From: Hyphococcus sp.
GTDB lineage: Bacteria > Pseudomonadota > Alphaproteobacteria > Caulobacterales > Parvularculaceae
Assembly: GCA_021776335.1 (NCBI GenBank)
Contig: JAJFGB010000007.1
Coordinates: 682,001 to 746,000, forward strand
Length of the DNA stretch: 64,000 bases
Direction: 5' to 3'
How positions within the stretch are numbered: position 1 is the first letter of the stretch; each line of letters opens with the position of its first letter. The position numbers were made by a program, and so were the translations under genes. Under the pieces are notes generated by a model. That model was given only the letters and a program-made list of their open reading frames with translations. It made no database searches and was not told where the DNA came from. Of the stretch, positions 1 through 64,000 are shown piece by piece.

Positions 1-764
1 AGTCGGAAAAAGCCCCTTGTCAGATAGGGCTCGCCCCATTTTCGGGCGCTGGTGTCCTGGTAGAAAACCCAGAACGCGTCCCAATGGCGTTCCTCAATGT
101 CTGCACCCATCAAATGCCGGATGGCGACGCCTTCCGCGTGCGCGTCACGACGTTCGCGGCGGATCGCTTTGCGCTTGCGCGAGGAGAGCTGGCCGAGAAA
201 ATCATCGAAGCTTTTGTAATCGCGATTAAACCAGTGAAACTGTTCGCCGATGCGCTGCAGGAAATCTGCGCGGGCGAGGGTCGCCTGATCTTGGTCCGTC
301 GTAAAATTCACATGAAGAGAGCTCGCGCCCATTTGCTGCGTCGCCTGGCGTAGAGCGACCGCAAGCTGAAATCTTGAGGCGTTTGTTTTCGCGAGCAGCC
401 GCGGCCCTGGAACTGGCGTAAAGGGCGCAGCACAAACAAGCTTGGGGTAATATCGCCCGCCGGCGCGCATATAAGCGTCCGCCCAATGATGGTCGAACAC
501 ATATTCGCCCTGACTGTGGCCTTTGGCGTAAAGCGGCGCGACACCGGTGACGGCGCCGTGCTCTTCGAGAACAAGATGCATCGGCGCCCAGCCGGCGTCT
601 GGCGCGACGGATCCGGACCGCTCGAGGGCGCGGAGAAATTCATGAGCGATAAATGGATTAAAGGGTTGGTCTGCCGGGTTGGCGAGCGCATTCCAGATAT
701 CACCGTCAATGTCGTCGATTGACGACACCGACCGCGCCAGCAATGCGTCTGACCCGTCTGCCAT
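1..764 (-). CDS. FemAB/GNAT-like N-acetyltransferase (DUF482 type), 3' part outside window
   Basis: The frame is open from an ATG at 764 to the left edge, so about 254 N-terminal residues are seen and the C-terminus is missing. The protein contains stretches such as NPFIAHEFLRALE near the start, YYPKLVCAAPFTPVPGPRLL in the middle and a basic QLSSRKRKAIRRER segment further on. These are typical of the GNAT-like family once annotated as peptidoglycan biosynthesis/recognition (DUF482, related to FemAB aminoacyl transferases), usually near 380-400 residues. The substrate is unknown. Its start overlaps the ridA stop by one base (TGATG), so the two are probably translationally coupled. Family assignment is from remembered motifs; the function is inferred only at the level of acyl or aminoacyl transfer. 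Confidence 0.8.
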   Translation of the reverse strand, partial: MADGSDALLARSVSSIDDIDGDIWNALANPADQPFNPFIAHEFLRALERSGSVAPDAGWAPMHLVLEEHGAVTGVAPLYAKGHSQGEYVFDHHWADAYMRAGGRYYPKLVCAAPFTPVPGPRLLAKTNASRFQLAVALRQATQQMGASSLHVNFTTDQDQATLARADFLQRIGEQFHWFNRDYKSFDDFLGQLSSRKRKAIRRERRDAHAEGVAIRHLMGADIEERHWDAFWVFYQDTSARKWGEPYLTRGFFR

Positions 765-1225
765 CAGCTGATTTCAAAGACGCCATCGACTTCGACGGCG
801 GCATTCATCGGCAGAGCCGGCGCGCCGACGGCGGCGCGTGCATGACGGCCAGCATCGCCGAAGACGGCGACCATCAAGTCCGATGCGCCATTGATGACGA
901 CCGGCTGGTCAATGAAATCGCCGGTGCAGTTGACGAAGCCACCGAGTTTGACGACACGCTTGACCCGGTCGAGATCGCCGCCGCACGCTATTCTCAATTG
1001 CGCGATGAGATTAACGCCGCAGGCCTGGGCGGCATCTATACCCGCTTCGAGCGAGACATCCTTTCCCAATTTGCCGGTGATCAACCCATCGGGACCGATC
1101 GACACTTGTCCGGAAATGAAAACGAGATTGCCGCTGACGACAAAGGGGACATAGTTGGCAACCGGCGCAACAGGTTCAGGTAGCACAATACCGAGTTCGG
1201 CGAGATGGTGTTCGATGCGGGACAT
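764..1225 (-). CDS. ridA: RidA family protein (reactive enamine/imine deaminase)
   Basis: The 153-residue product belongs to the YjgF/YER057c/UK114 superfamily, long-form subgroup (E. coli RidA is 128 aa). RidA proteins hydrolyse reactive 2-aminoacrylate and related enamines made by PLP enzymes. Visible family features are SGNLVFISGQ (residues about 31-40), the RHARAAVGAPALP segment with the expected catalytic arginine (R130), and a glutamate in NAAVEVDGVF (E145). The gene precedes the acetyltransferase and overlaps its start by one base. The start at 1225 gives a full-length domain. Substrate range cannot be read from the sequence; the long subgroup includes paralogues with different substrates. 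Confidence 0.9.
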   Translation of the reverse strand: MSRIEHHLAELGIVLPEPVAPVANYVPFVVSGNLVFISGQVSIGPDGLITGKLGKDVSLEAGIDAAQACGVNLIAQLRIACGGDLDRVKRVVKLGGFVNCTGDFIDQPVVINGASDLMVAVFGDAGRHARAAVGAPALPMNAAVEVDGVFEIS

Positions 1226-1297
1226 GAGGGCTCCTTATTTCCGTATTGTTAGTGTTGGCCGCGAAAGCCCTGGGGTCAATCGGGCAGCCTGGTCAAA

Positions 1298-2578
1298 TTA
1301 TTTGCGCCGTCGCAAGCTGCGGCCCGCCTTGACGGCGTCGCGGCCGAATTTGCCTCTGATGGCGTCAATGGCCTTTTCCTGCGCCGCGATTTTCTCATTA
1401 TCATCGCCGAAAAGATCGCCCGGTCGCTCGTCGCTTTCGGTCGCCAAATCCGAATAGCCGACGCCAATCAGCCGATAGGCTTTGCCTTCGGCAGCCTCGT
1501 GCAGCATTGGTTTGGCGGCGGCAAAAGCAGCGCGGGCAAGATTGGTGGGCTGGCCCACCGTGCGCCGTCGGGTGATCGTTTTAAAACCGGCCGTTTTCAG
1601 TTTAAGCGTTACAACCCGGCCTTCGAACCCACTGGCTTTCATTCGTGCGGAAACTTTTTCACACAATTCCCAAAGCAAGTCCTCGAGCCATTGCGGGTCT
1701 TTGATGTCGCTATTGAAAGTTGTTTCTGAGGAAACTGATTTTGTGTCCCGGTCGGGTTTGACGCGGCGCACATCATCGCCCCGGGAAAGGCGCGCCAGCC
1801 GCAGGCCGAGTTCGCCATATCGTTTGCCAAGTGTTGATGCATCCATTTGTTGCAGTTGCCCAACAGTCCTAAGGCCGTCTTTTTCAAATTTTTCAGTCAT
1901 CGCTTTGCCAACGCCCCAGATCAGCGAGATCGATTGCCGCGCAAGAAATTCTTTTGTCTCCGCTTTGCCGATAATAGAAAAACCACTTGGCTTATCGAGG
2001 TCCGATGCAATTTTCGCGAGAAACTTATTATGCGACAAACCGATGGACGCTGTAACACCAAGCTCGTCGGCTACCTGTTGTTGCAGCCTCGCAAGGGTGA
2101 TTGCGGGCGGCGCCCCGTGCACACGGGTGGTGCCGGTAAGATCCATAAAGGCTTCGTCGATCGACAGTGGCTCGACGAGCGGCGTAATAGCCAGCATCAT
2201 TTTTCGAACGGCGCGGCCAGCCTCGGCATATTTCGCCATATTAGGTTTGATGACCACTGCGTTGGGGCAGGCATCGAGCGCCTTGAACATCGGCATGGCT
2301 GATTTCACGCCGTAGGTGCGGGCAATATAACAACAGGTGGAGACCACGCCGCGCACACCGCCGCCGACAATGACCGGCTTATCCGCCAGGCTTGGATCGT
2401 CGCGTTTTTCGATGGCGGCGTAAAAGGCGTCGCAATCAAGATGGCCAATGGCAAGCTCAAAAATTTCGGGATGCGTAGTGATTCGGCTTGCGCCACAGGC
2501 AGTGCAGTGCTGGGCCGCATGTTGGCCGGCGGCCAGGCAGTCTAGGCAAAACCCGTTCTGGTTGGGGGATTTAATCAC
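1298..2578 (-). CDS. dinB: Y-family DNA polymerase IV with N-terminal zinc-ribbon extension
   Basis: The 426-residue translesion polymerase carries the Y-family active site: LDCDAFYAAIE with catalytic D48, and LSIDEAF with D141/E142. The helix-hairpin-helix region (GVGKAMTEKF) and little-finger domain follow. A C-terminal GDLFG segment resembles a beta-clamp binding motif. Before the polymerase core there are about 40 extra residues with four cysteines (C11, C14, C25, C28), a CxxC-x10-CxxC zinc-ribbon-like pattern also seen in other alphaproteobacterial DinB proteins. The start is a GTG at 2578 without an obvious Shine-Dalgarno; it is chosen because it keeps the whole cysteine module. I saw no clear GTTC-N7-GTTC SOS box upstream, so SOS control is not demonstrated. 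Confidence 0.93.
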   Translation of the reverse strand: MIKSPNQNGFCLDCLAAGQHAAQHCTACGASRITTHPEIFELAIGHLDCDAFYAAIEKRDDPSLADKPVIVGGGVRGVVSTCCYIARTYGVKSAMPMFKALDACPNAVVIKPNMAKYAEAGRAVRKMMLAITPLVEPLSIDEAFMDLTGTTRVHGAPPAITLARLQQQVADELGVTASIGLSHNKFLAKIASDLDKPSGFSIIGKAETKEFLARQSISLIWGVGKAMTEKFEKDGLRTVGQLQQMDASTLGKRYGELGLRLARLSRGDDVRRVKPDRDTKSVSSETTFNSDIKDPQWLEDLLWELCEKVSARMKASGFEGRVVTLKLKTAGFKTITRRRTVGQPTNLARAAFAAAKPMLHEAAEGKAYRLIGVGYSDLATESDERPGDLFGDDNEKIAAQEKAIDAIRGKFGRDAVKAGRSLRRRK

Positions 2579-2692
2579 TTAACAAATGGTTACCACGTAT
2601 GGCTGTAGGCATTTTTTAGGTAAAAGCACGCCGTTTCGTTCACCACAATAAACATTCAATTAAGACCTTTGTCGCAATATTTATCACTGACG

Positions 2693-2707
2693 GCGCCGAT
2701 TCGGCGC
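2693..2707. promoter_or_regulatory. 7-1-7 palindrome with a GANTC site in the divK leader
   Basis: GCGCCGA-T-TCGGCGC is a perfect inverted repeat 23 bases before the divK start, in the 152-bp region between divergent dinB and divK. Its centre holds GATTC, a CcrM (GANTC) methylation site. It could be a DNA-binding site or a small RNA hairpin; no factor is assigned. Confidence 0.4.
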
Positions 2708-2730
2708 AAAAGAAGACTTAAAGGCGTAAT

Positions 2731-3129
2731 ATGTCTGCCATGGAAAAGCTGGACTATTCCGAGCTTCCAAAGACTGTCCTGATCGTTGAGGACAACGAGC
2801 TGAACATGAAGCTATTTCGTGATCTGCTTGAAGCGCATGGCTATAACACGTTGCAGGCGCGCACCGGGCCGGAAGCACTCAAACTGGCCAGCGAAAACCA
2901 TCCGGACCTTATTTTAATGGATATCCAGCTGCCGGAATTTTCCGGGCTCGAAGTAACCCAGAAAATTAAGGCCAATGCCGAACTCGTTGATATTCCAGTC
3001 ATTGCCGTTACCGCTTTCGCCATGAAAGGCGATGAAGAGCGCATCCGGCAGGGGGGCTGCGAAGATTATATCGCGAAACCGATCTCGGTTGTTTCATTTC
3101 TTGAGAAAGTAAAAAGGTATTTGGATTAG
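2731..3129 (+). CDS. divK: Single-domain response regulator DivK
   Basis: This 132-residue receiver-only protein closely follows Caulobacter Div[21 protein letters not shown] at the N-terminus, phosphoacceptor D64 in [17 protein letters not shown], and [19 protein letters not shown] before the conserved Lys of YIAKPISVV. DivK shuttles phosphate between the PleC and DivJ kinases and controls the DivL-CckA-CtrA pathway at the cell poles. The start at 2731 has AAAGG six bases upstream; an in-frame ATG at 2740 would give a terminus closer to Caulobacter. It sits 40 bp before pleD in the same direction, the order known in Caulobacter, so the two are probably co-transcribed. Confidence 0.96.
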
Positions 3130-3169
3130 CCTTAAGTCAAATTAGTCCACTGTTGCTGATGGGGGTCCC

Positions 3170-4546
3170 ATGACGGCGCGCGTATTGGTCGTCGACGATC
3201 TTGAACCTAACGTCAAACTGCTCGAAGCAAAACTTCGGGCGGAATATTTTGACGTACTGGGCGCCTATTCGGGCGTTGAAGCTCTCGATATAGCAACACA
3301 AGAACAACCCGATATAGTCCTTCTGGATGTGATGATGCCTGGCATGGATGGGTTTGAAACCTGCCGACGGCTCAAAGCTTCCCCGGAAACCATGCATATC
3401 CCCGTCGTGATGGTGACAGCACTTGATCAGCAAGCGGACCGTGTTGCCGGGCTTGAAGCCGGCGCTGATGATTTCCTGACAAAACCGGTTGAAGATCTCG
3501 CCCTCTTTGCCCGTGTGCGTAGTCTGACACGACTCAAAATGATGACCGATGAATTGCGGGCGCGCTATGCCACCGGCAAGGGCCTTGGCGTTGTTGACAA
3601 TATCGACGTGGAAGAAGAGGGCGATGAGGCCCGAGTGCTCATCATTGATGACAATGAAGAACAGATTGAACGGCTGCAGGCTGCTCTGGGCGACGAAAAA
3701 TATGTGATCGATCATGAAATCGATCCGGAGGTTGCAATGGGTCGCGCGCGATCCGGCAATTATGATTTGTTGATCGTCAATTTATCTATTGAAGCGATGG
3801 ATCCCCTGCGCCTGTGTTCATCGATCCGCTCTTTTGAGGAAACCCGGCTGACGCCGATCCTCGCTGTTGTTCGTCAGGGCGACACACGCAAACTTGTTCG
3901 CGCGCTCGATATCGGCGTCAGCGACTACCTGACGCGTCCCATCGATAAAAATGAACTGACAGCACGCGCAACAACCCAGTTGCGTCGCAAGCGTTATGTG
4001 GATCAATTGCGATCATCGTTCCAGACAAGCCTTGAAATGGCGGTAACGGACCCGCTAACGGGGCTTTATAACAGGCGTTACCTGGCCAGTCATTTGAGCG
4101 CGATGTTTGATCGCGCATTCTGGACCGGCCGGCCGTTATCGGTGATGATTCTCGACATCGACTTTTTCAAGCAGGTTAATGACACCTACGGTCATGACGT
4201 TGGCGACAAAGTTCTGCAGGATTTTGCATCGCGTATTTCGGGCACAGTGCGCGGCATTGATCTGGCCTGCCGCTATGGCGGCGAAGAGTTTTTGATCGCC
4301 ATGCCAGATACCGATCTTGCTTTTGCCTCGGTAGTGGCGGAGCGGTTACGCCAGGAAGTCGCCACGCAAAAATTCGTGCTCAATGGCGGCCGTGACGAGC
4401 TTGCTGTCACTGTCAGTGTCGGCTTAGCGTCAACTGAAGCCGGGCCGGAAGACGATAACGCCCAGAAGCTCATCAAGCGTACCGACGAAGCGCTTTATGA
4501 AGCCAAGACTGCCGGACGCAATCGCGTCATTAAAAGCGCGGCGTAA
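3170..4546 (+). CDS. pleD: Diguanylate cyclase response regulator PleD
   Basis: The 458-residue protein has the REC-REC-GGDEF architecture of PleD, which makes cyclic di-GMP during swarmer-to-stalked differentiation. REC1 has phosphoacceptor D53 (LLDVMMPGMDG) and K105 in FLTKPVED. REC2 (about 155-275) has N204 where the phosphoacceptor should be (IVNLSI), consistent with its adaptor role in the family. The cyclase domain carries the GGEEF active site (370-374) and an RxxD inhibitory I-site (RGID, 361-364) five residues before it, so it should be active and product-inhibited. A strong GGGGG ribosome-binding site precedes the ATG. Confidence 0.97.
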   Translation: MTARVLVVDDLEPNVKLLEAKLRAEYFDVLGAYSGVEALDIATQEQPDIVLLDVMMPGMDGFETCRRLKASPETMHIPVVMVTALDQQADRVAGLEAGADDFLTKPVEDLALFARVRSLTRLKMMTDELRARYATGKGLGVVDNIDVEEEGDEARVLIIDDNEEQIERLQAALGDEKYVIDHEIDPEVAMGRARSGNYDLLIVNLSIEAMDPLRLCSSIRSFEETRLTPILAVVRQGDTRKLVRALDIGVSDYLTRPIDKNELTARATTQLRRKRYVDQLRSSFQTSLEMAVTDPLTGLYNRRYLASHLSAMFDRAFWTGRPLSVMILDIDFFKQVNDTYGHDVGDKVLQDFASRISGTVRGIDLACRYGGEEFLIAMPDTDLAFASVVAERLRQEVATQKFVLNGGRDELAVTVSVGLASTEAGPEDDNAQKLIKRTDEALYEAKTAGRNRVIKSAA

Positions 4547-4551
4547 TTAAA

Positions 4552-4582
4552 GAAATAAAAAAGCCGCCTCGAAAGGCGGCTT
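4552..4582 (-). terminator. Rho-independent terminator of rpmG, also between convergent pleD
   Basis: AAGCCGCC-TCGAAA-GGCGGCTT forms a perfect 8-bp stem at 4561-4582. Read on the minus strand it is followed by a T-rich tract (complement of 4552-4560), as expected for an intrinsic terminator ending the rpmG transcript. It lies just after the pleD stop and may act in both directions. Confidence 0.85.
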
Positions 4583-4609
4583 CTACCCATCAAAATAGCG
4601 CTGGCAGCG

Positions 4610-4777
4610 CTACTTGATTTTGCCCTCTTTGAATTCGACATGCTTGCGCGCCACGGGATCATATTTCCTGAGGACCAGCTTGTCCGTCATGGTGCGGGTG
4701 TTTTTCTTGGCGACATAGAAGAACCCCGTTCCAGCGGTGGAATTGAGCCGGATTTTCACGGTTGTTGGTTTAGCCAT
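4610..4777 (-). CDS. rpmG: 50S ribosomal protein L33
   Basis: A 55-residue basic protein starting [20 protein letters not shown] and containing [17 protein letters not shown], which is the typical L33 sequence. It is a structural protein of the large ribosomal subunit. The bacterial L33 family is usually 49-56 residues, so it is complete. GAGGAG lies nine bases upstream of the ATG. This form lacks the CxxC zinc pairs of the C+ L33 variants, so it is the zinc-independent type. The gene sits downstream of the DUF983 gene on the same strand, an arrangement common in alphaproteobacteria, and is followed by a clear terminator. Confidence 0.95.
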
Positions 4778-4863
4778 CAGTATCTCCTCAGACCCGCAGA
4801 TTGGTCAGCGAGCGCGGATACATACCCAAGGATCGGAGACTGTCAAGACGGCCTCGGTCTGGT

Positions 4864-5313
4864 TTAGACGCCGCCGCCGGGCGCACTGCCAGGATTGGCC
4901 TTCAGGGCGCGCTCAGGCCCTGCAAATCCATGCATGCGGTTGGCCCATTGCAGACCGATCAGGGCGCCTTTCGCCAATGGCAGAAGCGAGAACGTCGCCA
5001 GCAGGATAACAGGGCCCCAGACCGCAAATTGCAGCCAGATTGGCGGGTCGAAAAGCTGTTTGGCGGCCAGTGCCGCCGGTATCGTTATATGACCGACAAT
5101 CATGATGGTCACATAGGGCGGGGCGTCATCGGCTTCATGGCCCGAGAAATCGAGCCCGCAGGCGCTGCATGAAGAGGCTGCTTTCGTATAACCTGCAAAC
5201 AGCGCGCCCTGGCCGCATTGGGGGCAGCGCCGCATAAAGCCCCGGCTCATCGCGTGTAGCCATGAGCGCGAATCACCGGCTCCGGCGTCAGGATATTCCG
5301 AATTATTGGTCAT
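4864..5313 (-). CDS. DUF983 family membrane protein
   Basis: A 149-residue protein with the DUF983 signature: an N-terminal zinc-finger-like pair of CxxC motifs (RRCPQCGQGALF and SSCSACGLDFSGHEADDAPP), followed by hydrophobic segments around YVTIMIVGHITIPAALAAKQ, WLQFAVWGPVILLATFSLLP and a short amphipathic tail. The function of the family is unknown; it is common in alphaproteobacteria, often near cytochrome oxidase or rpmG. The ATG at 5313 is preferred because longer readings run into the dispersed palindromic repeat at 5366-5412, whose translation gives a spurious peptide. It is the upstream neighbour of rpmG. Confidence 0.88.
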   Translation of the reverse strand: MTNNSEYPDAGAGDSRSWLHAMSRGFMRRCPQCGQGALFAGYTKAASSCSACGLDFSGHEADDAPPYVTIMIVGHITIPAALAAKQLFDPPIWLQFAVWGPVILLATFSLLPLAKGALIGLQWANRMHGFAGPERALKANPGSAPGGGV

Positions 5314-5365
5314 AAATTGGGTAATAGGCGCACGTAGCCCATCCTGCCTTAAATTTTCGCTTGTG

Positions 5366-5412
5366 GTGTGATCGAGCTGGAAAACCGGTAACCACTTTTC
5401 CTGATCACGCTC
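5366..5412. repeat. Dispersed palindromic repeat, copy 1 of 3
   Basis: A 47-bp imperfect palindrome bounded by GTGATC at one end and GATCAC at the other, with GGAAAACCGG and CACTTTTCC inside. The same element recurs at 6070-6115 and 11904-11950 in the same orientation. This copy lies in the 261-bp region between the divergent DUF983 and DoxX-like genes. Confidence 0.85.
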
Positions 5413-5574
5413 TGCTGCGCATATGCGGGCGCTGCCCCAAGGCCGCAACGCGCGAAATCAGCGCAGGCTATGGTTAAAAAGCTCGGCCCTTCACGGAGCT
5501 GTGTAGTTCAAGTGAGCCCCAGAGCCGCTATTTTCTGGCATATGGATTTGAACTGAATTTAAGGGAGGCGGGCA

Positions 5575-6039
5575 ATGACGATTTTGAAATGGGTGCTGGC
5601 GCTGGCGGTGGGTGGTTTCCTGATCATGTTCGGCGTCATGAAATTCACCGGCGGCGCGCATATTTTTCAGTTTATTGAATTCAAGGCTGGCAGCGCAGGG
5701 CTACCCCTTGCCGAGCTGGCCTATCCGCTTGGCAATTATGCAACGGGCCTTTTGGAAATCGTGGCAGGCGCTTTACTTATTTTGCCCATGACACGCCGGC
5801 TCGGCGCAACGCTCGCCGTGCTGCCGCTTGCAGGCGCAGTCATTTTTCATCTGTCGCCGTTTCTGGGTGTCACCACGCCGGACGGCTTTGCTGATCCCAT
5901 ACCCGCTGCAGCGCTCGCTGCGGGCGGGCCTTTCACACGGGCAGATTTTTCGACCGGGGAATCGAACATGCTGTTCACGATCGCCGTCGTGATGCTGGTT
6001 GTCGCGATCGTCAATCTGGTGGTGCAGCGCCGGGATTAA
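5575..6039 (+). CDS. DoxX-like four-helix membrane protein
   Basis: A 154-residue integral membrane protein with four predicted helices: residues about 4-24, 55-72, 78-95 and 130-150. The arrangement of a GVMKFTG segment after helix 1, a helix-2 region LGNYATGLLEIVAGALLIL and the short MTRRLGATLAVL turn into helix 3 resembles DoxX/DoxD-like and SURF4-related small membrane proteins. AAGGGAGG precedes the ATG, giving a confident start. No enzymatic residues can be assigned. It is monocistronic, lying between two copies of the dispersed repeat. The DoxX-like label is by topology and remembered motif pattern. Confidence 0.7.
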   Translation: MTILKWVLALAVGGFLIMFGVMKFTGGAHIFQFIEFKAGSAGLPLAELAYPLGNYATGLLEIVAGALLILPMTRRLGATLAVLPLAGAVIFHLSPFLGVTTPDGFADPIPAAALAAGGPFTRADFSTGESNMLFTIAVVMLVVAIVNLVVQRRD

Positions 6040-6069
6040 TCGCAGGTAGTTGGTTCATTGCGTTGGTCA

Positions 6070-6115
6070 CGTGATCGCAGAGGAAAACCGGGAGCCACTT
6101 TTCCTGATCACGCTC
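6070..6115. repeat. Dispersed palindromic repeat, copy 2 of 3, overlapping purB stop
   Basis: This copy has the same GTGATC...GGAAAACCGG...CACTTTTCCTGATCACGCTC layout as copies 1 and 3. Its end overlaps the purB 3' end: the purB TGA stop (6110-6108) and the codon before it lie inside the repeat. Confidence 0.85.
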
Positions 6116-7412
6116 CGAACACCCGCGTGAAAATCGTGTCCACATGTCTGGTGTGATGGCCAAGGTCAAACAGCGCGTCGATTTCTTTCGCCGATAGCTT
6201 GGCGGAGACGTCGCTGTCCGCTTTGAGATTATCGAGGAAGTGGCCTTCGCCGCGCCAGGCGGGCATCGCGTTACGCTGCACCCAGGAATAGGAGTTCTCG
6301 CGTGAGACGCCAGCTTGCGTCAGCGCCAGCAAAACGCGCTGCGAAAACACCAATCCGCCGAGGCGATCAAGGTTTTCCTGCATGCGTTCCGGATAGACCA
6401 CGAGATTTTCCATTACATTGGCGAGCCGGTGCAGGGCGAAATCAAGATGGATCGTTGCGTCGGGGCCTATGCCGCGCTCGACCGAGGAATGCGAAATATC
6501 ACGCTCGTGCCATAGCGCTACATTTTCCATGGCGGGAATGACGCACATGCGCACCAGACGTGCGAGACCGGTGAGGTTTTCCGTCAGGATCGGATTGCGC
6601 TTGTGCGGCATTGCCGAAGAGCCTTTTTGGCCCTTGGAGAAAAATTCCTCCGCCTCGAGAACTTCGCTGCGCTGCAGGTGACGGATTTCGGTCGCCAGGC
6701 GTTCGATAGAAGAGGCGATAATGCCCAGCGCCGCAAAAAATGCTGCGTGACGATCGCGCGGAATGATCTGGGTTGAAACAGGCTCGATGGCGAGGCCCAA
6801 TTCTTTTGCAACATGCTCCTCAACCGAAGGATCAATATTGGCAAAGGTGCCGACTGCGCCAGATATGGCGCAGACAGCAATTTCGCGGCGCGCAGTTTCA
6901 AGACGCTCCCGGCCTCTTTTGAATTCCGCATAAAAAGTGGCGAGCTTGACGCCGAATGTCGTGGGCTCTGCGTGAATGCCGTGGCTGCGACCGACGCAGA
7001 CCGTGTTTTTGTGTTCCAGGGCGCGCTTTTCCAATGCGGCGAGAACGCGGTCCATACCGGCGAGTAAAAGATCCGACGCCCTGGCGAGCTGCACTGACAG
7101 GCAAGTGTCGAGAACATCCGACGAGGTCATTCCCTGATGGACGAAACGCGCTTCATCACCGACAATTTCTGACAGATGCGTCAAGAACGCGATGACGTCA
7201 TGTTTGACCTCGCGTTCGATTTCATCAATGCGGTCGCTGTCGAATTGGGCGTCTTTGCCTTTTTCCCAGACTTTCGCGGCGGCGTCTTTCGGGATGACGC
7301 CGAGCGCCGCCATCTGGTCGGCGGCATGGGCTTCGATTTCGAACCAAATACGATATCTGGATTCTGGCGACCAGACCGCAGCCATTTCAGGCCGGGTGTA
7401 ACGAGGGATCAT
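6108..7412 (-). CDS. purB: Adenylosuccinate lyase
   Basis: The 434-residue enzyme of the fumarase/aspartase superfamily splits adenylosuccinate and SAICAR in purine synthesis, in the cytoplasm. It starts MIPRYTRPEMAAVWSPESRY, contains SRHGIHAEPTTFG-type sequence (here GRSHGIHAEPTTFGVK) with the catalytic His, and has the lyase signature GSSAMPHKRNP. Length fits the 430-residue alphaproteobacterial form. The ATG at 7412 is preferred over an upstream TTG because GGAG lies at the right distance. The terminal codons are taken from a dispersed palindromic repeat, so the last residues may differ from relatives. Confidence 0.96.
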   Translation of the reverse strand: MIPRYTRPEMAAVWSPESRYRIWFEIEAHAADQMAALGVIPKDAAAKVWEKGKDAQFDSDRIDEIEREVKHDVIAFLTHLSEIVGDEARFVHQGMTSSDVLDTCLSVQLARASDLLLAGMDRVLAALEKRALEHKNTVCVGRSHGIHAEPTTFGVKLATFYAEFKRGRERLETARREIAVCAISGAVGTFANIDPSVEEHVAKELGLAIEPVSTQIIPRDRHAAFFAALGIIASSIERLATEIRHLQRSEVLEAEEFFSKGQKGSSAMPHKRNPILTENLTGLARLVRMCVIPAMENVALWHERDISHSSVERGIGPDATIHLDFALHRLANVMENLVVYPERMQENLDRLGGLVFSQRVLLALTQAGVSRENSYSWVQRNAMPAWRGEGHFLDNLKADSDVSAKLSAKEIDALFDLGHHTRHVDTIFTRVFGA

Positions 7413-7473
7413 CGACAACTCCGTTTGGGCGTCGGCGCATCTTTTTCGCCGACCCGATTAGGGATCACATTAT

Positions 7474-7659
7474 TCAGCTTGGCGTGTCGCGATTCCTGTC
7501 AACCCGCGCCGCATCACTGTCCAGCGTTCCCATAGGCGCCGCACCGGTTGGCGGCAACGCGTCGTCTGCGCGCGCCCCCCAGATCCACCATCCGACACCA
7601 AGCCCGATGGAAAACACCAGGAGGAGGAGAAACCACATATGAGCGGCAAGCCAGAGCAT
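7474..7659 (-). CDS. Small single-pass membrane protein
   Basis: A 61-residue protein starting MLWLAAHMWFLLLLVFSIGL with one strong transmembrane segment (about residues 4-27, ending GWWIWGARA) and a polar, alanine/aspartate-rich tail. The ATG at 7659 has AGGA six bases upstream and follows the OmpA-domain gene by 15 bp, so it is likely co-transcribed with it. No family is recognised. It may be a small accessory of the envelope protein encoded upstream, but that is inference from position only. Confidence 0.6.
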   Translation of the reverse strand: MLWLAAHMWFLLLLVFSIGLGVGWWIWGARADDALPPTGAAPMGTLDSDAARVDRNRDTPS

Positions 7660-7674
7660 GTCTGTTCCTATCAA

Positions 7675-8868
7675 CTATTGCGGGTCGAAGATCAAATCCA
7701 TGTCGATTCGGCGATTGCGGCGGCGGCCTTCAGCCGTTGCATTGCTTACCAACGGTTCCGCCTCGCCGGCGCCGCGCGCCGTGAGCCGTCGCGGCGGAAC
7801 GTTGCCGCTCTCCACCAGAAAAGTGAGAACAGCGTTGGCGCGGCGCTCGCTTAGCTGGCGATTGCGCGTTTGCCCGCCTGTGGAATCGGTATGGCCGGAA
7901 ATTTCAAATGAGAATTGCGGGCATTCATTCATCTCGCCAGCGAGTTCCAGCAGATAGTCGCGGCTGGCGTCGGCGAGGAATGCACTGCCTGTTCTAAAAC
8001 CGATGCGGCGCTCAGAGATTTTCCCGCGCAGCCGGGTACGGCAGGCGTCGGTAAAGGCTTGCTCTGTAAATGGCGCTGCCGCGATGTCGGGCGCAGGCGT
8101 TGAAAATTCGCTTTCGGTAACCGCCGGGTTGTCTGCAACCGCTGGGGCGTCAACCGAAACGGGCGCGGGCAGCACGACCGCGATGTCCGCTTTGCCAGTC
8201 ATACCTTGCGGCAATGTGGACATAAACCTGCGCAACACGTCGGCGCGCTCTGCGCTATTGGCAGCGCCCGTCAACACAAATTGCGCGCCATTGGCTTCGA
8301 TCGCGCCTGCTTCGAGACGCGCTAATGCGTGAAGGCTGATTGCGGCGGCGGCGAGCCAGTCGCTTTCCGGCGGCGCCCCGCCGGCGAGATCAAGCGCGCC
8401 GGAAATTTCTGCGTCTGGAAAAGCTTCAGCGGCGCGTTTGAATATCTCTTTACGTGCATTGTCGCTTGGTGCCTGGCCTGAAAACACGAGGGCGCCGGTC
8501 TGATATTCAACGATCCAGATGAAAGGGTCCGCAATGGGAAGTCTTTCAGCGTCTCTCACACCGGCGGTATCGACTGCCGTGACACCGCCGACGATAAAAC
8601 CGCCATGCCATGCCGATCCGCGGATAGCTGCGAGGGCATTGTCAAAATCTTCATGGGACGGCGCACTGCCTGAAATAACGGCTTTTTGCCCGTCAATGGT
8701 CACTTGCGCCCATGGATAATCGCTGGCCGCCAGTTTCTGATCGACGTGTCGCTGCAATTCCGTTTCTGCGGTGAGGGCGGAGCCAGGCAGGATATCAAAG
8801 ATGATCGACAAAACGCCCACAAGCACTGTCGCCAAAACGCCCAGCAGAATTTTCAAGACGGCCATCAT
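7675..8868 (-). CDS. Inner-membrane anchored OmpA/BON-domain envelope protein
   Basis: About 397 residues. An N-terminal transmembrane segment (MMAVLKILLGVLATVLVGVL) is followed by BON-like repeats (for example VTIDGQKAVISGSAPSH and YQTGALVFSGQAPSDNARK) and a C-terminal OmpA-type peptidoglycan-binding domain with FEISGHTDSTGG, NRQLSERRANAVL and RRRNRRIDM. The layout resembles mycobacterial ArfA/OmpATb and related alphaproteobacterial proteins. It probably tethers the inner membrane or periplasm to peptidoglycan. The ATG at 8868 is preferred; a TTG at 8910 would overlap tdh by 11 bases and lacks a ribosome-binding site. A small membrane protein gene follows. Confidence 0.82.
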   Translation of the reverse strand: MMAVLKILLGVLATVLVGVLSIIFDILPGSALTAETELQRHVDQKLAASDYPWAQVTIDGQKAVISGSAPSHEDFDNALAAIRGSAWHGGFIVGGVTAVDTAGVRDAERLPIADPFIWIVEYQTGALVFSGQAPSDNARKEIFKRAAEAFPDAEISGALDLAGGAPPESDWLAAAAISLHALARLEAGAIEANGAQFVLTGAANSAERADVLRRFMSTLPQGMTGKADIAVVLPAPVSVDAPAVADNPAVTESEFSTPAPDIAAAPFTEQAFTDACRTRLRGKISERRIGFRTGSAFLADASRDYLLELAGEMNECPQFSFEISGHTDSTGGQTRNRQLSERRANAVLTFLVESGNVPPRRLTARGAGEAEPLVSNATAEGRRRNRRIDMDLIFDPQ

Positions 8869-8899
8869 GAAAGTGGTCCCGTGCGCGGCTGCTTTGTCG

Positions 8900-9934
8900 T
8901 CACCATTCAAGAATGACTTTGCCGGATTGGCCCGACCGCATCACGTCAAAACCTTTTTGAAAATCACCAATAGGGTAGTGATGCGTTAATATCGGCGAGA
9001 GATCGAGCCCCGCCTGGAGCATTGTCCCCATTTTGTACCAGGTTTCAAACATTCGCCGCCCGTAAATACCTTTTATCTCGAGGCCTTTGAAGATCACATT
9101 GTCCCAGTTAATGCCGGCGCCGTTCGGCATCAGTCCGAGCATGGCGATCCTGCCGCCGTGATTCATCGTATCGAGCATGGACGAGAACGCCGCTGGAACG
9201 CCGGACATTTCAAGACCTACGTCAAAGCCCTCGGTCATGCTCAGATCACTCATGACATCGCGTAAATTCTCGGTCGATACATTGACGACGCGGGTTGCGC
9301 CCATTTTTCGCGCGAGATCAAGGCGGAAATCATTGACGTCTGTGATGACCACATGCCGGGCGCCGACAAATTTGGCGATCGCCGCCGCCATGATGCCGAT
9401 GGGACCGGCCCCGGTAATCAAAACATCCTCGCCCACAAGATCAAACGCCAGCGCCGTGTGGGTCGCATTGCCGTAAGGATCAAAGATCGCGCCCATATCG
9501 TCGGACACATTGTCCGGCAATTTGTAGACATTAAACGCCGGCACCGAGACATATTCAGCAAAGGAGCCGGGCCGATTGACGCCGACACCAACCGAGTTGC
9601 GGCACAGGTGACGCTTGCCGGCGCGGCAATTGCGGCAATAGCCGCAAGTGACGTGCCCTTCGGCGGAAACCCGGTCGCCGACGCTCATATTGAAATGCTC
9701 GGGGTGGACCTCTGAGCCGATCTCGACAATCTCACCAGCAAATTCGTGACCGACCGTCATCGGTACGGGAATGGTTTTCTGGGCCCACTCGTCCCAATTA
9801 TAGATATGCACATCAGTGCCGCAGATCGCCGAACGTTTGACCTTGATCAAGACGTCATTAACGCCGACCTCGGGCTTTGACGTATCGAGCATCCAGATGC
9901 CTTCTTCAGGCTTTGCTTTCATCAGGGCTTTCAT
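8900..9934 (-). CDS. tdh: L-threonine 3-dehydrogenase
   Basis: A 344-residue zinc-dependent medium-chain dehydrogenase (E. coli Tdh is 341) oxidising L-threonine to 2-amino-3-ketobutyrate with NAD+. It shows the catalytic zinc site [16 protein letters not shown] and GHEFAGEI, a structural zinc loop with four cysteines ([15 protein letters not shown]), and the NAD-binding [18 protein letters not shown]. It follows kbl by 10 bp, the classic threonine-to-glycine operon order, so the unstable product is passed to Kbl. It ends KVILEW, as in the family. Confidence 0.97.
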
Positions 9935-9944
9935 GGGCGGGATC

Positions 9945-11147
9945 CTAGATTATACCCAGCGTCTTACCAACTTTGGCGAACGCCGTCACGGCCTGATCGA
10001 CCTGGTCATCGCTATGGGCGGCGCACATCTGCGTCCTGATGCGGGCAAGGCCTTTCGGCACCACCGGGAATGAAAAAGCGGTAACGTAAACGCCTTCTTC
10101 CATCAGGGCTGCCGCCATTTCACCGGCAAGGCGCGCATCTCCGAGCATCACTGGAATGATTGGATGCTCGCCGGGTAAAAGATCAAAACCCGCTTCCGCC
10201 ATCTGCGCACGAAAACGCGCTGCGTTGCGGAAAAGTTGCGTGCGCAAATCGTCGCCGCCATCAACGAGCTCAAGGGTTTTTAGCGTGGCGCCAAGGAGGG
10301 CTGGCGTCAGCGCATTGGAAAAGAGATAGGGGCGGGCGCGATTGCGCAGGAGGTGAACAACTTTTTCCGATGCGCAGATATAACCGCCCATGCCGCCGCC
10401 AAGCGCCTTGCCGAGTGTGCCGGTTAAAATATCCACACGCTTCGCAACGCCTTTATGGGCCGGCGCGCCGCGTCCGCCGGGCCCCATGAAACCCGTGGCG
10501 TGACAATCATCGACCATCACGAGGGCGCCAAATTCATCCGCTAACGCACAAACTTCATCAAGCTTGGCGATATAGCCATCCATGGAAAAGACGCCGTCGG
10601 TAACGATGAGCTTTGTGCGCACGCCGTCCGCATCCGCTTGCTGCAATTGTTTTTTCAAATCATCCATATCGGAATTGGCAAAGCGATAACGTTTGGCTTT
10701 GCACAAGCGCACGCCGTCAATGATCGACGCGTGATTGAGCGCGTCTGAAATGATGGCGTCTTCGGGCCCCAGGAGCGGTTCAAAGACGCCGCCATTGGCG
10801 TCAAAGCAGGCCGCAAACAGAATTGAATCTTCATAGCCAAGGAAGTCGGCAATCGCTTTTTCAACCTTGCGATGAAGATCACTGGTGCCGCAGATAAAGC
10901 GCACCGACGCCATGCCGAACCCGTATTCATCCATGGTCGCCTTGGCGGCTGCGACAATTTCCGGGTGATCAGCCAGCCCAAGATAATTATTGGCGCAAAA
11001 ATTCAAAACACGTTTGGTTTCGCCATTATGGATCACGTCAATCACTGGCCCCTGGGGCGATGTGATCTGGCGTTCAATTTTTTCCAGGCCCTGCTCACGG
11101 ATGTCGGCGAGCGTTTCTTCGATGCGGTTATAAAATGCTTCGCGCAT
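9945..11147 (-). CDS. kbl: 2-amino-3-ketobutyrate CoA ligase (glycine C-acetyltransferase)
   Basis: A 400-residue PLP enzyme of the alpha-oxoamine synthase family. With CoA it splits 2-amino-3-ketobutyrate into glycine and acetyl-CoA. Key features are [22 protein letters not shown] with PLP-contacting Asp and His, and the Schiff-base lysine in [15 protein letters not shown]. The ATG at 11147 has GGGGAAAG upstream and gives [20 protein letters not shown], matching E. coli Kbl (398 aa). First gene of the kbl-tdh operon; the 173-bp region to the divergent phosphatase must hold its promoter. Confidence 0.97.
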
Positions 11148-11320
11148 GGGCTTTCCCCGTGATGAATTGCGTTGGTTGCGCTTGGTTTGACAGCCCAATG
11201 CCACGGGGTCAATTGGCAGGAGAGGGAAGTGAATTCAACGGGTTGAGGCGCATCGCTTGCGTATCAACCACGAAATCAGCAAGACCTTGTGAGGGGGCGT
11301 GTTCAACGAAAGCCAACAAG

Positions 11321-11869
11321 GTGCCGACACTTTATCTGATACGCCACGGACAAGCTGCTGCGCGCTGGGACGAAGAGGCTGATCCGGGCCTTAGTGATGA
11401 AGGACGCGAGCAGGCGGCGCGTGCGTCGTCGACTTTATCATCGTTGAGCCCTGGGGTGATCGTCACCAGCCCCATGCGTCGATGTCGCGAAACTGCAGCC
11501 CCGTTGGAAGCATCCTGGGCGCGCAAGGCCGTCATCAATGACCAAATATCGGAAATCACATCGCCGACCGTCGACCCCGCGGAGCGTGGAAACTGGCTTA
11601 GCGGCATCATGGCCGGGCGCTGGAATGAAATGGACCCGGAATCCGGGAACTGGCGACAAGGCGTGATCGAGGCGTTGTTGGCGATCGAACAGGACAGCGT
11701 CATCTATTCGCATTTCGTGGCCATCAATGTCGCGGTGGGTTGTGCGACGGATGACGACAAGGTTTTAATTTTTCGCCCGGAAAATTGCTCGGTGACAATC
11801 ATCAATAATGATGACGGGCGCCTGCGGCTTTTGGAGCGCGGCGTCGAGGCGATAACGAAAATTGGCTAA
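11321..11869 (+). CDS. Histidine phosphatase superfamily protein
   Basis: About 182 residues from the GTG at 11321. The LYLIRHGQA motif at the N-terminus contains the phosphorylated histidine of the phosphoglycerate-mutase-like superfamily; further signatures are LSDEGREQAARA, VTSPMRRCRETA and the second histidine in IYSHFVAINV. The substrate is unknown. The start is uncertain because no good ribosome-binding site is seen; a longer reading would add unlike sequence. It is divergent from kbl and convergent with the LytTR regulator, from which it is separated by a dispersed repeat. Confidence 0.82.
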   Translation: MPTLYLIRHGQAAARWDEEADPGLSDEGREQAARASSTLSSLSPGVIVTSPMRRCRETAAPLEASWARKAVINDQISEITSPTVDPAERGNWLSGIMAGRWNEMDPESGNWRQGVIEALLAIEQDSVIYSHFVAINVAVGCATDDDKVLIFRPENCSVTIINNDDGRLRLLERGVEAITKIG

Positions 11870-11903
11870 GCGGCGCCGTGCAGGTCTTAGATTCTTGTTT
11901 GTC

Positions 11904-11950
11904 GCGTGATCGAACCGGAAAACCGGTTCCCATTTTTCCTGATCACGCTC
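11904..11950. repeat. Dispersed palindromic repeat, copy 3 of 3
   Basis: GCGTGATCGAACCGG and the mirrored end GATCACGCTC bound a 47-bp element matching copies at 5366 and 6070. It lies between the convergent phosphatase and LytTR genes, ending two bases from the stop codon of the latter, so it could serve as a bidirectional 3' structure. Confidence 0.88.
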
Positions 11951-11951
11951 C

Positions 11952-12767
11952 CTACAAAAACCGCGCGACGACATCCTTATAAGAACGCGAGAGTTTTAGC
12001 TCGCCGCCATTTTCGAGGATCAGGAAATACTCGCCATTGGAATGAGGGTGCAGTTCCTTGACCTTTTTCACATTGACGATGGCCGAACGGTGGACGCGCT
12101 GGAACCGCGCCGGGTCGAGGCGTTGCTGTAGCGCTTTCATGGTCTCGCGGATGATATGGGTCTTACCGCCCGCATGAATGCACATGTAGTCGCCTGCTGC
12201 ATCGATCCATTCAATTTCATCGGCGGTCAGAACAACGACTTTCGATCCGTCCTTGAAGGACAGGCGTTCAGCATAGCGCTGTTTTTCTGCCCAGTCTGGA
12301 TCGTTGATCAATTCTTTGATGCGATCGCGATCATCGTCGCTGAGGGAGGCCAGCAACTCAACAAGTTGCGACTCACGGCTGGTCGCCGCCTTTGATTTCA
12401 TCGCCTCGCGGGCGCGGTGGATCGCGTCTTTCAGGCGCTCTTCCTCGACGGGTTTGACGATGTAATCGAGGGCGTTCGCTTCAAACGCATCAATCGCGTA
12501 TTTGTCATAGGCGGTCACGAATACAAATAATGGCGCCGGTCCGCCGATCATCGCGCGCACAACGCCAAAGCCGTCCAGTCCGGGCATTTGTATATCGAGA
12601 AAAACAAGATCAGGCGTTTTCGCCTTGATGTCTCTTACCGCTTCACGGCCATTAGCGCATTCGCCGACAATTTCGATTTCCGGAAAGGCCTGAAGGCGGA
12701 TCTTAAGACCGCGCAGCGCCAGCGGTTCGTCGTCAACGATCAGCACCCGTATGTTGTCTTCGCTCAT
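11952..12767 (-). CDS. LytTR-family response regulator
   Basis: A 271-residue regulator with an N-terminal receiver domain (acidic pair VDDE, phosphoacceptor D58 in LVFLDIQMPGLDG, Lys in YIVKPVEEE) and a C-terminal LytTR DNA-binding domain (IEWIDAAGDYMCIHAGG, FQRVHRSAIVNV, LKLSRSYKDVV). LytTR regulators bind paired direct repeats upstream of targets. The ATG at 12767 lies one base after the kinase stop and has GGGGA upstream, so kinase and regulator form a coupled two-gene operon. The target genes are unknown; the neighbouring putA is a positional candidate only. Confidence 0.93.
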   Translation of the reverse strand: MSEDNIRVLIVDDEPLALRGLKIRLQAFPEIEIVGECANGREAVRDIKAKTPDLVFLDIQMPGLDGFGVVRAMIGGPAPLFVFVTAYDKYAIDAFEANALDYIVKPVEEERLKDAIHRAREAMKSKAATSRESQLVELLASLSDDDRDRIKELINDPDWAEKQRYAERLSFKDGSKVVVLTADEIEWIDAAGDYMCIHAGGKTHIIRETMKALQQRLDPARFQRVHRSAIVNVKKVKELHPHSNGEYFLILENGGELKLSRSYKDVVARFL

Positions 12768-12768
12768 T

Positions 12769-13947
12769 TTATTGTCCCCGATTTTCAAAAGGCAGTTTTA
12801 TACTGACGCACAGGCCCTGCGGCTTCAGTTTTGACAGGCGGAATTCGCTGCGGTCCTGATACATAAAAGTAAGTCGATCACGCATATTGACTAAACCAAC
12901 ACCATTCTTTGAGTTGGTGAGAATTGTCGAGGGGTCGTCCGGCGCATTAGGTCCATTGTCGCAAACCCGCATGTGCAGCATATTGCCGTCGCGCTTGGCA
13001 ATAATGGTGATCTCGCCGCCGTCTTCCATCTGCGCAATGGCGTATTTTATGGCATTTTCGATGGCCGGCTGCAGGATGAGAGAAGGCACCGGCGCATCAA
13101 GTGTTTCTTCATCGATTTCGAAATCGACTTTGAGCCGGTCCCCAAAGCGGGTTTTTTCAATCTCCAGATAAAGCTTCAACGCCCGCACTTCTTCGGCAAG
13201 CGATGTTTTCAGCAGCGGATCGCTATCCAGCGAGTAACGCAAAAACGCAGATAATTGCGTCAGCATTGAATTTGCTTGTTTGCCGTCCTGTTCGAGCACG
13301 AGTGTTGAAATGGCGTTCAGGGTGTTGAACAGAAAATGTGGGTTGAGCTGGTAGCGCAGCATTTTCAATTGCGCCTGATCAGCGAGGCGCGCTGACAACA
13401 GCGCGCGTTCCATTTCATTGCGGAGATTAAGGTAATAATTGATCCCGAAATAAAACCCGGCCCAGGACCCGAGGAGAAACAGATTCGCCGGCATGCTCGG
13501 AACAATAAGCAGTATATAATCGGTCAGGCTGGCGCTTTCGGCGTCCAAAGGTATCCACCCTCTGCCGATGACGATGCTGAAGATCAACGCTTTCATGCCC
13601 GACATCGCAACGGCCATGATGACCGTCGAGGTCAAAACAGTGGTCAGCAACAGGACCGGGCCCTGGCGGCGCGCCAGGCGGTAGATCGGTCGCGCCAGAA
13701 CACTCGTTGTTAAAAAACCGATGCCGGATGACGCCACCGAATAGAGCAGGGCCGGTGTTGTCCGGCCCGCAAGGAAAGTCGACACGCTCAAGATATGAAG
13801 GACGAAAAAGCCGACCCATCCCGCGATCTGAAGAACCCAGAACATGCGGTCTTTGTCGGCAAACAGCCAGTTCATCCACCGCCCGGAAATACCGGTGGCG
13901 GAGATAAAGGGTCCTGGCTGTTGGGCCGGGATGTCAGCGATGGTCAT
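12769..13947 (-). CDS. LytS/YehU-type sensor histidine kinase
   Basis: A 392-residue membrane kinase with four or five hydrophobic segments in residues about 35-170, then a short coiled region and the His_kinase module: phosphoacceptor H204 in LNPHFLFNTLNAIS, and a C-terminal ATPase with QPAIENAIKYAI (N-box), VCDNGPNAPDD and NGVGLVNMRDRL. The kinase pairs with the LytTR regulator encoded one base downstream. The signal is probably sensed in or at the membrane because no large periplasmic domain is visible. It lies 117 bp after putA on the same strand. Confidence 0.93.
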   Translation of the reverse strand: MTIADIPAQQPGPFISATGISGRWMNWLFADKDRMFWVLQIAGWVGFFVLHILSVSTFLAGRTTPALLYSVASSGIGFLTTSVLARPIYRLARRQGPVLLLTTVLTSTVIMAVAMSGMKALIFSIVIGRGWIPLDAESASLTDYILLIVPSMPANLFLLGSWAGFYFGINYYLNLRNEMERALLSARLADQAQLKMLRYQLNPHFLFNTLNAISTLVLEQDGKQANSMLTQLSAFLRYSLDSDPLLKTSLAEEVRALKLYLEIEKTRFGDRLKVDFEIDEETLDAPVPSLILQPAIENAIKYAIAQMEDGGEITIIAKRDGNMLHMRVCDNGPNAPDDPSTILTNSKNGVGLVNMRDRLTFMYQDRSEFRLSKLKPQGLCVSIKLPFENRGQ

Positions 13948-14064
13948 AAAAGAGTGCTCGTCATCTGGGCCTGAGTGAAGGCTGTTGCTTGCTGCAATGC
14001 AAGATCACCTGCGGCGAACAGCCCCTGCGCCGCGATAAATCCCTTCTCGCGCGCCTGTTTAACC

Positions 14065-17000
14065 CTATTCGCCAAGGGATAATAGCCGCACATCGCCGCC
14101 AGCAGCGGTGGTGTTGATAGAGAGTGTACGCTCTGTTGCAAAGCGCCAGGGGCCATCCAGACAGGATAGAAGGGGGATGATGGATCCCTCTCGTTTTGCA
14201 AGAATTTTCTCAATATCGGCTCGTCCTTCGCTGCCGCCGTCGAAGATCACGGCACTGACGCGGCCATCGAGGAGCAGCGCCTGTCTGACCGGACCCGGGA
14301 AGCAATGAACAATACCCGGGAGCCCGTCCGCAGCGCGTTCAATCGCTGTTGCGAGACTGGCGGCGGCCGGGTCCGTTGTGATGGCGCAATTGCCGGCGGC
14401 GAGCGCCAGGGCGATTTGGTGAAAACTCGTCTCTGCGTCGGCGCCGCCGAGACACAGCGCGACGCCGCGGCCCCGCAAGCGCAGTGTGTTAGATTCGCCT
14501 GTCGGGCCGGGCAATTCAATAGCCGGTTGAAAGACGGTGTCATAAATGTCGGCGCCTCTTGATAATTGTTGCGCCGCCTCCGGAACATTTTCCGCCGCCC
14601 GGCGCATAATCGCGCCGCGGTTACTGTTGTTCCATTGGTGATAGTCGGCATTCGCGGCGTTGAGTTCCTCGTCTTCTGCGAGCGGCAGTGTTTCGTCGGC
14701 GATATCACTCATGGTTTTCGAGATTGCGCGGGCGCGTTTCGTGAGCGCCTTCAAATAATGGGGTCCGCCGGCTTTCGGCCCGGTTCCAGAGAGGCCTTCG
14801 CCGCCAAATGGCTGCACGCCGACAACGGCGCCAATCTGATTGCGGTTTACATAAAGATTGCCGACGCGCGCGCGGCGTGAAATCGCATGCATGGTTTCAT
14901 CGATACGCGTATGGGCCCCCATGGTGAGGCCAAAGCCCAGCGCGTTGATCTCATCGATGAGAGATTCCAGCCTGTTCGCCTTGAACCGAACGACATGGAG
15001 AACCGGTCCGAAAATTTCCTCTTGCATATCGCTGAGCGCGCTGACCTCGAACGCTACGGGCCGGATGAACGTGCCTTCCGGTGCGTTGTCTGTCTCTGGG
15101 GCGCGTGCGATCAATCTTGCGGTGTTTTCAAGCCGCGTAATATGGCGCGCGATATTGTCCCGTGCGCCCTTGTCGATGACCGGGCCCACATCGGTTGAGC
15201 GCATCGATGGATCGCTGGTTTTGAGTTCCGCCATGGCGCCGGCGAGCATTTCATTGAACCGGTCTGCGATATCTTCCTGAACGCAAACGACACGGCAGGC
15301 GGAGCAACGCTGTCCGGCGCTTTGAAACGCTGAGGCGACGGTGTCCGTCACTGCCTGTTCCAACAGCGCCGTTGAATCGACGATCATGGCGTTGATGCCG
15401 CCGGTCTCCGCGATCAGCGCTGCATCATGCTTGCCGCTGTCAATGAGGCTTTGCTTGATGGTCTGGGCAACGCGCGTTGAGCCGGTAAAGATGACGCCAT
15501 TAACATCAGGGTGGGCGACCAGCGGCGTGCCGATTTGCGATCCGCCGCCGGGAAGAAAGTGCAGCGCGCCGCCAGGAATGCCGGCTTCATGAAGAAGCTT
15601 AACAGCTTCGAAGGCGATCAACGGCGTTTGTCCAGCGGGTTTGGCGACAACGCAATTGCCGGCAGCAAGACCCGCTGAAACCTGTCCGAGAAAAATAGCC
15701 AATGGAAAATTCCACGGAGAAATACAGGCGACAACGCCGAGCGGCGCACCCTCAAGTTGCTCTGCCTCGTCAGGGTAATATCTGAGGAAATCTACAGCTT
15801 CGCGAATTTCGGCGATGGCGTCTGGCCAGCTCTTGCCGGCCTCGAAAACCGCGAGTGTCATGAAATGCTCGGCGCGCGCTTCCATGAGGTCAGCAGCGCG
15901 GCGCAAAGCATCCGCGCGTGTATGCGCCGGTGTTGATGCCCATTGCGATGCAAAGGCGGCCGCCGCATCGCAAGCTTCATTCACTTCACGTTCGCCGGCG
16001 CTCTCCACTGATCCGACCGCGTCACTGAGATTGGCCGGGTTGGTCGCCGGTTCGATGACGCCGGCGCGTAATTCGCCATTGATGATCGCGCGTGCGGCAA
16101 CCGGTGACAAACCATCGCGCGCTGCTCGCGTCATTGCTGCCGCCACTGGCGGGTGGGTTTCATCAAAGCCTTTGGCGGCGAGGCGCCCGCCCAGATGATC
16201 GCGCGGCGCCGGGATATTCGGATTTGCAATGGGGGTAAGCCCCGTCAATTCTTCAACCGGATCGGCGACAACATCGTCTACGGATAAATCAGGATCAATG
16301 AGTTGATTTACGAAAGAGGAATTGGCGCCATTTTCGAGGAGCCTGCGCACAAGATAGGGGAGGAGCTCTTTATGACCGCCGACAGGCGCGTAAATGCGCG
16401 AGCGCACGCCGTGAGTGATCAGATTATCATGAAGCGCTTCGCCCATGCCGTGCAGGCGCTGCAATTCATAATCGCTGTAATTGCCAGCCATTTCCTGCAC
16501 CATGGTCGCGGTCAGCGCATTGTGGGTGGCAAATTGCGGATAAAAGAAATCGGTCGCGGAAAGGAGTTTCCGTGCGCAGGCAAGATAGCTGAGGTCCGTC
16601 GACACTTTGCGGGTGAAGACCGGATAGCTCTCAAGGCCCATCACTTGAGCGCGCTTGATTTCAGAATCCCAATAGGCGCCTTTAACGAGCCGCACCATGA
16701 TCCGGCGATTGGTGCTGCGGGCAAGCGCGGCGAGCCAGTCGAGCACGAATGATGCGCGCTTTTGATAGGCCTGAACGACGACGCCGAAGCCTTCCCAATC
16801 CTGCAGATCAGGATCACGCATCAGCATTTCGATGATATCGAGGGAGAGATCGAGACGGTCGGCTTCTTCCGCGTCGATGTTGAAACCCATATTGGCAGCT
16901 TTAGCCTGTAGCGCCAGCGCGCGGGCGCGGGCGCCGAGTTCATTTAGGACGCGGGTTTTTTTCCCATATTCATAGCGCGGATGCAGCGCCGAGAGCTTGA

Positions 17001-17742
17001 CGGAAATACCGGGATTGTCAGCGGCTTTTCCGCTCGTGGAGCGTTCCGCGATCGCGGCGATCGCTTGCTCATATTCGCGGTAATAATTTCTGGCGTCAGC
17101 TTCGGTATGGGCCGCCTCGCCGAGCATGTCGTAAGAAAAGAGATAACCGTCTCTCGCGAATTTGTCGCCGCGCTTCATCGCCTCGTGGATGGTTTCGCCG
17201 AGCACAAAATGCTCGCCCATAATGCGCATGGCCTGGGCGACAGAGGCGCGGATCACCGGCTCGCCGAGCCGATCGAGAACGCCTTTTGTCGCCGCCGCCA
17301 TGCGGCCGAGCGGATCTTTGGCTTCGATCTCGTCGAGCCAGGCTGCGGTCAGCATCAGGGCTCTGGTTGAAAAATTAACCAGAGGAAAGGGGCTCGCGCC
17401 TGCATGGGCGGACCAGTCGCCGCCCTCGATCTTGTCTTCAATGAGGGCGTTTGCTGTCGCGGCGTCGGGCGTGCGTAACAGCGCTTCTGCAAGACGCATC
17501 AGTGTGACGCCTTCGGCGGTCGACAGGCCATATTCCTGGAGGAATTTGTCAATAAGGCCTGATCGGACTGCATTGGCCCGCGCAGCCTTCACAAATTCGG
17601 CGGCATTTCCCTGCGCCCGCGCCCGCGTGTCCGCACTTAGCCCGGCGTCCAGGACCAGCGCGGGTACAAGGTCCGCTTCGGCCACGAGATAGTGGTCACG
17701 AATGATGGAGCGCAGGGCGTCAAGGCTGGCAGGTGTCGACAT
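14065..17742 (-). CDS. putA: Bifunctional proline dehydrogenase / P5C dehydrogenase
   Basis: A 1225-residue trifunctional-length PutA lacking the ribbon-helix-helix repressor domain at its N-terminus. It oxidises proline to glutamate with FAD then NAD+. The PRODH barrel (about 170-480) has GISVKLSALHPRYEYGK, DAEEADRLDLSLDI and RLVKGAYWDSEIKRAQ. The P5C dehydrogenase domain (about 600-1000) has SPWNFPLAIFLGQ, AETGGINAMIVDS and the catalytic Cys of SAGQRCSACRV. The remaining 200 residues form the extra ALDH-like C-terminal domain of long PutA proteins. The ATG at 17742 has GGGG upstream; an in-frame TTG two codons earlier is less likely. Because PutA here cannot repress itself, regulation must come from another protein. 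Confidence 0.96.
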   Translation of the reverse strand: MSTPASLDALRSIIRDHYLVAEADLVPALVLDAGLSADTRARAQGNAAEFVKAARANAVRSGLIDKFLQEYGLSTAEGVTLMRLAEALLRTPDAATANALIEDKIEGGDWSAHAGASPFPLVNFSTRALMLTAAWLDEIEAKDPLGRMAAATKGVLDRLGEPVIRASVAQAMRIMGEHFVLGETIHEAMKRGDKFARDGYLFSYDMLGEAAHTEADARNYYREYEQAIAAIAERSTSGKAADNPGISVKLSALHPRYEYGKKTRVLNELGARARALALQAKAANMGFNIDAEEADRLDLSLDIIEMLMRDPDLQDWEGFGVVVQAYQKRASFVLDWLAALARSTNRRIMVRLVKGAYWDSEIKRAQVMGLESYPVFTRKVSTDLSYLACARKLLSATDFFYPQFATHNALTATMVQEMAGNYSDYELQRLHGMGEALHDNLITHGVRSRIYAPVGGHKELLPYLVRRLLENGANSSFVNQLIDPDLSVDDVVADPVEELTGLTPIANPNIPAPRDHLGGRLAAKGFDETHPPVAAAMTRAARDGLSPVAARAIINGELRAGVIEPATNPANLSDAVGSVESAGEREVNEACDAAAAFASQWASTPAHTRADALRRAADLMEARAEHFMTLAVFEAGKSWPDAIAEIREAVDFLRYYPDEAEQLEGAPLGVVACISPWNFPLAIFLGQVSAGLAAGNCVVAKPAGQTPLIAFEAVKLLHEAGIPGGALHFLPGGGSQIGTPLVAHPDVNGVIFTGSTRVAQTIKQSLIDSGKHDAALIAETGGINAMIVDSTALLEQAVTDTVASAFQSAGQRCSACRVVCVQEDIADRFNEMLAGAMAELKTSDPSMRSTDVGPVIDKGARDNIARHITRLENTARLIARAPETDNAPEGTFIRPVAFEVSALSDMQEEIFGPVLHVVRFKANRLESLIDEINALGFGLTMGAHTRIDETMHAISRRARVGNLYVNRNQIGAVVGVQPFGGEGLSGTGPKAGGPHYLKALTKRARAISKTMSDIADETLPLAEDEELNAANADYHQWNNSNRGAIMRRAAENVPEAAQQLSRGADIYDTVFQPAIELPGPTGESNTLRLRGRGVALCLGGADAETSFHQIALALAAGNCAITTDPAAASLATAIERAADGLPGIVHCFPGPVRQALLLDGRVSAVIFDGGSEGRADIEKILAKREGSIIPLLSCLDGPWRFATERTLSINTTAAGGDVRLLSLGE

Positions 17743-18020
17743 TCTCAAACCCCAAAAAAGGATATTTTCCAGCCCGCTTAGCGTGTTGATTGCCGTCTGT
17801 CATGCCCGATTTATCCGGTCTGCTCAGATGTCGCTGGAGAGCCGGAGCCGGCTCGTAAAAATTGATTAGAATTGACTTTCTAAAACCCGCGCCATGCGCT
17901 GCAACGCGCCATTGCGCGGGTCCCCAGCCGGGCCTAACTAAGGACCTGAAAGCACGGGTCGACGGGCCCGCCGCGATGCAAATTCTGACTGCAGAATTGA
18001 CAGCCGAAAGGACGCCCTAA

Positions 18021-19229
18021 ATGACGGAAGCCTATATTTATGACGCTGTGCGCACCCCGCGCGGTAAAGGCAAGGCCGATGGCAGCCTCCATGAGATAAC
18101 ACCCGTCCAGTTGGCGACGCAGGTTCTTGAGGCAATCCGGGACCGCAATGAGATTGATGCTGGTGAAATTGAAGATGTGGCCCTGGGCTGCGTTTCGCCG
18201 GTGGGCGAGCAGGGTGCGGTCGTCACTCGTACGGCAATCCTGAATGCGGGCTATCCCGAAACCACATCAGGCATTCAGGTGAACCGTTTTTGCGCTTCCG
18301 GTCTGGAGGCGATCAACATCGCCGCCGCGAAAGTGAAAGCCGGCGAAGCGGATCTGACGATTGGCGGCGGCGTCGAACATATGAGCCGCGTGCCCATGGG
18401 CTCCGATGGCGGCGCCTGGCCCACCGATCCTGAAACCGCGTTTAAAACCTATTTCGTGCCCCAGGGTATTTCCGCTGATTTGATCGCTACGAAATACGGG
18501 TTGTCGCGCGACGACGTGGACGCCTATGCGGTTGAAAGCCAGAAACGCGCTGCGCAGTCCTGGACCGAAAAACGTTTTGCGAAATCAATCGTCCCCGTGA
18601 CCGATGTGATCGGCGAAGTCGCGCTCGATCATGATGAGACGGTGCGCGCCAATACCGACATGCAATCGCTCGGCGCCCTGTCTCCCTCTTTTACAATGTT
18701 CGGTGAGAATTTTGGTTTTGACGCAGTAGCATTACAAAAATACGCCGAGATTGAAAAAATCAAACATGTTCATCATGCGGGCAATTCATCGGGCATCGTC
18801 GATGGCGCCGCCGCAGTATTGGTTGGCAATGAAGAGATTGGCAAAAAGCTCGGGATGAAACCCCGGGCGCGCATCCGCTCTATGGCGTCGATTGGTTCAG
18901 AGCCAACGATCATGCTGACAGGGCCGGAATTTGCGGCCAAAAAAGCGCTCGCCAAAGCCGGGATGAATGCAAAAGACATCGATCTTTGGGAATTGAATGA
19001 AGCATTTGCTTCGGTGGTCCTGCGTTTCATGCAGGCGCTCGATATTGATCACTCGGATATCAACGTCAATGGCGGCGCGATCGCAATGGGCCATCCGCTC
19101 GGCGCCACTGGTGCGATGATCATGGGCACCATGGTCGATGAGCTTGAGCGCTCGGGCAAGGAAACTGCCCTCGTGACGCTGTGTATCGGCGCCGGCATGG
19201 GTACCGCGACAATTATTGAACGCGTTTAA
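18021..19229 (+). CDS. fadA: Acetyl-CoA C-acyltransferase (thiolase)
   Basis: A 402-residue thiolase cleaving 3-ketoacyl-CoA in fatty-acid beta-oxidation. The nucleophilic Cys is in [14 protein letters not shown], and the C-terminal signatures are [18 protein letters not shown] (general base His) and [11 protein letters not shown] (second catalytic Cys). Length fits the family. It is 27 bp upstream of the FadB/FadJ-like gene, together a beta-oxidation operon. The 278-bp region upstream separates it from divergent putA; no clear operator was recognised there. The symbol is used for the pathway role; substrate chain length is unknown. Confidence 0.94.
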
Positions 19230-19256
19230 CTTTAAAAAATAATACGGACGGAAACG

Positions 19257-21449
19257 ATGTCATACGAAACCATCACAGTAGATATTGATAGCGACGGCAT
19301 AGCGCTGGTGACCATCGATTTGCCGGGCCAGTCGATGAATGTCTGGAACGAAGCGCTGATGCGCGAGTTTCAGGCTTTTATCGACGACTTTGTTGCTAAT
19401 GACGCGATGAAGGGCGCCGTGATCACGTCCGGTAAAGCCTCCGGGTTTCTTGCGGGCGCCGATCTCCGCATGCTGGGCGGGTCAAAAGCGTCGACGATGA
19501 AGGAAGCATTTGAAAATGCATTCACGCTGAACGCAGCGTTGCGTAAGCTTGAAACCGGCGGCCATCCGGCCAAAGCGCTGCAGAACGGACTGGCGCATGC
19601 GAAACCTGTCGCGGCAGCGGTAAACGGTCTAGCCCTTGGCGGCGGCCTCGAACTCGTGCTTGCCAGTCACTATCGTGTGGTTGCAGATAATCCAAAAATT
19701 CAGCTTGGTGTGCCTGAGGTGCAGGTTGGTTTGTTGCCGGGCGCGGGCGGCACACAACGTTTGCCGCGTCTTGCCGGTTTACAGAACGCCGCGATGATGG
19801 CGACGCAAGGAAAGCCGATCAACCCAGCGACCGCCAAAGGCTATGGCATCATTCAGGGCATTGTTCCTGCTGATGAAGTGGTCGCTAAAGCCAAAGAATG
19901 GGTCAAGGCCAATCCGAAAGTAACGCAGCCCTGGGACAAAAAGGGTTTCAAGTTTCCCGGCGGCGGCGGCGCCATGGATAAGCGTGCGGTTCAGTTCTTC
20001 ATGGCGGCGAACGCCATGGCGCAAAGTCAGGCGCAGCATAATTATCCGGCAATCCAGGCAATCCTTTCCTGTCTCTATGAAGGATCGATCGTTCCTTTCG
20101 ATACGGCAATACGTCTCGAGTCCAAATATTTTACAAAACTGATGGCCGGCCCGACGGCCAAAAACATGATCCGTACCCTGTTTGTTAACAAGCAAGCGGC
20201 GGAAAAAGGCGAGCAACGCCCGAAAGACGTTCCAGCGACAGATATTAAGCGCGTTGGCGTTCTCGGCGCCGGTATGATGGGCGCCGGCATTGCCTATGTA
20301 ACGGCAAAAGGCGGCATGGATGTCGTCCTGCTCGACCGTGATCTTGATTATGCGGAAAAGGGCAAAGCCTATTCAGCAAAGATTGTTGAAAAAGGCGTTT
20401 CGCGCGGCAAGGTCACCAAGGAAAAAGGCGAAGCTTTACTCGCCCGCATCACGCCGACAACAGATTATAATGACCTCAAAGATGTCGATATGATTATCGA
20501 AGCGGTCTTCGAAGATCCCGATGTAAAATCAGACGTCATCAAGAAAACCGAAGCGGTGATCGGCAAAGAAGTAATCTTTGCCTCAAACACATCGACGTTG
20601 CCAATTACGGGGCTCGCAAAAAATTCAGAGCGGCCGGACCAGTTTATCGGCATTCACTTCTTTTCGCCGGTTGATAAGATGCCGCTTGTTGAGATCATCC
20701 CCGGCGAGCAATCCGGTGATCGCTCTCTCGCGACGGCGCTTGATTATGTGCGTCAGATCAAAAAGACGCCGATTGTCGTCAAAGACACACGCGGCTTTTA
20801 TACCAACCGCGTCGTGCCGCCCTATCTCGGCGAAGCCATGATCATGGTGCAGGAAGGGATCAAGCCGGCGCTGATTGAAAATGCCGCAAAATCTCTCGGC
20901 ATGCCGGTAGGCCCGCTTGCGCTCACCGATGAAACATCGCTGTCGCTTGGCCATATGCTGATGCAATCGACCAAGAAGGAACTGGGTGACAAATACCAGC
21001 CATCGGGCAATGAAGACTTGCTCGAAAAAATGGTCGTCACGCTTGGCCGCCATGGGCGCAAATCCGGCGGCGGGTTTTATGAGTATCCCGAAGGCGGCAA
21101 GAAGCACCTTTGGGCTGGCCTGTCCGAACATTTCCCGATTGCCGATGAACAACCAGGCGTTGACGACGTCAAGGAGCGCTTGATGTATTCGCAGCTCGTG
21201 CCGGCTTCACAGTGTTTTGCCGAGGGCATCGTTTCCAATCCGCAATCGGCAGACCTTGGCGCCATTTTCGGCTGGGGCTTTGCGCCCTGGACCGGCGGGC
21301 CCATGAGCCATATCGACACGATCGGTATGGAGACATTCGTTCGTAAGGCTGAAAGCCTCGCGCAGAAATATGGCGCGCGCTTTAACCCGCCGCAAAGCTT
21401 TCGCGATATGGCGAAGAAGGGCGACACGCTTTACGGCAAGGCGGCGTAA
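19257..21449 (+). CDS. Bifunctional enoyl-CoA hydratase / 3-hydroxyacyl-CoA dehydrogenase
   Basis: A 730-residue FadB/FadJ-like enzyme. The N-terminal hydratase domain (about 1-190) has LALGGGLELVLASHYRV and the catalytic glutamates of VPEVQVGLLPGAGGTQRL. The dehydrogenase part (from about 330) has the NAD-binding VGVLGAGMMGAGIAY, ASNTSTLPIT and the catalytic His in GIHFFSPVDKMPLVE, followed by the two C-terminal helical domains. It converts trans-2-enoyl-CoA to 3-ketoacyl-CoA, which the upstream thiolase cleaves. ACGGA sits just before the ATG. The architecture fits the FadJ-like group common in alphaproteobacteria. Confidence 0.95.
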   Translation: MSYETITVDIDSDGIALVTIDLPGQSMNVWNEALMREFQAFIDDFVANDAMKGAVITSGKASGFLAGADLRMLGGSKASTMKEAFENAFTLNAALRKLETGGHPAKALQNGLAHAKPVAAAVNGLALGGGLELVLASHYRVVADNPKIQLGVPEVQVGLLPGAGGTQRLPRLAGLQNAAMMATQGKPINPATAKGYGIIQGIVPADEVVAKAKEWVKANPKVTQPWDKKGFKFPGGGGAMDKRAVQFFMAANAMAQSQAQHNYPAIQAILSCLYEGSIVPFDTAIRLESKYFTKLMAGPTAKNMIRTLFVNKQAAEKGEQRPKDVPATDIKRVGVLGAGMMGAGIAYVTAKGGMDVVLLDRDLDYAEKGKAYSAKIVEKGVSRGKVTKEKGEALLARITPTTDYNDLKDVDMIIEAVFEDPDVKSDVIKKTEAVIGKEVIFASNTSTLPITGLAKNSERPDQFIGIHFFSPVDKMPLVEIIPGEQSGDRSLATALDYVRQIKKTPIVVKDTRGFYTNRVVPPYLGEAMIMVQEGIKPALIENAAKSLGMPVGPLALTDETSLSLGHMLMQSTKKELGDKYQPSGNEDLLEKMVVTLGRHGRKSGGGFYEYPEGGKKHLWAGLSEHFPIADEQPGVDDVKERLMYSQLVPASQCFAEGIVSNPQSADLGAIFGWGFAPWTGGPMSHIDTIGMETFVRKAESLAQKYGARFNPPQSFRDMAKKGDTLYGKAA

Positions 21450-21599
21450 GGCGGAGCTTACAGTATCAACCTGTCCATTCCGACTAATTCACGGCATTGA
21501 CTTGGAAATGATTCTGTAAACTATCTATCGCGCATATGGCCTTCGGGTGCATGTCTAAGACTTGGCGGCCAAACGCAATCGATTAATGTCGTATGCGCC

Positions 21600-22304
21600 T
21601 TAGTAAAGGCGCTTGCGTTCATCATTTAAAACGATCTCGTGCATTTGCACCGGCGTTAGATCGAGTTTGCCCGCATCGACCATAGTCTCCGCCAGGCGCG
21701 GCAAACCATCCAGATCTGGCCAGTGGTCTGACTGCCAGAGCTTTGACCTGATCATGCACTTTGAGCAATGAAAGAACGCCTCCTCGACCGAGACGACGAT
21801 CGCGAAATCTGGGACCTTATTGTTGATCGCCATCGATTCGCGCAAGGCGGTGTCTCGAACGATTTTCGCTGATCCGCTGACCCTGAGGGTTTCTGTTTTC
21901 CCCGGTATCAGGAAGATAATGCCAATTCTAGGATTTTCGAGGATGTTTTCGAAGGAATCCGCGCGGCGATTACCAAGTCGTTCTGGAATGGCTAGTGTTT
22001 TGTTATCAACGATTTTGACAAAGCCAAAAGGATCTCCTTTTGGAGAGACATCCATTCGTCCGCGCGCGTCAGCAGTTGACAAAATTATGAAAGGGCACCG
22101 GTTTATAAAGGCGCCGCAATGCCCATCCAGATGGCTGAGCGTTTTCCGCGTCACCAGTTCGCTTGGCTCGCCCATCACTTTTCGAAATTCATCGCGTGTT
22201 GTTATCACATCTTGGAATTCAGCCACACCAATATCGCGATATAGAATTCTGAAACTATATGCCAAAGCCTTAAGTCTGGCTATGATGGTCAGATGCAGAT
22301 TCAT
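21600..22304 (-). CDS. Pyridoxamine 5'-phosphate oxidase-like flavin-binding protein
   Basis: A 234-residue protein of the split-barrel PNPOx-like superfamily. Typical sequence includes FIILSTADARGRMDVSPKGD, TLAIPERLGNRRADSFENIL and GIIFLIPGKTETLRVSGSA. Many members bind FMN or F420 and their substrates are unknown. A C-terminal segment has two cysteines (FFHCSKCMIRSKLW). The gene looks AT-richer than its flanks. The start at 22304 has AGG upstream and falls at the edge of a duplicated hydrolase fragment on the other strand, so the first 20 or so residues may be recruited sequence; the conserved domain begins near residue 50. Confidence 0.8.
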   Translation of the reverse strand: MNLHLTIIARLKALAYSFRILYRDIGVAEFQDVITTRDEFRKVMGEPSELVTRKTLSHLDGHCGAFINRCPFIILSTADARGRMDVSPKGDPFGFVKIVDNKTLAIPERLGNRRADSFENILENPRIGIIFLIPGKTETLRVSGSAKIVRDTALRESMAINNKVPDFAIVVSVEEAFFHCSKCMIRSKLWQSDHWPDLDGLPRLAETMVDAGKLDLTPVQMHEIVLNDERKRLY

Positions 22305-22538
22305 GCGCCTGGAGGGCTGACGCGGCAGCGTCTTTCAACTCTGCAGCATGAAGGCCTGCCAATCACCACAGCGCTTTTCTCCGGAACCGATCACGGCGTG
22401 CTGGAGTTTATACAAACGCCAGACGACAGTTGGCGCTACACGCATTTTACCGAAGGCTATTTCCGGCTCATTGCCGACTATATGAAGGGCGATTTTGCGC
22501 CGTCATCATGGATTAACTGCAACATTCGTTGCCGTTGA
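22302..22538 (+). pseudogene. Truncated duplicate of the alpha/beta hydrolase C-terminus
   Basis: The frame beginning APGGLTRQRLSTLQ reproduces the C-terminal 75 or so residues of the intact hydrolase at 27197-28507 (there APGALTRQRLATLQ), including the catalytic-His segment SGTDHGVLEF and the tail YTHFTEGYFRLIADYMKGDF. Nucleotide similarity is high through this stretch and is lost on both sides. There is no nucleophile domain, so it cannot be a working enzyme. It appears to be a remnant of a second copy, in the same orientation, about 6 kb upstream of the intact gene. Confidence 0.85.
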
Positions 22539-22552
22539 TCCATGATACGTGG

Positions 22553-23146
22553 TCAAGCGGGCGTCTGGCGGAGCGGCGGCGCTATCTTAATCCCTTTCGG
22601 GAATTCGAAGGCCGCTGGTAGATTAAGTTTTCCGAACGATCGCTTCATTATTGTGGCGCCGTGACTTGCTAACTCTCCATCCGCGCCAGCATTGCCGACG
22701 ATAATTTTTATGATGCGCCCTTTTTTTATTTTGAGGATTGCGCCATCGATTTTGAGTTTCAATTTGATATCGACTGAGGCTTCCGTCACCTTTTTGTTAT
22801 GCAAAATAAGCTCAACTCTCGGGGTGTGAACGGATGTAATTTTATGGCTGGCGAGCGCGAAGCTATGTATTTTATCTGATTCCAGCTTTTCACCCGTCGC
22901 ATATTCGCGCAATACACTTAGCTTCACCCAGGCGCTCCATAAAATATCGCCGATTGATATGTCGAGTAATTGATCCAGTGAGCGTTCAATGAGCCCATCG
23001 AGATGTTCACGCGTTGCTGTTGCTGCGCTTGCGGAAGCTGCTTTCGCCGTTTTCTCAAGATCTTCAACGGAGAAGAGGGCCCTCATATATTCTTGAGGAT
23101 CGCCATCACGGAATAGATCCGACAATTTTCGGTGGTCCTGCGTCAT
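22553..23146 (-). CDS. Conserved-looking soluble protein coupled to PASTA protein, function unknown
   Basis: A 197-residue protein with no signal peptide or membrane segment, so likely cytoplasmic. The N-terminal half is helical (SVEDLEKTAKAASASAATATR then IERSLDQLLDISIGDILWSAW). The C-terminal half is a regular alternation of short strands: RVELILHNKKVTEASVDIKL, LKIDGAILKIKKGRIIKII, then a glycine-rich turn and LNLPAAFEFPKGIKI. This strand pattern is reminiscent of an uncharacterised beta-domain I have seen in bacterial proteins, but I cannot name it. The start overlaps the stop of the upstream PASTA gene by one base (TAATG), implying translational coupling and a joint role. Confidence 0.75.
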   Translation of the reverse strand: MTQDHRKLSDLFRDGDPQEYMRALFSVEDLEKTAKAASASAATATREHLDGLIERSLDQLLDISIGDILWSAWVKLSVLREYATGEKLESDKIHSFALASHKITSVHTPRVELILHNKKVTEASVDIKLKLKIDGAILKIKKGRIIKIIVGNAGADGELASHGATIMKRSFGKLNLPAAFEFPKGIKIAPPLRQTPA

Positions 23147-25002
23147 TACCTATCATCCTCTTCATTTGTTTCGTCGATCGTCTGCGTTCCGAGATCTGTA
23201 AATACGCGTAATTCGACGGGCGCCTCATTTTGTCGGTCGTCCTCGGAACCGGCGAGCTCAGAGACTGATTGGCGGCCATGGTCGCGGAACACCCGCAACT
23301 CCAAGCCGTCTGATGCATCTATCTCCGGTGAGATTTTCTTCGGCGACGCTAATGCTTGCGCGCCAAGCCAGGCCCCGCCGATCACCAAGGCGCTAATGAC
23401 GCCTGCGGCCGCTGCCAACAGCGGGAGTGGTTTGTCTGCGGAAACAACGATCTCGACGCTTTTTTGGGAATTTAGTTTTTCATTCGCCATAGGCGATTGC
23501 GAAAGAATCTCGCCGTCGCGTATGAAGGACAATTGCTGACCGACTTCGATAAGTCTTATTGGCGGGAATGCGAGCTTGGCTTCTTCTGCGGTTTTACCAA
23601 GTAGGTTTGGCGTCGTCGGCCAGCCGCTGGAAACAACGATATTGATGGAGCGGTTTGCCGGCAGTTTTTGTCCTGGCGCAGGTGTTTGCGCAATGATGAT
23701 ATCAGGCGCTGCATCTAGGTGCTGTTGTGGTTCGGTAATCAATGTCATACCGCGTGTTAATTGCTGCACTTCGGCGCTGTCTGCCAGTTTGCCTTCAAGT
23801 GTTGGCGCGGTGGGCCAGCCGCTGGAAATAACGACATCGATGGAGCGGTTCGCCGACAGCTTTTGTCCTGGCGTCGGGACTTGCGTGATAATGGTGTTTG
23901 GCGCCGCCGCCGGATCTTCCCGGTGCTCCTGAATCAGCATCATACCGCGCGTTAATTGCTGCACCTCGGCGCTATCTGCCATTTTTCCCTCAAGCGCCGG
24001 CGCTGTGGGCCAACCACTCGAGACAACGACATTGATCGAGCGATCTGCCGACAGCTTTTGTCCTGGCGTTGGCGCTTGTGCAATAATGATGTTTGGCGCC
24101 GCCACTGGATCCTCGCGGCGCTCCGGAATCAAATTCATGCCGCGTGTCGTTCGCCGTATTTCGGCGCTGTCTGCCAGTTTGCCCTCAAGCGCCGGTGCGA
24201 TGGGCCAGCCACTGGAAACAACGGCGTTGATCGAACGATTCGCCGGTAATTTTTGTCCCGGCTTTGGCGTTTGCGCGACAATGATGTTAGGCGCGGCCTC
24301 GGGATCTTCTCGGCGTTCCGACACTATTCTTATGCCGCGCGTTAATCGCCGCACCTCCGCGCTATCGGTCATTTTGCCCTCGAGCGCGGGCGCGGTCGGC
24401 CAGCCGCTGGAAACAGTGATGTTGACGAAACGGTTCGCCGGCAGTGTCCGTCCTGGTGTTGGTGTTTGTGCAATAATGATGTTGCGCGCCGCATCGTGAT
24501 CTTCACGGAATTCTGGAACCACTCTCATGCCGCGTGTCATGCGTCGCACCTCGGCGCTGTCTACTCGCTTGCCTTTGAGCGCAGGCGCTGTCGGCCAACC
24601 ACTGGAAAGGTCTATCTGAAATACATATTCGCCGGCGGCATTTGCGGGCAGTATCCCATTTTGGGCGGGGCTCTGCGAGACAATGCGTCCGCGCGCTATT
24701 GTTCGCGACTCGATGTTTCGGCGCACAACAGCTCGCGCGATCTGCGTTCCATAAACACGATTTTCCGCTTGGCGTCGAACTGCTTGTTCTGCCTGTGCTG
24801 TCGTCATGCCAATGATGCGCGGCATTGTAATGGGCACAGGAAACTCAACCTTAGCGGGGGAGCCCTGTCCGGGTTCAATTGATTGCGCGGATGCACTTTG
24901 CGTTATTGCCAACGCCGAACAGAACAGCACGATTATAACCCGTGCGCCGGTGGCCATCAGCGTCAAAAATCGATTGTGTAACGCAAGACCAGCAAAGGAC
25001 AT
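23146..25002 (-). CDS. Secreted-repeat PASTA protein with C-terminal transmembrane helix and cytoplasmic tail
   Basis: 618 residues: a signal peptide (cleavage near SASA-QS, about residue 40), a degenerate first PASTA-like unit (about 57-130), six PASTA-like units of exactly 65 residues (133-522), a transmembrane helix (about 526-550) and a charged tail. Each unit opens SSGWPxxPxLxGK and contains the PASTA-like pattern IIAQTPxPGQKLPANRSI. The tail carries a duplicated motif, LELRVFRDHGRQSV (567-580) and VELRVFTDLGTQTI (596-609). PASTA domains usually bind peptidoglycan fragments on Ser/Thr kinases or penicillin-binding proteins; neither catalytic part is present here. The predicted topology has repeats in the periplasm and tail in the cytoplasm. 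It is coupled to the 197-residue partner downstream. Confidence 0.85.
   Translation of the reverse strand: MSFAGLALHNRFLTLMATGARVIIVLFCSALAITQSASAQSIEPGQGSPAKVEFPVPITMPRIIGMTTAQAEQAVRRQAENRVYGTQIARAVVRRNIESRTIARGRIVSQSPAQNGILPANAAGEYVFQIDLSSGWPTAPALKGKRVDSAEVRRMTRGMRVVPEFREDHDAARNIIIAQTPTPGRTLPANRFVNITVSSGWPTAPALEGKMTDSAEVRRLTRGIRIVSERREDPEAAPNIIVAQTPKPGQKLPANRSINAVVSSGWPIAPALEGKLADSAEIRRTTRGMNLIPERREDPVAAPNIIIAQAPTPGQKLSADRSINVVVSSGWPTAPALEGKMADSAEVQQLTRGMMLIQEHREDPAAAPNTIITQVPTPGQKLSANRSIDVVISSGWPTAPTLEGKLADSAEVQQLTRGMTLITEPQQHLDAAPDIIIAQTPAPGQKLPANRSINIVVSSGWPTTPNLLGKTAEEAKLAFPPIRLIEVGQQLSFIRDGEILSQSPMANEKLNSQKSVEIVVSADKPLPLLAAAAGVISALVIGGAWLGAQALASPKKISPEIDASDGLELRVFRDHGRQSVSELAGSEDDRQNEAPVELRVFTDLGTQTIDETNEEDDR
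23437..24606 (-). repeat. Six tandem 195-bp coding repeats (PASTA units)
   Basis: Six in-frame units of 65 codons, each beginning with codons for SSGWP, at residues 133, 198, 263, 328, 393 and 458 of the PASTA protein. Units 2-5 are most alike; the last is the most diverged. The exact constant spacing suggests recent tandem duplication and possible copy-number change by recombination. Confidence 0.9.
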
Positions 25003-25212
25003 TGAAATCGCTCCAAGTCAGCCGGCACAAACAGGGAATTTTAACAAGAGTTCGGATGCGCTTGGAAATTATTACACAGTTACTTCAGATATAAAAGGAG
25101 AAGCAATTCATGTATTTATACAAACAAATATGTACACGATGTATGGTGTGTCGCTATGGTGCTTTTTTGTTGTTTGATCGAACGCGATCAGCGTAACAAA
25201 ACCGTCATTCAT

Positions 25213-26148
25213 TCACCCCACTGACGCTGACAGTGCGCTAAACAATCTGTCGCGCACCCATTTATGACGCTCATCATGGGTCCAGTTAGGGTGCCATCCA
25301 CCAAACATCGAAAAACCCTGAACGGAGAGGGGCGGCGTGCTGATCCGGAAATTTTCCTTTTCAAGCTGCAACAGGCTTTCCGGCGCGGTGATGATGCAGT
25401 CGGTTTTTTTCACGATGGGCAGCGCCAGGAGGAAAGACGATGTGCGATAGGCGATTTTGCGCGCCTTGCCTTTGTCTTCCAGCATACGATCAACGATGCC
25501 GACTTTCGCGCCTTCCGGTGTTACCAGCACATGATCGAGAGACAAAAACTGTTTTAGCGTCAGTTTTTCTTTTGCGACGGGGTGTTTTTTTCTGACAGCG
25601 CAGAGATAGCGTTGGGTCAGGATCTTTCGGCGCACAAACTGATCCGTATCGATGCTCGCCGGCAGGTTCATGATGGAAAGGTCCGGCAGAATGACGAGGT
25701 CAATCTTTCCTGATACGAGATCACGACTGACCTCGAGGGTCGGGTTAATGATATCAAGCTCGAGGTCTGGCGCTGTTGGACAAATAGCGTCAGCCCATGC
25801 GGCGGCGACCAGCACCCCCACATAATCAACGCACGCCACGCGAAATTGTCCGCCTTGTGTCGACGGATCAAATGTATCGGTAATTTTTAGAACATCGCGG
25901 CACCGTTCTACCGCATGCGCCACCACTGGCTGCAGGCGTTCGCCCATTCGCGTCGGCGCCATTTCATTACCGGAGCGCACCAGCAGGGGGTCGTCGAAAA
26001 TATCTCGCAGCCGTGACAATGCGCGGCTGGCGGCGGGCTGGGAGACGCCGATTTTATTCGCCGCCGCCGTGATGTTGCGCTCGGTCAATATCCAGTGAAG
26101 TGACAGGAGGAGATTGAGGTCGAGGCTTTCGAGCTGCTTTTCGGCCAT
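25213..26148 (-). CDS. LysR family transcriptional regulator
   Basis: A 311-residue LysR regulator. The N-terminal winged helix is clear: LDLNLLLSLHWILTERNITA, GVSQPAASRALSRLRDIF and DPLLVRSGNEMAPT. A substrate-binding-type effector domain follows. The divergent neighbour is a small secreted protein gene, with about 110 bp between; LysR regulators often control the divergent gene and themselves, so that gene is the first candidate target. The effector is unknown. The NodD/NahR-like subgroup fits the N-terminus, but this is only an impression. Confidence 0.92.
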   Translation of the reverse strand: MAEKQLESLDLNLLLSLHWILTERNITAAANKIGVSQPAASRALSRLRDIFDDPLLVRSGNEMAPTRMGERLQPVVAHAVERCRDVLKITDTFDPSTQGGQFRVACVDYVGVLVAAAWADAICPTAPDLELDIINPTLEVSRDLVSGKIDLVILPDLSIMNLPASIDTDQFVRRKILTQRYLCAVRKKHPVAKEKLTLKQFLSLDHVLVTPEGAKVGIVDRMLEDKGKARKIAYRTSSFLLALPIVKKTDCIITAPESLLQLEKENFRISTPPLSVQGFSMFGGWHPNWTHDERHKWVRDRLFSALSASVG

Positions 26149-26257
26149 ACGTTATTGGTATACCTTCTATGCGAACTATTCATTTCAAATATATCTCTGC
26201 GAGCCCTAAATTTCAACTGTCAAAACAACAACGTTTTTCACCCGATGGAGATTTCAA

Positions 26258-26536
26258 ATGAACCGCATGATTTTTTCGACCGTCGCCGCACTTGGACTAG
26301 CGTTTTCTTTCACTGGCAATGCATCGGCGTCCGGCGAGCAGCAGGATTTTCAACAATGCCTGAGCGCACTTCAGGCAGAAGCTGCTGACAATACTGCTTC
26401 CTTTGAACTCAAGACGATGCGCGGAAACAGCTTGCGCCGCCTGACATTTGAAATGACGAAGGCAGGCGAAAAAGAAGCCGTGGTCTGCAATATCAAAAGA
26501 GGCGCTGTCGTTAATCTTGACTGGATTGTAAGCTGA
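26258..26536 (+). CDS. Small exported protein of unknown function
   Basis: A 92-residue protein with a clean signal peptide (MNRMIFSTVAALGLAFSF, cleavage near ASA-SG), leaving a mature domain of about 65 residues with two cysteines (QQCLSAL and VVCNIKRG) that could form a disulfide. GGAGA lies seven bases before the ATG. No family is recognised. It is divergent from a LysR regulator that may control it. Confidence 0.65.
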   Translation: MNRMIFSTVAALGLAFSFTGNASASGEQQDFQQCLSALQAEAADNTASFELKTMRGNSLRRLTFEMTKAGEKEAVVCNIKRGAVVNLDWIVS

Positions 26537-26621
26537 TCATTACGGCCATCACAGCGAGCGTTCAGTACAATAACCGGGGCCGCAATCGCGGGCCCGGTTG
26601 GTCTTGTTCTAACATAGCAGC

Positions 26622-26664
26622 TTGACATTTTCCATTTATACAATATTTTGTACAAATATTTGTA
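26622..26664 (+). promoter_or_regulatory. marR promoter with overlapping palindromic operator
   Basis: A -35 TTGACA (26622-26627) is followed after 16 bases by a -10-like TATTTT. Overlapping the -10 region are TACAATATTTTGTA (26639-26652, near-palindrome) and TACAAATATTTGTA (26651-26664, perfect 14-bp palindrome). They share a TA and suit a dimeric MarR repressor, so autoregulation of the following gene is likely. Confidence 0.65.
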
Positions 26665-26681
26665 AAAATGTGAGACGTCTA

Positions 26682-27173
26682 GTGAATGAAAAAGCCTTTT
26701 CTTATGCCAAGGATCTGCGTCCCGCCTTTCTCGCCCATATGGCGGATCGGTTAAATGCGTTGGTTTGCCGGCAGACCAAGGTGTTGCTTCAGAAAGCCGG
26801 GGCGCAAACACCGGTGCGGTCCGTATCAGTGATGATCTACCTTGATAAAAACGGACCATCTTCTGTTGCTGACATCGCGCGGTCCGAAGGGCAGAGCCAC
26901 CAATTGGTGACCTCGCGCACGGCGCCGCTGGAGCGTTTGGGGCTGATAAAGTCTTATGACGACCCGCAAGATGACCGGCGCCGTCTTTTAAAACTCACAG
27001 CGAAGGGCGCTAAAGATGCAGCGCGGGTAACGCGCGCTTCTAAAGACGTCGCCGCGTCGCTCGGCAAACTGAATGATGAAATAGGCGTTGATCTGATGTC
27101 GGTGATTGAAGCGGCGGAACAAAGCCTTCTCCGGCAGCCTATTGCCGAACGCGTCAACAGCCGCGCCGCGTGA
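26682..27173 (+). CDS. MarR family transcriptional regulator
   Basis: About 163 residues from the GTG at 26682. The winged-helix core includes LDKNGPSSVADIARSEGQSH, the recognition region LVTSRTAPLERLGLI and the wing DDPQDDRRRLLKLTAKGAK. The GTG is preferred over an upstream ATG at 26622 because that ATG lies inside the promoter with its TTGACA box and the operator palindromes. The gene overlaps or closely precedes the lipoprotein hydrolase gene, so it probably controls it. MarR proteins commonly respond to small phenolic or hydrophobic ligands; the ligand here is unknown. Confidence 0.9.
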   Translation: MNEKAFSYAKDLRPAFLAHMADRLNALVCRQTKVLLQKAGAQTPVRSVSVMIYLDKNGPSSVADIARSEGQSHQLVTSRTAPLERLGLIKSYDDPQDDRRRLLKLTAKGAKDAARVTRASKDVAASLGKLNDEIGVDLMSVIEAAEQSLLRQPIAERVNSRAA

Positions 27174-27196
27174 GCACATCAAACGGATGGAATGTG

Positions 27197-28507
27197 ATGT
27201 CTGACTTGTTACCTTTAAAAGCCGCGCCGGTTGTGCGCAGCGCGATCATATTACTCTGCGCGACTGTCACAGCGTGTGCGGCGGAGACGCCCGTCAAAGC
27301 CGCCTGCGATCCTGGTATTTACAATAGGGGCGAGGAGAAAGCCGTACTCTATGCGCGGACGCAAGAAAATGGCGATCCCGTCATGCGCTACACTTTTGTT
27401 TCCGGTTGGCGCGGTGTGTTGGGCGATGAGGGTGCGATCCTCGAATGTGCGTCGGGCGTTTTGTCATCAGCTGAGGGCGTCTTTGAACGGGTCTTCGTTA
27501 AAGAGCAGGACACAGTCTTTCAAAGCGGCGCATTGAATCTCAAGGGCCGATTGATCACGCCTGACCGTGAAGTCGCGGATGTGCGTCCGCTTGTCGTGTT
27601 CGTTCATGGATCAGAAGCGACACCCACCGTCGGATATTCATATTATCCTTATATTTTGGCGGCGCAGGGCGTTTCGGTTTTTGTCTATGACAAGCGCGGC
27701 ACGGGTCAATCCGAAGGCGAATATAATCAGGACTTCCACGCGCTTGCCGGCGATGCGGTAGCGGCAGCCAAAGAAGCAAAGCGCATGGCCGGCGCAAGCT
27801 ATGATCGCTTCGGTTTCTTTGGCGGGAGCCAGGGCGGCTGGGTCGCGCCGCTGGCTGCAATGACGGTCAGCGCTGACTTTCTTGTTGTTGGGTTTGGTCT
27901 TGTTCTGGCGCCCCTCGAAGAAGACGCTGAGCAGGTCTATGATGAAATGCGCCGCGCTGGTTATAGCGACGATGACATAGAAAAAGCGCGCGAGGTTACA
28001 AAGGCAACCGGCGAGATCGTTGCTTCACATTTTGAGGCCGGATTCGAAAACCTCACCAAGATGAAAACAAAATACACGGATGAGCCCTGGCTCACAGAGA
28101 TAGAAGGGGAATTCACCGGCGATATTTTGCGCGCGAGCGATGCTGAGTTGCGCGGGGGCGGACCCGATGATTTTGATGATGCTGACGTCCCATGGCGCCA
28201 TGATGCCATGGCGGTCTTGCGATCGCTTTCATTACCGCAGCTCTGGGTGATCGCGGGAGAGGACACAGCGGCGCCCGGCGCGCTGACGCGACAGCGCCTT
28301 GCAACCCTGCAGCAGGAAGGATTGCCGATTACGACAGCGCTCTTTCCCGGAACCGATCATGGCATGGTTGAATTTATTGAGGCGCCCGATGGCAGCCGCC
28401 ACTACACGCATTTTACAGAAGGATATTTCCGGCTCATCACCGATTATATGAAGGGCGATTTTTCGCCGCCCTATGGGCGGGCGGAGATCAGCGGCGCGCC
28501 GGATTGA
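27197..28507 (+). CDS. Alpha/beta hydrolase, probable lipoprotein
   Basis: A 436-residue serine hydrolase with an N-terminal lipoprotein signal (SAIILLCATVTAC, lipobox VTAC). The hydrolase core has PLVVFVHGSEATPTVGY (oxyanion region), VYDKRGTGQSEGEYN, the nucleophile elbow FGGSQGGWVAP and the catalytic His in GTDHGMVEF. It looks like the S9/dienelactone-hydrolase-like class; the substrate is unknown. The ATG at 27197 lies 23 bases after the MarR stop, preceded by GGATGGA; a GTG at 27170 overlapping that stop is possible. A truncated second copy of its C-terminus lies at 22302-22538. Confidence 0.87.
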   Translation: MSDLLPLKAAPVVRSAIILLCATVTACAAETPVKAACDPGIYNRGEEKAVLYARTQENGDPVMRYTFVSGWRGVLGDEGAILECASGVLSSAEGVFERVFVKEQDTVFQSGALNLKGRLITPDREVADVRPLVVFVHGSEATPTVGYSYYPYILAAQGVSVFVYDKRGTGQSEGEYNQDFHALAGDAVAAAKEAKRMAGASYDRFGFFGGSQGGWVAPLAAMTVSADFLVVGFGLVLAPLEEDAEQVYDEMRRAGYSDDDIEKAREVTKATGEIVASHFEAGFENLTKMKTKYTDEPWLTEIEGEFTGDILRASDAELRGGGPDDFDDADVPWRHDAMAVLRSLSLPQLWVIAGEDTAAPGALTRQRLATLQQEGLPITTALFPGTDHGMVEFIEAPDGSRHYTHFTEGYFRLITDYMKGDFSPPYGRAEISGAPD

Positions 28508-28616
28508 ATGCTGGTTGTTTTTGCAGGCCGCAGTTTGTCGCCAAATTCGGTCATAGCAAGTACGACAGTTGAACGTTGGTTTGCGAGGGCTGAACAGACA
28601 ATTGGTACCTTGAAAT

Positions 28617-29261
28617 TCAAGATACCCAAAGCCAGCTGTCGCCTACGACAATCCAAGCGCCATTCTTGTTTTCGAGAAGAATAAATCCGCCCAAGCCACA
28701 AAGGCCACCGCAATACTGGCCCGCATACATAACCGCTGATTTACCATCCTTCGAAAAACCGACAGGAGAAACAGTCCAGAGGGAAACAAACTCATGGGAA
28801 TCCCGCCCGAGAACTGTCTCACGGGCATACAACAAGTTATATGGTCCTGAGTAAAACCCCGGCGAGTTATCCAATGCATCAAAACAATTGCTTATACGTC
28901 GTTTTTCGCCCTCAGCGACCACGCCAAAATAGTTGGTTGTGTCCTGTTCAATTGTTTCACGAACCGGGCGATCAAATGGCTCCACACCGGGCGCTATTTC
29001 AATCTCCTCAAACTCTCCTGTATCCCTTTCGAATTTCTGCGGAGGCTTCGGCACGCGATCACTAGGAAAGTGTGCATAGCTCCTCGAAAAACCCTCAAAG
29101 AAAGCAGCATTCTTTTCGGGGAGCTGGCTGTAAAAACTCTTATAAATGGCACACGTTTTCGGATCTGCGTCAATAATTCGTTGATCCCAAAAAGTCGCCG
29201 CGATCATTCCACAAAATAACAAGAAGACGAGGGGCAGATATATAGTCTTTGAACGGGACAA
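28617..29261 (-). CDS. Membrane-anchored hypothetical protein
   Basis: A 214-residue protein with an N-terminal membrane anchor or uncleaved signal (YLPLVFLLFCGMIAATF). The periplasmic part has cysteines in DPKTCAIYKSFY, RRISNCFDAL and QYCGGLCGLGGFILL, then a strand-rich end (NKNGAWIVVGDSWLW). It starts with TTG at 29261, supported by GGAGG eight bases upstream. The gene looks AT-richer than its neighbours and has no operon partner, consistent with horizontal arrival. No function is assigned. Confidence 0.65.
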   Translation of the reverse strand: MSRSKTIYLPLVFLLFCGMIAATFWDQRIIDADPKTCAIYKSFYSQLPEKNAAFFEGFSRSYAHFPSDRVPKPPQKFERDTGEFEEIEIAPGVEPFDRPVRETIEQDTTNYFGVVAEGEKRRISNCFDALDNSPGFYSGPYNLLYARETVLGRDSHEFVSLWTVSPVGFSKDGKSAVMYAGQYCGGLCGLGGFILLENKNGAWIVVGDSWLWVS

Positions 29262-29483
29262 TGGGCGGCCTCCACGGAGAGCCTCAAAGTAAGTATGTGC
29301 TGTTCCGATTCAAGCAGCATCAGCGTTTGTCTGACTGGCGGTGATTGATTTATGTTCGGTCGCAGAGAAATGGTCGATAGACTGTCTGGAAAGGGTCAAA
29401 AGCTGCCAGATTGAGTGTTGACTATGCGTTCGCCGGAAATCGCTAAAGGATTTGATCCTGAACAAAAAGACTGATGTCGCTTG

Positions 29484-30194
29484 CTAGCGCGACCCTTTGG
29501 CTAACCCCGCCGTTAAAACGATCTCTTTTGCATAGGTTGAAAGCGCTTTTTTCCCTGCCGGGCTGAGATCGTAAATGCCTGTCGCGACGCGATCAAACCA
29601 GCCATAATGATTATCAGCCATGATCCGTCGCGCCAGTTCGACATCGACGCTTTTCGCCACCAGTGCAGCTTTTGTTGCGCCATTGTCCGACAGGAATTTG
29701 ACACAGCGCAGAGCATCCTGCCGATAGGCGGTCATCAGTCCGCGGCGTGTGGCGCCGCCGACATTTGGATCACCAGTGCGTTTGTGAAACTCGCCCAGCA
29801 ACCGGGTCTTTTTTTGCTTTGACTGGCGCGGCCGATAGGGCGCCGGGTCAATATGCACGACAACACAATGATCTTTCAGGCGAACGGTGATCAGTCCAAG
29901 CCCGAGGCGTCGACAAAGTGTTTTGTTTCTTAAAAGCGCTTTGCCGAAGTCCCGGCCGGTGCTGGCTGGGATGGCGACATAGACAAAATCAGTAATGGTT
30001 TGTCGTTCAATTCCCTGATGGAAGAGCGAGAGGGAAAATCCCGTTTTGAGTTCGACGATAACAGGCGCTTCATCGCCGCGAACCGCAACAACGTCGGCGG
30101 CGCCGATTTCAGCTTTCACCTCATAGTTTTGCGCCTCAAGAAACCGCTTGATCGGCTCATAAAGTTCTGTCTCGCGTGGAGGTTTCCTGGCCAT
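29484..30194 (-). CDS. DUF2161 family protein, PD-(D/E)XK nuclease-like
   Basis: A 236-residue protein matching DUF2161 as I recall it: RETELYEPIKRFLEAQNYEV, AADVVAVRGDEAPVIVELKT and LLRNKTLCRRLGLGLI. The first part resembles a restriction-endonuclease-like core, with E near the N-terminus, D in IGAADVVAV and the ExK of IVELKTGFS. The C-terminal part has a winged-helix look (RRGLMTAYRQDALRCVKFL, YDLSPAGKKAL). The physiological role is unknown. The ATG at 30194 is chosen because the longer frame adds unlike proline/glycine sequence. Confidence 0.75.
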   Translation of the reverse strand: MARKPPRETELYEPIKRFLEAQNYEVKAEIGAADVVAVRGDEAPVIVELKTGFSLSLFHQGIERQTITDFVYVAIPASTGRDFGKALLRNKTLCRRLGLGLITVRLKDHCVVVHIDPAPYRPRQSKQKKTRLLGEFHKRTGDPNVGGATRRGLMTAYRQDALRCVKFLSDNGATKAALVAKSVDVELARRIMADNHYGWFDRVATGIYDLSPAGKKALSTYAKEIVLTAGLAKGSR

Positions 30195-30340
30195 TGCGCT
30201 CAATTGCGTGTTCGCGCCGGCTTTGCAATTGGCGCCGACCCTTCCAGGCTGGGCGAGGGCCGCTGAGGGGAGATCGCCGCCGCCGCAATTAAAGGCGCTT
30301 GGGCCGATCCAGCCCATCTAAACCGCTGATTTATATGCGG

Positions 30341-30377
30341 TTGACATTCGCGTGGATGTATATAACCATATGGTTAT
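30341..30377 (+). promoter_or_regulatory. arsR promoter and 16-bp perfect palindromic operator
   Basis: ATAACCATATGGTTAT (30362-30377) is a perfect palindrome, preceded by TTGACA at 30341 and overlapping a TATAAC -10-like box at 30361. The palindrome ends inside the preferred ATG start of the ArsR gene. This layout is common for ArsR-SRPBCC operons and implies autorepression. Confidence 0.75.
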
Positions 30378-30735
30378 GGAGCAATTGGCGTATTCAGATC
30401 CATCCCCAAATCTCGACGCCATTTTTGCGGCGCTCGCTGACCCCACGCGCCGGGCAATCCTGTCGCGGCTTGCGGATGGTGAGGCCTCCGTCAACGAGAT
30501 CGCAGCGCCATTTGAAATAAGCCAGCCAGCCGTTTCAAAGCATTTGAAAGTGCTACAGCGGGCAGGGCTGATTGAGCGCGACGTTGATGAACAGCGTCGC
30601 CCCGCCAGATTGAAAGCGCAGAACATGGCAGCCGCCGTTGATTGGCTGACTGAGTTTGAAGCGTTCTGGAAAACGAGCTTTGACCAGCTCGATGATGTTC
30701 TTGTCAGATTAAAACAAACTGAAGCGAAGGAATGA
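30376..30735 (+). CDS. ArsR family transcriptional regulator
   Basis: About 119 residues from the ATG at 30376. The winged helix is typical of the subgroup paired with SRPBCC proteins: IFAALADPTRRAILSRLADG, VNEIAAPFEISQPAVSKHLK and VLQRAGLIERDVDEQRR. It lacks the cysteine metal site (ELCVCDL) of arsenic sensors, so a metal ligand is unlikely. An ATG at 30352 would add eight residues, but it lies within the promoter; with transcription beginning near 30375 the message could be leaderless. It heads a three-gene operon (ArsR, SRPBCC, membrane protein). Confidence 0.92.
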   Translation: MEQLAYSDPSPNLDAIFAALADPTRRAILSRLADGEASVNEIAAPFEISQPAVSKHLKVLQRAGLIERDVDEQRRPARLKAQNMAAAVDWLTEFEAFWKTSFDQLDDVLVRLKQTEAKE

Positions 30736-30739
30736 GACC

Positions 30740-31246
30740 ATGAGCGACTTACCGGAATATATATTGGATCGTGTGTTCGACGCGCCGCGCGAACTCGTCT
30801 GGCGCGCCTGGACGGATCCAGAATTGCTGTCGCGCTGGTATGGTCCGGGCGTTGAAACCATCATCCATAATTTTGATTTAAAGCCTGGCGGGACGTGGCT
30901 CAATGAAATGAAATGGGGTGACAACTCCATGCTCAGTAAAGTGGTGTTCAAAGAAGTGACGCCGCCAGAGCAACTCGTCTGGCATCACCACTCGTCTACC
31001 GATGCCGAGTGGAACAGTGTGGCGAACCCAAAGATGCCGGATTGGCCGCCTGTGCTTTTAACAACCGTTACCTTCGAAGAGGAGGGCGGCAAGACGAAAG
31101 TGCGACTGGTATGGACGCCATTGGATGCGAGCGACGCCGAGATTGCGTGTTTTGCCGGCGCCGTCGCCAATATGGGCAAAGGTTGGGAAAGCGGTTACGC
31201 GATTATGGACGAAATGCTTGCGGAACTGCAGGCGGCAAACAGCTAG
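30740..31246 (+). CDS. SRPBCC domain protein (AHSA1/CalC-like)
   Basis: A 168-residue START-like protein starting with the characteristic YILDRVFDAPRELVWRAWTD and PELLSRWYGP, and ending in a long helix (GWESGYAIMDEMLAEL). The fold has a hydrophobic cavity for a small ligand; the ligand is not known. It starts four bases after the ArsR stop and is regulated with it. The ArsR-SRPBCC pair is widespread in proteobacteria; the SRPBCC protein may help supply or remove the effector, but that is inference. Confidence 0.92.
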   Translation: MSDLPEYILDRVFDAPRELVWRAWTDPELLSRWYGPGVETIIHNFDLKPGGTWLNEMKWGDNSMLSKVVFKEVTPPEQLVWHHHSSTDAEWNSVANPKMPDWPPVLLTTVTFEEEGGKTKVRLVWTPLDASDAEIACFAGAVANMGKGWESGYAIMDEMLAELQAANS

Positions 31247-31256
31247 GGGGCATGCG

Positions 31257-31682
31257 ATGAGCGATAAAACCGCCAGCGGCGTTCACTGGAGTTTCTGGGT
31301 GATCGCCGCCGTCGCGCTGGTCTGGAATTTGATGGGCGCGATGAATTTCATCATGCAGATGAACCCGGAAATGGTCGCGTCCATGCCGGAAACTCATCGC
31401 GCGATCATCGATAGCAGACCGATATGGGCGACCGCCGGTTTTGCGGTTGGCGTTTTCGGCGGCGCCATCGGCGGTCTGTTGTTGTTGCTTAGAAAATCTC
31501 TGGCCGTTTATGTGTTCATCGCATCGCTCATTGGTGTTGTTGTGACCATGGTCCATTCGCTTGGTTTGGAGATACAGTTCAGCGCCTTTGAGCGTGTCAT
31601 GATGGTTTTCATGCCGCTGGGCGTCGGGACATTTTTGATCTGGTATGCAAAGCTTGCTGTGACTAAGGGCTGGATCAGCTAG
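31257..31682 (+). CDS. Four-helix membrane protein of ArsR-SRPBCC operon
   Basis: A 141-residue protein with four predicted transmembrane helices: near residues 12-33, 60-80, 84-105 and 112-132. The N-terminus MSDKTASGVHWSFWVIAAVA resembles that of the separate protein at 61560-61997 (MGDRTGSGAPWHLWVIGVIG), and the two are paralogues along their length. GGGGG precedes the ATG 10 bp after the SRPBCC stop, so it is the third gene of the operon. The function is unknown. Confidence 0.85.
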   Translation: MSDKTASGVHWSFWVIAAVALVWNLMGAMNFIMQMNPEMVASMPETHRAIIDSRPIWATAGFAVGVFGGAIGGLLLLLRKSLAVYVFIASLIGVVVTMVHSLGLEIQFSAFERVMMVFMPLGVGTFLIWYAKLAVTKGWIS

Positions 31683-31701
31683 GACAGTCGCGCAAGCTCC
31701 T

Positions 31702-33714
31702 CTAAAATGAAAAATTGACGCCGAAGGCAATAAAGAACGGGATGCCCTCATCATCATTGGGCAGGATCGTCGCGCCGTTTGGGTCAATCAACGTGTTGGG
31801 TATGGGGAAAGAGCGGTTTGCGACATTCTCGCGGTCCGTGACGTTTAAAATATCTACGTAATAGAGAACATCGCCAAAACCATATTGCGCGGTTTTCTCA
31901 ATGCGAATATCGAGCCGATGATAATTATCCAATCGCTCGCTGAAGGGTGTGCCGAAGCTCGGTAACGGCGCGCCGGTCGCCTGGTCAAGCATCACATTCA
32001 GCAATGGGGTAAACGGATCGCCGCTTTGGATGCGGTATTTTGCGCCGACTTTCCATCCACTATCGAAAGCATAGGTTAAAGCCATGGTGGCGCTAATCGG
32101 CGGTGTGAACTGATTGTCGACGTCAAGGGCCGTATTCGTATCGGTGATGGCGCCGTCACTCAGCGACAGCGCCGCCCAACCATAAAGGCGTTCGCTGATC
32201 GGTTTGGCGAGCAAAATATCGATCCCATAGGCTTCGCCCTCGAATGTGCGTTGAAGCGGCGTGCCGATGAGTTCAGTGCGCGAGAAATCCTTGAACCAGG
32301 CTTCCGTTTGCAGCCGCCAGCCTTTTGTGATGTTCCAGCGCTGTCCAATCATTGCCTGGGTCGATCGCTCGCTCTCCTGATTGCCGGCAAGGTTGTTCAT
32401 AATAAGAAGATCGCGTGCTGCCGGCGCGGTGTGGTGGCGGCCAGCGCGCGCATAGAAACCCAGATCGTCATTGATGTCATATGAAAGGCCGATGCGCGGT
32501 TCAATAAAGGTTTCATCGAGAAAATGATCGATGGCGCCGTGTAGACCCAAATCAAGCGTCAAACGATTCGTGGCGGCAATACGCCCGCCCGCATATAGCT
32601 CTGTTGATTGATAGCTTTCATTGACGCTTGTCGGGATAGCGGCGAAGGGGCCGCCGCAATTTTGCTCGAACCGGTCACACAGGGGAACGAACCCGCGAAA
32701 AGAGAGATCATTATCCGCATATTGGTGGTTCACCCCGGCGGTGAATTGGTGGCGGCCGGCATCATGGGAAAGCTTGCCGCGAAAGGCGATGACATTGGCA
32801 TTGCGTTCCAGGAAGTCTCCATTGGCATCACGGCGGGTTTGATTGATTTTTGAGTGAGACAAGGTCGCGTTGAAGTTGGTGCGATCAGACAATCTGGAGC
32901 GGATGCGGAGCGATTGCGCGTCGAGCTGTCTAATTTGCTCCACGCCAAGACTATTGGCGAGGCTTTCATCCCGCGCGACATCTTCTGTTTTATCCCAGGA
33001 GCCGAACGCGGTCATTGTTACATCGGTGTTCCCACGGCGCCAGATGAGGCGTCCTGTATAGTCGCGGCTTTCCGGCATCTGGAAAACAAGTGCGTCATTG
33101 CCGCGTTCAAATTCTTTCAGAAAGAGATGCGCCAGATTGTGCCGATAGGCGCCATAGACGGCGATCGTATCCGTTATCGGCGTTTCAAATAACAGGCCGG
33201 ATTTCAGCTGGCTTAGATCGATATTGAGACGCCTATCCGTTGCGCTCGGGTCACGTAAGCCGATGTCAATCACACCCCCTGTGGCGTTGCCATATTCCGG
33301 GGGGAATGCAGCTGCGTGAAGATCGAATGTTCGAATGACATTGGGGCTGATGATTGAGTCGCTAAGTTCGTGAAATACATTTTCAACGGGTACGCCATCG
33401 ATGAGGAAGAGATTATCTCCTGGCCCGCCGCCGCGTATAATCGGATCATCAAGATCGCCGCCGCCAAAGGTAATGCCGGGCAGGGACAGCAGCGCTTTCA
33501 GCGGGTCATTAATGTCGCCGGGCGTTGCCAGCAGAGACGCTGCATCGGACGCGATCATCGTCGGATCATCCACAGGTTTATGCGCGGTCACGATAATTTC
33601 GTCGAATTGTTGCGCTGCGTCCTGAGCGATTGCCGCTGAGCTGCAGCAATATGCACACAATATTGTCCCCATACCGCATCGCAAAGCGATGCGGTCCATA
33701 CCGAATTTGGTCAT
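31702..33714 (-). CDS. TonB-dependent outer-membrane receptor
   Basis: A 670-residue receptor: signal peptide (to about SSAAIAQ), a TonB-box-like DEIIVTAHKP, a plug domain with LLSLPGITFGGGDLDDP, IIRGGGPGDNLFLIDGVPV and GNATGGVIDIGLRDP, then a beta-barrel ending in an outer-membrane terminal phenylalanine (FGVNFSF). The plug resembles receptors for plant or polymer-derived substrates and unknown ligands rather than classic siderophore types. The gene is convergent with the ArsR operon. No Fur box was identified in the 150 bp upstream. Ligand unknown. Confidence 0.92.
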   Translation of the reverse strand: MTKFGMDRIALRCGMGTILCAYCCSSAAIAQDAAQQFDEIIVTAHKPVDDPTMIASDAASLLATPGDINDPLKALLSLPGITFGGGDLDDPIIRGGGPGDNLFLIDGVPVENVFHELSDSIISPNVIRTFDLHAAAFPPEYGNATGGVIDIGLRDPSATDRRLNIDLSQLKSGLLFETPITDTIAVYGAYRHNLAHLFLKEFERGNDALVFQMPESRDYTGRLIWRRGNTDVTMTAFGSWDKTEDVARDESLANSLGVEQIRQLDAQSLRIRSRLSDRTNFNATLSHSKINQTRRDANGDFLERNANVIAFRGKLSHDAGRHQFTAGVNHQYADNDLSFRGFVPLCDRFEQNCGGPFAAIPTSVNESYQSTELYAGGRIAATNRLTLDLGLHGAIDHFLDETFIEPRIGLSYDINDDLGFYARAGRHHTAPAARDLLIMNNLAGNQESERSTQAMIGQRWNITKGWRLQTEAWFKDFSRTELIGTPLQRTFEGEAYGIDILLAKPISERLYGWAALSLSDGAITDTNTALDVDNQFTPPISATMALTYAFDSGWKVGAKYRIQSGDPFTPLLNVMLDQATGAPLPSFGTPFSERLDNYHRLDIRIEKTAQYGFGDVLYYVDILNVTDRENVANRSFPIPNTLIDPNGATILPNDDEGIPFFIAFGVNFSF

Positions 33715-33867
33715 CAGTTAATTTCCCGTTTTGCTGATTAAATCACTTAGGGCCTACCCCAGAAGGCCATCTGTCCGGGCAACACGCCCGATAATCATTG
33801 CAGCAAAGACTTTCCCCTCATGTCTTGACCGCACCCACCCAATTAGCCGTTGAACCTCATGAAACAT

Positions 33868-34089
33868 CTAGGTCTCATCGGACGCCTCTCTGTCGAATTC
33901 GAGAATGTCGCCCGGCTGGCAGTCAAGCACATCGCAGAGCTTGATCAGCGTTTCGAAACGAACTCCTTTCACCTTGTTTGTTTTGATCATCGAGAGAGCC
34001 TGTTCTGTCATGCCGATTCTCGCCGCCAATTCCTTTAGCCGCATCTTTCGTCTGGCGAGCATCACATCGAGATTGATGACGATTTTCAC
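33868..34089 (-). CDS. Cro/CI-type helix-turn-helix regulator (YozG-like)
   Basis: A 73-residue single-domain HTH protein: INLDVMLARRKMRLKELAAR, IGMTEQALSMIKTNKVKGVR and FETLIKLCDVLDCQPGDILE. This is the YozG-type family usually encoded beside a DUF2975 membrane protein, as it is here (15 bp downstream of that gene). The pair probably forms a small regulatory unit; in some bacteria similar pairs are linked to competence or differentiation, but no target is visible here. Confidence 0.93.
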   Translation of the reverse strand: MKIVINLDVMLARRKMRLKELAARIGMTEQALSMIKTNKVKGVRFETLIKLCDVLDCQPGDILEFDREASDET

Positions 34090-34104
34090 GGATATATGGC
34101 CTGC

Positions 34105-34641
34105 CTATAAAAACGCTTCATTTTCTTCTTTCGCCTGTTTTCCTTCTGCGAACACATGGGCGACAAAGACGAGCAGAGCGCCGATATAAAGCGCCTTTAT
34201 CTCATTCGTTCCAAATTGAAAGCTGAGTGTTCCCTCGCGTCCGGGTTCGCTTAAGGACAAGATCACGATAAGGCCTGTGTGCTGAATGATCCCGACAAAG
34301 ACCATCGCTAATGTGACCCATGCGAAACGACGAAATCCCTTTACGGCGCGCGCTGAAAGAGATCGTCCTTCAGCCGCCTCAAGAAAAGTTTGGCGTAATC
34401 CCAACAGGCCATAAGCCTGGATCACTGCGCCCGCGAGAGACAGCGTAAATCCCGAAAGCCGGGCGCCAACGCCGATATTTGTGACATCAAAGGCATATTG
34501 AAGATTGCCGACCGCGTGCGGGGCGAGCTGGTCCCAGAAGAACCAGATTGCCAACGCCATCAATGGCAGCGCTGCAGCGCCGAGAAGCGTCAAATGAGCC
34601 AGCATTGTCGCAAGAGGGCGGTTTTGACGAGGCTCGGGCAT
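34105..34641 (-). CDS. DUF2975 family membrane protein
   Basis: A 178-residue integral membrane protein with four predicted helices in the pattern of DUF2975: LAHLTLLGAAALPLMALAIW, then SGFTLSLAGAVIQAYGLL followed by the conserved GLRQTFLEAAEGRSLSARAV, and two later helices (WVTLAMVFVGIIQHTGLIVI and IGALLVFVAHVFAEG). The ATG at 34641 with AAGG upstream is chosen over one at 34680. It is the upstream partner of the YozG-like HTH gene; the conserved pair suggests that the membrane protein modulates the regulator. Confidence 0.85.
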   Translation of the reverse strand: MPEPRQNRPLATMLAHLTLLGAAALPLMALAIWFFWDQLAPHAVGNLQYAFDVTNIGVGARLSGFTLSLAGAVIQAYGLLGLRQTFLEAAEGRSLSARAVKGFRRFAWVTLAMVFVGIIQHTGLIVILSLSEPGREGTLSFQFGTNEIKALYIGALLVFVAHVFAEGKQAKEENEAFL

Positions 34642-34733
34642 CAGGATACCTTGTTTAACATTCAAAAATGAAAGTATCACTTGAATTTTCCAATTTCAAG
34701 CATTATTTTGACCTCAACTGGAGGAGCCATCCC

Positions 34734-35099
34734 ATGAGACCATTTGCTATCGCCCTTATTGCCTGTTCATCGATGCTCGCAGCGGCCCATGCAGGCCAGC
34801 TCACTGTCGCGCAGACCCTTGCGATCAAGGATCGGGCAGCTGCGGGGGCTTTCGAGGGCCGGGCTGAATGGAATGCGCTGAGCTTTTATCTGCAGGGCGT
34901 CATCGAAGGCGCCGCAAGCTATCAACAAACATTGGCTGAACAAGGAAAATCGCCGCTATTTTGTCCGCCGCGCAATAAGAGCTATTCGATTGAAGAGATC
35001 ATCGTGTTTATGAATAAAAGCACCGAGACGAACAAAAAACGTGCGGCGACGCTGGTGATCATGGAGGCTTACGCTCGCCAATATCCATGCAATGATTGA
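34734..35099 (+). CDS. Exported protein, possibly Rap1a/Tai-immunity-like
   Basis: A 121-residue protein with a signal peptide (MRPFAIALIACSSMLAAAHA). The mature part has LSFYLQGVIEGAASYQQTL, FCPPRNKSYSIEEIIVFMNK and a C-terminal IMEAYARQYPC. The two cysteines and this three-part pattern recall the Rap1a/Tai immunity-protein fold, in which a disulfide links the middle FC to the terminal PC. No type VI effector gene is visible in the window, so if related it is an orphan. GGAGGAG lies upstream of the ATG. Confidence 0.65.
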   Translation: MRPFAIALIACSSMLAAAHAGQLTVAQTLAIKDRAAAGAFEGRAEWNALSFYLQGVIEGAASYQQTLAEQGKSPLFCPPRNKSYSIEEIIVFMNKSTETNKKRAATLVIMEAYARQYPCND

Positions 35100-35123
35100 G
35101 CGCGCTGCCTGTCGCCCAAAGGA

Positions 35124-35525
35124 ATGAAACATTTGACGCCCGAGATACGATCCGCATTTGAGACGTTGCCGCAAGAAAACAGGGCGAAATGTACAAAGCT
35201 GCGAAAACTCGCCCTTGAAGTTGCCGCAGAGCACAGCGAGATCGGGCCGCTCACTGAAACACTGAAATGGGGTGCGCCGTCATATTTAACGGAGGCGACG
35301 AAAGCGGGGACGACGCTTCGAATCTGGCAAACGAAAAATGACAAAAACCCGGCGCTGTTTGTACATTGCCAAACGTCATTGATCGCCCGATTTCAGGAAT
35401 TGTATCCAACGACATTTGAATATCGCGACAATCGCGCCCTGGTTTTGAAGGCAAGCGTTTCTGAAGCCGTTGATGCGCTAAAGCATTGTATGGCGCTAAC
35501 ATTCACCTATCATCTGTGGAAATAA
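35124..35525 (+). CDS. DUF1801 domain protein (YdhG-like)
   Basis: A 133-residue protein of the DUF1801/YdhG superfamily: AFETLPQENRAKCTKLRKLA, the conserved ETLKWGAPSYLTEATKAGTT segment and FVHCQTSLIARFQELYPTTF. Similar small cytoplasmic proteins are related to the frataxin-like YdhG fold; no catalytic role is known. The ATG at 35124 follows AAGGA very closely, so a TTG four codons later is an alternative start. It follows the exported protein by 24 bp and may share its transcript. Confidence 0.85.
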   Translation: MKHLTPEIRSAFETLPQENRAKCTKLRKLALEVAAEHSEIGPLTETLKWGAPSYLTEATKAGTTLRIWQTKNDKNPALFVHCQTSLIARFQELYPTTFEYRDNRALVLKASVSEAVDALKHCMALTFTYHLWK

Positions 35526-35663
35526 CCTCCGCACTGGAGGCTGAAGAAGGCGGCCGGATCATCGGTCTGTCATAGCGAAGAATCGCACAAGAATCTTGAT
35601 TTCGAATTGAACTGGCAAGGCCCTCCAGTTCGGTATATTGCAGGTGCGTTTTTGGAAAGCCCG

Positions 35664-36890
35664 ATGGAAGCCAGCATGGATTGGGAACAAATCTTCGCCA
35701 CACGCGCCTCGCGGATTAAAGCATCCGAGATCCGTGAATTATTAAAGCTGCTGGATCAGCCGGACATCATTTCATTTGCCGGCGGCATCCCCGATCCGGC
35801 CCTGTTTCCGGCTGAGGAATTCAAGGCCGCCTTTGCCGATATTTTTCGGGACGGTAAGCAAGATGCAGCCCTGCAATATTCGGTGAGCGAGGGCTATGCG
35901 CCGTTGCGGGTATGGATCGCGCAGGAGATGGCGAAAGTTGGTGTTCCTTGCAGCGCAGAGAATATTCTCATCACATCCGGTTCGCAGCAGGCGCTCGATT
36001 ATCTCGGTAAGCTGTTTTTATCGCCCGGCGATACCGCACTCGTGACATGGCCAACTTATCTGGGCGCTCTGGGCGCCTTTAACGCCTATGAGCCGAGATA
36101 TGACAGGCTCGACGACAGGAGCAATCGTTCGGCAGACCATTACCGCGAAGCCGTTGCTGCTGCGGGCGGGCGCATTAAATTTGCCTATGCCTCTGTCGAT
36201 TTTGCCAACCCAACGGGCGAAACGCTGAACCGAACCTCCCGCAATAATATGTTGGATCTGGCTGAAGAACTGGATATCGCCATTATCGAAGATGCTGCTT
36301 ATCAGTCGCTGCGTTTTGACGGAGAAGCGATCCCGCCCATTCTTGCGCTGGAGATTGAGCGAAAGGGCGATATCGAGGCGACGCGGACGCTTTATTGTGG
36401 GACGTTCTCCAAAACCCTGGCCCCCGGCCTTCGTGTCGGCTGGGTATGTGCTGCGCAACCTGTGATTTCGCAACTTGTTTTGATGAAACAGGCGTCTGAC
36501 CTGCATTCTTCGACGATTAATCAGATGGCGATCGCAGACGTTGCCGCGAAGGGTTTTGATCAACAGGTTAAAAAAATCTGCGCGGCCTATCGCGCCCGCC
36601 GCGATCAGATGCTCGCGGCGCTCGACGCAGAAATGCCCGAAGGCGTCACCTGGACTCGGCCGGAAGGCGGCATGTTCATCTGGCTAACATTGCCGGAGCA
36701 TATCGACGGCGCTGATTTACTGGCGCTTTCACTGAAGACGCAAAAAGTTGCGTTTGTACCCGGGCGCGCCTTTTTCGCTGACGGGTCAGGCGGGAACAAT
36801 ATAAGGCTCAGCTTTTCGCTTGCCGACGAAGCAACAATTGGAGAAGGCGTTAAGCGCCTCGGCGCGTTGCTGCGGCAAGCAATCCAATAG
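35664..36890 (+). CDS. PLP-dependent aminotransferase class I/II
   Basis: A 408-residue fold-type I aminotransferase of the LysN/2-aminoadipate type: DIISFAGGIPDPALFPAEEF, the ITSGSQQALDYLGKLFLSPG cofactor region, SVDFANPTGETLN and the Schiff-base lysine in CGTFSKTLAPGLRVGW, with substrate-carboxylate Arg expected near GGNNIRLSFS. The preferred donor and acceptor cannot be read from sequence. The ATG at 35664 has GGAAAG upstream; one at 35676 is an alternative. It is monocistronic and convergent with the M16 peptidase gene. Confidence 0.9.
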   Translation: MEASMDWEQIFATRASRIKASEIRELLKLLDQPDIISFAGGIPDPALFPAEEFKAAFADIFRDGKQDAALQYSVSEGYAPLRVWIAQEMAKVGVPCSAENILITSGSQQALDYLGKLFLSPGDTALVTWPTYLGALGAFNAYEPRYDRLDDRSNRSADHYREAVAAAGGRIKFAYASVDFANPTGETLNRTSRNNMLDLAEELDIAIIEDAAYQSLRFDGEAIPPILALEIERKGDIEATRTLYCGTFSKTLAPGLRVGWVCAAQPVISQLVLMKQASDLHSSTINQMAIADVAAKGFDQQVKKICAAYRARRDQMLAALDAEMPEGVTWTRPEGGMFIWLTLPEHIDGADLLALSLKTQKVAFVPGRAFFADGSGGNNIRLSFSLADEATIGEGVKRLGALLRQAIQ

Positions 36891-36940
36891 GCAATTCAAT
36901 AGGTAATCCCGTAGGCGGGCGGCTCACGGCTGGGCGCCGC

Positions 36941-39802
36941 CTATTCAACAACATTACCGTGAATATCCAACTCGATCGCTTCGCCTGACGCGAATTCGTT
37001 GACCGGGTCAAACTGTGTTTCTTTGTCGCCAACGACAACATAGATCATGGCGGATTGGTCGAGATAGTCTGCAACGACGCGTTTATATTCTTCGACGCTC
37101 ATGGCGATAAGCTCACGCTGTTCATCCTCAACAAATGTTTTGCTTTTTTCATATTTGCTGATCGCTCTTAGAAGGCGTAATTTTGCATCAAGCCTTTCAT
37201 AAGTGAGCGCATTTTTCTTAATCAGCTTTTGTGTCGTCATTTCCTTGTCGGCCGCGGTAAAGTCCGGACCGTAAGCGGTAAGCATATCGCGAATGATCTC
37301 AAGCGAGGCTTGCGTTGCGTTTGCGCGCACGCTTGTGGAAACCCGGAAGGGTTGCGCAGTGTTTCCGCCGACGACGCGCGATACCGCGCCATAGGTGTAT
37401 CCTTTTTCAATGCGTAAGGTTTGCGCCAGGTCGCCGCTGATGCCACCGCCAAGTTTTTCGTTCGCAAAATTGAGCTTGTTGGCGTCCGGATCCGGTGTCG
37501 CCAGCGCCAGTTTCCCGATATTGATCACGCTTTGTTTGCTGCCGGGAACGTCAATGAAAAAGACTTTGCCGGCATCCGCCTGTTCAGGAATTTGATAGGC
37601 GGGACGCACCGTGTCAGCGCCGGAAAAATGCGCGGCGAGGGGGGTAAGAGCGGCTGTTGCGCGTGCGCGCGATATGTCGCCGGCAATGTGAAAGCGCGGT
37701 GTGCCTGACAAGAGCCGTTGATGATGGTCTTGCAGATCAGCAAGCTCAATTCGTGCGACGGTCTCCGCTGTGCCGGTAGAAAATGTCCCGAACGGATGGG
37801 CGTCGCCATAGATCCGCTTTAGGAAATTTTGCGCAGCGATTGCGCCTGGACTGGCTTCGCGTCCCTTGATCGACGTTAGGGCGGCGGATTTGGCGCGGTT
37901 GAAATCCGTTTCCTCCCAGCGCGGGGTTGCCAGCACTTCGTCAACCAATGCCGTTATCTCTTCAAAATTCTTCGACAACGCGACGACAGTTATCGTGATC
38001 TCTTCATTATTTGCAGAGAACTCGACATTCGCGCCTGTCAGTCCAATTGCCTGCTCCAGCTCTGCGGCGGTTTTTTCCGCCGTACCTTCATTCATCAGCC
38101 TGGTGAGCAGTTGGCTCATGCCTTTTTTGTCGAGAGGGTCAGTGCTGCCGCCGCCATCAATCATGATATCGAAAACCACCAGCGGTGTTTCCGAAGTTTC
38201 GGTCCCCAGCAATTGCGCGCCGCCCGGTAAACTTGCTTCCCAAACCGCAGGCGTTTTAATCAATGGCAGATCGCCAAAAGGCGGCTCGGATCGGTCATAG
38301 GCGCTGGGGGTTTTTTCATAGGCGGCTTCCGCACCCTGACTGACCTCTTCATTTGCAACGCCAGCAACGACTTCCTCAATCCAGACTGTCGCGAGCGTCG
38401 AATCGGAGAGCGCCAGCTCGCTCATTCCCGCGGGCACGAAACTTGTGATGAGAGAGGGCTTATCTTTTATATAGGTTCGGTAGACCGCCATCACGTCGTC
38501 CGCCGTGACGCCGGCAATCTTTTCAGCGGATTTAACCACATGGGCGGGATCGCCAAAAAACTCATTGTCACTGGCGAACTGGTTAGAGCGTCCGAGAACG
38601 GTCGACAGATCCGCGAACAGCTCGGTTTCACGTTCAGCTTTGATCCGGCGAAGATCATTTGCATCGACGCCCTCTTCCTCAAATGCCGCAAGCGCATCGA
38701 CAACGGCGGCGGCGACATCATCAAGATCGGCGCCGGCATTGGCGCGTATGCGCAGCACAAACTCGCCGGCGATCTCCAGGCTGTTATTATAACCTGCAAC
38801 GCTGGGCGCGAGTTTGTCTCGTTCCACGACCATCTTGTGAAGCGGCGAATTTTTGCTGTCGGCCAGAAGACTTGCAAGAACGTTTAGCGCGTCGACGTCG
38901 TCATGGCGGTCTTCGACAGTCGGAAAAATCATTCGCAATTCAGGGAGTTTAGCGAAATTGTCCTCAAAGTATAATTTCTTTGTCTCGGCCAGCGATACCG
39001 GCGTCACCGGCAGCGGCTCGATTTGCGGCCCCGGTCTGATTTCGCCGAACCAACGCTCGACTTTGGCTTTGGTCTCTTCAATGTTGATATCACCGACAAT
39101 GGCGAGCGTTGCGTTGCTGGCGCCGTAATACTGATTATAGAATTCTTTCAGATCGTCGAGTGTGGCGGCCTGCAAATCCGGCAGGGACCCGATGACTGTC
39201 CAGTGATAGGGATGTCCCTCGGGATAAAGGTTCGCTTGAACGACTTCCCGGGTATAGCCATAAGGGGCGTTGTCGCCGCGTTGCCGTTTTTCGTTTTTGA
39301 CAACTTGTATTTCGCGCTGCAGCGCTTCTTGCGTCACTGTGTTGATCATGTAACCAAGCCGGTCGCTGTCGATCCACATAATTTTGTCGAACGCATCTTT
39401 TGGCACGACTTCGTAATAGATCGTGCCGTCGCGCCATGTCCCGCCATTGCGCTGTCCGCCCCAATCGGGAATCGCTTTGCGGTTCCAGCCGCGCGGCACA
39501 TTTTCTGAATCGTTGAACGCCATATGTTCAAAGAAGTGCGCAAAGCCCGTTCGCCCCGGTTTTTCCCGATTGCTGCCAGCATGCACGACCGTGGTGAAAG
39601 CAACGATCGGATCGGAGCGATCAACTTGCAGGATCACTTCAAGGCCGTTTTCCAGTGTAAATTTTTCATATTCAAGACTGAACGAACTCTTGTCTTGTGG
39701 ATCGGCAGCACTGCTCGATCCATTTTCCGGCGCTTCGCTGCTGCAGCCAGCCAGCACAGACAGTCCGAACCCAAGAAAAAAAAGCGCTGATTTGCTATGC
39801 AT
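36941..39802 (-). CDS. M16 family zinc peptidase, lipoprotein
   Basis: A 953-residue pitrilysin-type peptidase with a lipoprotein signal (LGFGLSVLAGC, lipidated C20), so probably anchored in the periplasmic face of a membrane. The inverted zinc motif HFFEH (89-93) is in the first domain with the downstream glutamate in NEKRQRGDNAP-type sequence; the second half carries the inactive M16 domains. Such two-part M16 proteins degrade peptides inside a closed chamber. The ATG at 39802 is chosen because it gives a clean lipoprotein signal; a longer reading adds 22 unlike residues. The gene is monocistronic. Confidence 0.92.
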   Translation of the reverse strand: MHSKSALFFLGFGLSVLAGCSSEAPENGSSSAADPQDKSSFSLEYEKFTLENGLEVILQVDRSDPIVAFTTVVHAGSNREKPGRTGFAHFFEHMAFNDSENVPRGWNRKAIPDWGGQRNGGTWRDGTIYYEVVPKDAFDKIMWIDSDRLGYMINTVTQEALQREIQVVKNEKRQRGDNAPYGYTREVVQANLYPEGHPYHWTVIGSLPDLQAATLDDLKEFYNQYYGASNATLAIVGDINIEETKAKVERWFGEIRPGPQIEPLPVTPVSLAETKKLYFEDNFAKLPELRMIFPTVEDRHDDVDALNVLASLLADSKNSPLHKMVVERDKLAPSVAGYNNSLEIAGEFVLRIRANAGADLDDVAAAVVDALAAFEEEGVDANDLRRIKAERETELFADLSTVLGRSNQFASDNEFFGDPAHVVKSAEKIAGVTADDVMAVYRTYIKDKPSLITSFVPAGMSELALSDSTLATVWIEEVVAGVANEEVSQGAEAAYEKTPSAYDRSEPPFGDLPLIKTPAVWEASLPGGAQLLGTETSETPLVVFDIMIDGGGSTDPLDKKGMSQLLTRLMNEGTAEKTAAELEQAIGLTGANVEFSANNEEITITVVALSKNFEEITALVDEVLATPRWEETDFNRAKSAALTSIKGREASPGAIAAQNFLKRIYGDAHPFGTFSTGTAETVARIELADLQDHHQRLLSGTPRFHIAGDISRARATAALTPLAAHFSGADTVRPAYQIPEQADAGKVFFIDVPGSKQSVINIGKLALATPDPDANKLNFANEKLGGGISGDLAQTLRIEKGYTYGAVSRVVGGNTAQPFRVSTSVRANATQASLEIIRDMLTAYGPDFTAADKEMTTQKLIKKNALTYERLDAKLRLLRAISKYEKSKTFVEDEQRELIAMSVEEYKRVVADYLDQSAMIYVVVGDKETQFDPVNEFASGEAIELDIHGNVVE

Positions 39803-40050
39803 GATCTGACTTACCTGACTGGAACGCCAGGACGGCGCTCGATGAAATTTTGCGGGTGAACAAGACATGGGTGCGGCGACTGCGTCAACAGAATCCGGAG
39901 TGACGGTTATCTGTTCATTCTCGCGCGCTTGTTGGTCGGCACAGCATTGACCACGATGCGACGAATCGAAACTTTCAAGCGACGAACCGCGCGTTAACTG
40001 TCTGAAAACGCCTCTACTATGGCATTTCAGAAATGCGCTAGGCGGAGGCG

Positions 40051-40515
40051 ATGATGGTTCAACTGACAGTCAATGGCGAAAGCCGTGAGTTTAGCGGCGA
40101 TGAGGAAATGCCGCTGCTCTGGTATCTGCGCGAGGATGCGGGACTGAAGGGGGTTAAGTTCGGTTGCGGCATCGCTCAGTGCGGCGCCTGCACCGTTCAC
40201 ATTGACGGCCAGGCAATACGGTCATGCGTTACCCCAGTGGCTGCTGTTGACGGCGCCTCGATCACAACCATCGAAGGCTTGAGCGATGGCGAAACGCTGC
40301 ATCCTGTTCAACAGGCATGGATCGAAGAAGATGTCGCGCAGTGTGGCTACTGTCAGGCCGGCCAGATCATGGCCGTCGCCGCGATGCTGGAAGAAACGCC
40401 GAACCCGTCGGATGACGACATCGATCGCAATCTGACAAATATCTGCCGTTGTGGAACCTATTATCGTTTACGCAAAGCGGTGCATCGCGCCGCCTCTCTC
40501 AAAAGGGGAGGCTGA
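40051..40515 (+). CDS. 2Fe-2S subunit of xanthine-oxidase-family dehydrogenase (IorA-like)
   Basis: A 154-residue protein with both iron-sulphur modules of the family: plant-ferredoxin type ([18 protein letters not shown] and a later RSC) and the helical type (QCGYCQAGQ and [12 protein letters not shown]). It transfers electrons from the molybdenum cofactor subunit encoded two bases after its stop. The pairing of small FeS and one large subunit without an FAD subunit is that of isoquinoline 1-oxidoreductase-type enzymes, which pass electrons to cytochromes. GGCGGAGG precedes the ATG, and a perfect 6-3-6 hairpin (40022-40036) lies in the leader. Confidence 0.92.
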
Positions 40516-40517
40516 TC

Positions 40518-42773
40518 ATGGACGGTTCGCACCATTTCGCCACACGCCGCGATGTCCTTCGCTATGCCAGCGCCGCTGGCGCGCTGATCGTCGCAGCGCC
40601 ACTATCTGCTTGTTCACGTCGCCCTGGAGAAAGCGTGGCAATAGCTGACGGCCCGCCAGCGGCCGTTGGCGCGTTTATCGTTATCCGTCCGGATGAAACA
40701 GTGCTCATCGCATTCCCCAACCCGGAAATGGGGCAGGGTGTCGATACGTCGTTGCCGATGCTCATCGCTGAAGAGCTGGACGCCGATTTTGACAAGGTCG
40801 AAACAACGCAAATGCCGCTCGAGCTAAAATATGGCGATGACGGCGAAATCACATGGAAATATGCCATACAAGGCTCCGGCGGCAGTACTTCAATTACCGA
40901 ACATTGGGATGGACTGCGCCGGGCTGGCGCAACCGCGCGCCAACTTCTTGTCGGGGCTGCTGCTGCCGATTGGACGGTTGACGCTAGCGAAATCACCGTC
41001 GCTAAAGGCGTGATCCGTCATGAGACTTCCGGCCGGACAACCACGTTCGGCGCTATCGCCAGCGCCGCTGCACAACTCGAACCACCGACACAAGAGCCGG
41101 CGTTAAAACCGCGTGACGAATTCACGCTCATTGGTACGTCGCAAAAAATGAAGAACGCGCGCGCCATTGTTACCGGCAAAGCCGTCTATGGAATTGACGC
41201 TGAAATGGCCGGTATGGTGCACGCGGTCATGGCGCGCTGCCCGTATTTTGACGGGACTGCGAGATCGGTTGATGAGCGCGCGGCGCGCGCAATTCCCGGC
41301 GTGCGCGAAATTGTCAAAATCGACCGGCCGCCGCTGGATGGTCCTTATAGTGTGCAAGCCGAAGGCTATGCTGTGGTCGCCGATAGCGTGTGGGCGGCGA
41401 TGAAGGGCCGCGATGCGCTGGTCATCGACTGGGACCATGGTCCTTATGCGGCTGAAACAAGCGCCGGCTTTAAAGACCATTGCCGCGATCTTTTGTCGGG
41501 CGAAGGACAGATTGTCCGCGATGACGGAGATTTTGACGCTGCCTTTGCCGCTGCTGCAACCACCCATGAGGCGCATTACTGGGAGCCCTATGTCTCCCAT
41601 GCACCGTTGGAGCCGCAAAATTGTATTGTCCATGTGCGCGACGGCAGCGTTGATGTGATCGCGCCAACACAGTCTCCGAGCGGCGCCAACCGCAACATTG
41701 CGAGGGTGCTCGATCGCGATCGTCTGAGCATCAAGGTTCAGCCGACGCGCCTTGGCGGAGGCTTTGGGCGGCGGCTCTCCACCGACTATGCGGTCGAGGC
41801 GGCGCTGATCAGTGATGCAGTGCGCAAACCGGTCAAGCTTTTGTGGACGCGGGACGACGACTTGCGCCACGATTTTTATCGGCCATCGGGCATGCATCAT
41901 CTGCGCGCCGGGTTTGATGCCGACGGTAAAATGATCGCCTGGACTCATCGTCTGGCGAGCGCCTCGAAATATTATCGTCGCCCGAATATGCCGGAAACGA
42001 ACTATTATAGAGCAGAGCTTTATACGGACGATTTCCCGGCGCAGCTGGTTGAGAATTTGCGCGTTGAGTATTTCTCCGCCAAGTCCGGCGCCCCGCGCGG
42101 TTCATGGCGCGCGCCGGCCCATACGGCCAATGCGTTTGTCGTTCAGAGTTTTCTCGATGAAATCGCTGCCGCGCGCGACGAAGACCCTCTCGATTTGCGT
42201 TTGCGTCTCCTCGGTGAACCGCAGGAATTATCCTATGAGCAACATGGCGGACCGGTTTTCAATCCGGGCCGGCTTGCGGGTGTTTTGCGTCTCGCGGCGG
42301 AAAAGGCCGGCTATGGCGCCCCCATGCCGGCGGGACGCGGGCGCGGTATCGCGGCGCATTTCACCTTTGGCGGGTATGTGGCGCAAGTCGTTGATGTTGA
42401 AGTCAGCGCTGAGGGTCATTTGCGTGTTCCCAGGGTCGTCGCAGCGGTCGATGTTGGCACAGTCGTCAATCCTAACGGGATCGCTGCGCAACTTGAATCC
42501 GGTGTCAATGACGGGCTTTCAACTGCTTTGCGTCTCGCGATCAACATAGAGGGCGGGCGCGTCACTGATGGTAATTTCGATACCTATCAGCTGATGCGTA
42601 TTGCTGACGCCCCGCGCGAGATTGAAACCCACATTATCGACAATGGCGATGCGTCCGCGGGTATGGGTGAGATGGGTTTGCCGCCATTGGCGCCCGCGCT
42701 TGCCAATGCGATCTTTCAGGCGACGGGCACGCGTATTCGGAATTTGCCAATCGGCGATCAGTTGAGCGCGTGA
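40518..42773 (+). CDS. Molybdopterin-binding subunit of xanthine-oxidase-family dehydrogenase (IorB-like)
   Basis: A 751-residue large subunit with a twin-arginine signal (TRRDVLRYASAAG) ending in a lipobox-like PLSAC, so it may be exported by Tat and possibly lipidated. The cofactor domains include NPEMGQGVDTSLPMLIAEEL, GFGRRLSTDYAVEAAL, APRGSWRAPAHTANAFVVQS and the C-terminal MGEMGLPPLAPALANAI with the usual catalytic glutamate. It probably hydroxylates an aldehyde or N-heterocycle; the substrate is unknown. The ATG at 40518 has AAAAGGGGAGG upstream. No XdhC-type chaperone gene lies next to it. Confidence 0.92.
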   Translation: MDGSHHFATRRDVLRYASAAGALIVAAPLSACSRRPGESVAIADGPPAAVGAFIVIRPDETVLIAFPNPEMGQGVDTSLPMLIAEELDADFDKVETTQMPLELKYGDDGEITWKYAIQGSGGSTSITEHWDGLRRAGATARQLLVGAAAADWTVDASEITVAKGVIRHETSGRTTTFGAIASAAAQLEPPTQEPALKPRDEFTLIGTSQKMKNARAIVTGKAVYGIDAEMAGMVHAVMARCPYFDGTARSVDERAARAIPGVREIVKIDRPPLDGPYSVQAEGYAVVADSVWAAMKGRDALVIDWDHGPYAAETSAGFKDHCRDLLSGEGQIVRDDGDFDAAFAAAATTHEAHYWEPYVSHAPLEPQNCIVHVRDGSVDVIAPTQSPSGANRNIARVLDRDRLSIKVQPTRLGGGFGRRLSTDYAVEAALISDAVRKPVKLLWTRDDDLRHDFYRPSGMHHLRAGFDADGKMIAWTHRLASASKYYRRPNMPETNYYRAELYTDDFPAQLVENLRVEYFSAKSGAPRGSWRAPAHTANAFVVQSFLDEIAAARDEDPLDLRLRLLGEPQELSYEQHGGPVFNPGRLAGVLRLAAEKAGYGAPMPAGRGRGIAAHFTFGGYVAQVVDVEVSAEGHLRVPRVVAAVDVGTVVNPNGIAAQLESGVNDGLSTALRLAINIEGGRVTDGNFDTYQLMRIADAPREIETHIIDNGDASAGMGEMGLPPLAPALANAIFQATGTRIRNLPIGDQLSA

Positions 42774-42908
42774 TGCGTTCGCAGTGTTGGATGAACAGTT
42801 TGTTTAGGCGTGCGCATTTTGATGCGCTGGATTTTCTTGGCGGCGATGCCGGCGCAAAAAGTTCTATCTAGATGCTCGCGATCGCAAAAGTGATCAGGGT
42901 TTCGTTGG

Positions 42909-43637
42909 TCATGCGTGGTCGCTACCGTCTCCGCAGTCAGTCTCGACATCGTTCCAGGGAGGGAAGCCGTAAAAACGTGCAAATTTTGAAGTCGGGGATC
43001 GATCCGGACGGAATAGGTTGATCGGCGCCGAAGCATTCGGCCACCCTAAAGCCATACCGCAATACAAAATCTCGTTGCTGTCTAGTTTGAAATGGGCATG
43101 CAAATTCTGACGATGGGGCGCCCATGCTTCTTGGAAGCAGGTTCCAAGGTCCGCTGCTGTCGCCGCCAGTGCGACGGACTGCATAAACATACCAAGGCTC
43201 GCCCATTGCCCGTGCCCCATGATCCGGTCAATGACGAAAAATATTCCCACCGGCGCACCAAAGAAATCGAGATTGTCCAGCGACCATGCATGACGCGCTG
43301 CTTTGTCTGCGCGCGCGACGCCGAGCAAAGCGAACATATCTGCTCCGAGATCAATGCGGCGGCTGGCATAGGGTTCGGGAAGCGGTTCGGGGCGAATTGG
43401 ATAGGCATCACCAGGGCAATTGTTCACATCGCCCTGGTTTAGATCCGCCTTTGCAAGCTGACATACTGCGCTGCGCGCCGCGCCGCTGACTGCGATCACC
43501 TTCCAAGGCTGAAGATTGTTGCCGGAGGGTGACCAGCGCGCTTCTTCGAGGATCGTCTCCACCGTTACTCGATTAACGGGGCGATCTAGAAACGCGCGAA
43601 CCGAGGTGCGTCGTTTGATGGAATTTTCCAGAGGCAT
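42909..43637 (-). CDS. Nitroreductase family flavoprotein
   Basis: A 242-residue FMN protein of the nitroreductase superfamily: IKRRTSVRAFLDRPV near the start with FMN-phosphate arginines, EEARWSPSGNNLQPWKVIAV, and ASLGMFMQSVALAATAADLG in the dimer core followed by GMALGWPNASAPIN. These enzymes reduce nitro, quinone or enone groups with NAD(P)H. The gene is divergent from an Lrp-type regulator with 88 bp between, a plausible control pair. Substrate unknown. Confidence 0.93.
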   Translation of the reverse strand: MPLENSIKRRTSVRAFLDRPVNRVTVETILEEARWSPSGNNLQPWKVIAVSGAARSAVCQLAKADLNQGDVNNCPGDAYPIRPEPLPEPYASRRIDLGADMFALLGVARADKAARHAWSLDNLDFFGAPVGIFFVIDRIMGHGQWASLGMFMQSVALAATAADLGTCFQEAWAPHRQNLHAHFKLDSNEILYCGMALGWPNASAPINLFRPDRSPTSKFARFYGFPPWNDVETDCGDGSDHA

Positions 43638-43725
43638 ATTTGTTTTTATCAGGCAGACCCGATATTAAACATGCGCCAAACCATTAGTTTTGATAGGTTT
43701 AGATGATGAAAAAAAGGCCAGCGTT

Positions 43726-44199
43726 ATGAAACGCCTTCGATACGAAAATGGACTGCTCGATGCGACAGATGCAAAGATTCTACGCTGCCTTGTTGCCGAC
43801 GCCCGGTTGTCCGTTGCCGCACTGGCCCGCAAGGTGAAGTTATCGCCGCCTAGCGTGAGCGAGCGCATCAAGAGACTTGAAGAGGCAGGTGTGATCTCAA
43901 CTTATACTGCGATCATGACGCCGGAATCGATCGGGTTGCCCGTCTCTGCCTATATTCGGGTTAAACCCGTACCGGGCAAACTCAAGAAAGTGTTGGAGAT
44001 TATCGCTGGATTGGAAGAAATCGTTCGCTGTGATCGGGTCACCGGTGAGGACAGTCTTGTTGCCCGCGCTCACGTGGCGTCCATTGGTGATCTTGAAGCC
44101 CTGGTGGATGAACTCTCTCCCTTTGCAATGACTAGTACATCCATAATTCAGTCAACGCCGGTGCCTTACCGCCTGCCTGCATTCCCGGTCATGTCTTAA
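43726..44199 (+). CDS. Lrp/AsnC family transcriptional regulator
   Basis: A 157-residue regulator: N-terminal winged helix (LDATDAKILRCLVADARLSV, ALARKVKLSPPSVSERIKRL, EEAGVISTYTA) and a C-terminal RAM/ligand-binding domain (AYIRVKPVPGKLKKVLEI, VRCDRVTGEDSLVARAHV). Lrp family proteins sense amino acids. It is divergent from the nitroreductase gene, its first candidate target. The ATG at 43726 gives a family-typical length. Confidence 0.92.
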   Translation: MKRLRYENGLLDATDAKILRCLVADARLSVAALARKVKLSPPSVSERIKRLEEAGVISTYTAIMTPESIGLPVSAYIRVKPVPGKLKKVLEIIAGLEEIVRCDRVTGEDSLVARAHVASIGDLEALVDELSPFAMTSTSIIQSTPVPYRLPAFPVMS

Positions 44200-44205
44200 T
44201 CGCGC

Positions 44206-44754
44206 CTACTCAAAAAATGCGCCCGTTGTTTCCCAGTTTTTGTCGGCCGGATCGTGAAAAGCGTCATAGTCAATTTCACCGCGGCGCTGATACTCCCTCC
44301 AGATACGGATTTTCCCATTGGTAATTTCGACCACCGCAACGCCATGAACGGCTGTATTTCGGCCCCCATTGTGAAACGAGTATTCTCCCGCGCCGACACC
44401 CGTCTCCGGATTGTACCAGAGGTGATGCCATATCATTGATGAACCAGGCCTTACCGCATTAAAAAAATTACGTAACTCAGTCCGACCACGATAGATCTGA
44501 AAATTCGGCGGCTCAGTGTAAACCGCATCGTCCGTAAATGCACTCAATGCGAGGTCGACATTCTGGTTGGTCCACCCGTCGGAAACTCGCTGCATCAACG
44601 TCTCGAAATCGGTGTACATATATTGCTCCAATTTTGACTGCGCCGTCTTGGATGTGAGGTCCTCAGCCATGACCGCGTAAGGTGCAATTGCAACGAGACT
44701 GAACGCACTCATCAAAGTGACAAGTCGGTTTCGAAAAACACTGTGCGTCATCAT
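44206..44754 (-). CDS. Exported SnoaL/NTF2-like protein
   Basis: A 182-residue protein with a signal peptide (FRNRLVTLMSAFSLVAIAPY, cleavage near VMA-ED) and an NTF2-like cone domain: DFETLMQRVSDGWTNQNVDL, LSAFTDDAVYTEPPNFQIYR and ITNGKIRIWREYQRRGEID. Such domains bind small hydrophobic ligands or catalyse isomerisations; none is assigned. It lies 195 bp downstream of the TonB receptor gene on the same strand and might be co-expressed. The start at 44754 or 44751 gives the signal peptide. Confidence 0.82.
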   Translation of the reverse strand: MMTHSVFRNRLVTLMSAFSLVAIAPYAVMAEDLTSKTAQSKLEQYMYTDFETLMQRVSDGWTNQNVDLALSAFTDDAVYTEPPNFQIYRGRTELRNFFNAVRPGSSMIWHHLWYNPETGVGAGEYSFHNGGRNTAVHGVAVVEITNGKIRIWREYQRRGEIDYDAFHDPADKNWETTGAFFE

Positions 44755-44949
44755 GGTCAGGTCTCTTTCTGCGCCGCCACCAATGGGCTGTCCCGCACAA
44801 CTTTGCAGGCCGGTTTGCATCGACTTCAATCTACAACGAAATTGAAGATCTCGCTTTGAGTTTTCGAAGGCGAAACTGCTCAGAAATCAGCGAAAACGAA
44901 GGCCGCAGAGCCAGCCTCCCTTTGTCCGGATTTTTGATCAAGCACAGGC

Positions 44950-47019
44950 CTAAAACCGTCCCGACATTGTCAATGTCACCTGCATGCCGCGCTCACGGCT
45001 GATATTTTGAGAACCGGTGAATATCCCGCTGCGATCAGGGTCGAAAAAGCGCCTGTTGCGGAAGAAGTTCTGCTTGCCGATGCCGGCAAATTCGAGATTG
45101 GTTTTGACGCCGGGAATGCGCGTTGTCTCAGCAAAAACTGCCCAGCGGCGGCCGTCGCCGGCGAAACTTTCCTCGTCAGCAAAAAAGAAAAGGCTGTCGG
45201 TCTGAGCACGATATGAAAAACCCCAGGCGACGCGATGTTCTATAAGGTCCTGACGGAATTGCGCAAAAATATTCGGTGAGTCGATGCTGGAAACGACGCG
45301 GCGTTCGCCGGTGATCGGATCGGCGAAAGTCGAATCGAGAAATTCCGCTTCGACTTCAATAAGCCCGCCGGGGATAACAGGCGAGAGCGGCAATGATCCG
45401 TTGGTTTTTACACCCCAGACCCGTGCACTGCCCGCATTGGCCGTGCCTTGTCCGCCGGACGGCAGGACAATATGTTCAAGCACATCGCTCCGCCACTCGT
45501 GAAACACTTCCACATTAAGAGCGCCGCGCGTGTCGGAGCGCAAATCTGTTGAAAATGAAAGCCGTGTTGTTTGATCGGGGCCGAGTTCGGGATTGCCGGC
45601 CGTCACGCGATTGCTGGCCGCAGATTCCGATGCGGCGAAATCGCGAAAATCAAGCTGGCCGACTGTACGGCGCGCGCCAAGGCGCAATTGAATGCCTGGC
45701 CGCGGGTCGTAAATCAGCGTTGCAAACGGTTTTACAAAAAAGAAGGACTGCGTGCTGTCGGCATCGCCGGACACTGTGATCTCGGAGAGCTCTGCGCCGA
45801 CGCCGGTTTCCACACTGAGCTTGTTCGTTGCTTTCCAAATCACATTGGCGAAGATTTCGCCGCGTAGTTCTTCGACCAGCACATTGGCTGCGGGCAACGC
45901 AATATTGCTGATGCCGCTCGCATCTTCAACGCGCAAAGAAAGCGCGCTGTCGAGCCGGTTATACGCAAATTCCGCGCCGAATTCCGGTTTCAACCGCCCT
46001 TCGCCGCTGCGACCTGCGACTGCCCTTAAAACCGTCTCAAAAGAATTCTGACTGGTGACAGAACGGGAATTTGACGTTTCTGCGCCCACGGGGCGTTCGG
46101 AAAAAACCCCTTGTTCTATATCTCTGTTGTCGAATGACGACAGCGATAAGAGTTTGACCGACCAGTCATTAGCCAAAGGACGTGACCAGTCGGCCCCGAA
46201 TTCAGCTTGTATTAATGATCGATCGAAAATGATAAATCGCCGCGCCTCGGGCGCGCCGTCCAGCATGCCGCCATCAAAGCCAAACCTTTCGGTTTCCGTG
46301 TAAAAAGTTTCCGGGTTGAAACGGCCATTGAGGGTTAGCACGCCGCCCGCTGCATCTCGTTTTGCTTCCGCCGAGATCGTGATGCGTCTGACGGTGCCCG
46401 GACGCGATTCAAATTCGATTAGGGAGAGGGCGCCGGCAGCATCGCGAGAAATGCGCGTACCATCGAGTGGTTGGCGGTTGATCATCGCATCGAGCTCTGT
46501 CGATGTTTCCCAAGCGCCAAAACTCCGGGACAGCGATAATTCAGCTTCCGCATTGATGCGGCCATGGGCGGCGCGCTTTAGCTGCGCTTCCCAACGAGAC
46601 GACCCGCTGGTCGTTGTCCTGATGACATTAGCGACGATGGCCTGGCCTGCAGTTTCGCTGGCGCCGGCTGAGCCACGGATCAAATCAATGCGGGTGACGG
46701 CGTCCGCCGGTACCCGGCTCAGCGCATCTTCAATGCCACCGGTCTTCGATGACGGTCGTTCGCCATTGATCAAGACGTTGCCAGCGCCGGCGCCGAAACC
46801 CCTGAGATCCTCGCCAGCGTCAAGTGTGAAACCCGGCAGCCGGTCGATCATATCGAGCGCTGTTTGCGGATGATATTGCTCAAAATAGGCGCGCGGATAG
46901 GACTGTACGCCGTCTTCTATTGTGGATACCGGCTGCGCCTGGGCGGACGGCAGTCCGGCATTGGCGACGCAAAAAGCAAGCATCAAAGCGGGGGAAATAA
47001 TGAAGATTTTGCGGGACAT
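44950..47019 (-). CDS. TonB-dependent outer-membrane receptor
   Basis: A 689-residue receptor with signal peptide (SPALMLAFCVANAGLPSAQA), a plug domain (MIDRLPGFTLDAGEDLRGFG, VLINGERPSSKTGG, RIDLIRGSAGASE) and a beta-barrel ending MQVTLTMSGRF. The plug and barrel resemble the outer-membrane beta-barrel family without an N-terminal CarboxypepD domain. GAGGAG precedes the ATG at 47019. It is divergent from an OmpR-type two-component system (199 bp between), which may control it. No iron box was recognised upstream, so the substrate is open. Confidence 0.92.
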   Translation of the reverse strand: MSRKIFIISPALMLAFCVANAGLPSAQAQPVSTIEDGVQSYPRAYFEQYHPQTALDMIDRLPGFTLDAGEDLRGFGAGAGNVLINGERPSSKTGGIEDALSRVPADAVTRIDLIRGSAGASETAGQAIVANVIRTTTSGSSRWEAQLKRAAHGRINAEAELSLSRSFGAWETSTELDAMINRQPLDGTRISRDAAGALSLIEFESRPGTVRRITISAEAKRDAAGGVLTLNGRFNPETFYTETERFGFDGGMLDGAPEARRFIIFDRSLIQAEFGADWSRPLANDWSVKLLSLSSFDNRDIEQGVFSERPVGAETSNSRSVTSQNSFETVLRAVAGRSGEGRLKPEFGAEFAYNRLDSALSLRVEDASGISNIALPAANVLVEELRGEIFANVIWKATNKLSVETGVGAELSEITVSGDADSTQSFFFVKPFATLIYDPRPGIQLRLGARRTVGQLDFRDFAASESAASNRVTAGNPELGPDQTTRLSFSTDLRSDTRGALNVEVFHEWRSDVLEHIVLPSGGQGTANAGSARVWGVKTNGSLPLSPVIPGGLIEVEAEFLDSTFADPITGERRVVSSIDSPNIFAQFRQDLIEHRVAWGFSYRAQTDSLFFFADEESFAGDGRRWAVFAETTRIPGVKTNLEFAGIGKQNFFRNRRFFDPDRSGIFTGSQNISRERGMQVTLTMSGRF

Positions 47020-47218
47020 CGGATACTCCTCGGAACGATGGGTCACGAGGATTCCTACTGGCGCCAGCGCTCAAAGGCGTATCGGCGTATGCCTTGAAAT
47101 GTATCAAAAGGCGCCGGGCGTCATATCTGACAAACTCTGTTACAAATTAATGGTGCGCCGGATGATTTGTTTAGTCGGGAAGGCGGTATAGATCAGGGCC
47201 AGACGCTCACCATCATAT

Positions 47219-47941
47219 ATGACCGATAGCAAAACACATATTCTGATTATTGATGACGACCGGGACATTCGTGTCCCGCTCGCGAAATATCTCGGCAATA
47301 ATGGATTGCGATGCACGCTGGCGGCTGACGGTAAAGAGATGGATGAAAAACTGTCCGGCGCGCGTGTCGACCTTATCGTTCTGGATATTATGCTGCCTGG
47401 CGAGGACGGGTTTTCAATTTGCCGACGCCTCCAGGAAAAAATGCGCGTTCCGATTATTTTGCTGACGGCGTTGTCGGAGGAAACCGACCGGATTGTCGGG
47501 CTTGAACTGGGCGCTGATGATTATGTAACAAAGCCTTTTAATCCCCGGGAATTACTGGCGCGGATCAAATCGGTTTTGCGGCGAAGCCATATGCTGCCGC
47601 CGAAGCAAGAAAATGCACGCGGCGCCGTTGAATTTGATGGATGGCGGTTTGACTTTTCGCAAAAGGAAATTACTGGCCCCGACAAGGTCGTTCTACGTCT
47701 GAGCTCGGGTGAACATTTATTGCTTCAGTCACTCATCGAGCATGCGGGGCTGACGTTGACGAGGGAGCAGCTTCTTGATCTGACCAAGGGGCGGGAAACC
47801 CAGCTTTTTGACCGCAGCGTTGACAATCAAATCAGCAGGCTTCGGCGCAAGCTTGAAAAGGACCCCAAGAATCCGCGCATCATCCTGACGGAGTGGGGCG
47901 GCGGTTACCAGTTTGCAGCATCGCTCACATGGGTGGCCTGA
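47219..47941 (+). CDS. OmpR family response regulator
   Basis: A 240-residue regulator with a receiver domain (LIIDDDRDIRVPL, phosphoacceptor D56 in LIVLDIMLPGEDG, K in YVTKPFNPRE) and a winged-helix C-terminal domain (LSSGEHLLLQSLIEHAG, RSVDNQISRLRRKLEKDP, GGGYQFAA). It is followed two bases later by its sensor kinase. It is divergent from a TonB-dependent receptor gene, the first candidate target. Confidence 0.95.
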   Translation: MTDSKTHILIIDDDRDIRVPLAKYLGNNGLRCTLAADGKEMDEKLSGARVDLIVLDIMLPGEDGFSICRRLQEKMRVPIILLTALSEETDRIVGLELGADDYVTKPFNPRELLARIKSVLRRSHMLPPKQENARGAVEFDGWRFDFSQKEITGPDKVVLRLSSGEHLLLQSLIEHAGLTLTREQLLDLTKGRETQLFDRSVDNQISRLRRKLEKDPKNPRIILTEWGGGYQFAASLTWVA

Positions 47942-47942
47942 A

Positions 47943-49304
47943 ATGTTCAAACGCATGACGCCGCAAAGCATCGAAGGACAGATGATGGCTGTCCTTGGCA
48001 TATCGTTTCCGATTCTATTGGCGATTCTCGCGATTCTTGAAATTCGTGAGTCCAACAGCGCCACTGATTGGGCACGAAGCGATTTTACAATCAGGCGGCT
48101 CACCCGCGTCAAACCGATCATCGAGAATCTTCGGGAAGATAGGGTTGCGAGCTATGTCGACCAGATATCGCACTGTCATAACGGCTATACGATCACTGAT
48201 GCGCCATTTGCTGTCGATACAGTAACGACAGAAACAAAAAGAATTGCGAAAGCAATCGCAATGTCCTTCGATCTTGATCGAAAAAAAATAAAGGTAGGTA
48301 ATGCGCGTTTGAACCAGAGTGATTTTTCTTATAGCGAGTGCGCGTTGTCGGAGATGGACTTTCCTATTGACGGCATGGTGATCAGTTTGAATCTGACACC
48401 TGATCAATGGCTCAATGTCGAAGTTCACCCGCATGAATGGCACTTTACCCAGACCATGACGGACTGGCTCGTCAGATCCGGCGCTGCGTTCATGTTGATC
48501 GGTGTCGTCGCCCTTTTGTTCGTGCGTCGCTTCAGCAAACCTATTAAAAGCCTCACAGGCGCAGCTAAGACATTCGGATCGGGACTTGAAGTCGCTGAGG
48601 TTGAAGAAACCGGCCCGCCGGATGTGAAACGCGCGATCCGGTCCTTTAACGCGATGCAGCGGGAAGTTTCTGATGAAGTCAAACGCCGCACCAATACGCT
48701 GGCGGCAATCAGCCATGATATTCGCTCGCCGCTGACGGCCCTGCGCGTCAAAGCAGAACTCATTGATGATGAAGCAGCGAAAGCTGACCTCATCGCCAGT
48801 ATTGCAAAGATGGAACGCATCACGGCGTCAGCATTGGCTTTTCTGCAAGGGGAGTCCCGCAATGAACCCATGCGGCAGGCAGACCTTTGCGTTCTGGTCG
48901 AAAGCGAGTGTCAGGATTTTATTGAATTGGGCGCGCCGGTTTCATTTAACTGCCCGGCGCCCATCCAATATGCCTGCAGGCCCGATGCACTGGCGCGCGC
49001 GGTTAGAAATCTTATTGAAAACGCCGTCAAATATGCGGGCGCCGCAGCCGTGAGTGTAAAACAAATGGGCGACCAGATAGAGATTGTGGTCTCCGATCAT
49101 GGTCCGGGGATTCCTGAAGACAAACTGGAAACCGTGCTTGAACCTTTTGAGCGCCTCTCAGACGCCCGCGAAAGCAAGAATGGCGGGTTCGGTCTTGGCC
49201 TCGCGATCGCGAAGGCCGTGACCGATGGCCATGATGGTGTTTTTGAATTGCGTGCGAACAGTCCAACAGGGCTTGTTGTGATTATGCGATTGCCGCTGGG
49301 ATAG
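47943..49304 (+). CDS. EnvZ-type sensor histidine kinase
   Basis: A 453-residue kinase: TM1 (about 15-33), a periplasmic sensor of about 140 residues, TM2 (176-195), HAMP (196-248), the phosphoacceptor H258 in AAISHDIRSPLTALRVKAE, N-box NLIENAVKYA, G1 VSDHGPGIPED and G2 GFGLGLAIAKAV. All catalytic motifs are intact. It is paired with the OmpR regulator ahead of it and starts two bases after its stop. The periplasmic domain has two cysteines (SHCHNG and SECALS) that might be redox-sensitive; the signal is unknown. Confidence 0.94.
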   Translation: MFKRMTPQSIEGQMMAVLGISFPILLAILAILEIRESNSATDWARSDFTIRRLTRVKPIIENLREDRVASYVDQISHCHNGYTITDAPFAVDTVTTETKRIAKAIAMSFDLDRKKIKVGNARLNQSDFSYSECALSEMDFPIDGMVISLNLTPDQWLNVEVHPHEWHFTQTMTDWLVRSGAAFMLIGVVALLFVRRFSKPIKSLTGAAKTFGSGLEVAEVEETGPPDVKRAIRSFNAMQREVSDEVKRRTNTLAAISHDIRSPLTALRVKAELIDDEAAKADLIASIAKMERITASALAFLQGESRNEPMRQADLCVLVESECQDFIELGAPVSFNCPAPIQYACRPDALARAVRNLIENAVKYAGAAAVSVKQMGDQIEIVVSDHGPGIPEDKLETVLEPFERLSDARESKNGGFGLGLAIAKAVTDGHDGVFELRANSPTGLVVIMRLPLG

Positions 49305-49464
49305 ACGAGCCTTACATGTAGTCGTTGGCGCGCGGTTCGATCGAGCCATTTTTGACCCATATCCGGCTGCCATTTCAGCATCCGTGCATAACCTTGCGAA
49401 GGATTTGCTTAGCATCGCGTCACAGGATATTGGTGAGGATTGATCAAGCGTCAGGAGAGCTCAT

Positions 49465-50214
49465 ATGAAACAATTAATCAACGTAACGCTAATGCTGAGT
49501 CTTTTGATATGCGGTACGGCGGCCAGGGCTGACGTTTACGAAGAGGCAGTGGTCAATGAGGCGCGCAGCGAAAAAGATCGAGAGATTGATGAGCGCCGTA
49601 AACCAGCTGAGATCATGCGGTTTTTTGAAATCAAGCCGGGTATGAAGGTGTTGGATGTGTTTGCCGGGGGCGGCTATTACAGTGAGTTGATCAGTTACGT
49701 CGTAGGTGAAAATGGCGAAGTCACACTCTACAACAATGCGCCTTGGGACAAATTTGTAGGTAAATCCGTAAGCGAGCGGCTCACAGGTGATCGCCTGCCC
49801 AATGTTGAGCGGCTGGTATCTACGCCAGAATCGTTAATCGATATGGATCGGCAATACGATGCCGCTGTATTTATCCTTGGTATGCATGATGTCTATTATG
49901 CGCACCCGGAAGATGGTTGGCCGGAAATTGACAAACAGAAATTCTTGAGAGGAATCCACCATCTTTTGAAAGATGGCGCTGTGTTTGGGGTGATCGATGC
50001 CAACGCAGTTTCTGGCGCAGATAATGCTGAAGTGGGCAAGTCACTTCATCGGGTTGATCCCAAAGTCATGATCGACGACATTGTCGCTGCAGGTTTCAAA
50101 GTCGACGCACAGTCAGAAACATTGCGTAATCCGGGCGATGACAAAGTCAGCTCAGTCTTTACGCCAGAGAATCGTTATCGCACAGATCGCAGTGTCGTTA
50201 AGTTCAGGAAGTAG
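49465..50214 (+). CDS. Exported SAM-methyltransferase-like protein
   Basis: A 249-residue protein with a Rossmann methyltransferase core (motif I VLDVFAGGGYYSELIS; AAVFILGMHDVYYAHP; IHHLLKDGAVFGVIDANAV) preceded by a good signal peptide (MLSLLICGTAARA, cleavage before DV). Similar exported methyltransferase-fold proteins occur in proteobacteria; because SAM is not expected in the periplasm, its reaction is unclear. GGAGAG precedes the ATG. The gene ends before a strong terminator. Confidence 0.82.
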   Translation: MKQLINVTLMLSLLICGTAARADVYEEAVVNEARSEKDREIDERRKPAEIMRFFEIKPGMKVLDVFAGGGYYSELISYVVGENGEVTLYNNAPWDKFVGKSVSERLTGDRLPNVERLVSTPESLIDMDRQYDAAVFILGMHDVYYAHPEDGWPEIDKQKFLRGIHHLLKDGAVFGVIDANAVSGADNAEVGKSLHRVDPKVMIDDIVAAGFKVDAQSETLRNPGDDKVSSVFTPENRYRTDRSVVKFRK

Positions 50215-50291
50215 CAATTTTTTCCGGACGCTAGGATCCGTTGTGCGGCAATGACTGTTGGCCATCTCCTGACCGGCACTCCTGAAACGTA

Positions 50292-50321
50292 AAAACCGGC
50301 CACCTTTCGGCGGCCGGTTTT
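50292..50321. terminator. Bidirectional intrinsic terminator
   Basis: AAAACCGGCC (50292-50301) pairs with GGCCGGTTTT (50312-50321) around a 10-base loop. The A/T ends make it work on both strands, between the methyltransferase-like gene and the convergent VPLPA-CTERM gene. Confidence 0.85.
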
Positions 50322-50350
50322 CAACACATGTGAGACCGGGGGGTGGTCTC

Positions 50351-51028
50351 TTATGCGATTTTCTTTTTGCGTTTGGATGCAAAGCCAAGGCCTGCAAGAC
50401 CGGACAGAAGCAGGGGCAGGGCTGCCGGAATTGGCACTTCATTGACGTCGAACTGAGCGATGGCGAAGCCGCCGCCGACAGTCACCGGTACGAACTTAAA
50501 CGATGCGCCCATATATGTGTTGGTCAGAAGGTCAACCGCTGCGATCGTCGCAATAAAGATATTGTCGATGTAAAAATCGAAGTCGCCGCATGGGCCTTCA
50601 GGCCCAGGATTTGAACAGTCGCGATCGGCGCCAGAATTGAACTCGATGTCAGAAAGAAAAACGTTGCGGGTAAATGCAAACTCAATCCATTCACCAGAAT
50701 CCGTCTGTGTCTGGTCGTCAGAAGGATTTGTTTCCGACAGCGCGCCAAGACCGGAATTGCCTGGAACGATGTCCTGGATCAGGCGAACCGCCTGATTGCC
50801 TACATAGGCTTTGGCCGTCAAATCAAAACCGCTGACTGAATACTGAAAGCCCTGATCGTGATCGACCGTACAGAAATCAGCGCCGATTGTGCCGCAATTT
50901 TGTACGATGTTGCCGGTCGGGGTGGCGTTAAGCCCGTTCCCCTTAAAGACGATCGGCGCTGCTTGCGCTGTCGCCATCATCATTGCTGACGCTATCGCCG
51001 CCGCTGCGATATGGCCAAAATTCCTCAT
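50351..51028 (-). CDS. VPLPA-CTERM sorting-domain exported protein
   Basis: A 225-residue protein with a signal peptide (HIAAAAIASAMMMATAQAAP) and a C-terminal sorting tail: VPIPAALPLLLSG, a hydrophobic helix and basic RKKK end. This is the VPLPA/PEP-CTERM type recognised by exosortase in Gram-negatives. The middle has LIQDIVPGNSGLGALSETNP and WIEFAFTRNVFLSDIEF-type beta sandwich sequence and paired cysteines (GTIGADFCTVDH and DCSNPGPEGPCGDF), suggesting a carbohydrate-binding-like extracellular domain. No exosortase gene is in the window. It is expressed from its own promoter opposite to the methyltransferase gene. Confidence 0.85.
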   Translation of the reverse strand: MRNFGHIAAAAIASAMMMATAQAAPIVFKGNGLNATPTGNIVQNCGTIGADFCTVDHDQGFQYSVSGFDLTAKAYVGNQAVRLIQDIVPGNSGLGALSETNPSDDQTQTDSGEWIEFAFTRNVFLSDIEFNSGADRDCSNPGPEGPCGDFDFYIDNIFIATIAAVDLLTNTYMGASFKFVPVTVGGGFAIAQFDVNEVPIPAALPLLLSGLAGLGFASKRKKKIA

Positions 51029-51138
51029 AGTGTCCCCACTTAAACAATACTGCCCGGAAACCGCCGGGGCGCTGCGTCACTAACGGTTTGGTAATGACAA
51101 GTTGTTATTTCCATAGTTCAGATTGCGAGTCAATCTCA

Positions 51139-51156
51139 TTCGCAATATTTTGCGAA
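51139..51156. promoter_or_regulatory. Palindrome upstream of VPLPA-CTERM gene
   Basis: TTCGCAA-TATT-TTGCGAA is a perfect 7-4-7 inverted repeat about 110 bases before the VPLPA-CTERM start. It could be an operator; no factor is known. Confidence 0.4.
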
Positions 51157-51195
51157 AAAATATTCAGTTAAAACAATTGGTTACAACTTGGGTGG

Positions 51196-51225
51196 GCATT
51201 TGCGGTGTGGATTCGCCGCAAATGC
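51196..51225 (-). terminator. Stem-loop after DUF6607 gene
   Basis: GCATTTGCGG (51196-51205) pairs perfectly with CCGCAAATGC (51216-51225) over a 10-base loop, 48 bases after the DUF6607 stop on the minus strand. No T-tract follows on that strand, so a classical terminator is not proven. Confidence 0.4.
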
Positions 51226-51273
51226 GAAAATTAACCACTGTCACCAGCGATCAAACGGCGACCAGCGCTGATC

Positions 51274-52347
51274 CTACATCCCTCTTTGCAGGTCTGTTGA
51301 TCGCGCCGGCATCATTGCTGCGTGTGCCGGTCCTTTCTCGTTGTCTGTCTGCGTATATTCATCAATGATTATGGAGGCTTCGCTGGATGCGATCGCAGCG
51401 GTTTTCTCACCGGTTTTGACCGCATCGGCGAGGCCAAGAATTTTCATATAAAGTTCTTCCGGCTCGCCTTCGATGGTCAGGCCAAAACTATCGTTGCGCG
51501 TTTCAATCCGCGCCCATTCGTTTCGAATGTCAGCCCAGAAATTTTCTGTTGCCGCCCAGTAATCGTCGCCAATGGCGATGTCGAAGTCGTCGAACTTTGT
51601 ATATGTGTTGACGCCAATCTCACGCACAAGCGCATAAGGTTCATCGCCAAAGACGAGTTTTGAATTATCCTGCTCATGCACCCAGCCATCAGGCGTGATA
51701 GCGTGGCGGTTGACCGCTTTTACAACGTGATAGTCGTCTCTTGTTGTCGCATCGCGACGCGGGAGGGGGCGCCATTCCGCAGGCGGTGTCCAGGCCGATA
51801 CGCCGTCTTCATGGGACCAGTCGCCAAGCGCGCCATAACGCGGCGCGTCATCAACCTGATAAACCGTTTGCGACCATTTTCCATTTGCTTGAACACCGCC
51901 GACTGAACGTTTTGTCCACGCATTGCGACCAACATAGATAAGAACCGATTGCGGTTCATATTGCCAGTCCTGTCGCCAGTGCTTGACCGGGAATTTCTCA
52001 TCGCCGCCCACCACGAGAATATGTTGCAGGCTGATAAAGTCGCCGCGATCTTCAATGACCCGAACAATTTCATGAGCGCCGCTGAGTTTGCGGTCTTTCA
52101 ACGCATAGTCCTCAACGAATGATACCGTCTCAATGAAATCAAAAGTGACGCGATAGTTTCCGGCCATGGCAAGAATCGCTTCGCGGTCTTTCTCGAAATC
52201 ACTTTCTGCATTTGTCTGGCTGGTTGCTGCGGGGGCGGGGGCATTGAGGGCTGCAGTTTGCGCAGTCGCGCAGCCGGCAAGAAGGATCGCGGCGGCAGCG
52301 GCGAAAAGCAGGGTCGGGCGGGAAGTCAGCGTCATTTCATTTCTCAT
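51274..52347 (-). CDS. DUF6607 family lipoprotein of the haem/iron locus
   Basis: A 357-residue lipoprotein (FAAAAAILLAGC) whose first domain matches the DUF6607 family as remembered: AILAMAGNYRVTFDFIETVS, then WRQDWQYEPQSVLIYVGRNA and WTPPAEWRPLPRRDATTRDD. Relatives lie beside TonB receptors for haem or iron, as here. It may bind or move haem or iron in the periplasm, but that is inference. It is divergent from the haem receptor across two Fur-like boxes, so iron repression is likely. Two in-frame starts, 52347 and 52335, both lack a strong ribosome-binding site. Confidence 0.78.
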   Translation of the reverse strand: MRNEMTLTSRPTLLFAAAAAILLAGCATAQTAALNAPAPAATSQTNAESDFEKDREAILAMAGNYRVTFDFIETVSFVEDYALKDRKLSGAHEIVRVIEDRGDFISLQHILVVGGDEKFPVKHWRQDWQYEPQSVLIYVGRNAWTKRSVGGVQANGKWSQTVYQVDDAPRYGALGDWSHEDGVSAWTPPAEWRPLPRRDATTRDDYHVVKAVNRHAITPDGWVHEQDNSKLVFGDEPYALVREIGVNTYTKFDDFDIAIGDDYWAATENFWADIRNEWARIETRNDSFGLTIEGEPEELYMKILGLADAVKTGEKTAAIASSEASIIIDEYTQTDNEKGPAHAAMMPARSTDLQRGM

Positions 52348-52391
52348 GGTTATGCGGCCGCGCCGCCTTGCTGGTGATTTGAATTTTATAA

Positions 52392-52406
52392 TGAGAATAA
52401 TTCTTA
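52392..52406. promoter_or_regulatory. Fur-like box 1
   Basis: TGAGAAT-A-ATTCTTA is a 7-1-7 inverted repeat with one mismatch to TGAGAATnATTCTCA, a classical Fur box, between the divergent DUF6607 and haem-receptor genes. Confidence 0.7.
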
Positions 52407-52442
52407 GTTGCAATACAAAAATGACCATGCTACCCGGCTAAT

Positions 52443-52457
52443 TGCAAATCATTCTTA
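52443..52457. promoter_or_regulatory. Fur-like box 2
   Basis: TGCAAAT-C-ATTCTTA, a second weaker 7-1-7 half-conserved Fur-like box, 15 bases before the receptor start and 36 bp after box 1. Confidence 0.5.
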
Positions 52458-52471
52458 ACTAGAAGGCAGTC

Positions 52472-54622
52472 ATGAAACGGATTTTTCTATGCGGCGCAGC
52501 AATTACAGGGCTGATGGTCAATGGGGCGCTTGCCCAGTCGAGCGAAGATGAAGCGGGCGGCGTGACCAGTGAAATCGTTCTTGCGCAATTGGATGTGCTC
52601 ACTGTTTACGCGACGCGGAACCCGCTGCCGTCATTCGATTTTCCAGGACAAGTAACAATCATTGATCGCGCACAGATTGATGATTTCAACCCATCCACCA
52701 TTTCAGACATTTTTGACGCCGTACCCGGGGCCGGTTTTGACGGCGGTCCGCGAAAGGCCGGTCAAACGCCGTCGGTGCGCGGCCTTTCAGGCGAGGGCGT
52801 GCTCGTTCTTTTCGATGGGGCGCGTCAGAGTTTCCTGTCGGGGCATGATGGGCGTTTTTTCATTGATCCGGATCTTGTTCAAACCGTTGAGGTCATCCGT
52901 GGCCCAACTTCCGCGCTTTACGGTTCCGGCGCGCTTGGCGGCGTTATCGCGCTGCGCACGATCAATGCCGCAGATTTGCTGGAAGACGGTGAGACAGCGG
53001 GTATTAGTGTTGGCGCCGGCTATCAGAGCGTCAATGACGAATGGCGTGTGACCGGTACGGGCGTTTGGCGCAGCGCCAATGAGAAAGTTGATGTTGTTGG
53101 CAATGTCACCTTGCGTCAATCCGATGATATTGAGCTCGGCAATGGCTTCTCGCTCCCCGCTGATGACGAGATCGTTTCGTCGCTGTTAAAAACAACATTG
53201 AAGCCGGTCGATGATTTAACGCTCTCCGCATCATGGATTCGTTTTGGCGGCGACAGCATTGACCCCAATAATCCGCAGGGCGCCAATGTTGCGAACGCGG
53301 GGAATGGCAATGTTTTTCGAAATATTGAAGCGAATACAATCCAGACAGCGTTGAACTATGCGCCGGCGTCGTCGGATCTTATCGACCTCAATCTCGTCGG
53401 CTATTATACACAAAACACAGTTGACGAAGATGAAGTGGACACAACGCGACTGATTTCGCGCGAAGTCCAAACCATCGGTATTTCCTTGGATAACAGGTCG
53501 AAATTTTCTTTTGGATCATCAGCAGATCTGACGCTGACCTATGGCGCGGAATTTTATCGTGATGAGCAATCCGGTCGCGACAATACAAGTGCAGACGGCA
53601 CACGCGGCGGCGTGCCCGATGCCACCAGCCGTTTTTATGGCGTCTTTGCACAGGCTGAATTTGCGTTAAAACGCCCGCTGGGCGCACCGGGCGTTTTGAC
53701 GTTCATTCCGGCAGCGCGCTGGGACAAGTTTGAAAATGATGCAACCGGCGAACCGTCCACTGATGACAACGCCATATCGCCCAAAATTGGTGTTTCCTAT
53801 AAACCCATTGATCAGCTGATCTTTTTTGGAAACTGGTCCGAGGCGTTTCGCGCGCCGTCCTTTAATGAAACATTTGCTGACGGAGTTCACTTTCGGATAC
53901 CGGACTTCTCTGCGGTCCCGGGTTTCCCGCCGACATTCGTCACCAACTTCTTTATTTCAAATCCTGCGCTCGTATCTGAAGAGTCGGAAACCTGGGAAGT
54001 AGGCGCCGGTATCGACCTTGGCGATGTGTTATTCCATGGCGACAGCCTGACAGCCAAAGCGTCATATTATGAATCTTCAGTGACGAATCTCATCGACCTT
54101 GAGGTCAATATTCCTGTGGGCTGTTTCGGCGCGCCATTTCCACCTTGTGGGTCTGGTGAAGCATTTGGCAATTTCAGCCGTAATGTGAATGTCACGAATG
54201 CAGAGATCGACGGCGTTGAACTCGAGGCGCAATATGATGCCGAATATTATTATGCGCGCGCAAATTTTGCGACAATTAACGGCCGGGACGCAAACAGCGG
54301 CGATTTTGTCGGCATTCTCTCGCCCACCACTTTCTTTTTCGATAGCGGCGTCAAACTGCCGGCAGCAAATGTCAGGCTTGGCGCGCGGGTCACCGTCGCG
54401 AGCGATTTCGATAAGGTAAATGACCCGACACTGGCGCGCGACGGCTATGCGGTCGGCGATGTTTACGCCGTCTGGGAACCGTCAAGCGGCGCGCTGGAGG
54501 GGCTGCGTCTTGATATCGGCGTCGATAATGTCACAGACGCCAATTACGAAATTGTTGCCGCAGGCGTCAGCCAGCCCGGGCGTAATTACAAAGCGGCCAT
54601 CCGCTGGCGCCAGGGATTTTGA
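52472..54622 (+). CDS. TonB-dependent haem/haemoglobin-type receptor
   Basis: A 716-residue outer-membrane receptor: signal peptide (GLMVNGALA-QS), TonB-box-like LDVLTVYATR, plug (VTIIDRAQIDDFNPSTISDI, SVRGLSGEGVLVLFDGARQS, VEVIRGPTSALYGSGALGGV) and barrel. The barrel contains the FRAPSFNETF and NPALVSEESETWE segments, the FRAP/NPNL pair typical of haem receptors (HutA/HmuR/HemR class). AGAAGG precedes the ATG. Two Fur-like boxes lie upstream, so it should be induced by iron shortage. Two small genes follow. Confidence 0.92.
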   Translation: MKRIFLCGAAITGLMVNGALAQSSEDEAGGVTSEIVLAQLDVLTVYATRNPLPSFDFPGQVTIIDRAQIDDFNPSTISDIFDAVPGAGFDGGPRKAGQTPSVRGLSGEGVLVLFDGARQSFLSGHDGRFFIDPDLVQTVEVIRGPTSALYGSGALGGVIALRTINAADLLEDGETAGISVGAGYQSVNDEWRVTGTGVWRSANEKVDVVGNVTLRQSDDIELGNGFSLPADDEIVSSLLKTTLKPVDDLTLSASWIRFGGDSIDPNNPQGANVANAGNGNVFRNIEANTIQTALNYAPASSDLIDLNLVGYYTQNTVDEDEVDTTRLISREVQTIGISLDNRSKFSFGSSADLTLTYGAEFYRDEQSGRDNTSADGTRGGVPDATSRFYGVFAQAEFALKRPLGAPGVLTFIPAARWDKFENDATGEPSTDDNAISPKIGVSYKPIDQLIFFGNWSEAFRAPSFNETFADGVHFRIPDFSAVPGFPPTFVTNFFISNPALVSEESETWEVGAGIDLGDVLFHGDSLTAKASYYESSVTNLIDLEVNIPVGCFGAPFPPCGSGEAFGNFSRNVNVTNAEIDGVELEAQYDAEYYYARANFATINGRDANSGDFVGILSPTTFFFDSGVKLPAANVRLGARVTVASDFDKVNDPTLARDGYAVGDVYAVWEPSSGALEGLRLDIGVDNVTDANYEIVAAGVSQPGRNYKAAIRWRQGF

Positions 54623-54669
54623 CGATGCTTTTAAATGAAGCGCGAGGTTGAAACGAGGGAGAGAACCAC

Positions 54670-54861
54670 ATGATGCGTTGGCATGGAGAAGAAAGATCAC
54701 TGTTGTCATGGCTGATGATGCAGGAAAAATTCGTGGCGCTGTGGATCGATGAAACGCTGTCAGTGGCGCCGCCAAACGGAGACTTTATCGCCAGGCTCGA
54801 AACGCACCGGAGATGGCTCGCCGAACAGATTGATCTGTTGGCAAACCGGCGGGCGGCGTGA
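54670..54861 (+). CDS. Small protein of the haem locus
   Basis: A 63-residue protein with aromatic and acidic character: MMRWHGEERSLLSWLMMQEK, LWIDETLSV and THRRWLAEQIDLLAN. GGGAGAG lies well placed before the ATG. No HemP-type motif is seen and no family is recognised. It lies 47 bp after the haem receptor and overlaps the next gene's start by 2 bases (GTGA), so it is probably co-transcribed and translationally coupled. Confidence 0.6.
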   Translation: MMRWHGEERSLLSWLMMQEKFVALWIDETLSVAPPNGDFIARLETHRRWLAEQIDLLANRRAA

Positions 54862-55373
54862 AGGCGGGACGCGGCATTGGTCGCTGGAGAAGTGCGCTGG
54901 CCATTATGCTTTTGGGCGCCGTTCTGATGATTTGGCTCTATGCAACCGGCGATCAAATCCACAGCGCGCCATCGCGGGAGGAATTGATCGCGGCAATATG
55001 GCGACATGTTGGTTATGGCGTTGTCACAGCGCCATTGTTGCTTGGGTATGTTTTGTGGCGGTTGAGGAGTGACCAATCGACATTCCTGAAAGGGCCTTTC
55101 CCGGAACGCGCTGGAAAATTTGCGCTTTTTGCGCTTGTCGTTGGCGTCACTTTTTTGATTGTGACCGGGCCGCTGGTTGTCTGGACCCATGGATCACCGC
55201 TGAAAGTGTTCGATTGGTTTGTGATCGCAAACCCGATTGGCGCACAGGCTGTGTTACATGAAAACCTTGAGACCGCGCATGGCTTTGTCGCAAGGCTCAC
55301 GCCATGGTGGGTCGGGATCGACTTGTTACTGTATATCTGGCTGGGGTTGGACCGGGAGATGCGTCGAGGGTGA
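54858..55373 (+). CDS. Four-helix membrane protein, possibly cytochrome b561-like
   Basis: A 171-residue integral membrane protein (GTG start). Predicted helices lie near 12-30, 48-68, 86-110 and 150-167. Histidines at H50 (IWRHVGYG), H111 (VVWTHGSP), H134 (VLHENLETA) and H141 (AHGFV) are placed near membrane ends, in the fashion of di-haem cytochrome b561-like proteins; binding of haem is inference. The gene is coupled to the 63-residue gene and lies in the haem-receptor transcript. It could donate electrons for periplasmic haem or iron reduction. No exact family was recognised. Confidence 0.65.
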   Translation: MKAGRGIGRWRSALAIMLLGAVLMIWLYATGDQIHSAPSREELIAAIWRHVGYGVVTAPLLLGYVLWRLRSDQSTFLKGPFPERAGKFALFALVVGVTFLIVTGPLVVWTHGSPLKVFDWFVIANPIGAQAVLHENLETAHGFVARLTPWWVGIDLLLYIWLGLDREMRRG

Positions 55374-55387
55374 GGCGGGATGAAGGA

Positions 55388-56578
55388 TTAATCAGCCTGT
55401 TTGCGCAACGTTTCTGAACTCGGCCGCACCCGCTCACTGCAGATTGGCAGAGCCTCACGCATACGTCTTGTGAAGTCACGCAGGCAGATTTCTGACTGCG
55501 AGATTGGTCCCGGTTGATAATCGCCGGATTGTAACCCCGCCTGCACGCGTTCGATGACGTCTTTGTCTTCGACATTAATGACCCGATTAACGCGCCAGTT
55601 TAAATAGCGCGCTGCGCGCATTTCGCGTCTTTCATCGGGGAGGGCGTAGGAAATTTCCCGCAGTAATGTGCAGTCAGGCGCGAGTGGAATGAATTGCATG
55701 AAATCAATCTGGTCAGGATAAATATCAAAGGCGAGATTCGGCCATAGCATTTTATAGGACCAACTGCGTTGACGTTTCTCCGGCAGATGCGGGACATCAG
55801 GAAGAAAATGTCGATAGGCTTGCGCCGACAAGGACTGATTGGGCGCGTCGCGAAGTTCAGCGCTGATGTGATAGGCGCCATTGTCGTTTTCCAGCGTGTA
55901 GCTGTCGCCTACAAGATCGTCGAGCCCCTTATGGGCGATTGGCAAATGCATGGCGTCGACGTAATTTTCAACGGCGATCTTCCAGTTGACGGCGCGGGTC
56001 CGCAGGCTGATGCGGCCAAGCGCCTGCATCTTTGATGTCTGATAGGTTTCAAAGACGGGTTTCATGGGTGCAATGAAATCGTCAAAGGACGGCGCATTAT
56101 CGTTGAGGGCTGCGAATAAAAATCCGCCACAGCTGCGTAATTCCAGCGGTATCAGCCCGTAATCCTGATTATCAAACGCGTCATAGCCGTCGCGTTGCGG
56201 AACGCCCACCAGGGCGCCTTTTAAATCATAGGTCCAGGCGTGATAGGGGCAGGTGATGCGTGATTTGCACTGACCAAAGGAACCGTCAAGAAGTCGCGCG
56301 GCGCGATGGCGGCAGATATTTTTAAAAGCCCGCGCCTTGCCGTCGTCGCCACGCACAACGAGAACCAGCACGCCGCAAAAATTCAACGTTGCATAAGCGC
56401 CTGTGTCGGCGATGTCGCTTTCGTGACAGATAATCTGCCAGCTTGGCCGAAACAGTTTTTCACGTTCCAGCGCCAGGAAATCATCATCCACATAGACCCA
56501 TGGCGGCAGGCCGGTTTCTGTCTGTTCGCGTTGCACGGTTTGCTCAGTTTTTTCTTCGCTGCATTTCTCGCGCGCCAT
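55388..56578 (-). CDS. Rieske non-haem iron oxygenase alpha subunit
   Basis: A 396-residue ring-hydroxylating-type oxygenase alpha subunit. The Rieske cluster is C89-x-H91 (NICRHRAARLL) and C110-x2-H113 (TCPYHAWTYD), and the mononuclear iron site lies in AVENYVDAMHLPIAH (H211, H216 plus a later acidic ligand). No reductase or beta subunit gene is adjacent. Its start overlaps the permease stop by 35 bases, indicating tight co-expression with an amino-acid transporter, so an amine or amino-acid-like substrate (as for carnitine or betaine demethylating members) is possible; this is inference. Confidence 0.92.
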   Translation of the reverse strand: MAREKCSEEKTEQTVQREQTETGLPPWVYVDDDFLALEREKLFRPSWQIICHESDIADTGAYATLNFCGVLVLVVRGDDGKARAFKNICRHRAARLLDGSFGQCKSRITCPYHAWTYDLKGALVGVPQRDGYDAFDNQDYGLIPLELRSCGGFLFAALNDNAPSFDDFIAPMKPVFETYQTSKMQALGRISLRTRAVNWKIAVENYVDAMHLPIAHKGLDDLVGDSYTLENDNGAYHISAELRDAPNQSLSAQAYRHFLPDVPHLPEKRQRSWSYKMLWPNLAFDIYPDQIDFMQFIPLAPDCTLLREISYALPDERREMRAARYLNWRVNRVINVEDKDVIERVQAGLQSGDYQPGPISQSEICLRDFTRRMREALPICSERVRPSSETLRKQAD

Positions 56579-57857
56579 AAAACACCGGAATGCCGGCGGC
56601 GATCAAGATTGTTCCCCATAAAAGGGTTTTAATGCCGGCGCCGGCCATGGCGATAATGGAATAGGCAAGGGCGATGACAGCGATCAGCGCCCAGGCGCGT
56701 GCATTGTTGAGAGCGTGGCGGATTTCTGCGAGCGCTGAGACAGCGTAAGGCGTCAAGGTCGCCAGCGTCGACATGGAAATCAAAAAGGTGAAGGCCGCAA
56801 CCAGGCCATTGTGGTAATTAAAAAATAACAACAAGGTTGCGAGAACAGAAGAGACGATAAGCGCGACTGTCGGCGCATGACCGCGATTAGTCCGCGCGAG
56901 AAAAGCTGGCATGACGCCGTCGCGCGCTGTTGCTGCGGGCATTTGCCCGCCCAGTAAAATGTTTCCGTTGAGTGATCCCGCTGTTGAAATCAGCGCGCCG
57001 ACCGCGATCATGGGTCCGCCAAGGGGGCCGAGCTTTGCGGCGGCATCGGCAAAGGGCGATTGCGAAGTTGTGAGGGTTTCCACGGGAACCAGCATCATCA
57101 CGGCTGTTGTTGATGCAATATAAAGCGCGGCGACCATGATCGTTGCGGTAATGACCGCGCGGGGCACGGTGCGCTTGGCGTCGATCACGTCGCCCGCCGG
57201 CACGACGCCAGCCTCAATGCCGATAAACGCCCACATAGTCAAAAGCGCCGTGGTTGCCAGCGCCTGTGTCATCGGCAATTCTTTTGGATTGAAGGGCGGA
57301 ATATTGTTGATGTCGCCGGCGAACACAGCGAGCGCGATGATCACGAGCAGCGGAACAATTTTGGCAAGCGTCATCATAAGCTGGAGTGAGGCGGCTTCGG
57401 CGATGCCTTTGAGATTGACGCCGGTTAATATCCAGATGACCGCGACAGCAATTGAGGCCTGCGCCAATATGTTGCCGTCAATAGCGGGGATAAGCACGCC
57501 CGCATAACCGGCAAAGGCGACGCTGATTGCAGCGATTGCAAAGATAATGCTGAGCCAATAGCTCCACGCCATGAGAAAGCCGGGCAGCGGGCCGAACGCT
57601 TCGCGCGCATAGATATAAAATCCGCCGCTCTTGTCAGTCCGCCCGGCGAGCCGCCCCAGCACCAGGGCAATGAAGATGGCGCCGAGGCTGGTAAAGAGCC
57701 AGCCGAGAAAGCTGATCGATCCGTAGGGCGCCAGCACCGCCGGCAAGAGAAAGATCCCTGAGCCAATCATGACGCCGACACTGATCGACCAGCATTTCCA
57801 GAAACCAATGCTACGCACGGCGCCGTCGTTGTCGGAGTGTTCAGTTGACTGATCCAT
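56544..57857 (-). CDS. APC superfamily amino-acid/polyamine permease
   Basis: A 437-residue, 12-helix transporter with WSISVGVMIGSGIFLLPAVL in TM1 (the GSG substrate-binding signature), GGFYIYAREAFGPLPGFLMA after TM2 and IGIEAGVVPAGDVIDAKRTV in the TM6 region. The order resembles AdiC-like arginine/agmatine antiporters and related amino-acid permeases. It is transcribed with the Rieske oxygenase, whose start overlaps its stop. Substrate unknown; an arginine-derived molecule would fit the dimethylarginine hydrolase nearby. Confidence 0.9.
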   Translation of the reverse strand: MDQSTEHSDNDGAVRSIGFWKCWSISVGVMIGSGIFLLPAVLAPYGSISFLGWLFTSLGAIFIALVLGRLAGRTDKSGGFYIYAREAFGPLPGFLMAWSYWLSIIFAIAAISVAFAGYAGVLIPAIDGNILAQASIAVAVIWILTGVNLKGIAEAASLQLMMTLAKIVPLLVIIALAVFAGDINNIPPFNPKELPMTQALATTALLTMWAFIGIEAGVVPAGDVIDAKRTVPRAVITATIMVAALYIASTTAVMMLVPVETLTTSQSPFADAAAKLGPLGGPMIAVGALISTAGSLNGNILLGGQMPAATARDGVMPAFLARTNRGHAPTVALIVSSVLATLLLFFNYHNGLVAAFTFLISMSTLATLTPYAVSALAEIRHALNNARAWALIAVIALAYSIIAMAGAGIKTLLWGTILIAAGIPVFYGAREMQRRKN

Positions 57858-58003
57858 TCAGTGACCTTCGCGGGCGTTGGCCGCCTATGCAAGAACAATT
57901 GTGCGACGTGCGAAGGTGGTCGTGAAGCCGACATTGTCGATTGCGTATGCGCCCACCCGGACTATACTCGTTGGGGTTTTCGGATGCGAGGGGCGGCGCG
58001 AGA

Positions 58004-59287
58004 ATGGTTGAGAAAAATGAAGGGCCTAAGAAAGAGGCGTTGGGGCAAGATAAACCCGAGGTTTCAAAAGGTGGTGTAAAAGACAAACCGCCTACAGATC
58101 AAAACAATCCTCAACCTGCCGAGGAAAACGGCAGTACAATCGCGGCGGATGATACTGGAACGCCAAAATCCGGTAAGCGCGGCGGCTCAAAAGCAACAAT
58201 AAAAAGCAACGCCAAGAAAAAGAAGCGTTCCCGGAAAGTCCCGGATAATACGGAATGTCAAAATTGCGGGGCGGTGCTGCAGGGCGATTTTTGCCATCAA
58301 TGCGGGCAGGCGGCGAGAGAGCCGCGCCGGTTGGTCATCGGCCTCGTCCAGGATGTGTTCGTTGAAACACTCGCCATCGATGGGAAACTGGCGCGCTCCA
58401 TCGGACTTCTCCTGTGGCGGCCAGGCGTTCTCGCCAGGCGCTTTCTTGACGGCAAGCGTGTGCGCTATTCGCCGCCATTCAGACTTTATCTCTTTGCCAG
58501 CGTCTTTTTCTTTCTAACGGCATTCTGGATGATTGATCTGCCGAACAGTTTTTCCTTTGACAATGCTGTAAATGCCGATCCAGCGGAGATCGCGGAAGCG
58601 CAAGCGGCAATCGAAGAGGCGCAAAGGGAAGTTGCGACGGCTTTGGGCGAGGCAGCGCCTGATGAGATCCGCGAAACCGCTGAAGAGCCGGCAGAGACCT
58701 TAAACGATGACGCAGATGCAGATTCGGGGGCAACCGACGCCGAAGAATTATCCGGTGAGCGCGATGCCGCAGAAGTCAAACGCTCCTTTGTCGAGAGCGA
58801 ATGGGGAGACGGCACGTACAACTATAGTGGGCCTGCGTCGCTTGAGCCTCATGTCAGGCGCTTTTATGAGGCGAGCCAACGGGTCGTCAGTGATCCCCGT
58901 CTGTTCGTTTCAGAGTTGCGCGCAAATGTGCCGCGCTTTTTGTTACTGGCGCCGTTGATCTACGGTTTGATATTGACGCTGCTTTATTTCTATCGGCGCA
59001 AGTTTTTCATTTATGACCATTTCATTGTCAGTCTTTATATGCATGCGGCGCTTTATGCCTATTTGATGGCGGCGCTGCTCCTAAGCCGCGTCCCCGTTAT
59101 GGGCGGCCTACTTGCGGCTGTGCCGATTGTTTGGGGTGGGTTCCAGCCCTTGATCGTCTTTCGGCAAGCCTATGGTTCAAACTGGTTTTCCGTGTGGGCC
59201 AAATGGTTTGTGTCGACCAGCATTTATGTCATCGCCCTTATGCTGATCATCATATTGGGGCTTTCTTACAGCCTGTATCAGAGCTGA
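58004..59287 (+). CDS. DUF3667 family membrane protein with zinc ribbon
   Basis: A 427-residue protein: a charged N-terminal tail (about 1-70), a double CxxC zinc ribbon (NTECQNCGAV and GDFCHQCGQAA), the DUF3667 segment (ETLAIDGKLARSIGLLLWRP, SPPFRLYLFASVFFFLTAFW), a long acidic alanine/glutamate-rich linker of about 80 residues, then four or five membrane helices. The family is uncharacterised. It lies between DDAH and the permease-Rieske pair on the opposite strand, so shared function with those is uncertain. Confidence 0.85.
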   Translation: MVEKNEGPKKEALGQDKPEVSKGGVKDKPPTDQNNPQPAEENGSTIAADDTGTPKSGKRGGSKATIKSNAKKKKRSRKVPDNTECQNCGAVLQGDFCHQCGQAAREPRRLVIGLVQDVFVETLAIDGKLARSIGLLLWRPGVLARRFLDGKRVRYSPPFRLYLFASVFFFLTAFWMIDLPNSFSFDNAVNADPAEIAEAQAAIEEAQREVATALGEAAPDEIRETAEEPAETLNDDADADSGATDAEELSGERDAAEVKRSFVESEWGDGTYNYSGPASLEPHVRRFYEASQRVVSDPRLFVSELRANVPRFLLLAPLIYGLILTLLYFYRRKFFIYDHFIVSLYMHAALYAYLMAALLLSRVPVMGGLLAAVPIVWGGFQPLIVFRQAYGSNWFSVWAKWFVSTSIYVIALMLIIILGLSYSLYQS

Positions 59288-59297
59288 CGATTGCGGA

Positions 59298-60089
59298 TCA
59301 TATCTTAGCACCCTGCCGGCGCAGGGACATGCAGGACAACCCGGCGTCGATCTTGCCGATCTGCGATGTTTGAAGAAGCACAATTTTGTAACCGCGCTTG
59401 TCGAGTAATTCCGCTGTACGCGGAAACCCGTCGCCGAGCATCACGATATCATTGATACGCAAGGCGTTTGCCGCTGCTTCTTCGCCGGCGGGCGTTTCTA
59501 TAATGTCAAAACCATCGAATACGCCGCTGGCGGCAAGACGCTTTGTTGAGAGAATGGTTTCCTCATCAAGAAGCGCGCAATCAGATTTGAAATGAAGAAC
59601 GCCCTCAGGCGTGTTGACGATTTCGCCTTTCCGGCCGATCTCTGCAAGAAGACGTTGAAGACCGCGTGCGCCAGCCTCATCGGTGCGTGCGGAAAGGCCG
59701 ATCATGACTTTGCCGGGTGTTTGCAAAATATCGCCGCCCTCGACGAAACCGGGGACGGGCAGCTCCAGTATATTTTGAAAATGATCGTGCAGCGCCGCCG
59801 CTATTTCGCCTGCTTCGCCGCGCCGGCTTTCGGCGCCGGGCCGTAACAAAATTGCATGCTTTTCAAAAACCAGCGCCGGGTCCTCGACAAAGATCGAATC
59901 CGGAAACGCTTCCAGCGCCGGCAGCATAATCAATTCAACCCCGGCGGATTTGAGCGCTGCAGCGTAAGCATCATGTTCGGCTGCAACGCCGTCAAAACCT
60001 GGATTGTCGCCCGCGCCAGCGCGCAAGCCACCGCTGACCGATTTGCCGGGCTTGCGTAAAATGGCGGCGTCAAAATTGAAGATGGGCAT
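59298..60089 (-). CDS. ddaH: Dimethylarginine dimethylaminohydrolase
   Basis: A 263-residue guanidino-group-modifying enzyme: GFVEGGDILQTPGKVMIGLS, the catalytic His in VLHFKSDCALL and the nucleophilic Cys in GLSCMSLR at the C-terminus. DDAH hydrolyses methylated arginines to citrulline and methylamine(s). The start at 60089 gives MPIFNFDAAILRKPGKSV. It is 2.7 kb from the permease-Rieske operon and on the same strand. Together they could use methylated arginine or its amines, but that link is inference from position. Confidence 0.93.
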   Translation of the reverse strand: MPIFNFDAAILRKPGKSVSGGLRAGAGDNPGFDGVAAEHDAYAAALKSAGVELIMLPALEAFPDSIFVEDPALVFEKHAILLRPGAESRRGEAGEIAAALHDHFQNILELPVPGFVEGGDILQTPGKVMIGLSARTDEAGARGLQRLLAEIGRKGEIVNTPEGVLHFKSDCALLDEETILSTKRLAASGVFDGFDIIETPAGEEAAANALRINDIVMLGDGFPRTAELLDKRGYKIVLLQTSQIGKIDAGLSCMSLRRQGAKI

Positions 60090-60302
60090 GTCTGGAATTT
60101 CTCTTTGTTGCGCCACGATAACGGCCCAGTTTGGGACGGCTTGGCGATAACGGCAATGGCGTAAAGTGCTGATATTGAATGCTGAAATGGCACATAATCT
60201 ATGCGCGTATGGGGTCGTAATTACAACTTTAGGTGCATTTTATTAACCCCCGACTTTTAATCTTTCCGCCTTGTATGGGGCTGCAATCGCGGCGGAAATC
60301 CT

Positions 60303-61547
60303 ATGGTTTTACTGGTTGGCGTCATTGGCTTTCTTGTCGGCGGGCTCGCTGCGGGTTTTTTTACCTATCATTTGTTGAGCGGCAGAATCCGGCGCAGGCT
60401 GCGGTCGCAAACTGCGCTGATCACAACGGCCGGTCACCAGCTACGCACGCCGCTCGATCAGATATTGGGCATGGCCCAGACACTTGAACTTCATGTTGGC
60501 GAACTGCCCGATAAGATCGGGGAAACGGTCGACAGCATTATCGGATCCGGCGGCAATCTGAAATCCGCGCTGATTGATATTCTCGACATCATGGAGCTTG
60601 AATCGGGTCAGTTGATTCTTGAGCCCGACATTCACGCGCTTTTGGAGAGTGTTGAAACTATCAATCGTATATTCGCCCCTCGCGCGGAGAAAAAAGGCCT
60701 TGCATTTGATCTGTCCGTAGACAGAACGGCAAAGGTCTGGCTCAATTATGACGAGGTTCGTTTCCGGCAATGCACAGAGGCCATCGTCCGGCAGTGTATT
60801 GAGCAGGCGGAGAGTGGAACGGTCTCGGTCAACATCAGCACGAAATTCTCGAGCCGGAAATTCGGGCACAAGATCATAAAAATTTTGGTGCATGATGGCG
60901 GCCCGGGTATGGAACAGGCGGTCGCCGACAGATATTTCAAACCAACAAAGCGCACGCTTGATAATAAGGTGATGATTCCCGAAGGGAAAAGGCTGTCTTT
61001 GATGCTGTCGCGCGCATTGGCGAGAAAGATGGGCGGCGATTTGACCGTGAAGAGTGCGCCCGGACGCGGTGTTTCATTCATGCTGAAAATTCCAGCGAAG
61101 TTTGAAATGCCGCCCGGTGAGGCAGGTGAGGCTGCGCCATTGCCGGCGGTCGAACAGGCGCGCGCAGCCATTCGGGAAAAAACGATCATGATCGTCGATG
61201 ATGATGAGCTGTATGTTCAGGTGCTAAGCACTTATCTTACCCATGCTGGCGCCGGCAATGTGCTTGTCGCGCGAGACGGCCAGGAGGCGCTTGGTTTTGT
61301 AGAGGCGCATTCATGTGATCTTATATTGATGGATATTCAGATGCCGGTGATGGATGGCGTCACGGCGATGCGCAAAATTCGCAGCAGCAAAGAAAGCTTT
61401 AGCGATATTCCAATTATTGTTGTCTCAGCAGTGTCGCAGTCACAGGAACGCCAGGCCTGTCGCGCTGCCGGCGCAACGGCTGTTATGGCAAAGCCCGTTG
61501 AGGCAAATGATCTCTATAAAAAACTAGCGCGGGTGCTGGCGGCGTAA
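60303..61547 (+). CDS. Hybrid histidine kinase with degenerate ATPase domain
   Basis: A 414-residue protein with one transmembrane segment (3-22), a HisKA-like dimerisation helix pair with H45 in GHQLRTPLDQILG, an HATPase-fold region (about 110-265) and a C-terminal receiver (phosphoacceptor D344 in LILMDIQMPVMDG, K397 in AKPVE). In the ATPase region the DxGxG of G1 survives (HDGGPGM, D198), but the N-box Asn appears replaced (EAIVRQCIEQAE) and the GLGL of G2 is KRLSLML. Autophosphorylation may therefore be lost. It could act as a phosphatase, phosphorelay scaffold or pseudokinase. No partner regulator is adjacent. Confidence 0.88.
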   Translation: MVLLVGVIGFLVGGLAAGFFTYHLLSGRIRRRLRSQTALITTAGHQLRTPLDQILGMAQTLELHVGELPDKIGETVDSIIGSGGNLKSALIDILDIMELESGQLILEPDIHALLESVETINRIFAPRAEKKGLAFDLSVDRTAKVWLNYDEVRFRQCTEAIVRQCIEQAESGTVSVNISTKFSSRKFGHKIIKILVHDGGPGMEQAVADRYFKPTKRTLDNKVMIPEGKRLSLMLSRALARKMGGDLTVKSAPGRGVSFMLKIPAKFEMPPGEAGEAAPLPAVEQARAAIREKTIMIVDDDELYVQVLSTYLTHAGAGNVLVARDGQEALGFVEAHSCDLILMDIQMPVMDGVTAMRKIRSSKESFSDIPIIVVSAVSQSQERQACRAAGATAVMAKPVEANDLYKKLARVLAA

Positions 61548-61559
61548 GCGGCGTCGGCG

Positions 61560-61997
61560 CTAATTCAGAACGCCGCTACGCGCCATGGCGCGTGAATATA
61601 AAACCAGAAACAGCGCCACCAAAAAGATAAGCCCCGTAAACCCTGCGCCCACCGATCCCATAATTTCGTAACCATTGGCGAAGCCAAAATTATGGATTGC
61701 CGTAATGGCCATAGACAGAAACGACAGCAGAAAGACCGGCGCCGCTAAGCGGTTGCGCAACAGTAAAAGCACCGCGCCAATGACGCCGCCCCATACGGCA
61801 ATCGCCCAAAGGGCGTTGAGCCAGAGCGGAAACCCCGTAAAAAATTCCAGCTGTGCGGGTGTGAACTGTGCCAAATATATTTCGTTGTTTGTCTGTGTCA
61901 TGAAATAGTCGAAAGCGCCCATTCCGCTCCACAAAAACCCGATGACGCCGATGACCCAGAGATGCCATGGCGCGCCGCTGCCTGTTCTGTCTCCCAT
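61560..61997 (-). CDS. Four-helix membrane protein, paralogue of 31257-31682
   Basis: A 145-residue protein with four predicted helices (APWHLWVIGVIGFLWSG, LWAIAVWGGVIGAVLLLLR, LAAPVFLLSFLSMAITAI and LIFLVALFLVLYSRA). The sequence parallels the membrane protein of the ArsR-SRPBCC operon at 31257, including the N-terminus and the GGxIGxxLLLLR helix. AGGAGG is seven bases before the ATG at 61997. The function is unknown. It stands alone, convergent with the hybrid kinase gene. Confidence 0.85.
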   Translation of the reverse strand: MGDRTGSGAPWHLWVIGVIGFLWSGMGAFDYFMTQTNNEIYLAQFTPAQLEFFTGFPLWLNALWAIAVWGGVIGAVLLLLRNRLAAPVFLLSFLSMAITAIHNFGFANGYEIMGSVGAGFTGLIFLVALFLVLYSRAMARSGVLN

Positions 61998-62220
61998 CGC
62001 AACGCCTCCTGTCGTTCGAGCCTTTATCATAGCACTGATGCGGGAGCCGCGCATCTTTTTTGCGGACCAAGGCGGCGCGTGCCGTGCGTGAAAATGACGT
62101 CAGCGTCATATGATGAGGCGAATCAAACATATTATTGTATTGTGGGCGCCGCCATCACGGCATGTTGCGGAGCGCCGGGGGAGGGGCTTTACATATGCAC
62201 TACGGGCAGAGGACGGTTCA

Positions 62221-62934
62221 ATGAATCCCGGTAACGACACGGCGAACCAGTTCGCGAGCAAACTGATCGAGCAGGGCCGGGCGGCCTGGCGCATATTTCT
62301 GGATATCGTACGGACACCGGCCAGTGCGGCGGCCCAGCCGCTGGCGGGTCAGAGCGGTCACCGGTTTTTCCTCTCACTGATGTTTTATTGCGGCGTCGCG
62401 CCGGCCATGGCGATCAATGGGCTCTTGACCGTGCTGAACTGGATCAGCCCGCGTTTTTGGGACTTCAGCGATATCAACCCGACGACAATTTTTGTTATTG
62501 CGCCGGTATGGTTGCTCATTGGGCTGGCGCAGGCCTGGCTTCTCGGTTGGTGCCTTTATGCCGGCTTGCGCATGTTCAATGTTGCCGGGCGCGAAGATAT
62601 CGAACGCATACGGCTTTTTGGATGGGTTGCCGGCGCGGTCGTCCTGACCCTGAGCCTTTGGTGGTATGGCTTCGGCGTTCCATTTTACACAATCGGCAGC
62701 ACTGTGGATTTGCCCCGGTGGTTTGGTCAGAATTTGCTGACGCTCGCCTTTCCGGTGATTTTTATTTTGAGCGTGCGCGTCGTTCTTGGCGGCCTTCTGG
62801 CGACGGTTGCCGGTGCGCGCACCCATATCCTTAGCGGCGGCGTTGCGGGGGCGACGCTGTTTTTCGTTGGATGGAACATCATCAACGGTTTTGCGTTGGG
62901 GTTTCTCGCATTTGTGGCCATGAAAGTTCTGTGA
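62221..62934 (+). CDS. Multi-pass membrane protein, first of a paralogous pair
   Basis: A 237-residue protein with five or six membrane helices (for example FFLSLMFYCGVAPAMAINGL, FVIAPVWLLIGLAQAWLLGW, LFGWVAGAVVLTLSLWWYG). The cytoplasmic N-terminal stretch LIEQGRAAWRIFLDIVRTPA resembles LARGAAAWRALKAGLKSPAS of the next protein. AGAGGAC precedes the ATG. It looks Yip1-like in topology, but no motif proves that. Its stop overlaps the next start by one base (TGATG), so the two are coupled and may form a complex. Confidence 0.78.
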   Translation: MNPGNDTANQFASKLIEQGRAAWRIFLDIVRTPASAAAQPLAGQSGHRFFLSLMFYCGVAPAMAINGLLTVLNWISPRFWDFSDINPTTIFVIAPVWLLIGLAQAWLLGWCLYAGLRMFNVAGREDIERIRLFGWVAGAVVLTLSLWWYGFGVPFYTIGSTVDLPRWFGQNLLTLAFPVIFILSVRVVLGGLLATVAGARTHILSGGVAGATLFFVGWNIINGFALGFLAFVAMKVL

Positions 62935-63680
62935 TGACAGATGGTTTAAACGAAAAAACGCATCCGCCGATTTATGAGCCGGCGGATCTTGCGCGCGGCG
63001 CCGCCGCATGGCGCGCGCTGAAAGCCGGGCTAAAATCGCCGGCCTCTTTTATCGCCACGCCTGAAACCAGTGAAGAAGCAGCGCCGGGCAGCGGCGATAT
63101 CGGCATAGAGCGAATGTGGAATACACTGGTCTGGTGCGCCGTCGTCCCTGTTCTGGCGGTCAATGCGGTGCTCGCCATGATGTCCGTGATGTTTTCTTTT
63201 GTGCGTTTTAGCGACGAGCAACCCATGGCCATTCTGGCCGCGACGCCCATGTGGCTTGGCTTTGCACTGATTGCGGGATGGCTTGGCGGTCATGTGTTGC
63301 GCGGCGGTTTGCGTCATGGCGGCGCAGCAACAAAGGGCGATACTTCAGCATTAAACGACATTGGCTGGGCGATGTCGGCGGGCGCATTTGTCATGCCGAT
63401 CTGGGTGCTGGGTTTTGCGCCGTCGCTGTTAGAGCTTGTTCATCGCATGGGCGTTCCCCTGAATGTCGTTGAGCTCCTCATGTTGATTTTTTTCATCGCC
63501 GGTGCGGCGCTTGCCCTGCGCCATATTTTCCTGTGCCTTTGGGCGTATCTGAAAGAACAGGGCGAGACATCTCTTACGCCGCTGGTGCTGGGCGGCGGCG
63601 GCTTTGCGCTTGTCTGGTTTGTCATCGGCGTTATCCCGATGCTGTTCGCGCTCGTGCTGATGATCGACAAGTTTGATTGA
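62934..63680 (+). CDS. Multi-pass membrane protein, second of a paralogous pair
   Basis: A 248-residue membrane protein with a charged N-terminal segment of about 60 residues and five or six helices (LVWCAVVPVLAVNAVLAMMS, ILAATPMWLGFALIAGWLGG, LLMLIFFIAGAALALRHIFL, GFALVWFVIGVIPMLFALVL). It is coupled to the preceding membrane protein gene by a TGATG overlap and resembles it in order of elements. The function is not known. A cruciform repeat follows 35 bases downstream. Confidence 0.75.
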   Translation: MTDGLNEKTHPPIYEPADLARGAAAWRALKAGLKSPASFIATPETSEEAAPGSGDIGIERMWNTLVWCAVVPVLAVNAVLAMMSVMFSFVRFSDEQPMAILAATPMWLGFALIAGWLGGHVLRGGLRHGGAATKGDTSALNDIGWAMSAGAFVMPIWVLGFAPSLLELVHRMGVPLNVVELLMLIFFIAGAALALRHIFLCLWAYLKEQGETSLTPLVLGGGGFALVWFVIGVIPMLFALVLMIDKFD

Positions 63681-63714
63681 GGGCGCGCGGATTCATAAAA
63701 AACATCGCTTGCAA

Positions 63715-63826
63715 CCATCCTTCGAGGTTCGCGGCTTCGCCGCTCACACCTCAGGATGAGGGTTGTTTAGTGTAAAATCCGCCCCTCATCCTGAGGCGCC
63801 GGGCAAAGCCCGGCCTCGAAGGATGG
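63715..63826. repeat. Nested cruciform intergenic repeat
   Basis: Outer arms CCATCCTTCGAGG (63715-63727) and CCTCGAAGGATGG (63814-63826) enclose inner arms CCTCAGGATGAGGG (63749-63762) and CCCTCATCCTGAGG (63783-63796). Each half also has a small hairpin (GCGGCTTCGCCGC; GCCGGGCAAAGCCCGGC). This looks like a dispersed alphaproteobacterial palindromic element between convergent genes. Confidence 0.85.
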
Positions 63827-63848
63827 AAACGGGTCAGGGCGTCACTCA

Positions 63849-64000
63849 TCACTCCCCATCCACAACCCCCAGTCTTTTCGCCTCGGCGACAAGGCCTGTG
63901 CTGCTGGAAACGCCGAACGCCGTGAACATGATCTTCAAGTGATACTGGACATTATGAGTGGTGGTTTGCGCCGCATCGGCCATCGCGTTGCGGTCGAGCC
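63849..64000 (-). CDS. LuxR family regulator, C-terminal end only
   Basis: The last 50 or so codons are present; the gene continues beyond the right edge. They encode a LuxR-type helix-turn-helix end: MADAAQTTTHNVQYHLKIMF then TAFGVSSSTGLVAEAKRLG, stop TGA at 63849. The pattern (recognition helix TVxxHLKxxxxKxGV) is that of GerE/LuxR DNA-binding domains. The sensor half is not visible, so the signal is unknown. Confidence 0.85.
   Translation of the reverse strand, partial: LDRNAMADAAQTTTHNVQYHLKIMFTAFGVSSSTGLVAEAKRLGVVDGE

Follow-up and report, generated by a model that had tools for sequence, protein, structure and literature searches.

What might an envelope protein built of PASTA repeats do when no enzyme domain comes with it? 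The question is raised by two overlapping genes in the window, as we call the whole 64,000-nucleotide stretch of Hyphococcus sp. DNA analysed here. The first gene encodes a 618-residue membrane protein with PASTA repeats and the second a soluble protein of 197 residues (Table 1). At E 0.001 the genome has six PASTA matches, all of them in the 618-residue gene, and the pair offers a way to ask how the state of the envelope is read in such a genome. We followed the relatives of the soluble partner, their gene neighbours and the short tail of the membrane protein.

The gene pair

The PASTA assignment of the 618-residue protein is clear (Pfam PF03793, E = 1.9e-38, 130.7 bits against a cut-off of 23.2), and its DNA has a repeat period of 195 nt. 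Seven stretches pass the cut-off, one more than the six units of the original prediction, which in its other points described the protein well. Hydrophobic segments at residues 15-40 and 528-551 agree with the signal peptide, the C-terminal membrane helix and the short tail that it had proposed, the tail having about 67 residues, and the TAATG overlap with the next gene is there, with one base in common. The proposed lack of an enzyme domain also held up: no kinase or penicillin-binding family and no transpeptidase domain was matched in Pfam at E values up to 5, and the NCBIfam model of PASTA Ser/Thr kinases (NF033483) reached 198.1 bits against a cut-off of 450, its best stretch (residues 334-521) lying within the repeats. 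PADLOC matched the protein to PD-T4-6 (E = 5.3e-35 and 2e-24), again with the best stretches inside the repeats. As phmmer matched no PDB sequence at E 0.001, the PASTA identity rests on the profile match. Among the 61 other genomes of the family, none had a PASTA match at E 0.001.

Table 1. Position of the two genes and their parts in the window
Feature	Position	Strand	Basis
PASTA-repeat ectodomain-TM-tail protein, 618 aa	23146..25002	-	ORF and Pfam
Signal peptide, about residues 1-40	24883..25002	-	hydrophobic segment 15-40; limits by eye
Seven PASTA units, about residues 57-523	23434..24834	-	Pfam PF03793 and 195-nt period; outer limits by eye
Single C-terminal membrane helix, about residues 526-548	23359..23427	-	hydropathy; limits by eye
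Tail motif copy 1, residues 567-582, LELRVFRDHGRQSVSE	23257..23304	-	
Tail motif copy 2, residues 596-611, VELRVFTDLGTQTIDE	23170..23217	-	
TAATG stop/start overlap of both genes, one base in common	23144..23148	-	
Soluble partner, 197 aa, no family in libraries searched	22553..23146	-	ORF and homologues
Conserved strand-rich half of partner, about residues 94-187	22586..22867	-	model and alignment

Relatives of the partner

Relatives of the partner were found at 11 other loci (L011-L016, L019 and L028-L031). The module is rare: with the window partner (P0002) as the sole query, 3 of 384 other genomes of the class sample had a relative (E 1.3e-20, 2.5e-15 and 5.2e-7), a profile of 12 rows returned the same three, and the family of the window genome gave none in 61 other genomes (E 0.001). 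The phylum sample contained two in 397 other genomes, one of them already found and the other, G655, new. In the order of G655 the partner is present in 5 of 244 genomes, G655 included, and in the orders of G402, G089 and G245 it is confined to those genomes (1/10, 1/61 and 1/2).

Plasmid searches brought two Embleya and two Caballeronia records. The Caballeronia copies are identical and were counted once; the Embleya loci are close copies of each other (84%). In plasmid tblastn, P0002 matched Embleya only, the Embleya and Caballeronia proteins matched each other, and the partners of L012, L031 and L028 gave no match. The viral contigs scanned held no relative, nor did the genome contigs with P0002 as query; a 3-row alignment drew from the latter only two MAGs already known. 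Most distant of all is the Caballeronia protein (L015), which matches Embleya at E 2e-5 and 6e-6 and P0002 itself not at all. The partner tree has one split (support 82/87), with the window, L011, L012, L015 and Embleya on one side and L013 with five loci of one order on the other. The window and L015 sit on long branches, and the forks inside their group come out without resolution.

One arrangement, several ectodomains

At 10 of the 11 other loci, the partner gene comes directly after one that encodes an ectodomain followed by a membrane helix and a short tail, and in nine of those ten the two genes overlap; the locus that departs from this layout is L015 of Caballeronia, whose partner has no such neighbour. 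With the window included there are 11 linked pairs, of which 10 have an overlap of 1-23 nt and one a gap of 16 nt; the start codons are of our own choice, and L013 was read off the sequence itself. The N-terminal hydrophobic segment exceeds the hydropathy threshold in 9 of 10 full-length membrane proteins (not in L012) and the C-terminal helix in 9 of 11, the L013 fragment included (not in L011 and L031); the missed segments were set by eye. The Embleya membrane-protein ORFs begin well ahead of the hydrophobic segment, and their true starts are unsure. The arrangement recurs among Alphaproteobacteria, and two strains from a single actinobacterial genus have it as well.

What changes from locus to locus is the ectodomain. 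L011 has PASTA repeats (E = 7.5e-67) and L012 a CARDB domain (E = 5.1e-21). Matches in L013, L019 and L029-L031 are to PG_binding_1 or Ig-like domains, all weak and below cut-offs (for L013 in a search of the first frame only), and L014, L016 and L028 gave no match of weight. By eye alone, the Embleya ectodomains look proline-rich, with an IPT/TIG-like stretch. The partner core of L011, a PASTA locus, is 38% identical to that of L012, with CARDB, and 30% to that of the window, with PASTA; the partner therefore does not track the type of ectodomain.

These neighbourhoods bear on the original prediction, which proposed an envelope-to-cytoplasm sensor or scaffold and tied it to PASTA by holding that the idea would fail if partner relatives mostly lacked PASTA neighbours. 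Taken literally, they do lack them, as PASTA occurs at 1 of the 11 other loci, and we rejected a PASTA-specific sensor system as too narrow. The wider part of the proposal, an envelope protein coupled through its tail, is favoured by the same layout at 10 of 11 loci, which supports the predicted coupling from envelope to cytoplasm via the tail.

Some further features of individual loci were seen. In L013 (about 10370-10760), the membrane-protein gene of G089 shifts frame in a low-complexity stretch before the helix and tail, either a break or a sequence error. The pair of L012 stands in a run of genes (9340-18923) with a Tle1-like hydrolase and two RoxA-like cytochromes, and that of L019 (8895-17821) is divergent from a cluster of cytochrome c and GMC oxidoreductase genes; two small proteins in these clusters look alike by eye. 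In L015 (7839-10437) the partner homologue is convergent with an eCIS_core (DUF4157) gene, and the annotation of the 49 kb around it contains no injection-system gene.

The tail motif

The tail is 60-69 residues long in all 11 linked proteins, with limits set by eye in L011 and L031. In the first 15 tail residues positive charges outnumber negative ones in 9 of 11 proteins, the exceptions being the window (2 positive and 3 negative) and L011 (1 and 3). Together with the signal peptide, these charges would place the tail in the cytoplasm.

A motif occurs twice in the window tail, as LELRVFRDHGRQSV and as VELRVFTDLGTQTI, and in 1000 shuffles of the tail a similarity as high never arose. A self-repeat passes shuffling (at most 13 in 1000) in 4 of 11 tails, namely the window (0), L012 (0), L029 (7) and L028 (13), and does not go beyond shuffles in the other seven. 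L011, L012 and L016 match the window tail at 17-27 in 1000 shuffles and L014 at 56; the six others (L019, L028-L031 and L013) match it no better than shuffles do. A profile made from the window copies scores the C-terminal motif highest in L011, L012, L014 and L016; in those same six of the ten tails it does not come first.

The motif of the relatives had first been chosen by eye and was then rechecked with the window left out: the best three-way agreement over 16 residues among the tails of L011, L012 and L014 is the same motif in the same register. When a profile of these three was run over the 55 ORFs of the window (19564 aa), the two sites of the window tail ranked first and second (17.0 and 14.1), the next site scoring 8.4. 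For the first tree group (that of the window, L011, L012 and Embleya), the D-x-G-x-Q motif is thus solid. In the second group the tails carry D-x-x-P; joint alignment and equal length and position suggest that they resemble the first, a likeness that we regard as doubtful.

Distances between tails and distances between partners are correlated (r = 0.81, 0 of 5000 permutations), and for the seven divergent pairs r is 0.50 (62 of 5000 permutations), a correlation that could come from the co-inheritance of adjacent genes alone.

The partner protein

The 197-residue partner matches no family of Pfam, NCBIfam, PHROGs or PADLOC. Of the 12 partners, 11 were given to Pfam (L016 was left out), all 12 to NCBIfam and 7 to PHROGs and PADLOC. 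Besides an FHA domain on L011, these searches returned only weak matches below cut-off (best E 0.08 in Pfam and 0.02 in NCBIfam), no match in PHROGs or PADLOC for the seven searched there, and no enzyme domain among the 11 given to Pfam. The 12-row profile had four matches among PDB sequences, at E 1 to 1.8. Apart from the start Met, the residues invariant in the 12-row alignment are H101, P109 and G151.

The FHA domain is C-terminal in the L011 partner (Pfam, E = 5.6e-15), is found in that one member and is absent from the window partner. Judged by eye, the residues with which FHA domains usually bind phosphothreonine seem to be there. In that locus (8893-9801) the FHA-fused partner homologue stands beside the PASTA membrane protein, so that PASTA and FHA adjoin with no kinase on either chain.

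A low-confidence model of the window partner (mean pLDDT 62.9) has a helical N-terminal part and a strand-rich C-terminal part, in agreement with the helical and beta-rich halves proposed earlier. The model of the L020 core with two relatives is better (mean pLDDT 72.4) and predicts eight strands besides a long helix, with values mostly of 78-87 in the strand region. Foldseek gave no match at E 0.001 for the two models against the PDB, or for the better one against the viral library. A hot-dog thioesterase fold was compared by VIA with the low-confidence model (Z 5.6, rmsd 4.3, 77 aligned) and with the better model (Z 3.5, rmsd 5.1, 79 aligned). For a gasdermin-like strand arrangement, the best Foldseek E value was 0.02 with a TM-score of 0.12, and VIA gave Z 4.4 with an rmsd of 8.2-9.3 over 112-116 aligned residues. 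The best VIA Z values across the two models are 5.6 and 4.4. These searches, made with predicted structures, name no relative, and we assign no fold.

Genomic setting

For comparison of the setting, up to 10 kb after fadB were taken from 10 of 27 other genomes of the genus, one stretch of 506 bases being left out. None of the window genes between fadB and 43 kb was found at that site in nine genus relatives (tblastn, E 1e-8, identity above 30%), so the pair lies in a variable region. At two of the sites, L047 and L049, part of the gene at 43690 finds a match of 42%. In G037 (L055), genes matching window positions 51274-54622 come soon after fadB, and the window has about 29 kb extra (about 21600-51270), by either gain or loss.

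A direct repeat of 198 bp, 81% identical (22305-22502 and 28271-28468), flanks the pair together with a LysR and a MarR gene. The ORF at 22293-22538 is similar to the C-terminus of the alpha/beta hydrolase (27170-28507), and the pair is thus flanked by a copy of a hydrolase fragment. A possible operator is the palindrome-like inverted repeat (26621-26682) found where the MarR-type gene starts.

Proposed mechanism and alternatives

We lean, with no great confidence, towards reading the window pair as a member of a modular unit that couples the envelope to the cytoplasm, with putative docking of the partner on the tail. The first product would have its N-terminus outside and carry an exchangeable ectodomain, here of seven PASTA units that presumably sit on peptidoglycan. 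A single membrane helix would lead to a short cytoplasmic tail, in which the motif, resembling a strand-turn-strand, occurs twice. The soluble protein would be a cytosolic adaptor from a single family, with a long helix ahead of a strand-rich, antiparallel half; it would dock on the tail copies, probably by strand addition. We envision that when ligand is bound or clustering takes place outside, the adaptor would be positioned or clustered at the membrane. In the relative with the FHA-bearing adaptor (L011), the output would be the reading of phosphothreonine.

The same parts could serve as a structural anchor, in which a membrane protein bound to the wall only holds, by its tail, a cytosolic protein that forms oligomers, giving mechanical linkage or localisation with no transfer of a signal. 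We find this unlikely, though well worth keeping in mind: of the 12 partners, the 11 searched in Pfam matched no enzyme domain, the modelled long helix and antiparallel strands are compatible with an oligomer, and the matched ectodomains are of binding or adhesive types, yet the FHA fusion in L011 points to a link with signalling in at least one case. An accessory role in conflict, defence or secretion, with the membrane protein as receptor or anchor of an effector-type partner, is improbable. The sporadic distribution of the partner, the variable region around the pair, the Tle1-like and RoxA-like genes beside L012 and the eCIS_core gene adjoining the unlinked Caballeronia relative would suit such a role, but the seven partners searched have no PADLOC or PHROGs match, the PADLOC matches of the PASTA protein are strongest within the repeats, and by eye no neighbour is common to all loci within 8-10 kb on each side. 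That an orphan wall-binding PASTA protein is followed by an unrelated gene by chance is very improbable, because, even if neither gene occurs in 61 other family genomes and the window alone cannot show linkage, the arrangement recurs with different ectodomains at 10 of 11 other loci, in Alphaproteobacteria and an actinobacterial genus.

The coupling unit may in turn exemplify an undescribed class of enzyme-less envelope receptors, in which a short tail with twin motifs plugs several unrelated ectodomains into one adaptor family, with members in Pseudomonadota and an actinobacterial genus and with output sometimes to FHA; this broader proposal we make more tentatively. In the libraries and literature surveyed, no named family or system matched the tail, the partner or their arrangement. 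The pair is not described in that literature (including PMC7159879, PMC6213207 and PMC3848476), consulted largely as titles and abstracts and with few subscription papers among it; YARHG domains are mentioned there beside PASTA domains, and in one protein with CARDB, which is not this pair (PMC3848476). The arrangement suggests a plug-in design, in which the outside sensor is swapped while the short tail and the soluble adaptor are kept, and with it a general means by which the surface of a cell could be connected to its interior. It also offers a short, testable motif and an unnamed protein family.

Comparison with known systems

FHA proteins are typical downstream readers of PASTA Ser/Thr kinases, and the FHA domain on one partner here (L011) recalls that signalling. 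Like PknB, StkP and PrkC, the window protein has PASTA repeats outside, one membrane helix and, by prediction here, a cytoplasmic part. In those kinases the kinase domain is N-terminal and inside, and the PASTA repeats are C-terminal and outside. The window protein has the opposite order, a signal-peptide-like segment and PASTA repeats followed by the helix and tail, and no kinase domain was matched. The module also differs from them in that its ectodomain is exchangeable among relatives and its second component is a separate small protein; the PASTA receptors described in the reviews consulted signal via a kinase on the same chain. Envelope PASTA repeats are shared with penicillin-binding proteins of the PBP2x type, but in the window protein neither a transpeptidase nor any other enzyme domain was matched. 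The defence protein PD-T4-6 is a kinase domain with PASTA-type repeats; the likeness that PADLOC found to it is again best within the repeats, and the window protein has no matched kinase. Comparable in design are receptor-adaptor pairs that work through short cytoplasmic tail motifs, which combine a variable ectodomain with a conserved tail and a conserved cytosolic partner, as the module described here does with a tail and a partner for which no named family was found.
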